A DNA stretch of 30,709 nucleotides from a virus: positions 1 through 30,709 of IMG/VR virus record IMGVR_UViG_3300047510_000758; one strand, written 5' to 3'. This document shows positions 1-30,709 of this stretch, in pieces. Every line of letters starts with the position of its first letter. Position 1 is the first letter of the stretch. The notes under the pieces were generated by a model. The model saw nothing but the letters and a program-made list of their open reading frames with translations. It was not told the DNA's origin and made no database searches. Position numbers and translations under genes: made by a program.

Positions 1-1
1 A

Positions 2-589
2 GATAGATTGTTTAATAGCGTTGATCAACCAATTGATTTATACACCAGCAACGAATCAATTGAACTACACGCAGAATATATTCGTGACGGGCTGGTATGG
101 AATGACTGGGTCAACACAATAGAAGTGGCACTTGATAATCAAATAAGTCATAAACTACGTGCTCTGCATATTATGTGTACCATCAACGCATTGTGTTTAG
201 ATAGTCTAGTACAATTTTTAGAATATGTGATTGATTGGAAAATGTGTTACGGGAGAGATGCTGTTAACTTTTCTTTAAACATTTTGCGTTTTCCAAGTTT
301 TCAATCTGCGTTGGTGTTGCCCGATAACCTACGTACCGCATATAAAGATCAATTGGTAGACTTTATGGATAGATACCGGAATAGTGAATTTATACAAGAG
401 TTTGAATGGAATCAATTACAAAGATTGGTCGATTATCTCGATGTGGTTAAAACACCTCACAGTGAAGCATTTGATTTAGACCGATTAAGAAACGACTTTA
501 AAAAATTCTACGCACAGTACGATCAACGACGTAATAAAAACTTTACAGAAACTTTCCCTAAATTAGCAAAATGGTATGATAGTCTATGA
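2..589 (+). CDS. Radical SAM protein, C-terminal part (5' end outside window)
   Basis: The frame is open to the left window edge, so this is the C-terminal ~195 residues of a longer protein; the TTG at position 8 is not a credible start. The stretch AEYIRDGLVWNDW near the beginning matches the corresponding part of the radical SAM protein at 3115-4410 (GEYIRTGLDYETW). The ending (FTETFPKLAKW) resembles the end of the protein at 586-1908 (FWATFPELL). It is therefore very probably a fourth member of the same radical SAM family, whose CxxxCxxC cluster and GGEP motif lie upstream of the window. Its stop overlaps the next start (ATGA). Assignment is by internal paralogy, not by seeing the catalytic core. 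Confidence 0.75.
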   Translation, partial: DRLFNSVDQPIDLYTSNESIELHAEYIRDGLVWNDWVNTIEVALDNQISHKLRALHIMCTINALCLDSLVQFLEYVIDWKMCYGRDAVNFSLNILRFPSFQSALVLPDNLRTAYKDQLVDFMDRYRNSEFIQEFEWNQLQRLVDYLDVVKTPHSEAFDLDRLRNDFKKFYAQYDQRRNKNFTETFPKLAKWYDSL

Positions 590-1908
590 GTGATGTGAAA
601 GGTTTTTATAACAAAGGATACGTGTATAACGAACGTGCGCCATATTTTATTGAGCAAGAAAAATTAACTCATGATCAATGGGTTAAATTAACAGAAAGCA
701 AAACATTTTGTATGATGCCCTGGATGCATATGCACGCCTTTCCAGATGGTCGTGCTTATCCTTGTTGTCTTGCTGATTATTGGCATCCAGTGGGAGACCT
801 GCGTAAAAATACAATGGAGGAAATATGGAATCAGCAACCATATCGTACTTTGCGTATCAACATGTTAAATGAACAACCAAGCAAGGAGTGTACCAAGTGC
901 TATGAACAAGAAACAAATGGTTTTTTTAGTATGCGTAACGATGCCAATCGTAATTATGGACATCACGTGCGTGAGGTGGATAGGACGGATAGCGACGGAA
1001 ATAATCCAGAGTTTAAGCTCAGATACTGGGATGTACGGTTTAGTAACCTATGCAACTTTAGGTGCCGTAGCTGCGGTCCTATTTTTAGCAGTAATTGGTT
1101 CAATGATCATGTTAAACTATATAATCGAACGCCTGACGTGCTCGGAAGGGAAATGGCTAGAGTAGAGTATACCACTGGTGATGAAGATGGTATGTTGGAA
1201 CAAATGTTACCTCACATACCATATCTTGAACAGGTGTACTTTGCCGGCGGCGAACCTCTTATCATGAAAGAACATTATTTCATGTTAGAAAAATTAATCG
1301 AACATGAAAAAACAGATGTACGTATTCAATATAACACAAATTTTAGCGAACTTGCCTACAAAGATAAACATGTATTTGATTATTGGCAGCATTTTAAAAA
1401 TGTCAGCGTTGGTGCCAGTTTAGACGCATCGGGTGCTCGAGCAGAACTATTGCGTAAAGGTACAGACTGGTCACAAGTAGAAAGCAATAGAGATCAAATG
1501 TTAAAAAAAGTACCTCACGTTGATTTTTATATAAGCGCAACTGTTAGTTCAATGAACGTATTACATGTGTTGGAGTTTCATCGAGAATGGGTCAAACAAG
1601 GATTAATTGACGCAAAAGATTTTAATGTAAATATATGTCAAAGTCCCGACTGGTACCGAGCAGACATCTTCCCACAAGATTTCAAAGAGAATTATATAAA
1701 ACCTGCATACCAAGAACACATTGCTTGGCTAGAACCACAAGATAAGTTACAACGGGCTACAAATGGTTTTAAAAGTGCATTGAACTTTATTATGGCTACA
1801 GATCGCAGCGATCAATTACAAAGATTCAAAGACGAAGTTGCAAAACTTGATTCTATACGAAACGAAGACTTTTGGGCAACTTTTCCTGAACTTCTATTAT
1901 TAAAATGA
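586..1908 (+). CDS. Radical SAM protein with N-terminal twitch/SPASM-like domain
   Basis: 440 aa. The radical SAM core carries the 4Fe-4S motif CxxxCxxC at C156, C160 and C163, and the SAM-binding GGEP at 221-224. Ahead of the core, residues 42-105 form a SPASM/twitch-like module (CMMPW, DGRAYPCC, then a GDL...EIW segment and CTKC) with Cys 42, 60, 61, 102 and 105. Such modules usually follow the core; here the order is inverted, as in the phage family annotated as twitch domain-containing radical SAM protein. Members cleave SAM reductively to make a 5'-deoxyadenosyl radical; the substrate is unknown. The start overlaps the upstream stop by ATGA and the end overlaps the next start the same way, so translation is coupled. 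Confidence 0.9.
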   Translation: MSDVKGFYNKGYVYNERAPYFIEQEKLTHDQWVKLTESKTFCMMPWMHMHAFPDGRAYPCCLADYWHPVGDLRKNTMEEIWNQQPYRTLRINMLNEQPSKECTKCYEQETNGFFSMRNDANRNYGHHVREVDRTDSDGNNPEFKLRYWDVRFSNLCNFRCRSCGPIFSSNWFNDHVKLYNRTPDVLGREMARVEYTTGDEDGMLEQMLPHIPYLEQVYFAGGEPLIMKEHYFMLEKLIEHEKTDVRIQYNTNFSELAYKDKHVFDYWQHFKNVSVGASLDASGARAELLRKGTDWSQVESNRDQMLKKVPHVDFYISATVSSMNVLHVLEFHREWVKQGLIDAKDFNVNICQSPDWYRADIFPQDFKENYIKPAYQEHIAWLEPQDKLQRATNGFKSALNFIMATDRSDQLQRFKDEVAKLDSIRNEDFWATFPELLLLK

Positions 1909-3122
1909 CTTTACCAAAAACAATTTGTATGTTGCCGTGGATCAGTATAGAAACCAGTCCCATTGGTACAGCTAGACCTTGTTGCCTGGCACGAGAAGAA
2001 ATTACTGACAGTAATGGTGTTAAGTACGATTTAAACAAAGATAGCTTAGAAACAATATATCATAGCAAATATATGCAAAATCTCCGACAACAATTTCGTC
2101 AAGGAGAAAAACCAACTACTTGTAAATTATGTTGGGACGAGGAAGCAGCAGGTAGGACTAGTAAACGTATACACAGTAGAATTAGGCTAAAAGAATTATA
2201 TAACAATATCGAATGGGAAAATAATGATCCAGATCAGCTTTGGTTTCTTGATTTAAAATTAGGCAACATTTGCAATTTGAAATGCCGCATTTGCGGATCT
2301 TGGTCTAGTAGTAAATGGGCAGCAGAAGAATTAGAATATGTGCCTAAAGGGTACGACAAAAAGCAGCATATTGCATACCAATGGTTAAAACAGGGTGCAT
2401 GGCCTCGTAACCCGGATACAAATTTTTGGGCAAACTTAAAAACTTTACTACCTAACATAAAGTATCTTGAATTTACAGGCGGAGAACCTTGGCTGATTGC
2501 AGAACATTTTGATTTATTAAAGTATGCAGTAGAAAAAGGTTATAGTAAAAACATTGATATTCATTATAACACAAATGCTACACAAATGCCCGGAGAGTTT
2601 GATGCAGCAATCTGGCGAGAATTTGGCCGAGTCGACATCGCATTTAGCGTAGACAATGTAGGTGCTAGATTTGAATACGAACGATATGGCGCCAATTGGC
2701 TACTAGCTAATAACATTATTGATTATGTGCATTACAGTCAGGCATCTATGCCAAACATTACTACACAACTTTGTTTTACTATAAATGTTCAAAATGTCTA
2801 TTACCTCGACGAATTATTAGCCTGGGCCGATACAAAAAAATTTGGTAGTGTATATTTTAATATGTTGCACAGCCCAGATCATATGAGTGTTCAACGAATG
2901 ACCCCGACTGCACAAGAATTAGTTTTAAACAAATTAAAAACAACTTTTTGGGTCACCGAAGATTATCATAATGAAATTAATAATGTGATAAGATTCATCG
3001 AATTAGGTACAGGTAGTGACGGAAAAGAGTTTTTAGAAAAAATGAAACGCACTGACGAATATCGTAAGCAAAATTTTAAACATACTCACAGTGAAATAGC
3101 GTTAGCAATGGGATATGAATAA
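1905..3122 (+). CDS. Radical SAM protein with N-terminal twitch/SPASM-like domain
   Basis: 405 aa, paralogue of its neighbours. N-terminal module: C8 (CMLPW), C26-C27 (ARPCC), C73 and C76 (CKLC). Core: CNLKCRIC with C123, C127 and C130, and TGGEP at 191-195. The sequence is clearly diverged from the flanking copies, so the paralogues are not recent duplicates and probably act on different substrates or at different steps. The ATGA overlap at 1905-1908 couples it to the previous gene; its end overlaps the next gene by 8 nt. It should bind one SAM-cleaving 4Fe-4S cluster and perhaps an auxiliary cluster in the N-terminal module. The substrate cannot be told from sequence. Confidence 0.9.
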   Translation: MTLPKTICMLPWISIETSPIGTARPCCLAREEITDSNGVKYDLNKDSLETIYHSKYMQNLRQQFRQGEKPTTCKLCWDEEAAGRTSKRIHSRIRLKELYNNIEWENNDPDQLWFLDLKLGNICNLKCRICGSWSSSKWAAEELEYVPKGYDKKQHIAYQWLKQGAWPRNPDTNFWANLKTLLPNIKYLEFTGGEPWLIAEHFDLLKYAVEKGYSKNIDIHYNTNATQMPGEFDAAIWREFGRVDIAFSVDNVGARFEYERYGANWLLANNIIDYVHYSQASMPNITTQLCFTINVQNVYYLDELLAWADTKKFGSVYFNMLHSPDHMSVQRMTPTAQELVLNKLKTTFWVTEDYHNEINNVIRFIELGTGSDGKEFLEKMKRTDEYRKQNFKHTHSEIALAMGYE

Positions 3123-4410
3123 ACATGAAACATTTTGTATGGCCCCTTGGACCCATACATATCTAAGCCCACAAACAGAAAGACGCCTATGTTGTGCCAG
3201 CAGAGAATCAGCACAAAATTTTCAACAATATATAGATAGCAATCAAGGCACGGGTCGTTATATCCCAATGGCTCTTGACGAGCACTGGAATAGTGCTCAT
3301 ATGCAATCAGTTCGTAAACGTATGATGTCCGGAGAAGTGCTACCCGAGTGCGAAGTTTGCAACGATAAACTATTAAACACTGATGTTTACCGTAGTTATT
3401 TTAATAATTTATTTGGGCATAAGTATCAACAAGTGCTAGAGAGCACTGACGAAACAGGATATACAACCATGAAACCTGTTTCGTGGGATTACAGATTTAG
3501 TAATCTCTGTAATTTTAAATGCCGTACGTGCGGCGACATGCTGTCTAGTTCGTGGGAAAGTGAGCAAAGACAACACTCAATGATTGATTGGTCAAATCCA
3601 AAAAACAATTGGATGCAACCTGAAATCAAAAAACAGATTGAACAGTTCCAGACAACTCAAATTGAAGCCGAGTTTGCAGCAGCAGTTGAGGGCCACCGTG
3701 TAGAAGAAGTTTACTGGGTGGGAGGGGAACCGCTAATGTATGAACAGCATTGGCGGTATATGCAAAGAATAATAGAACTGGGAGATGGTAAAAATGTTTA
3801 TGCTAGATACAATACTAATCTTAGCCGCATTAGTTATAGAGGTTGTAATCTTTTTCAAGATGTACTCGCTCACGTGCGCGATTGGCAAATTTGTGCCAGT
3901 ATTGACGGAACAGGACGAATTGGAGAATATATCCGAACAGGCCTTGATTATGAGACGTGGCTTGCAAACTTTAAGGAAGGAATTAGAGTCTCTACGCACG
4001 GAAGGCAAATGAGAATAGACTTCACGCTTACCCTTCCGGGTATGTTTGAAGTTGCAAATATACAGCAGTTAGGTAACGATTTGGGCGTTGACATCCTGGC
4101 AAAGGTTGTCTTTAGTTTTAGTCCGGACATAGTTATGTCACCTTTAGCCCTACCTAGGTCCGTATTAGATCCTTGGGTAGATGAATTATTAAACGCCGGA
4201 GTAGCCGGTCCGTTAAAGGATATCTTAGTTCAGCTTCGAACACGCCCTACCTTTCAAGAGCAATACGGTGAAACGGAATATCAAAAAGGTATTGCTCGAG
4301 GCAAAGCTCGTGTGTTACAATTAGAGGCTATTCGTACTCAGTCAACAACTATGGACGAAATACTATCAAAGAGAGCAGATGTATATGAGTGGTGGGCTTC
4401 CATCAGTTAA
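3115..4410 (+). CDS. Radical SAM protein with N-terminal twitch/SPASM-like domain
   Basis: 431 aa, last of the radical SAM series. N-terminal module: C8 (CMAPW), C26-C27 (RLCC), C79 and C82 (CEVC). Core: CNFKCRTC with C132, C136 and C139, and VGGEP at 202-206. It carries a longer insert between the cluster motif and GGEP than the 405-aa copy. The ATG at 3115 lies inside the end of the upstream gene (8-nt overlap) and gives the cysteine-containing N-terminus shared with the paralogues, which supports this start. The end overlaps the 363-aa gene by about 30 nt. Family membership is secure; the reaction is unknown. Confidence 0.9.
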   Translation: MNKHETFCMAPWTHTYLSPQTERRLCCASRESAQNFQQYIDSNQGTGRYIPMALDEHWNSAHMQSVRKRMMSGEVLPECEVCNDKLLNTDVYRSYFNNLFGHKYQQVLESTDETGYTTMKPVSWDYRFSNLCNFKCRTCGDMLSSSWESEQRQHSMIDWSNPKNNWMQPEIKKQIEQFQTTQIEAEFAAAVEGHRVEEVYWVGGEPLMYEQHWRYMQRIIELGDGKNVYARYNTNLSRISYRGCNLFQDVLAHVRDWQICASIDGTGRIGEYIRTGLDYETWLANFKEGIRVSTHGRQMRIDFTLTLPGMFEVANIQQLGNDLGVDILAKVVFSFSPDIVMSPLALPRSVLDPWVDELLNAGVAGPLKDILVQLRTRPTFQEQYGETEYQKGIARGKARVLQLEAIRTQSTTMDEILSKRADVYEWWASIS

Positions 4411-5470
4411 AGTAGTATTGCGTAATCCTTTAAATTATAATGATCAAATTGATTATAATATAATTCCTCACGACAACGAATTAGCTAAAGACTGGATTCC
4501 TGCATTAAAAGAATTATTACAATCAGGTAATTTATTAGAAAAGAATTTCTGTTTTATGGGTTTTCCAAAAACAGCAAGAAATATAGAATATCTATGTAAT
4601 CAACTTAACGAACATATTAGTACAATTAATAATTTTTTTGATGATTACTCAATTGAAGAAACGTTTAACCCCTCGTTTCTTGTGTTAACAGATCTTGGCC
4701 CAAATCATCAATATCTAAACAAACTACATAATCATTTTGAACGTCTACAAGGAACAGTTGAGAATTTAAGTGATTATTATCGGCGTGCTGATTATGAAAC
4801 AAAGTATGCTATCAGGCAATTAAACAATATTTGTCACGAATTAGAAAATCTAATACTAAGTCAGCGCAAGCTAAAGACATTACCGTTTTGGGTCAGACCG
4901 AGCCAAATAACAACATTTCTAAATGCACAACGCTATGATCTTAAAGACGAACATAGAAAGTTATTTGCAATTAATGGATTTGATCGTGTTCTTGGTGGTG
5001 TGTATATGCACTGGACACAAATAGGCAAAACACTCTTTGAAGTGTGGCGAGATGAAAAAGCACCTAAGTTAACCGCAACAGTTTGTGAAGCGATTACTCA
5101 TTTACAATATTATAGTGGAGAGTTTGATGTAGAATGGGGAAACAATGTTGTTTACGATGGTCCTCATCCTTGGCATACACACGAAATTGATCAATTTGCT
5201 ACTTGGTTACACGAAAATGGTATGCACGTCGAAGATCCTAGTTTAAGTTGTGGTTACTTACCACTTGGACAAGTTGATCTTGCTAGTAGTTTTGGCACAA
5301 CGACCGGAGAACCTATTTGGAATGTATTAAGTACACATTTAGACATTTTTAAAATTGAAGTAGACGGGGTTAGTAGTACATTTGATTATTCGTGGACAGA
5401 TGCTAATTATAAGCAAATTCAAATTGATATGATGAAACCAGGATATGATTTTAGTAGCCGGCGGCGATAG
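4379..5470 (+). CDS. Protein of unknown function in the radical SAM cassette
   Basis: 363 aa, not recognised. It starts within the end of the last radical SAM gene (ATG at 4379, or the in-frame ATG at 4385) and overlaps the following SGNH-like gene by 26 nt, so it belongs to the same translationally coupled unit. The protein is mostly soluble-looking and mixed alpha/beta. A histidine-rich segment HPWHTHEIDQF lies in the last third, preceded by a region rich in aromatic and polar residues (GGVYMHWTQIGKT). The clustered His and acidic residues could bind a metal, but this is only a guess. No signal peptide or membrane segment is seen. Its position suggests a partner or downstream enzyme of the radical SAM proteins. 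Confidence 0.8.
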   Translation: MYMSGGLPSVKVVLRNPLNYNDQIDYNIIPHDNELAKDWIPALKELLQSGNLLEKNFCFMGFPKTARNIEYLCNQLNEHISTINNFFDDYSIEETFNPSFLVLTDLGPNHQYLNKLHNHFERLQGTVENLSDYYRRADYETKYAIRQLNNICHELENLILSQRKLKTLPFWVRPSQITTFLNAQRYDLKDEHRKLFAINGFDRVLGGVYMHWTQIGKTLFEVWRDEKAPKLTATVCEAITHLQYYSGEFDVEWGNNVVYDGPHPWHTHEIDQFATWLHENGMHVEDPSLSCGYLPLGQVDLASSFGTTTGEPIWNVLSTHLDIFKIEVDGVSSTFDYSWTDANYKQIQIDMMKPGYDFSSRRR

Positions 5471-6269
5471 TTTTATTTTTGGTTCAGAATTGTCTGATCA
5501 GTCTGATCAGACACCAAGTGCTTTGACCTTTCCGTCTTTGCTAGCAGAAAAGTATAAAATTGAATATGATTGTGCAGCCTGGCCAGGCAATGCCAACAAT
5601 GCAATTAGTAGAATGACTATTGCAGAATGCGAGAAAAATAAAGGAAAAAATGTAATTGCATTGGTAACCTGGACATTTTTACAAAGATATGAATTTAGAT
5701 TCAATTATTCTACTAGGCAAAGGTTGAGTCCTTGGCTAAGTGTTAATTCTTGGACATCTGACAATTTTACAAAAAATGATTTTAAAAAAAACTTTTTTAA
5801 TAATAATGACGAAATATTAGAAGCGCATTTACAAAATTTAAAAACAGCACAACAAACTGGAACAGCAGAATTTGCCGTTGAGTTTTTTAAACACGTGGGA
5901 AATAGTGAATATTATGAATTATATCACAGTCTCAGAGAGTTTGTTTTTTTACAAAATTATTTTAAAGTAAACAATATACCTTATCTATTTGTTACTGCCG
6001 ATAATCATTTTTACAAACACCCGAATTTTAAAAGATCACAAGACACATATTTGAATAATTTATATGATCAAATTGATTGGAGCAAATGGTTTTTCTTTGA
6101 ACCAGGCACTAAAAGTAACGAAACAAAAGAACCTCGAGGTTTTTACCAGTGGGCAGTAGAAAATAAATACCCCATCGGAACCACGCATCCACTTGAAGAT
6201 GCACATTATGCGGCAGCAAAATTAATTAAGGACAAATTCAATGAATTGGTTACAAAATCTTTGGAATAG
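5445..6269 (+). CDS. SGNH/GDSL hydrolase-like protein
   Basis: 274 aa. The N-terminus has a GDSL-type block I, GGDSFIFGSEL, with candidate nucleophile S9. An AWPGNANNAISR segment supplies the glycine and asparagine of later blocks. Near the C-terminus THPLEDAHYAAAKLI carries the candidate catalytic His; the usual Asp three residues before the first His is not obvious. SGNH enzymes are esterases, lipases or O-acyltransferases acting on polysaccharides and small molecules. There is no signal peptide, so it is probably cytoplasmic in the infected cell. It overlaps the 363-aa gene by 26 nt and the 33-aa gene by 29 nt. It is one of five SGNH-like genes here. Confidence 0.75.
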   Translation: MILVAGGDSFIFGSELSDQSDQTPSALTFPSLLAEKYKIEYDCAAWPGNANNAISRMTIAECEKNKGKNVIALVTWTFLQRYEFRFNYSTRQRLSPWLSVNSWTSDNFTKNDFKKNFFNNNDEILEAHLQNLKTAQQTGTAEFAVEFFKHVGNSEYYELYHSLREFVFLQNYFKVNNIPYLFVTADNHFYKHPNFKRSQDTYLNNLYDQIDWSKWFFFEPGTKSNETKEPRGFYQWAVENKYPIGTTHPLEDAHYAAAKLIKDKFNELVTKSLE

Positions 6270-6342
6270 AATTCGGTTAGAAATTAGATATAGACGTAAA
6301 CTTCGAGAACTACGCAAAAGAGATCCGTTTATATACAAATGA
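6241..6342 (+). CDS. Small basic protein, 33 aa
   Basis: A short frame of 33 codons plus stop that starts (ATG 6241) inside the end of the first SGNH-like gene. Its TGA overlaps the ATG of the second SGNH-like gene (ATGA at 6339-6342). It fills the otherwise unexplained 70-base gap between those genes, which is the main argument that it is real. The peptide is very basic: it starts MNWLQNLWNRIRLE, has RYRRKLRELRKRD in the middle and ends DPFIYK, and would form an amphipathic helix. From memory, short basic proteins ending in a (R/K)DPFIYK-like motif recur in marine phages, but I could not check this. Function unknown; nucleic-acid or membrane binding is possible. Confidence 0.7.
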   Translation: MNWLQNLWNRIRLEIRYRRKLRELRKRDPFIYK

Positions 6343-6986
6343 AATTATTAACAGTTGGGTGTAGTTTCACCATTGGTGAAGAATTAGCTCATCCTGAATC
6401 AGATTCTTGGCCTGTGTTAATTAGTAGAATTAATTCATGGGAGTTAAACAATCTTGGAAAATCGGGCGGTAGTAATGATAGAAATATACGAATAATATTT
6501 GAAGAAATAGATAAAGGCTATGATTTAATTATTGTAGCATGGACAGTTCCTGATAGATTTGAAGTACCGTTGGACGGTAAGTTTATTGATATCAATGCCA
6601 ATTCTGGCAGAAAACTTAACATGCACTGGACTACCGAGTACTATACACACCACTACGACAGACTGTATTCTTATACAAAATGGTTAAGAAATGTTATACT
6701 TTTACAAAGTTACTTAAAAAATAAAAATCAAAAATATATTTTTGTTAGCACATTTGGTATGTGGAGTGATTTACAAATAGATGCATATCAAGAATATTCT
6801 GAGAAGCTTGATTATTTAATTAAGCAAGTTGATAAAAAATTTTACGTAGATTGGCCTCATTGGGGTATGACTGATTGGATGGGAGATTGTACCAAGGGTC
6901 CAGGAGGTCATCCACTTGAAGATGGACATAATAGAATAGCGGTTAGAATCAATGAACATATTAGGAATCTCGGCTGGATTTCATGA
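6339..6986 (+). CDS. SGNH/GDSL hydrolase-like protein
   Basis: 215 aa. Block I is VGCSFTIGEEL with candidate nucleophile S9. The GKSGGSNDRNIRI segment gives the glycine and asparagine positions, and GGHPLEDGHNRIAVRI near the C-terminus carries the candidate His. The HPLED(A/G)H ending is shared with the neighbouring 274-aa protein, so the two form a subgroup distinct from the DNxH-type SGNH proteins at 15100 and 28855. The start overlaps the stop of the 33-aa gene (ATGA), and the end overlaps the carbamoyltransferase start by 35 nt. A hydrolase or acyl-transferase role in the cassette is likely; the substrate is unknown. Confidence 0.75.
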   Translation: MKLLTVGCSFTIGEELAHPESDSWPVLISRINSWELNNLGKSGGSNDRNIRIIFEEIDKGYDLIIVAWTVPDRFEVPLDGKFIDINANSGRKLNMHWTTEYYTHHYDRLYSYTKWLRNVILLQSYLKNKNQKYIFVSTFGMWSDLQIDAYQEYSEKLDYLIKQVDKKFYVDWPHWGMTDWMGDCTKGPGGHPLEDGHNRIAVRINEHIRNLGWIS

Positions 6987-8439
6987 TGCTGCTGTTAGTG
7001 TAATTAACACGCACGGAGATATCTTATTTGCAGCCCATAGCGAACGATATAGCGGGGTAAAAAATGATGCTAACATCTGTCGCGACTTAATGGATGATGT
7101 AACGAATTATTTTCCTATTCATCACGTCGCATATTACGAAACTCCGTGGAAGAAACAATTACGCAGATTGTATAGCGGCGAGGGTATTGAGTGGAATAAG
7201 TTATCTACTCGGAAGATATTAACAGAACAATTTGGTGGATACGCACAAATACCAAGTTACAGTACACACAATCATCATTTAAGTCACGCAGCAGCAGGAT
7301 TCCAGACTAGTCTATATGATCGTGCAACAGTAGTAGTAATTGACGCAATTGGTGAATGGGACACTATTAGTATATGGGGTGCAGAATACGATAGACGTGG
7401 CCGCGCACAATATAAACGACTATGGGGACAACGATATCCTCATAGCGTAGGATTATTTTACAGTGCAATGACGCAGAAGGTAGGACTAAAGCCCAATGAA
7501 GATGAATACATTCTAATGGGTATGGCAGCATACAGTGACAACTTTTACGGTTATGACGAATACCTAAAAAGCAATCTAGTTAGTGATGAATGGAATATAA
7601 CCTTCAAAGAGAATTTGCATACCGGATGGCACAATAAGGTATGGAACACCGTACACGATGCCAATTTAGCTGTAGCAGCACAACTGGTAGTAGAAAATTT
7701 AATTTATAATGTAATGCGTAGAGCAAGAGATTTTAACTGGAGTACTAATCTTGTTTATATGGGCGGTGTTGCATTAAACTGCCTGGCTAATAGAAACCTA
7801 GGAGAATACTTTGATAACATTTGGATTATGCCGAACCCGGGCGATGCTGGTAGCAGTCTTGGCGCAGCAGCCCTTGCGTATGGCGGTCGCCTTCGTTGGG
7901 TGGATGCTTACCTTGGTTACAATATACCTGGACCATACCCAGTTAACGCCCTACTGGATGGTTTATTGTCTAATGGTATTGTTGGTGTTGCTAGCGGTCG
8001 TGCTGAATTTGGACCAAGAGCACTAGGTAATAGAAGTTTGTTGGCAGACCCTAGAGGAATCAATATAAAGGATCGTGTAAATGAAATTAAGCAGAGACAA
8101 AAATTCAGACCTTTCGCTCCTGTCATATTGGAGGAAATGGCTGATCAGTACTTTGACTTCCACCCTGGGTGGACTAATAGCCGTTATATGCAGTCAGTCG
8201 CTCGTTGTAGGCGTCCTGATCTGTTTCCTGCTATCTGCCATGTTGATGGGACCAGTAGAGTACAAACGGTACCAAAAGATGGTTCGGGAATCAGAGAACT
8301 GTTAGAGAAATGGTTTTTGATAACAGATTGTCCGATGTTGTTAAACACATCATTGAATATCAAAGGAGAACCGATGGTAAATGATCGTAAGGATGCCGAT
8401 AGATTTGAACAAAAATATAAAGTAAAAGTGTTATCATGA
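6952..8439 (+). CDS. Carbamoyltransferase, NodU/CmcH/TobZ family
   Basis: 495 aa with both halves of the family. The N-terminal ASKHA-like part begins ILGISAGFHDAAVSV. It has the metal-binding HHLSH motif (H108, H112), D131 and the nucleotide-binding GGVALN (about 271-276). The C-terminal YrdC-like part has GRAEFGPRALGNRSLLADPR (about 349-368) and LLNTSLNIKGEP (463-474). These enzymes use carbamoyl phosphate and ATP to carbamoylate a hydroxyl, usually on a sugar or antibiotic. Viral homologues have been linked to carbamoylation of hydroxymethylcytosine in DNA. It is shorter than many family members (about 550-600 aa), but all expected motifs are present. It is coupled to the SGNH gene upstream and overlaps the deaminase by ATGA. 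Confidence 0.9.
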   Translation: MNILGISAGFHDAAVSVINTHGDILFAAHSERYSGVKNDANICRDLMDDVTNYFPIHHVAYYETPWKKQLRRLYSGEGIEWNKLSTRKILTEQFGGYAQIPSYSTHNHHLSHAAAGFQTSLYDRATVVVIDAIGEWDTISIWGAEYDRRGRAQYKRLWGQRYPHSVGLFYSAMTQKVGLKPNEDEYILMGMAAYSDNFYGYDEYLKSNLVSDEWNITFKENLHTGWHNKVWNTVHDANLAVAAQLVVENLIYNVMRRARDFNWSTNLVYMGGVALNCLANRNLGEYFDNIWIMPNPGDAGSSLGAAALAYGGRLRWVDAYLGYNIPGPYPVNALLDGLLSNGIVGVASGRAEFGPRALGNRSLLADPRGINIKDRVNEIKQRQKFRPFAPVILEEMADQYFDFHPGWTNSRYMQSVARCRRPDLFPAICHVDGTSRVQTVPKDGSGIRELLEKWFLITDCPMLLNTSLNIKGEPMVNDRKDADRFEQKYKVKVLS

Positions 8440-8876
8440 AAGAAAAATTTAAACGTGCTTATATGAAAACTGCAAAAACATTTGCAGATCTTTCTCATGC
8501 TCGTAGATTAAAAGTGGGTGCAATTGTAGTCAAGGAAGATAGAATTATCTCCATTGGATATAATGGTATGCCCGCAGGCTGGGATAATAACTGCGAGGAT
8601 GAAACAAGATACGAAGATGGTGGAGTAACACTTACTACCAAACCAGAAGTTTTACACGCAGAATCAAATGCCATTGCTAAACTAGCAAAATCAAACGAAT
8701 CAGGAACAGGTGCAACATTGTTTATTACACATAGTCCGTGTTTGCATTGTGCTAAATTAATTTATCAGTCCGGAATAAAAAGAGTGTATTTTGGACAAAG
8801 CTATCGCGACAACACAGGAATTACTTTTTTGCAGAAATCCGGCGTAGAGATTGATCAATTGACGATTGAAGATTAA
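8436..8876 (+). CDS. Deoxycytidylate (dCMP) deaminase
   Basis: 146 aa, the usual length for phage dCMP deaminases. The zinc site is complete: HAES (H74 ligand, E76 proton shuttle) and SPCLHC (C102, C105). The N-terminal ARRLKVGAIVV and GYNGMP are typical of the family, the latter near the nucleotide-binding region. It converts dCMP to dUMP, the substrate of the thymidylate synthase at 16047-16964, and so supports dTMP supply for phage replication. It starts in an ATGA overlap with the carbamoyltransferase and is the last + strand gene of the left block. Its final 56 bases overlap the end of the convergent glycosyltransferase-like gene. Confidence 0.95.
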   Translation: MKEKFKRAYMKTAKTFADLSHARRLKVGAIVVKEDRIISIGYNGMPAGWDNNCEDETRYEDGGVTLTTKPEVLHAESNAIAKLAKSNESGTGATLFITHSPCLHCAKLIYQSGIKRVYFGQSYRDNTGITFLQKSGVEIDQLTIED

Positions 8877-10131
8877 CACTTAACTCATTCCATATATCAT
8901 TAACAAATTCTTTACTGTAAAATCTATTATAATTGTGTTCCAAAACTTCTTCCATTTCTAGTAAAAGATTTTGCAACTCTTGATTTGATAGTTTACATAT
9001 ATTTTCAATGATATCACAAATTTGATTTATTCTTTGAATAGGATCAGTTACTAAATCATAACTTTCGTCCCACCAGCGATCAAATGTTTTAAAACCGTAT
9101 TCTTTTAAATATGATAGATTGTTTGCACATCCAACTAATACAAAAGGTTGTTTTAATACGATAGGTTTAAATATTTTTTCTGTCAGATGTTGTTTAAAGT
9201 CCCAAAAACAAGTTTCGGTTACAACGTGTAAAAAACTTTCAATTGATTGATTGATTGGACCAATGGTAAAGCTATCATTTGAAATTGTTTCATTAAGAGG
9301 TGTATCTATTCTTAAATCATTTTGTAAATCTTTTGTAAGATACAACAAAACAGAATTGACGTAGTCGCTGGGTAAATCATATTTTTTCTTTGCTGTTAAT
9401 AAACTTTGTTTTAACTCACCATGAACTGGGCATTGTCTACTGTAACTTATGTGTCCTTGTGAAATAAGATCTCTTTTAATCAATTCTGCTACTAGAAAAG
9501 ATCTATGTACTCTTGCGTTTCCTGTTATTCTATTAAATGAAATAAATTTTTTATTGACTATTCTTTCTTTTAGTGGTAAAATGTCTGAACAATATTGATA
9601 TCCTCGATACCAATCGGCAGCGGCTAAACCGTGGAAAAAATAGTAGCAATCAATAAAGTTATATTTTTCTATTATTTTATTTTTTTCTTTACTATTTTTT
9701 TCAGTGTTAAGTAATACTAAAGGAGAATATTTTATATCTGGAATGTATTCGGGTAATCTAACTGAATTAAATATATGAATATCTGAATTATGTAATTTAC
9801 TTAAACCTGAATCTAACAAATCATCAGTGGACGAATTGTAATGATTTTGTGGAATAATAAAAGTTTTTTTAGTTATTAATTTCTGAATTTTAAAAAATAA
9901 TTCTTGATTATAATCATAAATTAATGGTTCTTGGTCGTAACACAAGAAAAAGATATTTTTTTTGTTTTGTATATTTTTATCGGGGGTATATGTGTTATCA
10001 ATACTAATAAATTCTACATTATCAATGTGGGTAGAACCAAAAGGAAATAGATATCCTAAGATTCCGTGATCGACACCACTTCGTTTAATTAAACTTAGAA
10101 TATTTTGATAATTGATATGAATATTATACAT
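8821..10131 (-). CDS. Glycosyltransferase-like protein (exostosin/GT10-like C-terminus)
   Basis: 436 aa. The C-terminal half contains FLHVVTETCFW (about 300-310) followed by HLTEKIFKPI (315-324) and FVLVGCANNLSYLKEYGF. This resembles the nucleotide-sugar-binding part of exostosin-like and GT10 fucosyltransferase proteins, where a TEK(I/L)F(K/D)P(I/L) segment is typical. The N-terminal half has Rossmann-like strands such as NIFFLCYDQEPLIYDY but no motif I can name. The gene is very AT-rich (one 60-base line near 9661 has only 8 G+C), more so than its neighbours, suggesting separate acquisition. The start codon is half of a CATG shared with the divergent gene at 10130. No clear Shine-Dalgarno is seen. 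Its 3' end overlaps the dCMP deaminase. Confidence 0.65.
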   Translation of the reverse strand: MYNIHINYQNILSLIKRSGVDHGILGYLFPFGSTHIDNVEFISIDNTYTPDKNIQNKKNIFFLCYDQEPLIYDYNQELFFKIQKLITKKTFIIPQNHYNSSTDDLLDSGLSKLHNSDIHIFNSVRLPEYIPDIKYSPLVLLNTEKNSKEKNKIIEKYNFIDCYYFFHGLAAADWYRGYQYCSDILPLKERIVNKKFISFNRITGNARVHRSFLVAELIKRDLISQGHISYSRQCPVHGELKQSLLTAKKKYDLPSDYVNSVLLYLTKDLQNDLRIDTPLNETISNDSFTIGPINQSIESFLHVVTETCFWDFKQHLTEKIFKPIVLKQPFVLVGCANNLSYLKEYGFKTFDRWWDESYDLVTDPIQRINQICDIIENICKLSNQELQNLLLEMEEVLEHNYNRFYSKEFVNDIWNELSVNLQSSIDQSLRRISAKK

Positions 10132-12022
10132 GATTGACGTTTTTTATTATGGGGGAATCCCAAATCAATTTATTTTTGAAAAAAGTGCAGTTAGCTTAGA
10201 AGATGCTGCCCAACAAAGTAGGACCAAGTTCTACTGGTATATTTATGGGGGTAATGATTACTCAAAATTTGATTTTGATTGGAGGCCGGCACCATGGGAG
10301 GAACATCAGATACATTGTTTTGGTACTCAGTGGCAGCGTACAGGTGGGGCATATCTAGCAAATCGTGACACGGTACAAAATAAAGAATGGCATTTTCGAA
10401 ATGAACAACAAGTGCCAAGATTAGAAGATCGATCCAATTGGATCGTTCCATCTAATGTAAACGATTCTGATTTTGATTATAGCTGGCATTCCGATGAACT
10501 AGAAGCAGATTACGAATATCATTTTCCTACGCATTGGCAACGTCAAGGTGGGCCGATATATAAAGGAACTGCAGGAATTAAATTTGTTGTTGACCAAAAG
10601 GTCAAGACAGGATCTACTCAAATTTTTTATATTGATTTTTTAAACGAACCCAGCGCCGCCCAATTTGAAACCTTAAAGAAAAGATATCCTGATATTAAGA
10701 ATACAAGATATGTCAATGACCATTTAACTGTTTTTAAAAGAATAATAAATCTAGCTACAACTGAATTTGTATGGATTGCAAGTAGTCTATGCGATTATAT
10801 GAATTTTGATTTTACCTGGCATCCGCCAACAGAACGACGAGAAATGATTCACGTTTTTCCTTCGATTATTAGAGAATTTGGTAGCACTAAACAAAAAAGA
10901 GGGGATACATTTTACATTCACGTTCCGTCTTTCAAACAACAGTTATATGAACTTGAATTACTTGATTGGTTCAAAGTTATTAACTATACCGATGATCAAA
11001 TTGTTCCTTGGTTTCCTTTACCGGTTATAGACTACGATCAGGATAGTTTAGTAAATGTAATTAAAAAACACAATTTCAATCACCCTTACAGTTTGTTTAA
11101 AAATTGTGACCAACTATTAAATTTAAGTCCACCTTGTTTATGGCATCCAAAAGATAGAGAAATTATATCTATAAATGGTACAAACAGTATTTCGTTAGTA
11201 CCAAGAGATTCAAAAAATTATATTGTAAATCAAGTTTATGATTATCCTTACATAGTTAAATTAAAAAAGAAAAATAATACTGGACAAGATATAATTTTTA
11301 TTAGTTACGACGAGCCACAAGCTGACCAAAATTGGCAGTTGCTCTACAAAAAGTTTCCCAAGGCATTGAGATTGCACGGGGTTCAAGGAATGCATAATGC
11401 ATTACTCGAGGCCGCTAAACTAAGTAGTACTCCTTGGTATTTTGCTGTATTTGCAAAAACACAGGTAGCAGATAACTTTAAATTTAATTTTGATCCTGAT
11501 TATTTTCAATTGCCTAAACACTATATTTTTCACGCTAGAAATTCATTGAATGATTTAGAATACGGCCATATGGGAATCGTGTTGTATAATTGCAATCTTG
11601 TCAAGAATCAAAAAGAATTTGGTATAGACTATACAATGAGTGCACCTCACACAGTAATACCGGAACTTAGTGCAATAGCAACATTTAATAGCAATCCATA
11701 TCATACCTGGAGAACTGCTTTTAGAGAATGTGCCAAGCTTTCGCAGTTTATTACAGAACAACAGAATGTTGAAAATGAATTTAGATTAGAAACGTGGCTT
11801 AATTATGCCAATGGTATATATTCTGAATGGTGTTTACGTGGAGCCAGAGATGGCTACAAATTCTATCAAGAAAATAAACTAACGCCGACCCTGTTAAAAC
11901 AAGCTTTTGACTGGGATTGGCTAAAAAAATATTTTGAATCAATATATGCCAATGTCAACAATCCTGATTTAAAAGTTCTTGAACGTCGTCAAGAATCTTG
12001 GCAACCTCCAACGCATTATTAA
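10130..12022 (+). CDS. Large repeat-containing protein, putative glycosyltransferase-like
   Basis: 630 aa. At least three copies of a module run through it: FDFDWRP...HCFGTQWQRTGG (about 47-75), FDYSWHS...HFPTHWQRQGG (about 116-143) and FDFTWHP...HVFP (about 227-246). A weaker fourth copy, FNFDPDYFQLPKHYIFHARN, lies later. Between the later modules are GT-A-like pieces, for example TVFKRIINLATTEFVWIASS and a HNALLEAAKLSSTPWYFAV segment. These resemble the NAA-x-LA-T-x-(Y/F)-hydrophobic-D pattern of family 2 glycosyltransferases, but the acidic DxD is not evident. I infer a sugar-transfer or glycan-binding role, with modest confidence. The ATG is shared back-to-back with the divergent gene (CATG). 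The 3' end overlaps the oxidoreductase gene by 68 nt. Confidence 0.6.
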   Translation: MIDVFYYGGIPNQFIFEKSAVSLEDAAQQSRTKFYWYIYGGNDYSKFDFDWRPAPWEEHQIHCFGTQWQRTGGAYLANRDTVQNKEWHFRNEQQVPRLEDRSNWIVPSNVNDSDFDYSWHSDELEADYEYHFPTHWQRQGGPIYKGTAGIKFVVDQKVKTGSTQIFYIDFLNEPSAAQFETLKKRYPDIKNTRYVNDHLTVFKRIINLATTEFVWIASSLCDYMNFDFTWHPPTERREMIHVFPSIIREFGSTKQKRGDTFYIHVPSFKQQLYELELLDWFKVINYTDDQIVPWFPLPVIDYDQDSLVNVIKKHNFNHPYSLFKNCDQLLNLSPPCLWHPKDREIISINGTNSISLVPRDSKNYIVNQVYDYPYIVKLKKKNNTGQDIIFISYDEPQADQNWQLLYKKFPKALRLHGVQGMHNALLEAAKLSSTPWYFAVFAKTQVADNFKFNFDPDYFQLPKHYIFHARNSLNDLEYGHMGIVLYNCNLVKNQKEFGIDYTMSAPHTVIPELSAIATFNSNPYHTWRTAFRECAKLSQFITEQQNVENEFRLETWLNYANGIYSEWCLRGARDGYKFYQENKLTPTLLKQAFDWDWLKKYFESIYANVNNPDLKVLERRQESWQPPTHY

Positions 12023-12845
12023 CATCTGTTATAGGTTGTTTTCTACTTGCCACGCACTCAACAAAGTGTGACAATTCTCTTTGCAACGGTGATGGATTCA
12101 ATATTGGAATATGTGTTTCACTTTCTATGAGTTCTGAAGTTCGTTTATTACTAACAGAACCAAAAAATAATTTAACATTATTTGCAGCATCATCCCAAAC
12201 AATATGTCCGTTGCTTCCAATAATGGTCAATTTACGAACACGCTCCGGCCAGTACCAGGATCCAACAACAGTAGCAGTAATTTCACCACTGCGAACATCG
12301 AAACTTACATAGTCGGGAACTACGTTATTTGTAAAGTTTTTCTTTGTAGCAGATACTACTTGTATGTTCGTGCATAATTCAAGCAAAATACTCACGTCGT
12401 GAGGCAATAAACTAAGCAAAGGAGTTGTTTTTGTTTGATAAATGCCCCAGTTTAAACGTTCACTGTGTATGTGCTTGATTTCGCCTATACGTGGCAATTG
12501 TAATTTAATATATTCTAGCGCCGGGTGGTAAACAAAGATATGTCCTACCATAATAATTTGCGACCTAGCATAATCAGAAATAATAGCAACCTCTTCTGCA
12601 GTTTCGGCCATGGGCTTTTCAATATAACAATCAAATCCACGCTCGAGTAATTCCTGTGCTGTTTTAAAATGATCCCATAGTGGGGTGGCAATAATTGCAG
12701 CACGTATGTCCGTGTCAATGTCATCTATGGTTTGACCGTTTTTGACATCAATTACTTGTATTTTACCAACATTTGAAATTTGATTCAATGACTCAACAAC
12801 TTTAGAGCCCCAGTACCCTGAACCAACAACAGCAAGATTAATCAT
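11955..12845 (-). CDS. Gfo/Idh/MocA-family oxidoreductase (WlbA/WbpB-like)
   Basis: 296 aa from the ATG at 12845, chosen because it overlaps the upstream stop as ATGA; a GTG two codons earlier (12851) is the alternative. The N-terminal Rossmann motif is GSGYWG (8-13). EKP (76-78) carries the family Lys, and H149 in LLPHDV is the likely catalytic His. Members oxidise or reduce sugar hydroxyls with NAD(P). Placed directly after a DegT aminotransferase, it resembles the WbpB/WbpE pairing, where the oxidoreductase makes a 3-keto nucleotide sugar that the aminotransferase aminates. It is the last gene of the central - strand operon and overlaps the convergent 630-aa gene. Confidence 0.85.
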   Translation of the reverse strand: MINLAVVGSGYWGSKVVESLNQISNVGKIQVIDVKNGQTIDDIDTDIRAAIIATPLWDHFKTAQELLERGFDCYIEKPMAETAEEVAIISDYARSQIIMVGHIFVYHPALEYIKLQLPRIGEIKHIHSERLNWGIYQTKTTPLLSLLPHDVSILLELCTNIQVVSATKKNFTNNVVPDYVSFDVRSGEITATVVGSWYWPERVRKLTIIGSNGHIVWDDAANNVKLFFGSVSNKRTSELIESETHIPILNPSPLQRELSHFVECVASRKQPITDVNNALEVAKILDDVQELLNQDC

Positions 12846-13921
12846 TTCCACGCCTTCACTAACTCAATTATTTTTGTTTGTTGCTCATAGCTGAGCGTAT
12901 GATAACAAGGTAGACTCACAATATTCCTACATATTTCTTCTGCCCGAGGACAATCACCTCTACCGTAAATTTGAAATATTTTTTGTTCAGTTAAACTTTT
13001 TATATAATGAACATTAACTGTGACTCCGTTGTCTTTCATATACGCAATAAAATTATCTCTATTGTGTATTTGAATAACATAAACATAGTAACTATGTTTT
13101 GCCCACGGAGCAGTTTTTGGTGTATCTACATAACCTTCTAATTCTGTATTATATCGCTCACAAATAACACGTTTTTTGTCTAACCAATTATTTAAATATG
13201 GAAGTTTAGCCTTAACAACCAAGGCTTGAATATTGTCAATTCTAGCATTAATGCCTTTGAGATCAAAATCCCATTTAACAATACGCCCGTGGTCTCTGTG
13301 CATACGGGCACGTTGAATCAAATCTTCTCGTCCGGTGATAGCACCAGCATCACCAATTGCACCTAGATTTTTGACAGGATTAAAACTATGACAAGTAAGA
13401 TCTACTAGACTTCCCACTTTACGTCCTTTATATTCACCGCCTATACTGTGTGCAGAATCAGATATTAGATATAAATTGTATTTGTTGGCAATAGCAATTA
13501 AACGATCAATATCGGGAGTCTGTCCATACATATCAACAAACAATATTGCTTTTGTTTTCTCTGTAATTGCAGATTCTATTTTGTCTATATCAATTTGATA
13601 ATACTGATCTATATCAACAAAGACTGGCACAGCACCTTGCCAGTATATAGCTTCGGCTGTACTAATAAAAGTATGCGGAGTAGTAATAACTTCGTCACCA
13701 GAATTGATATTGCAGGCCATAAGAGAACACATTAATGCAGTTGTGCCACTGCCGGTAGCACAAGCAGCAGGAGCATCTACATACAAAGCAAATGCTTGCT
13801 CAAATTCATCAACTAAAGGTCCTGTAATATAACTAGAAGTATCAAGTATTCTAGCAATAGCAGCATCAATATCTTGTTTTACTTCGATGTATTGTGCTTT
13901 TAAATCGGTAAACGGTATCAT
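12842..13921 (-). CDS. DegT/DnrJ/EryC1/StrS-family sugar aminotransferase
   Basis: 359 aa, normal length. PLP-binding features are complete: DSAHSIGG (155-162) and the Schiff-base lysine K184 in HSFNPVKNLGAIGDAGA. The N-terminus IPFTDLKAQY and the GSGTTAL segment (58-64) are also typical. The enzyme transfers an amino group, usually from glutamate, to a keto nucleotide-sugar. It sits between the SDR enzyme and the Gfo/Idh enzyme, with ATGA overlaps on both sides, so the three should be made together as a short amino-sugar pathway. Which carbon is aminated is not decidable here; the Gfo partner suggests C3. Confidence 0.92.
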   Translation of the reverse strand: MIPFTDLKAQYIEVKQDIDAAIARILDTSSYITGPLVDEFEQAFALYVDAPAACATGSGTTALMCSLMACNINSGDEVITTPHTFISTAEAIYWQGAVPVFVDIDQYYQIDIDKIESAITEKTKAILFVDMYGQTPDIDRLIAIANKYNLYLISDSAHSIGGEYKGRKVGSLVDLTCHSFNPVKNLGAIGDAGAITGREDLIQRARMHRDHGRIVKWDFDLKGINARIDNIQALVVKAKLPYLNNWLDKKRVICERYNTELEGYVDTPKTAPWAKHSYYVYVIQIHNRDNFIAYMKDNGVTVNVHYIKSLTEQKIFQIYGRGDCPRAEEICRNIVSLPCYHTLSYEQQTKIIELVKAWK

Positions 13922-14889
13922 AACTTATTTTTTTTCTGCCAGTAACTGGATTTTTGAAACCACTCATAATATCTACAAAATCCTTCTTCAACATTAACAG
14001 TAGGATTGTATCCGAAGTCTGCAACAGCACGATCAATACTCAATCGACCACGTTTAGGAAATGCTAAATCTCTATCTTGAATTTCTAATTGTCCGCGCCC
14101 GGCAATATTAATCGCCAGTTCTGCTGCATCTTTTAACGTCACTAGAGTTTGATCACTGCGAGTTATATTATAAATTTTATTAGCAGCCTGGGCACTCATA
14201 GCGGCTTGCACTATGCCCATTGCAGCATCTTCAACATAAGTAAAATCTAACACTTCTCCGGCACCTTTAACCTTCAATGTTTCACCACGCATTGCACTCA
14301 ACATAAACTTAGATACCACACGATCTTCTACATCATATTCACCATATACGGCACTGGGACGAATAATAACATATTCGAATCCATGTTGGCGAGCATAGTC
14401 TTCAACAAGTTTCTCGCCCATATATTTCATAATACCATATTGTCCAATTGGATTACATATAGCATTTTCGTTTACATCATTTTCAAAATCACCATAGACC
14501 ATACTAGAACTAATATAAACAAATCGTTTTACATGATGTGATGCAGCAGCTTCTAATAAGTTAATTAATCCTGTTGCCATTACTTCACTGGCTAACACAG
14601 GATTTTGACTAACAACTTTTTGTCTAGGGAAGCTGGCTAAATGAATAATTGTATTACAATTAAAAGTTCCAACACGCATTCTAATATCGTCGTGCCTAAT
14701 GTCTCCAACTAACGGGGTAGATCTAATTCGACTTAATCTTTCTTTAAATAGATAAGTTAATTCGTCTTGCGGTATAAACCCGTAATTAGTTCGATTATCA
14801 ACGCCAAAACATTCTACGCCTTGTTGTTCCAGGAAGCGAACAACATTGTGACCAATAAATCCAGCACCGCCAGTAATAAATGCTCTCAT
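13918..14889 (-). CDS. NAD-dependent nucleotide-sugar epimerase/dehydratase (extended SDR)
   Basis: 323 aa. The NAD-binding GGAGFIG is at 7-13, the catalytic serine region ISSSMVYG at 126-133, and YGIMK gives Y151 and K155. Substrate-side motifs IIRPSAVYG and DFTYVEDAA are as in UDP-glucose 4-epimerase and dTDP-glucose 4,6-dehydratase relatives. I cannot separate epimerase from dehydratase. ATGA overlaps on both sides place it in the sugar operon, before the aminotransferase. Nucleotide sugars would be taken from the host pool, since no nucleotidyltransferase is seen in the window. Confidence 0.9.
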   Translation of the reverse strand: MRAFITGGAGFIGHNVVRFLEQQGVECFGVDNRTNYGFIPQDELTYLFKERLSRIRSTPLVGDIRHDDIRMRVGTFNCNTIIHLASFPRQKVVSQNPVLASEVMATGLINLLEAAASHHVKRFVYISSSMVYGDFENDVNENAICNPIGQYGIMKYMGEKLVEDYARQHGFEYVIIRPSAVYGEYDVEDRVVSKFMLSAMRGETLKVKGAGEVLDFTYVEDAAMGIVQAAMSAQAANKIYNITRSDQTLVTLKDAAELAINIAGRGQLEIQDRDLAFPKRGRLSIDRAVADFGYNPTVNVEEGFCRYYEWFQKSSYWQKKNKL

Positions 14890-15113
14890 TTGTATTTTAA
14901 TGTATAATAAACTTCGTCTTCGGGATCCAATGATCCTCTAATAGTAACTCTGTAGCCTAGTGTTTGGAAGTCAGTATTTAACTCATAAGTCAATCCCCGA
15001 CCGTGTTTCATAACCCATTGCCCTTTTTCTGTTTTTTGCCATTCTAATATTGGCCCGGCAACATAGATGTCAGGATCTTCACAATCGCCTAAAGTAAATT
15101 TATGAAAAATCAT
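14886..15113 (-). CDS. Conserved phage protein, 75 aa
   Basis: 75 aa, no named domain. It begins MIFHKFTLGDCEDPDIYVAG and has a short aromatic segment WQKTEKGQWVMKH in the middle. From memory, small proteins with this kind of start occur in other marine T4-like phages, but no function is known to me. It overlaps the SDR gene by ATGA and the upstream SGNH-like gene by 14 nt. That chain makes it a genuine coding gene, not a chance frame. No membrane segment or signal peptide. Confidence 0.75.
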   Translation of the reverse strand: MIFHKFTLGDCEDPDIYVAGPILEWQKTEKGQWVMKHGRGLTYELNTDFQTLGYRVTIRGSLDPEDEVYYTLKYK

Positions 15114-16044
15114 AATTTTTTAATATTTGTTCAGCATACCATTGATGTGTTTTTGGTCCTGGATGATGATTGTCAGTTCCATAATCAAAAAAAACTCCGT
15201 TGTTTCCGTCATCAAGTAAAGTGCTTAATTGAATATAATTGTCTATGTTTTTTGTGTAATATATGTCATGACTGTCGACTAATATTCCTGCAATAAGTAG
15301 TTTACAATGAATTTTATTACAAAAATTTATTACCTGATTAATGTGCGATAAATTTTTGTAAGGAATAAAATTAGTAAAAAAGATTTCTTTTTGTAATTTT
15401 TTAATTGTTGCATCATCGTATTCACTGGGGGTTATGTGTCTTATTTGTGTATCATAATAATAAAATCTGTTAAAACTTGTTAACCCTAGAATAACAATGT
15501 CATTTTCTTTTATATCAGACAATAATATTTGTTCAACTGCCCATTCGTTCGATGCTCCGGGGGTAGTTAGAAAACTAACTGGAATGTTAAGTTTGTTACT
15601 AATTAATTGCCCGTATCGTTGATCATTGGTAACACCGTACCCATGAGAAACACTACACCCCGCGATCCAAAGCTGTTTGTTTTGAGTTTTTCTGCCTTCG
15701 GGTGTTGACACATTTATGTCTGCTGCAGGATCCAACATTTTTTCTAAACCATATATTGTTTTCTTGTTTCGAAAACAAAGTATTAAAAATTCAGTATGAT
15801 GTCTCATCATACTAATGTTATCTTTAGTATCAGACCACTGCAATGGCGGGCAATAAACTATAACATCTGCTTGTTCAAGATATTCTAAAAATGGTTTATA
15901 AGAATTAAAATCTCCTAAACTTATATGATAAGTGCCGTCTTTTAAAGTGCTACCAATGACGTTAATTAATGTCGAATTGGCGTCAGCTTTTGTTGCAGCA
16001 GTGCTTAAACTTCTATCAGTGTCACCCACAAACAAAGTGATCAT
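15100..16044 (-). CDS. Two-domain SGNH-like protein
   Basis: 314 aa. Residues 1-115 form an N-terminal Rossmann-like domain (ITLFVGDTDRS, then FLEYLEQADVIVYCPP). An SGNH domain follows: block I IAGCSVSHGYGV with S131, GASNEW with N166, and a C-terminal DNHHPGPKTHQWYAEQIL with the Asp-x-x-His pair D291/H294. The layout and motifs match the 310-aa protein at 28855-29787, a distant paralogue. SGNH enzymes hydrolyse or transfer acyl groups; no signal peptide is present. The gene begins 2 bases after the thymidylate synthase stop and overlaps the 75-aa gene, so it links nucleotide and sugar genes in one operon. Confidence 0.75.
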   Translation of the reverse strand: MITLFVGDTDRSLSTAATKADANSTLINVIGSTLKDGTYHISLGDFNSYKPFLEYLEQADVIVYCPPLQWSDTKDNISMMRHHTEFLILCFRNKKTIYGLEKMLDPAADINVSTPEGRKTQNKQLWIAGCSVSHGYGVTNDQRYGQLISNKLNIPVSFLTTPGASNEWAVEQILLSDIKENDIVILGLTSFNRFYYYDTQIRHITPSEYDDATIKKLQKEIFFTNFIPYKNLSHINQVINFCNKIHCKLLIAGILVDSHDIYYTKNIDNYIQLSTLLDDGNNGVFFDYGTDNHHPGPKTHQWYAEQILKNYDFS

Positions 16045-16046
16045 AA

Positions 16047-16964
16047 TTACACAGCCATTTTAGCCTTAATAGCACCGTGTGATTGATAGTTTTCTAAACG
16101 TATATCCGCCATGGTGAATTTTGTAATATCAGTAATCTCAGGATTGAGGTACAATTGCGGCATTGGTAATGGTTCACGTCTTAACTGTTCTTTTACCTGC
16201 TCTACATGATCTAAGTATATGTGTGCATCGCCCAGAACGTGAACGAACTCTCCTACTTGCAAACCGCACACTTGAGCAATCATCGCAGTCAATAGCGAAT
16301 AGCTGGCGATATTAAAAGGTACACCTAGAAACATGTCGCAACTTCTTTGATACATCTGACAACTGAGTTTGCCATCTGCTACATAAAACTGTGCAAAGCA
16401 GTGACACGGGGGCAGAGCCATGGCTTCTAATTCTCCAGGGTTCCACGCTGTCAATATATGTCTTCGTCCGTATGGATCTGCTTGAATTCCGTCGATTAGA
16501 TTTCTTAGTTGATCGACTTCTCTTACTTCTACATTGTTACCTGTTCTGCGATAAGTAGTACCAAAACTGTCTTTGAAAGTTCCTTCAGTTTCTCTAGGCT
16601 TAATGGCACGCCATTTACGCCATTGTACACCGTACACACGGCCTAGGTCACCATTGTATTTTGCCTTTGTTTTCCAATAAGGAGCAAGAGCATTAGGAGT
16701 CCAAATAGTTACAACACCATCTCTAGTACCGTGCGTAATTTCGGCTAGTCTACGTTCATCACCTGAACCTTCAATCATCCAAAGCAGCTCGCCGACTACT
16801 GCGTTCCAGGCCAGTTTCTTTGTAGTAACAGCAGGAAAACCTTTGGACAGATCATAGCGTTGTTGCATACCAAACTTGCTTATGGTACCTATGCCCGTGC
16901 GATCATCTCTGCGTGTCCCTGTTTCTAAAACATCACGCAATGCTGTTAAGTATTGTTGTTCCAT
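16047..16964 (-). CDS. thyA: Thymidylate synthase
   Basis: 305 aa, longer than bacterial ThyA (264) because of an insert around residues 100-150. Catalytic C187 is in LPPCHCF, the arginine site is YGRRH (165-169), RSCD is at 207-210, and GDAHIYLDH is at 245-253. The base-selecting asparagine is kept: N218 in PFNIASY. dCMP hydroxymethylases such as T4 gp42 have Asp there, so this enzyme should methylate dUMP to dTMP using methylene-tetrahydrofolate. It directly abuts the dihydrofolate reductase stop (no gap), and the pair recycles the folate cofactor. Confidence 0.96.
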   Translation of the reverse strand: MEQQYLTALRDVLETGTRRDDRTGIGTISKFGMQQRYDLSKGFPAVTTKKLAWNAVVGELLWMIEGSGDERRLAEITHGTRDGVVTIWTPNALAPYWKTKAKYNGDLGRVYGVQWRKWRAIKPRETEGTFKDSFGTTYRRTGNNVEVREVDQLRNLIDGIQADPYGRRHILTAWNPGELEAMALPPCHCFAQFYVADGKLSCQMYQRSCDMFLGVPFNIASYSLLTAMIAQVCGLQVGEFVHVLGDAHIYLDHVEQVKEQLRREPLPMPQLYLNPEITDITKFTMADIRLENYQSHGAIKAKMAV

Positions 16965-17474
16965 TTATAAAGGTCTAAAGATATCTACGTTTTTGTATAC
17001 ACTAAAGTTTAACATTTTATCTGTGCTAGGTCTAGAACTTATGATACGCATTCCAGTCATAAATGCTCTTAAATCAATTCGAACATCACTAAATGCTGCA
17101 CCTCTTCGATGTGTAATATATGCGTAATCGATCAAATCTTTACATTCAAATATTATATCGGGTCCGCCAATTATAAAAATATTTTTTCCTGGAAATAGTT
17201 CTTTAAGTTCGCGTATCTGCTGTTTGTAGTCACCAGACAAGCGTCTAACAGTTGGATAACCATTCAATGGTTTGTTTGTAATAACACAATTAATTCGATC
17301 CGGCAACGGTTTTCGCATTTTAGGATCATCCCAAGTTTTTCTGCCCATAACTACAACTTGATTGTGAGTATGATCTCGAAACCAGTCCATATCTTCTTTG
17401 TGCATAGGCCAAGGCAATGTCCCACGATTACCAAATGTTCCCACCTGGTCTGTGGCAAATATAGTACATATCAT
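16965..17474 (-). CDS. folA: Dihydrofolate reductase
   Basis: 169 aa, the usual length. Typical positions are GNRGTLPWPM (16-24) at the folate site, an acidic E27/D28 pair before W31 giving the catalytic acid, VMGRKTW (42-48) and IFIIGGPDII (99-108) for NADPH binding, and YITHR near 119-123. It reduces dihydrofolate, made by thymidylate synthase, back to tetrahydrofolate. The start overlaps the stop of the 111-aa gene (ATGA), and the stop directly abuts the thyA start, so translation of the two enzymes is coupled. Confidence 0.95.
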   Translation of the reverse strand: MICTIFATDQVGTFGNRGTLPWPMHKEDMDWFRDHTHNQVVVMGRKTWDDPKMRKPLPDRINCVITNKPLNGYPTVRRLSGDYKQQIRELKELFPGKNIFIIGGPDIIFECKDLIDYAYITHRRGAAFSDVRIDLRAFMTGMRIISSRPSTDKMLNFSVYKNVDIFRPL

Positions 17475-17806
17475 AAATTTTTTAATAATTCGTCGGTAGC
17501 AGGCTGAACTGCTTTTTGCACAGCAGATACAGAAATAAAAAAATCAATGTCTTCAATGATATAATCTAACTGACTGAGTTTGGCTTTTAACATAGTCTCT
17601 AAGAGATCAGGATCATTTCCTTCTAATAGAAGTTCTTTAATGTTAATGTTAACAATAGTTCCGTCAGTTAGATTTACATTGACACTTTCTAACATTGTAA
17701 TAGGAATTTCTTTTTTCTCGACTGATTTTAAAATAGATTCCCATTGGGATTTTGCGTTTAAATTAAGCCGCTTGCTCTTTTGTTTTTTTGGCTTTTGTTC
17801 CGGCAT
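17471..17806 (-). CDS. Conserved phage protein, 111 aa
   Basis: 111 aa, function unknown. It starts with a lysine-rich tail (MPEQKPKKQKSKRLN), followed by a strand-rich stretch (VNVNLTDGTIVNINI) and a helical C-terminus with a DIDFFISVSAV segment. The start lies inside the 3' end of the 224-aa gene (44-nt overlap), and the end overlaps folA by ATGA. It is likely a phage structural or replication accessory protein, but nothing in the sequence decides this. Confidence 0.7.
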   Translation of the reverse strand: MPEQKPKKQKSKRLNLNAKSQWESILKSVEKKEIPITMLESVNVNLTDGTIVNINIKELLLEGNDPDLLETMLKAKLSQLDYIIEDIDFFISVSAVQKAVQPATDELLKNL

Positions 17807-18437
17807 TGTCTACCTTTGGACTTAAACTTTCTGCTTCTGCTTTTAATCTTTCGGCCTCTGCTAATAGTTGTTTAGCACTCTCTTCCATTTTAACAGCCTG
17901 CTCGAGCCTTTGAGCGGCTAGGTCAGAATCGGACAACAAACCAGACAACATTGCCGCGGCACTTGTATTACCTTGTGCCTCTCTAGTTTTTCTTTCGCCG
18001 AGTTCTTGAATTTCGGCACGACGTGGAGATTGTTTTCCAGTCATTCCGCGACTTGCATCGAGATCCTGGAGTCTTTTAAGAGCTTCTTCTCCTTTTTGCA
18101 TCTCGTCGAGAATATCGTTGAGCTCATCTAAACGAACACTACTGGTAGTTGTTGGTGTTACTAGAACTTGATTGGTAGGCACTTTTTTCATTAGGCCATT
18201 GCGATGTAAACTTTCAAGACAGTTGGTACCATCTGCCATAATAGTTCTAAACAAAACATCGCTAATTTCTTTTGCTTCTTGGCCTTGAGGACTTTCCACG
18301 GCTCTCATTACTTCGTCGTGAACCATTCTAGGTAATAGGTCACTGTAGATTACTAAGGCCATATGTTCTAGATCTGGAATTTTTCGAAAAACAATTACAC
18401 AACGCTTATCGTTGTGTTTACCAACGTGCTTTAACAT
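17763..18437 (-). CDS. Conserved phage protein with C-terminal coiled coil
   Basis: 224 aa. The N-terminal ~110 residues form a globular domain starting MLKHVGKHNDKRCVIVFRKIP. It is followed by a TPTTTSSVRLDELNDIL segment, then long charged helices (AAQRLEQAVKMEESAKQLL and onward) with heptad-like spacing, and a Lys/Ala-rich tail. I recall similar N-termini in other marine T4-like phages without a firm function. A good Shine-Dalgarno (AAGGAG) precedes the ATG by about 7 bases. The gene follows the 73-aa gene after 17 bases and overlaps the 111-aa gene downstream. Confidence 0.75.
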   Translation of the reverse strand: MLKHVGKHNDKRCVIVFRKIPDLEHMALVIYSDLLPRMVHDEVMRAVESPQGQEAKEISDVLFRTIMADGTNCLESLHRNGLMKKVPTNQVLVTPTTTSSVRLDELNDILDEMQKGEEALKRLQDLDASRGMTGKQSPRRAEIQELGERKTREAQGNTSAAAMLSGLLSDSDLAAQRLEQAVKMEESAKQLLAEAERLKAEAESLSPKVDNAGTKAKKTKEQAA

Positions 18438-18454
18438 TTAGTTTCTCCTTGATT

Positions 18455-18676
18455 TTAAGCTGGTTGATCCTGTGCAGGATCTTTGGGTGCCTGTTTATTT
18501 ATGGCGCCACTTGCTTCTAAGAATTTAACAAGCTTGTCGTAAACTGTACCGACCGCGCTCAATTCATCGGCTTTGATAGCACCGCGTTCTGTAGTAACCC
18601 TAATTAGATTTAGAAGTAAAACTAAATCTGATAAAGATAAATTAGGTTCTTCGGGTGTTTGTGGATTTTGATCCAT
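18455..18676 (-). CDS. Conserved phage protein, 73 aa
   Basis: 73 aa, acidic N-terminus rich in Pro, Gln and Glu (MDQNPQTPEEPN). A helical core follows (LSDLVLLLNLIRVTTERGAIKADEL, written here in part) with VGTVYDKLVKFL and a Pro/Gln/Asp-rich tail. A Shine-Dalgarno-like GGAG precedes the ATG. It appears to be the first gene of the central operon leading to the DHFR, thyA and sugar genes. From memory, short proteins of this shape are common in T4-like marine phages. Function unknown. Confidence 0.7.
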   Translation of the reverse strand: MDQNPQTPEEPNLSLSDLVLLLNLIRVTTERGAIKADELSAVGTVYDKLVKFLEASGAINKQAPKDPAQDQPA

Positions 18677-18701
18677 TTGAATTCTCCATTAAAGTTACTA
18701 A

Positions 18702-18709
18702 TATTTAAC
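18702..18709 (-). promoter_or_regulatory. Possible T4-type late promoter element
   Basis: The - strand reads GTTAAATA, matching 6 of 8 positions of the T4 late consensus TATAAATA. It lies about 26 bases before the 73-aa gene, in the only open gap between the 18.7-20 kb genes and the central operon. In AT-rich DNA such matches arise by chance, so support is weak. Confidence 0.25.
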
Positions 18710-18738
18710 AGAGAAATAAAAGAGGTTTATTTTTATTT

Positions 18739-19032
18739 TTATGTAAGAGAATTCGAATATGTTTGTATTTGATCTAACATCAATGAAAACATACTGGCTT
18801 CGCCGGGTATTTCAAATGCAGCACAGGCAGTCATTGCAATAGATCCGCCTTCTGTAGCAAAATATAAATCATCAAACCAAAAACGACCTTCAAAGTTTTC
18901 CCAAATCCAGTCAGTTATTTGTTTACGACCACAACGTAGCTCAAATTTTACTTGGACAAAATGAGGTGGACTGCGAGTTAATTCTCGCAGTCCGTGTACT
19001 GTTAACGGATTGGCTTCGCCGTTACGTAACAT
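18739..19032 (-). CDS. Conserved phage protein, 97 aa
   Basis: 97 aa, unknown function. The core FEGRFWFDDLYFATEGG and the ending FEIPGEASMFSLMLDQI look like a compact alpha/beta domain; I recall similar short proteins in T4-like phages. The ATG at 19032 overlaps the end of the 95-aa gene by 11 nt. A perfect 10-bp inverted repeat lies inside the gene around codons 14-22 and is listed separately. The stop is followed by about 60 AT-rich bases before the next gene. Confidence 0.7.
   Translation of the reverse strand: MLRNGEANPLTVHGLRELTRSPPHFVQVKFELRCGRKQITDWIWENFEGRFWFDDLYFATEGGSIAMTACAAFEIPGEASMFSLMLDQIQTYSNSLT
18968..18993 (-). repeat. Perfect inverted repeat (hairpin) inside a coding gene
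   Basis: Arms GGACTGCGAG and CTCGCAGTCC are perfectly complementary over 10 bp around a 6-base loop (AATTAA on the transcribed strand). It would form a strong RNA hairpin early in the 97-aa gene, encoding part of HGLRELTRSPP. It is followed a few bases later by a short CATTTTG stretch, too weak for a standard terminator. Confidence 0.8.
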
Positions 19033-19309
19033 TCTTGTTACCTTCTGTTTCGTCGGTTATAACAAGGATTTTTTGTTCGTCAGCACCGATACTAGAGTCA
19101 GGACGCACAATACGATTTTTTAGAAACTCATTTGATTGTTCGATCCAGGTACTAAGGATTTCTCGTTGACCGGTTACTTCAACGATTTCAGCAGCTCTAG
19201 TAATATCCTCTAGTGCATCTTCTGTAAGTAATAGCCGATCTTGCAAATCAGCAATAAGTTTTTTAACTTTTTTGCTTGCTTTGATATCTTCAAAATTAAT
19301 TGGTTCCAT
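19022..19309 (-). CDS. Conserved phage protein, 95 aa
   Basis: 95 aa, predicted largely helical: FEDIKASKKVKKLIADLQDR, then TEDALEDITRAAEIVE and LSTWIEQSNEFLKNRIVRP. No named domain and no membrane segment. It overlaps the 79-aa gene upstream by 14 nt and the 97-aa gene downstream by 11 nt, consistent with a coupled phage operon. Function unknown. Confidence 0.7.
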   Translation of the reverse strand: MEPINFEDIKASKKVKKLIADLQDRLLLTEDALEDITRAAEIVEVTGQREILSTWIEQSNEFLKNRIVRPDSSIGADEQKILVITDETEGNKNVT

Positions 19310-19535
19310 CGTTGTCCCCTAGTTGTTCTTTCCAGTTGAATCCAATATAGTATTCGAGAAGTGTTTCCATTGCATTACGATAGCGATAGTTATGCTCCAA
19401 ATCTTCCCGTTGATATTTTGCTAATTCTTTTGCGGATTCTAGTCGTTGAATATCAACGCATAATCCTTGATAGTCTTGCAGCAAAATACTATGCATTAGT
19501 CCATCGACGGCTTCGTTGGTCAGTTCTACTTTCAT
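19296..19535 (-). CDS. Conserved phage protein, 79 aa
   Basis: 79 aa. It starts MKVELTNEAVDGLMHSILLQ and ends with YYIGFNWKEQLGDNDG. The pattern of an N-terminal MK(V/I)EL, a central LE-rich helix and an EYYIG-NWKE end is one I associate with short proteins of cyanophages and other T4-like marine phages. The role is unknown. The start overlaps the TGA of the 57-aa membrane protein (ATGA), and the end overlaps the 95-aa gene. Confidence 0.75.
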   Translation of the reverse strand: MKVELTNEAVDGLMHSILLQDYQGLCVDIQRLESAKELAKYQREDLEHNYRYRNAMETLLEYYIGFNWKEQLGDNDGTN

Positions 19536-19705
19536 CGTGCCATCCTTTCTTTTCTACAAGCTTCTTTCATTGCCGTAGTATAGTCTGGACTGATTTCGGC
19601 TATACTACAATCAATCACGCGACGATCGTCAGGAAAATAAGCCAAAGCCAATACCGTTCCTATTGCAATGGCTATTACAACTAAGATGAACTCTTTATTG
19701 ATCAT
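19532..19705 (-). CDS. Small single-span membrane protein, 57 aa
   Basis: A short frame: ATG at 19705, TGA at 19532-19534, with ATGA overlaps on both sides. It begins MINKEFILVV and has one hydrophobic span (about residues 5-24, rich in I, V, A and L). A 33-residue tail follows with CSIAEISPDYTTAMKEAC, holding two cysteines about 17 residues apart (C33, C50). The layout suggests an N-in, C-out inner-membrane protein with a possible periplasmic disulfide. Function unknown. The coupling to genes on both sides argues strongly that it is real. Confidence 0.75.
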   Translation of the reverse strand: MINKEFILVVIAIAIGTVLALAYFPDDRRVIDCSIAEISPDYTTAMKEACRKERMAR

Positions 19706-19863
19706 TTACATACCTCATTAATTTCTGCAGGAGTGTACCAGCCAGTTCGAGCAAGCTCTAAGCGGCATTCTTGTTGGCGCCAATGATCAATGCCAATGCC
19801 AAGCAACGGAATAATAACTAAAGTAGACATTATTATCATAAACCATTTCATATCACTGTCCAT
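19702..19863 (-). CDS. Small single-span membrane protein, 53 aa
   Basis: 53 aa from the ATG at 19863, chosen because AAGGAG lies about 7 bases upstream; the in-frame ATG at 19851 is an alternative. A hydrophobic span (about residues 7-25, MKWFMIIMSTLVIIPLLGIG) is followed by DHWRQQECRLELARTGWYTP and a C-terminal VCK. Like its 57-aa neighbour it has one span and two cysteines, so the pair may work together at the membrane. The stop overlaps the next start (ATGA), and the start lies in the 3' end of the 90-aa membrane gene. Confidence 0.72.
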   Translation of the reverse strand: MDSDMKWFMIIMSTLVIIPLLGIGIDHWRQQECRLELARTGWYTPAEINEVCK

Positions 19864-20125
19864 CAATCTTCTCCTTCTTCAGAATGTCAAACACTCGTTC
19901 GTCGTGCTTGACAAATTCTCGCCACATATTTCGGACACCCCACGCAACAAAAATCAATGCTGCTAGCACGTTTAAGCATACAGCTATGCCCCAAAAGATA
20001 TTGCGAGTGGTTCCTTCGCCGGCTGTAAGGCCTCCTACTAAAGTAAACGAGGACGTAAACAACAACGCCTCAAACCAGCCGCATTTACTTACAAACCATT
20101 TTGCAAAACGTCCGAATCTTTTCAT
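19853..20125 (-). CDS. Two-span membrane protein, 90 aa
   Basis: 90 aa. A basic N-terminus (MKRFGRFAKWF) precedes two hydrophobic stretches, about 19-36 (EALLFTSSFTLVGGL) and about 42-64 (NIFWGIAVCLNVLAALIFVA), then a charged tail (HDERVFDILKKEK). Both ends are probably cytoplasmic. The ATG directly follows the TAA of the peptidase/VWA gene, so it is read from the same message. No family recognised; a role in host membrane change or lysis timing is possible but unsupported. Confidence 0.75.
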   Translation of the reverse strand: MKRFGRFAKWFVSKCGWFEALLFTSSFTLVGGLTAGEGTTRNIFWGIAVCLNVLAALIFVAWGVRNMWREFVKHDERVFDILKKEKIDGQ

Positions 20126-21397
20126 TTAACGTCCTCTCGCAGCTTCTTCATAGTGTGCCCAAATACCCCAAGGTGGTTCACACGACGGGTTGCCTTTAAT
20201 GATCCAAATAGTTTCGCAGTATTCTTCTTCGCCCCATTCGCCACACGGCATACCGTCAGTAAACATAATGAACTTTTTAGGTTCGATGTTCTCGGCTTTC
20301 ATAAATTCCCAGTTAGCCATAAAGTCAGTGCCGCCGCCACCCATTGGCTCGTAGTTCATAATGTCGTCGATGTTATCGCTCGTAAAAGTTTGGCAGTTAT
20401 AGATCTCAGTATCAAAACACCACAGCGTAATCTTGTACTCGTCGAAAGCCTCCATAATACCTTTAATCTCACCCAGGAACGCACGACTGTCTTCTTCGCT
20501 AATAGATCCAGACTGGTCCATTGCTATACAGATATCAATCATGTCGCCAGGCTTGAGTCCGGGCATAATAGCATCCATGTGCCAACCTCGACGACTTGGT
20601 CTAGCCCAAGTGTAGTCGTTTTTAATTACTGCGGTAATCTGTTGTTGCAGCAATTCCTTCCAACCAATAACTGGTGCAGTGATGTCTTTGAGCAGACGCT
20701 TGACGCCTGCAGGCAAGTTGCCTGCGCCTGCGGCTTGAGCTGCTGCAATTACAGCACCCTTGATCTCATCACGGATAGCCTGTGCTTCTTCTTTGCTTAA
20801 CCGCGGACGCCCACCTTTGCCGCCTTCACCGCCATCACCATCGCCACCTTCTCCATCGCCGTCACCATCTTCCAAGTGATCGTCGAGAACCATTTGCTCA
20901 AGTTGGTCCATGTTAATCTTGTCTGCATTTTGGTACAGATAGTCGTACACTTCTTCGTAACTCTGTCCTTTGAATTTGGCGTCGTACAGAATAGGTACTA
21001 CGCTAATCTTCTCGCCGATGCGTTGTTCAACAAGATCTTGATTGACGCAGTAGTCGGCAGCAATGTTACTTAGACGAGGCATACGATCACCGCGTCGGCC
21101 CATATGATCATAAACAGCGTGAAGAATCTCGTGCCCGACTAGGAACTCAAGCTGTTTAAGCGGCATCTTATTAACGAACTCGCTATTGTAATAGAACTTG
21201 CGTCCGTCGGTTGCAGCAGTACCGCACCAAGCATCTGCATTGGTTAGTGTCATTCTAGTAGCCAGCTGTCCAAAGAACGGAGCCTTTAGTAGCAAGCCGA
21301 TACGAGCAGTAGTAAGTTTTTCTCGAGCCGCAGCATCTGTGCGCGGATCAGTTACGGTTACTGCTTTTGCTTTGTCAATTACTGTAGAATCTGCCAT
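20126..21397 (-). CDS. Zinc metallopeptidase-like / VWA-like protein (DUF2201 type)
   Basis: 423 aa in two parts joined by a linker. The N-terminal part has HEILHAVYDH, an HExxH zinc motif with H89, E90 and H93. A low-complexity Asp/Gly linker sits at about 175-197. The C-terminal VWA-like part has a MIDAS-type DQSGS (D294, S296, S298) and a GGGGTDF segment. Proteins of this type pair with MoxR AAA+ ATPases, as with the gene at 21823-22929, and are thought to work as chaperone-like or proteolytic complexes. Phage function is not established. An SD (AAGGAG) and a near-consensus sigma70 promoter lie directly upstream. Confidence 0.88.
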   Translation of the reverse strand: MADSTVIDKAKAVTVTDPRTDAAAREKLTTARIGLLLKAPFFGQLATRMTLTNADAWCGTAATDGRKFYYNSEFVNKMPLKQLEFLVGHEILHAVYDHMGRRGDRMPRLSNIAADYCVNQDLVEQRIGEKISVVPILYDAKFKGQSYEEVYDYLYQNADKINMDQLEQMVLDDHLEDGDGDGEGGDGDGGEGGKGGRPRLSKEEAQAIRDEIKGAVIAAAQAAGAGNLPAGVKRLLKDITAPVIGWKELLQQQITAVIKNDYTWARPSRRGWHMDAIMPGLKPGDMIDICIAMDQSGSISEEDSRAFLGEIKGIMEAFDEYKITLWCFDTEIYNCQTFTSDNIDDIMNYEPMGGGGTDFMANWEFMKAENIEPKKFIMFTDGMPCGEWGEEEYCETIWIIKGNPSCEPPWGIWAHYEEAARGR

Positions 21398-21422
21398 TTA
21401 CGAGCTCCTTAACTATGTGTAT

Positions 21423-21451
21423 ATTATAACGCGAAAGAGATTTATAGTCAA
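21423..21451 (-). promoter_or_regulatory. Sigma70-type promoter before peptidase/VWA gene
   Basis: On the - strand, TTGACT (5/6 match to -35) is at 21446-21451 and TATAAT (6/6 match to -10) at 21423-21428, separated by exactly 17 bases. The expected start of transcription is about 15-20 bases before the ATG at 21397, leaving room for its AAGGAG ribosome site. This is the best promoter in the window. Confidence 0.8.
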
Positions 21452-21765
21452 TGCCATTTTAGTTGAATGTTACTAAGGACCGCGTCATTACGAATATAGA
21501 TATACATGTTGTTTGGATAATCGCGGTCCACGTGCCACGCCCAAGGCGGATCAAATGATACCGAACCTTTACAGGACACAGCAATAGATTCGAATTGGTC
21601 TCTTTCTGAACTTAACCCATACTGCTCAATCATCCAAGCCCTTAACGTATGAAAATTTTTATAATGAGTTCTAGCCGTACTAAAGTCATTTTGTATTCGT
21701 AGTCGGTATCGCCAACGGTTCCAACCTGTGTGTCGCTTGTCTAGTTTTTCAACAAAATATTGCAT
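21448..21765 (-). CDS. Phage protein of unknown function, about 105 aa
   Basis: 105 aa from the ATG at 21765 (MQYFVEKLDKRHTGWNRW). A GTG at 21810 would add 15 residues, but that extension is the read-through of a hairpin terminator, so it is rejected. The protein is basic and aromatic-rich (RWRYRLRIQNDF, FDPPWAWHVDRDYP). Its start has no clear Shine-Dalgarno and sits just after the T-run of the terminator of the MoxR gene, so it may be read only by terminator read-through. The 3' end overlaps the -35 box of the peptidase promoter. Function unknown. Confidence 0.65.
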   Translation of the reverse strand: MQYFVEKLDKRHTGWNRWRYRLRIQNDFSTARTHYKNFHTLRAWMIEQYGLSSERDQFESIAVSCKGSVSFDPPWAWHVDRDYPNNMYIYIRNDAVLSNIQLKWH

Positions 21766-21768
21766 AAT

Positions 21769-21803
21769 AAAAAAAGGGGTCTTACGGACCAGGTCCTGCC
21801 CCT
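21769..21803 (-). terminator. Rho-independent terminator after MoxR gene
   Basis: Transcribed strand: AGGGG arm, GGACCTGGTCC inner hairpin, CCCCT arm, then seven T. It lies 20 bases after the stop of the AAA+ gene (21823). The G+C-rich stem followed by a T-run is a standard intrinsic terminator for the - strand. Confidence 0.75.
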
Positions 21804-21822
21804 GCCTCACACGCGATTAAAC

Positions 21823-22929
21823 TTACTTGCTCGAACCAGCTGCCGCTAGCACGTACTTACCAAAACGCTGATGGAACTCATCAAAACTTGGCATCTTGCC
21901 GGGAACCATTGGCAGGTTGTACGTAGTAAGAGCAACACGAGCACCCATAACAGTAACTTCGGTAGTAAAGTTATCCATCATAAAACGAAGGAAGTTATCC
22001 GCCATTTTATGGAAGTCAACAATCTTGTCCTTGCCATTCTTCTGGTAGTAGTCTTGCAACTCGTAGCACATCGAAGTTGTCAGCGAGTACATAGCCGAAA
22101 TCTCTTTGGTCTTGAGTTCTTTAACTTTACCCGACAGAATGTCTTCTGGTTTGGGTAGATTGGCCGCGTGTTTACGATGAGCCATAAACTTGACCGCGGT
22201 ACCTTCACCGACACAACCTGCAATCAGATCTGTAAGTTCAGCGGCACTAACACCCTCGTCGTTGCAGAACTGACTAGCAAAGGTCCAACTACGCGGTGTC
22301 GGGAACGAACGACTATTACTACGCGGATCAAAGTCAAACATATCGGCTTTAGCAAAGCTTAGATAACCAACAACATCCGGATGGATCTTGTTCTTGACAG
22401 CCCAAGTCTGCCAAGATTCAAAGTCAGGACGAACCTCCAAATGTACGAAACGGTTTGCTAGCGGACTAGGCATACGATAAGTAACACCCTTGTCGCTATC
22501 TCTGTTACCCGCGGCAACCATTACAACATTTTTTGGCAAGTGATATTTGCCAATGCGTCGATTCAAAATTAACTGATATGCAGCAGCCTGAACAGCGGGT
22601 GCAGCCGAATTCATTTCGTCAAGCAGCAGCACTACAATAGGATATTGTGCAGCAAGCTCTTCGTCCGGCAAGTCGATTGGGGGAGCCCAATCCATAAGAC
22701 CCTTGTCTTTATTAAAGAACGGAATACCGCGCAAGTCAGTTGGCTCCATTTGACTCAGACGCAAGTCGATCATATAACCGCCGAGTTCATTTGTAATATC
22801 GGCTACTACTTCAGATTTGCCAACGCCTGGCGGACCCCACAGGAACAACGGACGCTGGTGCTTGAACGAGCGTAGGATACGGCTACGTGCCTCTTCGGGC
22901 GTCACCGTACGGGTTTCAGTTACAGCCAT
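21823..22929 (-). CDS. MoxR-family AAA+ ATPase
   Basis: 368 aa. Walker A GPPGVGKS is at 32-39, Walker B VVLLLDEMN at 99-107 with D104 and E105, and a sensor 1 region AAGNRDSDKG carries N142. A predicted arginine-finger region SPLANRF follows. The C-terminal ~170 residues form the helical lid and an added domain. MoxR ATPases act with VWA-domain partners to remodel or activate proteins; the partner here is probably the HExxH/VWA protein at 20126-21397, two genes downstream on the same strand. AAGGAG precedes the ATG by about 8 bases. The gene has its own promoter upstream and a terminator downstream. Confidence 0.9.
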   Translation of the reverse strand: MAVTETRTVTPEEARSRILRSFKHQRPLFLWGPPGVGKSEVVADITNELGGYMIDLRLSQMEPTDLRGIPFFNKDKGLMDWAPPIDLPDEELAAQYPIVVLLLDEMNSAAPAVQAAAYQLILNRRIGKYHLPKNVVMVAAGNRDSDKGVTYRMPSPLANRFVHLEVRPDFESWQTWAVKNKIHPDVVGYLSFAKADMFDFDPRSNSRSFPTPRSWTFASQFCNDEGVSAAELTDLIAGCVGEGTAVKFMAHRKHAANLPKPEDILSGKVKELKTKEISAMYSLTTSMCYELQDYYQKNGKDKIVDFHKMADNFLRFMMDNFTTEVTVMGARVALTTYNLPMVPGKMPSFDEFHQRFGKYVLAAAGSSK

Positions 22930-22961
22930 TTACAATCTCCTTATTCAACGTGTGAAACATT

Positions 22962-22990
22962 ATTATAGTACAAAACAGAATAAGCGTCTG
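22962..22990 (-). promoter_or_regulatory. Probable sigma70-type promoter before MoxR gene
   Basis: A perfect -10, TATAAT (22962-22967, - strand), sits 33 bases before the ATG at 22929, with AAGGAG between. A poor -35 (CAGACG at 22985-22990) lies 17 bases upstream and falls inside the stem of the preceding terminator. The -10 is convincing; the -35 is not. Confidence 0.5.
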
Positions 22991-23012
22991 TCGCTTTTAC
23001 ACAACAGACGCT
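22983..23012 (-). terminator. Hairpin terminator after the 153-aa gene
   Basis: A perfect 9-bp stem, AGCGTCTGT with ACAGACGCT, around a 12-base loop, begins 8 bases after the stop at 23020 on the - strand. It is followed by TATTCTGTTTTG, a broken T-run. It is probably a terminator separating this gene from the MoxR gene, whose promoter overlaps it. Confidence 0.55.
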
Positions 23013-23019
23013 CATTATA

Positions 23020-23481
23020 TTACAGAGCTTTACCCGCAGCACGTTTAGCCGCAAGTTTAGTGTCACATTTGGCAAAGAACGCCACAGCCTTAGCCGCATC
23101 ACGCTTGTATTGTGCAAACGACACAACCGGCATGCCGTTAGCACTACGCTCGCTCATAGCCTCAGCATAAGACTCACGAGTAACCTCGTCGTCGCCAGTA
23201 GTCTTAACTTTAGGCAGTTTAGCAGCCACAGCCTTTGTAGGCTTTGCAGCAGCAGGCTTTGCAGCCTTTGCAGCACGAGGGGCTTTAGTAGCAGTCATAC
23301 CCACAGTAGCCAAATAAGCAACAGCAGCCTCTTTATCCATAGCGTTTGGCAGCTCAACCATGTTAACATCAGTGCAACCAAAACGCTCAAGTGCTTTAGC
23401 ACGGTTAGTGTCGTTAGCAAATTTGTAAACAACAGCGCCGTTCTCAACGCAAGTACCCGCAAAAGTAAAAGTCTTAGACAT
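23020..23481 (-). CDS. Ala/Lys-rich phage protein, 153 aa
   Basis: 153 aa, no named domain. An N-terminal globular part of ~60 residues (MSKTFTFAGTCVENGAVVYK, then NRAKALERFGCTDVN) is joined by a low-complexity Ala/Lys/Pro linker (about 67-95, repeats of AAK and PAAAKP). A second part follows with SYAEAMSERSANGMPVVSFA, then an Ala/Lys-rich end. The basic low-complexity stretch suggests nucleic-acid contact, as an inference. A good AGGAG precedes the start. The gene stands alone between its own promoter (23528-23556) and a hairpin terminator. Confidence 0.75.
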   Translation of the reverse strand: MSKTFTFAGTCVENGAVVYKFANDTNRAKALERFGCTDVNMVELPNAMDKEAAVAYLATVGMTATKAPRAAKAAKPAAAKPTKAVAAKLPKVKTTGDDEVTRESYAEAMSERSANGMPVVSFAQYKRDAAKAVAFFAKCDTKLAAKRAAGKAL

Positions 23482-23527
23482 ATACTCTCCTATAAATTAC
23501 AGTTAAAATTAACTACCCAACACACAT

Positions 23528-23556
23528 AGTATAACAAAATGGGTCTTTTTGGACAA
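23528..23556 (-). promoter_or_regulatory. Sigma70-type promoter before the 153-aa gene
   Basis: On the - strand, TTGTCC (23551-23556), a 17-base spacer, then TATACT (23528-23533), preceded by TG one base upstream of the -10 (extended -10). The leader to the ATG at 23481 is about 40 bases and carries AGGAG. It is nearly repeated at 23773-23801. Confidence 0.65.
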
Positions 23557-23576
23557 CCGTTACTTTTTAGCAACAC
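23528..23576. repeat. Promoter/gene-end cassette, copy A
   Basis: Imperfect direct repeat of 23773-23829. Both copies hold, on the - strand, the end of a gene with the codons GTTGCTAAAAAG (Val-Ala-Lys-Lys), then a CCGT-complement stretch, AAAGAC(C/T)CATTTTGTTATA and a -10 box. Copy A links the 70-aa gene to the promoter of the 153-aa gene. Confidence 0.6.
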
Positions 23577-23766
23577 AAACATACTCTTGTTGATGTTGCA
23601 ACCAAGTATCTGTTAATTGATTGGCAACATCTGAGTGTTGCATATTTTTAAACACTTGTGACAGATAAATTGTACGAATTGCATTTTTGCAACTGTTAAT
23701 AGAATCGTAACTACCCAACATTGTTGGGTTTGTATTTAATGCAACATATAATAAAATAAATTTCAT
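23560..23766 (-). CDS. Small phage protein with hydrophobic N-terminus, about 68 aa
   Basis: 68 aa from the ATG at 23766; a TTG two codons earlier (23772) is an alternative but falls in the promoter region. A short hydrophobic start (MKFILLYVAL) could be a weak signal sequence. A CKNAI segment in the middle and YVCVAKK at the end place two cysteines for a possible disulfide. No Shine-Dalgarno is seen; the -10 box at 23773-23778 puts the predicted RNA start almost at the ATG, so the message may be leaderless. Function unknown. The gene ends in the same Val-Ala-Lys-Lys codons found near the end of the 111-aa neighbour. Confidence 0.6.
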   Translation of the reverse strand: MKFILLYVALNTNPTMLGSYDSINSCKNAIRTIYLSQVFKNMQHSDVANQLTDTWLQHQQEYVCVAKK

Positions 23767-23772
23767 ACTCAA

Positions 23773-23801
23773 ACTATAACAAAATGAGTCTTTATAGTCT
23801 A
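23773..23801 (-). promoter_or_regulatory. Sigma70-type promoter before the 68-aa gene
   Basis: On the - strand, TAGACT (23796-23801), a 17-base spacer, then TATAGT (23773-23778) with an extended -10 TG. Spacer and -10 are almost the same as at 23528-23556. The expected RNA start falls at or next to the ATG at 23766. Confidence 0.5.
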
Positions 23802-23829
23802 CCGTTTTTTGCGTTGCTTTTTAGCAACA
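23773..23829. repeat. Promoter/gene-end cassette, copy B
   Basis: Second copy of the imperfect repeat described for 23528-23576. It links the 3' end of the 111-aa gene (Val-Ala-Lys-Lys codons, then a further basic tail) to the promoter of the 68-aa gene. It differs from copy A by a short insertion near the gene end and several substitutions. Confidence 0.6.
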
Positions 23830-24134
23830 GTTTTAGGTGTTGCTAAAGGTGCAACTTTAGTTGCATTTTTGAGCCTATGAAACAAATCTGTTGCTTTTTT
23901 AAACTCAAAATTTGGATGCTTATACATATAGTCTATTTTGCGCTCTAAAACTTGCAAAACTTCTAACAAGTCCATTTTTGTTGCAAAATCGCTATCCATT
24001 AGTATTTTGTTAACATCGTGCTTGTCCAACATATATTCTACCCATTTTTCTGTTGCGGGTATTTTGTAATATTGAACTATTGCTTTTTTGTTATTTCGTG
24101 TTGCATATTTTGCAATATATGTACGAGCAAACAT
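23799..24134 (-). CDS. Basic phage protein, 111 aa
   Basis: 111 aa, strongly basic, ending in a Lys/Arg tail (VAKKQRKKR). Ala-Thr pairs recur six times (YATR, PATE, FATK, KATD, NATK, LATP), nearly all written with the same codons GCA-ACA. This gives the DNA an unusual density of GCAAC/GTTGC. The middle is helical (MDLLEVLQVLERKIDYMYKH, in part). It is preceded by a perfect AGGAGG ribosome site (24139-24144) and a promoter at 24161-24189. No domain recognised; a DNA- or RNA-binding role would fit the charge but is inference. Confidence 0.75.
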   Translation of the reverse strand: MFARTYIAKYATRNNKKAIVQYYKIPATEKWVEYMLDKHDVNKILMDSDFATKMDLLEVLQVLERKIDYMYKHPNFEFKKATDLFHRLKNATKVAPLATPKTVAKKQRKKR

Positions 24135-24160
24135 AAAGCCTCCTTTAGTGAAGACTATAT

Positions 24161-24189
24161 ATTATATGCAAAACGCGAATTATGTGCAA
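24161..24189 (-). promoter_or_regulatory. Sigma70-type promoter before the 111-aa gene
   Basis: On the - strand, TTGCAC (24184-24189), a 17-base spacer, then a perfect TATAAT (24161-24166). It occupies the 61-base gap before the ATG at 24134, with AGGAGG downstream. Confidence 0.7.
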
Positions 24190-24195
24190 CGCTTG

Positions 24196-24561
24196 TTAAA
24201 GTTGCAAGTTGTCCAGGTATTGTTGAAGGTTATCCGCGTGTAATTTTAACATAACAAACTCTTGTTCGCCAAGTACGGATATTTCATTGATTTTGTGTAT
24301 ATAGTATGGACAAGTCATTAGGCGGCTCAGTTGTACAAGGGTTCGATTTTTTAACGGATCAGACAAGACACAATTGTACACAGGTATCTTTGTAAATTTT
24401 TTAATAAACTGCAATCCTGGCTTGCTTAGTCTAAGATTAGCGGAATCTGTATGATTCCACCACCAAACTCGGATGTATTGCGGATATTCAGACGAGCTGA
24501 ATCCGGCTGCTGCTAGTATGCCTTCGGTATAACTCTGCTGATTATGGGTAGACTTGGTCAC
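24196..24561 (-). CDS. Conserved phage protein, 121 aa
   Basis: 121 aa. The central RVWWWNHTDSANLRLSKPGL and the later SRLMTCPYYIHK and EQEFVMLKLHADNLQQYL follow a pattern I recall from several marine T4-like phages, but no function is known to me. It is soluble, with no signal peptide. The start overlaps the 95-aa gene by 20 nt. The stop is 7 bases from the -35 of the next promoter, so this is the last gene of the operon that begins near 28 kb or further upstream. Confidence 0.75.
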   Translation of the reverse strand: MTKSTHNQQSYTEGILAAAGFSSSEYPQYIRVWWWNHTDSANLRLSKPGLQFIKKFTKIPVYNCVLSDPLKNRTLVQLSRLMTCPYYIHKINEISVLGEQEFVMLKLHADNLQQYLDNLQL

Positions 24562-24829
24562 CTTGTTTCATTAAGACCACTGTGAATTTGTCTGTTTTGA
24601 AAAGAGTGTTAAGTTTTTTGCAAAGATTGATAGCGTGTCCGCTATTGCTAAAGCTGACTTTTTTGTATTTGGGACCAGGGTAAGCAACCAACATATTTGA
24701 ACTCTTTAAATTAATTGGTTTATCATCGTAAAAAACCGCCCATATGCCTTCGCTACTTAGTACCTGATCGGTTTTATAATTAGATTTATTAACGTGTTCT
24801 AATAACACTGTTGGTTTAGGTCTAGACAT
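24542..24829 (-). CDS. Conserved phage protein, 95 aa
   Basis: 95 aa. It starts MSRPKPTVLLEHVNKSNYKT and has IWAVFYDDKPINLKSS and YPGPKYKKVSFSNSGHA; I associate this pattern with short proteins of cyanophages and other marine myoviruses. A function is not known to me. AAGGAA precedes the ATG by about 6 bases. It overlaps the 121-aa gene and follows a 48-base gap that may hold a late-type promoter. Confidence 0.78.
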   Translation of the reverse strand: MSRPKPTVLLEHVNKSNYKTDQVLSSEGIWAVFYDDKPINLKSSNMLVAYPGPKYKKVSFSNSGHAINLCKKLNTLFKTDKFTVVLMKQGDQVYP

Positions 24830-24848
24830 ACTTTATTCCTTGATTATA

Positions 24849-24856
24849 TATTTATG
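24849..24856 (-). promoter_or_regulatory. Possible T4-type late promoter element
   Basis: The - strand reads CATAAATA, 7 of 8 positions of the T4 late consensus TATAAATA, 19 bases before the ATG at 24829 in a 48-base intergenic gap. Spacing fits a short leader with AAGGAA. Chance occurrence in AT-rich DNA cannot be excluded. Confidence 0.4.
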
Positions 24857-24877
24857 CTAATATATGGGTAGTTTAAG

Positions 24878-25087
24878 TTAAAAACTGCCCCCATCAAAAT
24901 TTATTGACGTGGATTTTGGTTGCTCTGGTTGTGATTGCAACTCCGCTATATTAGTCAATAAATTAAATATATCAGTATGTAGATTTCTTGCTTCATCTGC
25001 AGATAAAGATAACTGTTTGCTACCAGTTTGATTCATTATCTTTATTTTGTCATTGAAATTTTTTATAGACAAACTTAACTTTTGCAT
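24878..25087 (-). CDS. Conserved phage protein, 69 aa
   Basis: 69 aa, mainly helical: FNDKIKIMNQTGSKQLSLSA then DEARNLHTDIFNLLTNIAEL, and a short tail ending NFDGGSF. It looks like a small assembly or accessory protein; a similar EARNLH...IF.LL pattern is familiar from T4-like marine phages, from memory only. It overlaps the 157-aa gene by 13 nt. Confidence 0.75.
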   Translation of the reverse strand: MQKLSLSIKNFNDKIKIMNQTGSKQLSLSADEARNLHTDIFNLLTNIAELQSQPEQPKSTSINFDGGSF

Positions 25088-25548
25088 TTTATTCCTTTAA
25101 GTGCTTTACGCATTTCTTCACGTGTTTTAAACGGTCCTACATACTCGTAACGACTCACAGTTAAATTCTTAGGACAAAAATGCTCTACCCATTCTTGATT
25201 TAACTTTATTAGATAATGACCGGCACAAAAAAAACTTTTACTTTTTAAAGTTTTACTAAAAATTGGCAGTTTCTTTTGAATATCCCAGACCTGATTGTAT
25301 GCGCGACCTGTAATTGGATATCCGTATACCGTTTTAAGATTTTCTTTTTTAATCTTGTCAGCTGATCCAAATTTAATATTATATTTTTGTTTTAAATTTT
25401 TAACACTAGGGAAATATTCTCTCAATTCGTCGTGTACATAGGCATAGCCACCGTCATCTCGTGCTTGTATTGTTGCTATTTTATTTCCGGATTCTTCGAC
25501 TACCCAAAATTTATTTTTTACAACAGGTTTGGCTATCAGTTCACTCAT
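25075..25548 (-). CDS. Conserved phage protein, 157 aa
   Basis: 157 aa. It starts with VVKNKFWVVEESGNKIATIQ and has a YNIKFGSADK segment, YGYPITGRAYNQVWDIQKKL and KSKSFFCAGHYLIKLN, then a CPKNLTVSRYEYVGPFKT end. I recall this architecture from T4-like marine phages as an uncharacterised conserved protein. The cysteines (FFCAG, FCPK) are not in a known metal motif. ATGA overlap with the 87-aa gene upstream; overlap with the 69-aa gene downstream. Confidence 0.8.
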   Translation of the reverse strand: MSELIAKPVVKNKFWVVEESGNKIATIQARDDGGYAYVHDELREYFPSVKNLKQKYNIKFGSADKIKKENLKTVYGYPITGRAYNQVWDIQKKLPIFSKTLKSKSFFCAGHYLIKLNQEWVEHFCPKNLTVSRYEYVGPFKTREEMRKALKGIKCKS

Positions 25549-25808
25549 GATTTTGCTAATGTATGATGTGTTACAATTTTGCCTAATTCTTGGCCAAGAT
25601 CTTTGCTGTCATCTATCACATACATCTCGCCTTCATTACCATATCCTGTAGACACTTTTATCACGTAGCCGCCGTGTGCGGTATGAACATCAAATGATAT
25701 TTTTTTGTTTGGCAGCTTGTTAGTTTCCGACGACCAGGCTCCGAGGTTGATTTCACTTACTGATAAGGGACCTGCTGCAACTGATCCGGCCATTGTATAA
25801 TTACTCAT
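25545..25808 (-). CDS. Conserved phage protein, 87 aa (paralogue of next gene)
   Basis: 87 aa. The C-terminal half, HGGYVIKVSTGYGNEGEMYVIDDSKDLGQ (given in part), matches the pattern of the 91-aa protein encoded just upstream: a glycine-rich GG(Y/H), two strands, (M/L)Y(V/M)I-DD, and an acidic helix. The N-terminus is short and rich in Gly, Ala and Ser. The two are adjacent tandem paralogues joined by ATGA. Function unknown. Confidence 0.72.
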   Translation of the reverse strand: MSNYTMAGSVAAGPLSVSEINLGAWSSETNKLPNKKISFDVHTAHGGYVIKVSTGYGNEGEMYVIDDSKDLGQELGKIVTHHTLAKS

Positions 25809-26080
25809 AGTTTCATTTGTTCCAACATAATAGCCTGTGCCACTTGTTTGGCAAAATCTTCGTCGTCGTGAATCATATATAGTGTTCCGTCGGTGCGATC
25901 GGTCTTTTGATTATAAGTGCGAGATTCAAGAATGTGGCCACCGACTGCTTGATACAAACAAAAGTTCATACCGTTTTGTGCAGGCGCTGATCTATCTCTT
26001 TCTACTACTGTGGCTCGCTGCAATCTAATTTCATCCTCACTGTTTAACCAATCACGAAGTCGTCTTTTTAACCATTTCAT
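25805..26080 (-). CDS. Conserved phage protein, 91 aa (paralogue of neighbour)
   Basis: 91 aa from the ATG at 26080, chosen because it overlaps the upstream stop as ATGA; an upstream start at 26104 would only add residues inside the preceding gene. A basic amphipathic N-terminus (MKWLKRRLRDWLNSEDEIRLQ, in part) precedes the shared domain AVGGHILESRTY ... LYMIHDDEDFAKQVAQAIM. The basic helix could bind membrane or nucleic acid. Function unknown. Confidence 0.75.
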   Translation of the reverse strand: MKWLKRRLRDWLNSEDEIRLQRATVVERDRSAPAQNGMNFCLYQAVGGHILESRTYNQKTDRTDGTLYMIHDDEDFAKQVAQAIMLEQMKL

Positions 26081-26421
26081 TGCGATTTCTCCTCTTCTAA
26101 ACATAATACTCGCATCATTTCAAATTTATCTTTTAATTCTTTTAGACCTGGATGCCGTTCCATAAGTTCTTGTAACTTTTGTTCCTCTAGCATTTTTTTG
26201 TGCGCCCACTCAATAACTTCCTTGCTGGTCATACCTAGATCAACCGTAGCATGATTGTTTATTCCGTACCAACTTACACCATCATACACTTCCATTTGTT
26301 GTATGTTTGGATTGTATCGTACCATACCTGCACCCACGGCGCCTGGACTGATAGGAGGGTTATTTGGGTAACCCCCGCTTACTGTAATGTGTTGCGAACC
26401 ACTGCTTAAAGTTTTAATCAT
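26077..26421 (-). CDS. Possible virion-associated protein, 114 aa
   Basis: 114 aa. The first half has a tail-fibre or structural look: GSQHITVSGGYPNNPPISPG and GMVRYNPNIQQMEVYDGVSW, a pattern (MVRYN...EVYDG..W) common in phage structural proteins. The second half is a charged helix with WAHKKMLEEQKLQELMERHP. I infer a virion or neck/fibre accessory role with low certainty. ATGA overlaps on both sides. Confidence 0.72.
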   Translation of the reverse strand: MIKTLSSGSQHITVSGGYPNNPPISPGAVGAGMVRYNPNIQQMEVYDGVSWYGINNHATVDLGMTSKEVIEWAHKKMLEEQKLQELMERHPGLKELKDKFEMMRVLCLEEEKSQ

Positions 26422-26792
26422 ATGTATTCTATTGTTAGAATTGAAACTACGAAACCTATTATTAGATAAACTAGTGTATGCAAAAATTGATCAATACCGA
26501 TCCACATCCAAAAGCCATCCGAATCTGTGCTTAGTCGAACGGTGGCTCGACGATGCAAGAAGTCGATGAAATAATGTATAGTAGCATCAAACACGGCCAG
26601 CATAATGCAAGCTTGTAGACCTAAAAAATGCATTAAAATAACATAGGTCAAGGCACCGTGGAGACCGGCGTGTTGCAATCCGCCCAATCTACCAAGATGC
26701 CCTTTGTCTCGGATCATACGATCACTTTGCCAACAGAAGTCTGCTAGAAAGTGTTTAACGAATAGCAAGGCTAATATTAGCCACGTGGTCAT
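26418..26792 (-). CDS. DUF3307-type membrane protein
   Basis: 124 aa with four hydrophobic stretches. The N-terminal LLFVKHFLADFCWQSDRMI and later GLHGALTYVI, HYFIDFLHR and IDQFLHTLVYLIIGF give conserved His and Asp placed as in the DUF3307 family. Members are inner-membrane proteins of unknown role, also found in bacteria and in several phages. ATGA overlaps tie it to both neighbours. Confidence 0.8.
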   Translation of the reverse strand: MTTWLILALLFVKHFLADFCWQSDRMIRDKGHLGRLGGLQHAGLHGALTYVILMHFLGLQACIMLAVFDATIHYFIDFLHRRATVRLSTDSDGFWMWIGIDQFLHTLVYLIIGFVVSILTIEYI

Positions 26793-27016
26793 TTACTCAA
26801 AGTCTCCCATACCAGTTCATTGTCTTTTACATTACTGGTCAATGAAATATATCCTCTACTTAATGCTTGGTGTATGTAAATAGCGTGACTTTCAGGACAT
26901 TCGGCATGAATAGTCAACACAGCACGGCCTACAGTCTGTAACCCATCATGAATATAAAAGTCAGGATCGTTTTGTTTAATAGTCCGGACATTGGATTTGT
27001 GTGCAGTATATGTCAT
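26789..27016 (-). CDS. Conserved phage protein, 75 aa
   Basis: 75 aa, soluble. It holds NDPDFYIHDGLQTVGRAVL, CPESHAIYIHQALSRGYI and a VWETL end. The pattern DPD-(F/Y)-x-IH-(D/N)G...V-RA is familiar from other marine phages, from memory. No function known. It starts in an ATGA overlap with the 45-aa membrane gene and ends in one with the DUF3307 gene. Confidence 0.75.
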   Translation of the reverse strand: MTYTAHKSNVRTIKQNDPDFYIHDGLQTVGRAVLTIHAECPESHAIYIHQALSRGYISLTSNVKDNELVWETLSK

Positions 27017-27150
27017 CTGAAAATTGAGAGGTAAAGAAATGCACCTAACAAACTACCAAACAGGCCACCAAATCCCAAGAACCGCCAGGCTACGGCAGTA
27101 ATCATGCCTTGAAATAAGATCCACAGTTGCAAGTCAAGTAATGTAATCAT
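27013..27150 (-). CDS. Small membrane protein, 45 aa
   Basis: A short frame, ATG 27150 to TGA at 27013-27015, filling the 130-base gap between the exonuclease and the 75-aa gene with ATGA overlaps at both ends. It is hydrophobic throughout (MITLLDLQLWILFQG, then a glycine-rich GFGGLFGSLLGAFLYL), with one or two spans and almost no charge. The double coupling supports it as a genuine gene. Function unknown; a holin-like or small inner-membrane role is possible but unproven. Confidence 0.75.
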   Translation of the reverse strand: MITLLDLQLWILFQGMITAVAWRFLGFGGLFGSLLGAFLYLSIFR

Positions 27151-28136
27151 TCGGGATACTCTGCACTTAATAATTCTGCATAATTTGATGAATGTTCACT
27201 AAGTCTGTTAAGTTCGTACTTGCCACAGAACTTGAGAAACTGAGCACCTACCATTGGTCTACTTTTCTTTACAGCACCTGTGTGTACAGTTTCATTAATC
27301 TTTGCTTTGATATCCTCGGGCTGTGCAGTAAGATCTACTAGAGTAACATTGCGATTGTAATCGTCTAATACTCTATGCTCCAGACCGTTATGATCTGTCC
27401 ATCTTTGAAGCATAAGGTTGTTCCAATCAAATCCTTTTTTATCCCGGTCAGCAAAAGCTTCAGTGAGACCAATTTTGTTCTTGGAACCTTTGGTCCTAAC
27501 ACCCGGATAGGCGGAAAACACATTGTCTGTCGGATCTCCGCGCATACACTTCTCAAACAGGATCCATTTTGGATTAGGTATGACTTTTGGCGCTTTGGTT
27601 TTCTTGTCAATTACTAGTTTACCCTTTTTATCAAAGATACCTTCTAGTGTATGAAGCTCGTCGGCAACACCATTATATTGTTGTACATTCGGCGCCAGTA
27701 ACTGGTGAAAGTCAGTGTCGGAAGAAACAATGATATGACTGTCATTGGGATGGTTCCAGATCCAACCAGAGATAAGATCATCTGCTTCGAGCTCGCTGTG
27801 TTGGAGCACGGTGCAATTAGTTTTCTCAGCAAGAAAAGTCTTAAGATTATCGAAAGTTTCCCAAAAAAGTCGGTCCTCTTCAGCTTCCGCTTCCGTGAGC
27901 GCAGCTCTCGCGACTGCACGGTTCTTCTTGTAGGGTTCATAGAAATCTTTGCGCCAGCTCCGTCCCTCCAAACAGAATACGACGTGATCGGCTTGATGTT
28001 CTCTCCACGCTTTATTAACTGACGCCAAGGTAACATGAATTGCGAACCCTAACTTATCCCAGGTGTCCGATTGACGGCTTGCAGAATGGCGAGCACGAAA
28101 GAATGTATTGGCTGTGTCTACAATTAGATATCTCAT
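27147..28136 (-). CDS. 5'-3' exonuclease / RNase H, FEN (PIN-like) family
   Basis: 329 aa, close to T4 RNase H in length. Metal-binding acidic residues are in order: D7 (LIVDTANTFFRAR), E117-D119-D120 (ELEADD), D140 and D142 (SSDTDF) and D201/D204 (GDPTDN). A helix-hairpin-helix-like region follows (YPGVRTKGSKNKIG). The enzyme removes RNA primers and 5' flaps during phage replication. The ATG at 28136 lacks a clear Shine-Dalgarno; a -10 box (28153-28158) places an RNA start about 10 bases upstream. Confident on family; the exact name (T4 rnh) is by analogy. Confidence 0.9.
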   Translation of the reverse strand: MRYLIVDTANTFFRARHSASRQSDTWDKLGFAIHVTLASVNKAWREHQADHVVFCLEGRSWRKDFYEPYKKNRAVARAALTEAEAEEDRLFWETFDNLKTFLAEKTNCTVLQHSELEADDLISGWIWNHPNDSHIIVSSDTDFHQLLAPNVQQYNGVADELHTLEGIFDKKGKLVIDKKTKAPKVIPNPKWILFEKCMRGDPTDNVFSAYPGVRTKGSKNKIGLTEAFADRDKKGFDWNNLMLQRWTDHNGLEHRVLDDYNRNVTLVDLTAQPEDIKAKINETVHTGAVKKSRPMVGAQFLKFCGKYELNRLSEHSSNYAELLSAEYPE

Positions 28137-28152
28137 GTATTAATAGTAGCAT

Positions 28153-28181
28153 ATTATAACAACTTGGTCAAGTAAGGCAAA
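28153..28181 (-). promoter_or_regulatory. Possible sigma70-type promoter before the exonuclease gene
   Basis: On the - strand, a perfect TATAAT (28153-28158) follows a weak -35 (TTTGCC, 28176-28181) with a 17-base spacer. It overlaps the end of the SGNH gene upstream. The 17-base gap before the exonuclease ATG is the only break in the long - strand chain, which favours a promoter here. Confidence 0.45.
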
Positions 28182-28858
28182 AGAAATTCTGCCCATTTTC
28201 TATGAGCATCTGCCCTAAAATGATATGATCTTGGATTGACCGTTTGGAAATTATTTGATTTTAACCAATTATAATAAGTAAACTCTTCCAAATAAGGATA
28301 AAGATAACAATCGCCCCAATCTTTTTTAGGCAAATCGTTCAATCGAATATGTGCAAAACAATTATAAGTGTTGAAGAAGAAATGAGGTATATTTAGATCT
28401 TGCAAATAGCAATGAAAATTCCATATTGTGTCGTGATTGGATAATTCGTTTTTTGCTATATGATTAGCAGTATCTATTACCCATTTTTTATAAGCTTCAT
28501 TTAATTCGGGCGGTAGTCGATCTTGCCCGCCGGCGGTAACTTGATAGTAAGTGTTATTATGAAACCATTCTTCTCTCTCCCAAGTTGCCCATCCAATGAT
28601 AATAATATCGGGCTTGTGCTCATTGAGATAATTCTTAGTAGTTCGAATTATTCTTGCATTACTGCTGGCCGATTCGGCATCACAATGTAATATAGCATAC
28701 AACTGGTTTGCAATATTGCAACCATAACTTGCACGTTCGTTGTCAGGATGTGGGATTCGTCCTAGTGCCCTATATAAAGGATCATCTTCAGCAAAACAGT
28801 ATGGATTAACTGCCTCGGCTGCTGCACTATGGCTATCTCCGTTTACGTATAAGATCAT
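28154..28858 (-). CDS. SGNH-like protein
   Basis: 234 aa. Block I is VNGDSHSAAAE with S9, ASSNARIIR supplies an Asn segment, and the C-terminus SYHFRADAHRKWAEFLLPYL has the His-rich ending of the family; the usual Asp before His is not clear. PDIIIIGWATWEREEW resembles the IIVAWTVPDRFE of the SGNH protein at 6339, so the two are related. ATGA overlap with the 310-aa SGNH gene upstream. Probably a hydrolase or acyl-transferase; substrate unknown. Confidence 0.7.
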   Translation of the reverse strand: MILYVNGDSHSAAAEAVNPYCFAEDDPLYRALGRIPHPDNERASYGCNIANQLYAILHCDAESASSNARIIRTTKNYLNEHKPDIIIIGWATWEREEWFHNNTYYQVTAGGQDRLPPELNEAYKKWVIDTANHIAKNELSNHDTIWNFHCYLQDLNIPHFFFNTYNCFAHIRLNDLPKKDWGDCYLYPYLEEFTYYNWLKSNNFQTVNPRSYHFRADAHRKWAEFLLPYLTKLL

Positions 28859-29787
28859 GGATATAAAGTTTGAATTTTATTTATAATTTCGTTGGCCCAA
28901 ATTTTGTGACTAAGAGGACCATAATGTAAATTGTCCGTGCCTCTATCAACATTTCTTTGTAGAATATTTGGTATATATTCTTTATAATCCAGTAAGTAAT
29001 ACTCTACTGTTTTTTTATAAAAATCGTTCTCTGGTATGTTGCTAAAATTTGGTGTATCCCCAAGATAAAAAAATACAAAATTTAACCCAAATGATCTACT
29101 ATATTTTATAACACTATCTAGTCTAGTTAATGTCATGTAGATCAATTGTTTATCGTTGTAAACATCAAAATAAGATCTGTTTTTTATCTTGTAAAGCTGT
29201 GATTCTTTAAAAACAGTAGTAGGCAAACTGTCCGGATAAAATTTCAATCGTGCAAAATCAGTTAACTGTAAAATAACCTTTTGATTTTTGTAAAATTCTA
29301 GATTATTAAAAAGGTCAAAAGATCTAAAATTACCTTTGCCACTTTCGGCTAGATTTAAGATTGGTTGATTGAAATGTGTTGATAGTAAATTTACATATTC
29401 GGTGTCTTTAGTATGATGATGTCCGCCGGCAGTATGACTACATCCAAAGAAGACTATGTTTGATTCGTCATTTTTAATTGCAGAAAAATTTTTTATATTA
29501 TACGGATCTACATTGTCTATACCAATTACATTTCCATGCGATTTTAATAGATATAATGTTTCGAAATAATCTTGATAATTGTTAAACTCAGAAATAGCAG
29601 AGTTTGCCCAATAAATTAATTTAAATTTTGTTAAAAATTGTTCTAAATTTCGACAATCAGCAAGAGAGGTGTGATATATCAGTGATTCGTCAATTACTTG
29701 CCCCTGAAACAACGTCGAAGGGCCTATACTGTGAATTACAGAGAATTCGGCAGTTAATCTGGATGTACTTCCAACAATCAATATCAC
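28855..29787 (-). CDS. Two-domain SGNH-like protein
   Basis: 310 aa, same layout as the protein at 15100-16044. Residues 1-105 are a Rossmann-like N-terminal domain (MILIVGSTSRL, then FKLIYWANSA). An SGNH domain follows: FFGCSHTAGGH with S117, AESGKGNFRS, and DNLHYGPLSHKIWANEI with D285 and H288. The gene is more AT-rich than its neighbours. Coupled by ATGA on both sides. It differs enough from the 15100 copy to be an old paralogue. Confidence 0.75.
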   Translation of the reverse strand: MILIVGSTSRLTAEFSVIHSIGPSTLFQGQVIDESLIYHTSLADCRNLEQFLTKFKLIYWANSAISEFNNYQDYFETLYLLKSHGNVIGIDNVDPYNIKNFSAIKNDESNIVFFGCSHTAGGHHHTKDTEYVNLLSTHFNQPILNLAESGKGNFRSFDLFNNLEFYKNQKVILQLTDFARLKFYPDSLPTTVFKESQLYKIKNRSYFDVYNDKQLIYMTLTRLDSVIKYSRSFGLNFVFFYLGDTPNFSNIPENDFYKKTVEYYLLDYKEYIPNILQRNVDRGTDNLHYGPLSHKIWANEIINKIQTLYP

Positions 29788-30173
29788 GATATTTCAGTTC
29801 TTCCGTTTCCTAAGTCATTACGATCCACGCGACGAGGCCTAGCATCAACGGGCTGATTGGCTTCCCATTGTTCATAGTTCTCATTGAGAATATTTCTGCA
29901 AACACTTTGAAACCACCGATCCACAATTTCTGCTTCGGTATCTTCTTTCTTTTGCATAAAGCCGGCCTTGACCAATCTTGCAATAAAGATTTCGTTCCAA
30001 TCGAGTTCAAATGCACCATTACCAACATCATCAGCATCTAGGTCTACCTTAATTACACTTACGTAAGGTTCTCCTGCTTCTGTGGCTAAATCTTTAGCAG
30101 ATTTTGATTTAACTTGATCCTCGGACTTTTCATTTTTGGGTTGGTCCTTTTTCTTTTTTAACCATTCAAACAT
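29784..30173 (-). CDS. Conserved phage protein, 129 aa
   Basis: 129 aa from the ATG at 30173 (MFEWLKKKKDQPKNEK). An ATG at 30197, which overlaps the upstream stop as TAATG, would add 8 residues and is possible; longer extensions run into the DUF2061 gene. A lysine-rich N-terminus is followed by GEPYVSVIKVDLD, GNGAFELDWNEIFIARLVKAG, DRWFQSVCRNIL and an EQWEANQP...RRVDRNDLGNGRTE end. This pattern is familiar from cyanophages and other T4-like marine phages, with no function known to me. Confidence 0.78.
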   Translation of the reverse strand: MFEWLKKKKDQPKNEKSEDQVKSKSAKDLATEAGEPYVSVIKVDLDADDVGNGAFELDWNEIFIARLVKAGFMQKKEDTEAEIVDRWFQSVCRNILNENYEQWEANQPVDARPRRVDRNDLGNGRTEIS

Positions 30174-30196
30174 ATCAAATATTCCATCTAAGTACA

Positions 30197-30403
30197 TTAT
30201 TCTGTTTTCCCCCATTTTATTTTTAACCAGATTCGTTCGTGGATATAATAATCGATACTTAATAGAATATGCAAGGCAGTTGCAAATCCGGTAGCACTTC
30301 CTATATCTCCAGTAAACAAATAGGTCCAAAATATAGTAAATAACCAAGCGGTTATTCTATATGTAAACATCCTTGTTAAAGTCCTTGCTCTTGTTTCGGT
30401 CAT
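30197..30403 (-). CDS. DUF2061 membrane protein
   Basis: 68 aa from the ATG at 30403, which overlaps the QueE stop as TAATG; an upstream ATG at 30415 is less likely. TRARTLTRMFTYRITAWLFT starts the protein. The TGDIGSATGFA turn sits between two hydrophobic spans, and YYIHERIWLKIKWGK ends it. This fits the DUF2061 family: small two-span membrane proteins, often next to sulfate or nucleotide metabolism genes in bacteria and known in some phages. Function unknown. Confidence 0.82.
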   Translation of the reverse strand: MTETRARTLTRMFTYRITAWLFTIFWTYLFTGDIGSATGFATALHILLSIDYYIHERIWLKIKWGKTE

Positions 30404-30709
30404 TAAGTTCCCCATTCATTTTTAAACAACGGTACTTGCAATCTATCGCTATAACGCAGTCCGTGTTTCATAGCTAGTAATGCTACTGCACGATTATTCA
30501 AGGAATAAACACTTTCTACACCACCTACTGGCATAAGATACACATCACCTTTAAATCCTGCATTTCGATATTGATCTCGAGCTTTTAATGCATCTTCAAC
30601 ATCTTGTTCTGTGGCTACAACAAACTTGAGATAGGTATGACCTAATTCTTCGTAACTACGAACAATGTCTGGTCTAATAGCATCCGTCCATAGCTCACCA
30701 CTAGCCGGA
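30403..30709 (-). CDS. queE: 7-carboxy-7-deazaguanine synthase (QueE), C-terminal part
   Basis: Partial: about 101 residues, start outside the window. The end FKGDVYLMPVGGVESVYS, then AVALLAMKHGLRYSDRLQV and FKNEWGT, is characteristic of QueE, whose C-terminus reads YLMP-G followed by RYS-RLHV-LF-N-WG(T/V). QueE is a radical SAM enzyme that makes 7-carboxy-7-deazaguanine, the precursor of preQ0, used for queuosine in tRNA or, in some phages, for guanine replacement in DNA. The SAM cluster motif is outside the window, so this rests on the C-terminus alone. It overlaps the DUF2061 gene (TAATG). Confidence 0.8.
   Translation of the reverse strand, partial: PASGELWTDAIRPDIVRSYEELGHTYLKFVVATEQDVEDALKARDQYRNAGFKGDVYLMPVGGVESVYSLNNRAVALLAMKHGLRYSDRLQVPLFKNEWGT

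Follow-up and report, generated by a model that had tools for sequence, protein, structure and literature searches.

Radical SAM genes have already been noted in aquatic T4-like phages. Pelagimyophages carry radical SAM cassettes together with glycosyltransferases inside the tail-fibre island, or host recognition cluster (PMC7029224), and one T4-like genome carries 12 radical SAM genes (PMC5332604). These phages are among the closest likenesses to the locus described here: aquatic and T4-like, their radical SAM genes lie within the tail-fibre island or close to it, and glycosyltransferase genes lie alongside. However, the genes were mentioned in those reports without dissecting their order, partners or conservation, and the core described here adds a carbamoyltransferase (CT) and a 33-residue protein (b33). 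A search of the published literature returned neither this core nor the b33-CT pair, the presence of radical SAM cassettes in such islands being already noted. The radical SAM proteins themselves belong to the NCBIfam family NF033640 (N_Twi_rSAM), which is defined by sequence and has no named function, and whose description includes neither a tandem array of five to seven members nor U363, b33 and CT. To our knowledge, no product has been assigned to any enzyme of this family.

The window, that is, the whole stretch of DNA analysed, spans 30,709 nucleotides (positions 1 to 30,709 of IMG/VR record IMGVR_UViG_3300047510_000758). Its cassette follows the order rS0-rS1-rS2-rS3-U363-(SG1)-b33-(SG2)-CT, which is shared by more than 100 viral loci, the carriers being large T4-like phages that inhabit lakes and seas. 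The core consists of the radical SAM array, U363, b33 and CT, the SGNH-like genes SG1 and SG2 being dispensable. The original prediction of a modification pathway therefore stands insofar as the gene set recurs in other phage contigs, together and in order rather than scattered, and keeps its motifs, but its count of four radical SAM genes, its SGNH proteins in the core and its view of b33 as a private member do not. Chaining by start/stop overlaps is confirmed at all nine cassette junctions, whereas the rest of the window has overlaps at 10 of its 25 same-strand junctions (Fisher p = 0.0018); overlaps are nonetheless common in this genome, and strict coupling alone does not establish a single pathway. 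The dCMP deaminase gene (8436-8876; phrog_174, 1e-52), which had been included in the coordinates of the array, is probably outside the core and neighbours CT only in a minority of the loci (2 of the 12 large contigs). This gene and all the cassette genes lie on the plus strand. Overall, the likely product of the cassette is a chemical decoration of an unusual kind.

All four rS proteins match NF033640, with an N-terminal twitch ahead of the radical SAM core. The rS0 gene (2-589) encodes the C-terminal part of such a protein, its 5' end lying beyond the window, and its 97 bits (profile positions 233-398) fall under the curated whole-protein cut-off of 170 bits because the gene is cut by the window edge. 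In contrast, rS1 (586-1908, 440 residues), rS2 (1905-3122, 405 residues) and rS3 (3115-4410, 431 residues) pass it with 392, 330 and 289 bits, respectively. The SPASM domain precedes the Radical_SAM domain in rS1 (residues 42-106 and 151-299) and likewise in rS2 and rS3, the SPASM match of rS3 being under the Pfam cut-off. The inverted domain order read from the sequence is thus correct, but since the N-terminal twitch is a feature of NF033640 it is a known trait. The cluster motif and GGEP, seen earlier in three of the four genes, are both present in all three complete ones, and full-length paralogues in other genomes, rS0 included, carry CX3CX2C in 309 of 309 cases and GGEP in 308 of 309. 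The rS3 protein (AF2 model, pLDDT 85.5) is among the most conserved of the cassette: residues C8, C27, C79 and C82 together with C132, C136 and C139 are invariant across 68 aligned rows (the rS1 alignment has 24 rows). Positions 2-4410 do contain three complete genes plus a fourth truncated to its 3' part, but the array comprises five to seven copies, as five to seven tandem radical SAM genes precede b33 in 22 of the 22 loci of sufficient length and the array of the window extends upstream past its edge. Position-specific orthologues are about 70-80% identical, versus about 20-25% for paralogues, which fits the proposal that the diverged paralogues perform successive or different radical steps. 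Searching 50,697 phage records with rS2 and rS3 by tblastn yielded matches of 22-29% only, and among 398 Pseudomonadota genomes 3 have N_Twi_rSAM hits at E 1e-45 or better, including one phage-like contig. Foldseek analysis of rS3 reports generic radical SAM neighbours only.

Downstream of rS3, U363 (4379-5470) returned no family above cut-off in profile searches, in agreement with its earlier description as a 363-residue protein of unknown family. Its AF2 model (pLDDT 91.6) suggests perhaps a cyclophilin-like barrel into which a helical segment (about residues 62-171) is inserted: VIA-align superimposes it onto E. coli cyclophilin B with a Z of 9.3 (136 residues, rmsd 3.6), and Foldseek returned no significant PDB match for the model. 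No match to U363 was obtained by tblastn against the 50,697 phage records or in phages Atu_ph07, C48C1 and AG-345-D19, the latter search having been run without a positive control; a genome scan reports two MAG contigs, of which the one inspected looks phage-like by its neighbouring genes. SG1 (5445-6269) has no family match above cut-off, and its designation as SGNH-like therefore rests on the residues seen in the alignment (GDSF, N, HP..H). SG2 (6339-6986) narrowly exceeds the DUF6071 cut-off (28.5 bits versus 27), with a weak GDSL match (E 0.076). SG1 and SG2 are thus candidate SGNH proteins, and both genes are missing in many cassette loci, at odds with a place in the core of the pathway.

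The CT gene (6952-8439, 495 residues, phrog_1601) encodes a complete two-domain carbamoyltransferase, as predicted, with both Carbam_trans_N and Carbam_trans_C, the former being Kae1-like and the latter YrdC-like. As in TobZ, NodU, GdmN and NovN, both domains and the catalytic motifs HHxxH, GDAGSS and GRAEFGPRALG are present, including the metal and ATP motifs, and CT aligns with the novobiocin carbamoyltransferase and GdmN. Its solved relatives are O-carbamoyltransferases that act on small-molecule hydroxyls; unlike them, CT is encoded with a 33-residue partner and a radical SAM array. In the tree it stands apart from the cyanophage Nol-like enzymes, and each genome has a single CT, always the b33-adjacent copy (11/11).

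This partner, b33 (6241-6342), is a basic protein ending in the invariant sequence RKRDPFIYK. Across 91 distinct copies, third positions of the last 11 codons differ in 41.5% of cases and second positions in 0.2%; b33 is a real ORF under strong purifying selection. It is, however, not private to the cassette. It also pairs with a distinct CT clade where the array is missing, frequently in a position flanked by primase and helicase genes, and most of its non-cassette loci have no radical SAM genes nearby; b33 is therefore not just a substrate of the radical SAM enzymes. Its retention beside CTs made up of the N-domain only points to the Kae1-like domain. Searching the 50,697 phage records with b33 by tblastn returned nothing, a result of no evidential weight as the low-complexity filter may mask a K/R-rich query. 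HypF passes a carbamoyl group to the C-terminal PRIC cysteine of HypE (PMC12130793), and the pairing of an invariant C-terminal tail with a carbamoyltransferase is reminiscent of it, as an idea of how the pair may work only. By this analogy, b33 would be a carbamoyl-accepting or -guiding tail peptide whose C-terminus enters the Kae1-like site of CT as the HypE tail does in HypF, yielding a new two-part carbamoyl-transfer machine with which the radical SAM array would finish an undescribed decoration. We consider this very unlikely. Unlike HypE, b33 has 33 residues and no Cys, and acceptor chemistry for it is hypothetical.

Virion or tail-fibre genes precede the cassette in all 11 large contigs, mostly with a hairpin in between. 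The same-strand genes upstream include homologues of a 331-residue gene (11/11) and relatives of a 774-residue gene (10/11), the latter being a phrog_819 tail protein (7e-45) with collagen repeats. As the large contigs are related, 11/11 does not represent 11 independent events. Downstream of the cassette are found a DegT sugar aminotransferase (12/12) and an epimerase (7/12). The neighbouring genes at 8821-12022 (working labels GT10 and p630) were considered as glycosyltransferases but are not called so, since they have no significant Pfam or PDB support.

Our tentative preference, short of an even chance, is that the conserved cassette tailors and carbamoylates a decoration serving host recognition. 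Each radical SAM enzyme in turn would act on an acceptor that is, or bears, a sugar, and U363 would be a putative binding or scaffold protein. CT would then make carbamoyl-adenylate and pass the carbamoyl group to an acceptor hydroxyl, b33 possibly docking on its Kae1-like domain via the invariant tail. The tail fibres are the most likely site for the finished group, the host envelope being a less likely one. This reading draws on the fixed order in more than 100 loci, the single b33-adjacent CT, the fibre-type genes upstream, the DegT and epimerase genes downstream, the chemistry of the solved CT relatives and the island of PMC7029224. It draws also on a distant phage contig (L259/L260) of broadly similar layout, which has N_Twi_rSAM genes and from which the rest of the core is absent. 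Against it stand the relatedness of the contigs, the lack of Pfam or PDB support for the glycosyltransferase-like neighbours, and the b33-CT pairs that other phages carry away from the fibres, between primase and helicase. The gaps between the fibre genes and the cassette also weigh against it: besides the hairpin, a TATAAT box occurs in 5 of the 11 (reached by shuffles 1 in 2000), and the T4 late TATAAATA was not found in these 11 gaps. The cassette may thus be transcribed on its own, perhaps early, and not within a late fibre operon.

A cassette that appears to open its own transcription unit would also suit a role in which the infected host, and not the virion, is the target: its surface (the O-chain or another glycan) would be altered, for instance so as to keep out superinfecting phages. 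Such a role was proposed for the glycosyltransferases of the same island (PMC7029224), and the sugar-nucleotide genes downstream are consistent with it. Yet the core shows no set of host envelope genes and neither a transporter nor a flippase, and the adjacency to fibre genes suits a virion target equally well; we consider this alternative rather unlikely. A hypermodified nucleobase, altered by the radical SAM enzymes and carbamoylated by CT, has a precedent in a phage-associated carbamoyltransferase acting on 5-hydroxymethylcytosine (PMC8670742). The location of b33-CT between primase and DnaB helicase genes in many relatives agrees with this idea, as do dCMP deaminase, thymidylate synthase and DHFR genes within 11 kb in the window. 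In the thymidylate synthase family, Asn denotes dUMP enzymes and Asp denotes dCMP hydroxymethylases. Thymidylate synthases from 7 of the 8 cassette records that encode one, that of the window included, are all of the Asn type and none of the Asp type, so that no hydroxymethylase route is seen in these possibly incomplete records. In contrast, the 5-hydroxymethylcytosine enzyme (63 kDa, versus 495 residues for CT) comes with a hydroxymethylase-type homologue (PMC8670742). Moreover, 4 of 12 cassette records have no PF00303 match, and just 2 of the 12 large contigs have a dCMP deaminase close by; a modified nucleobase is thus unlikely.

Sequence and fold comparisons also give weak matches of the rS proteins to viperin, MoaA and BlsE, and antibiotics are the substrates carbamoylated by TobZ, GdmN and NovN, which would accord with a product that is small and diffusible: a metabolite or an analogue of a nucleotide, of the viperin or antibiotic kind, synthesised and carbamoylated while infection proceeds. 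These fold matches are, however, generic for radical SAM enzymes and the core has neither an exporter nor an activating synthetase, and we regard such a product as distinctly unlikely. Lastly, a 33-residue ORF with an invariant C-terminus adjoining twitch radical SAM enzymes recalls a ribosomal peptide precursor modified by them (a phage RiPP). The nearest folds of the rS proteins include the RiPP maturases SuiB, SkfB and CteB, and one contig has two tandem b33 copies, one of them degenerate. But dozens of phages that lack nearby radical SAM genes retain the KRDPFIYK tail, so that the supposed precursor is not tied to its maturase, b33 has no Cys, and K33 is dispensable; a precursor role is highly improbable.

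Five to seven non-redundant radical SAM enzymes in fixed order, together with one CT, imply a many-step radical pathway in viruses. The b33 protein, which accompanies an entire clade of phage carbamoyltransferases nearly unchanged, offers a simple handle that is testable in vitro. Were the tail fibre or a surface glycan to be the target, this would mean that phages use radical chemistry to change host recognition.

Gene calls on this 30.7-kb IMG/VR viral fragment bear out the gene list originally predicted for positions 2-8876. It opens with rS0 (2-589), the 3' remainder only of a gene truncated by the window edge, and continues with the radical SAM genes rS1 to rS3 (rS3 ending at 4410), the 363-residue protein U363 (4379-5470), the SGNH-like SG1 (5445-6269), the 33-residue basic protein b33 (6241-6342), SG2, also SGNH-like (6339-6986), and a carbamoyltransferase (6952-8439). 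One more gene, at the end of these coordinates (8436-8876), encodes a dCMP deaminase. The proposed start/stop chaining is present at 9/9 cassette junctions, with overlaps of 4-35 bases; overlap is also common elsewhere in the window (10/25 same-strand junctions outside the cassette), yet the cassette is enriched for it (Fisher p = 0.0018). Besides SG1 and SG2, SGNH-like proteins are encoded at 15100-16044, 28154-28858 and 28855-29787, so that the 30 kb of the window hold as many as five, mostly without a firm family match.

The radical SAM proteins belong to the N-terminal-twitch family NF033640, of which the domain order noted as inverted is a hallmark. A search with rS1 reports at least 29 viral loci (68-80% identity), and one with b33 at least 319, of which the best 80 were taken. 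The predicted set recurs together and in order in other viral contigs, rS3 and U363 being present in all of these best 80 b33 loci. The carbamoyltransferase adjoins b33 in 78 of the same best 80, the exceptions being one contig end and L110, where none was found. The 22 loci with upstream room carry five (10 loci), six (11) or seven (1) radical SAM genes ahead of b33, instead of the four claimed, mostly back to back and now and then with another gene inserted. As expected, the cluster cysteines and GGEP are retained (CX3CX2C in 309/309 and GGEP in 308/309 full-length paralogues). Since same-position orthologues are ~70-80% identical and paralogues ~20-25%, the array positions probably differ in function. 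SG1 and SG2, counted among the pathway members, are accessory, because they are often absent from cassette loci. All these counts include contigs sampled twice and many related contigs, so they do not represent independent events.

In the phage-like contig 6 of a Rickettsiales MAG (L259/L260), virion-type genes precede nine N_Twi_rSAM matches that pass the family cut-off, together with several further radical SAM genes. The arrangement resembles that of the cassette; U363, b33 and the carbamoyltransferase have no match there within 40 kb. A contig from a Pseudomonadota genome has four N_Twi_rSAM genes in tandem (L257:4238-11149), close to what by eye look like sugar genes (rfbC/rfbD-like); the four are possible bacterial relatives of the phage array.

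The large contigs reach 374 kb, and 10/12 of their records contain T4-type gp23 capsid genes. In 11/11, virion or tail-fibre type genes are followed by small and unknown genes and then by the array, on the same strand. Just 3' of the last fibre-type gene, nearly all gaps contain a hairpin, 5/11 a TATAAT box close to the next start (shuffle mean 1.0; five reached in 1 of 2000 shuffles) and 0/11 the T4 late TATAAATA. Although it adjoins fibre genes, the cassette may therefore be transcribed as a unit of its own, perhaps an early one. Downstream genes include a DegT aminotransferase (12/12), an epimerase (7/12) and a thymidylate synthase (8/12). In the window, a GFO/IDH/MocA dehydrogenase (UDP-GlcNAc 3-dehydrogenase being its top hit in NCBIfam), a DegT aminotransferase and an epimerase (11955-14889) likely form an amino-sugar nucleotide set. 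Neighbours at 8821-12022 look by eye like glycosyltransferases, an assignment supported by no library.

The b33 protein is under strong purifying selection: over its last 11 codons, 91 distinct copies differ at 41.5% of third and 0.2% of second positions. A DNA pattern for its tail, KRDPFIYK, returns 120 stretches, almost always encoding the extreme C-terminus of a short basic protein. A carbamoyltransferase lies 3' on the same strand in 96, less than 100 bases away or overlapping in 67 of them; 11 with enough flank have no carbamoyltransferase match, and a further 13 are too short to show one. Radical SAM genes are missing from the vicinity of most KRDPFIYK loci. In a set of 30 loci of this kind with sufficiently long flanks, a primase-type gene is directly upstream in 23 and a DnaB-like helicase directly downstream in 22. 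In these phage contigs (L154:4908-8860, L160:9414-13456, L236:8817-12295 and ~20 more), the KRDPFIYK protein has 37-40 residues, and overlaps chain most of the genes. At ~22 loci (L123:8494-9438, L236:9880-10896 and ~20 others), b33 is retained beside a carbamoyltransferase cut down to its N-terminal Kae1-like domain (312-339 residues), which points to this domain, or a protein nearby, as its partner. In the carbamoyltransferase tree, b33-associated enzymes stand apart from cyanophage Nol-like ones, except that C48C1, devoid of b33, groups with the former on a long branch. Each of 11 cassette genomes has one carbamoyltransferase gene, beside b33. A tandem b33 pair occurs at L047:5382-6099, the first tail being degenerate (RNKKPFIYW versus RKRDPFIYK).

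The viral matches of U363 are uncharacterised proteins throughout. Foldseek analysis of its confident model (pLDDT 91.6, 69-row alignment) reports no significant PDB match. The top VIA-align hits are cyclophilins (Z 9.3, 136 residues, rmsd 3.6), rows 1 to 30 consisting of cyclophilins or of mitoribosomal and spliceosomal chains; U363 has a helical insertion at ~62-171. As a Z of 9 is modest, the comparison suggests a cyclophilin-like fold, not function.

Radical SAM cassettes are already known from the pelagimyophage tail-fibre island (PMC7029224), and a T4-like genome has 12 radical SAM genes (PMC5332604); in open-licence papers, no description of this core or of the b33-carbamoyltransferase pair was found. 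The possibility that b33 is a RiPP precursor of the radical SAM enzymes is weakened by its existence without them. DNA modification through hydroxymethylcytosine is disfavoured: dCMP hydroxymethylase has Asp where dUMP-type thymidylate synthase has Asn, the readable thymidylate synthases of the cassette records have the dUMP-type Asn, and 4/12 records have no PF00303 match. It keeps a lower weight, since a phage-type enzyme that carbamoylates 5hmC has been reported (PMC8670742). The best reading is that the cassette would tailor and carbamoylate a host-recognition decoration, on the fibres or on the host surface.
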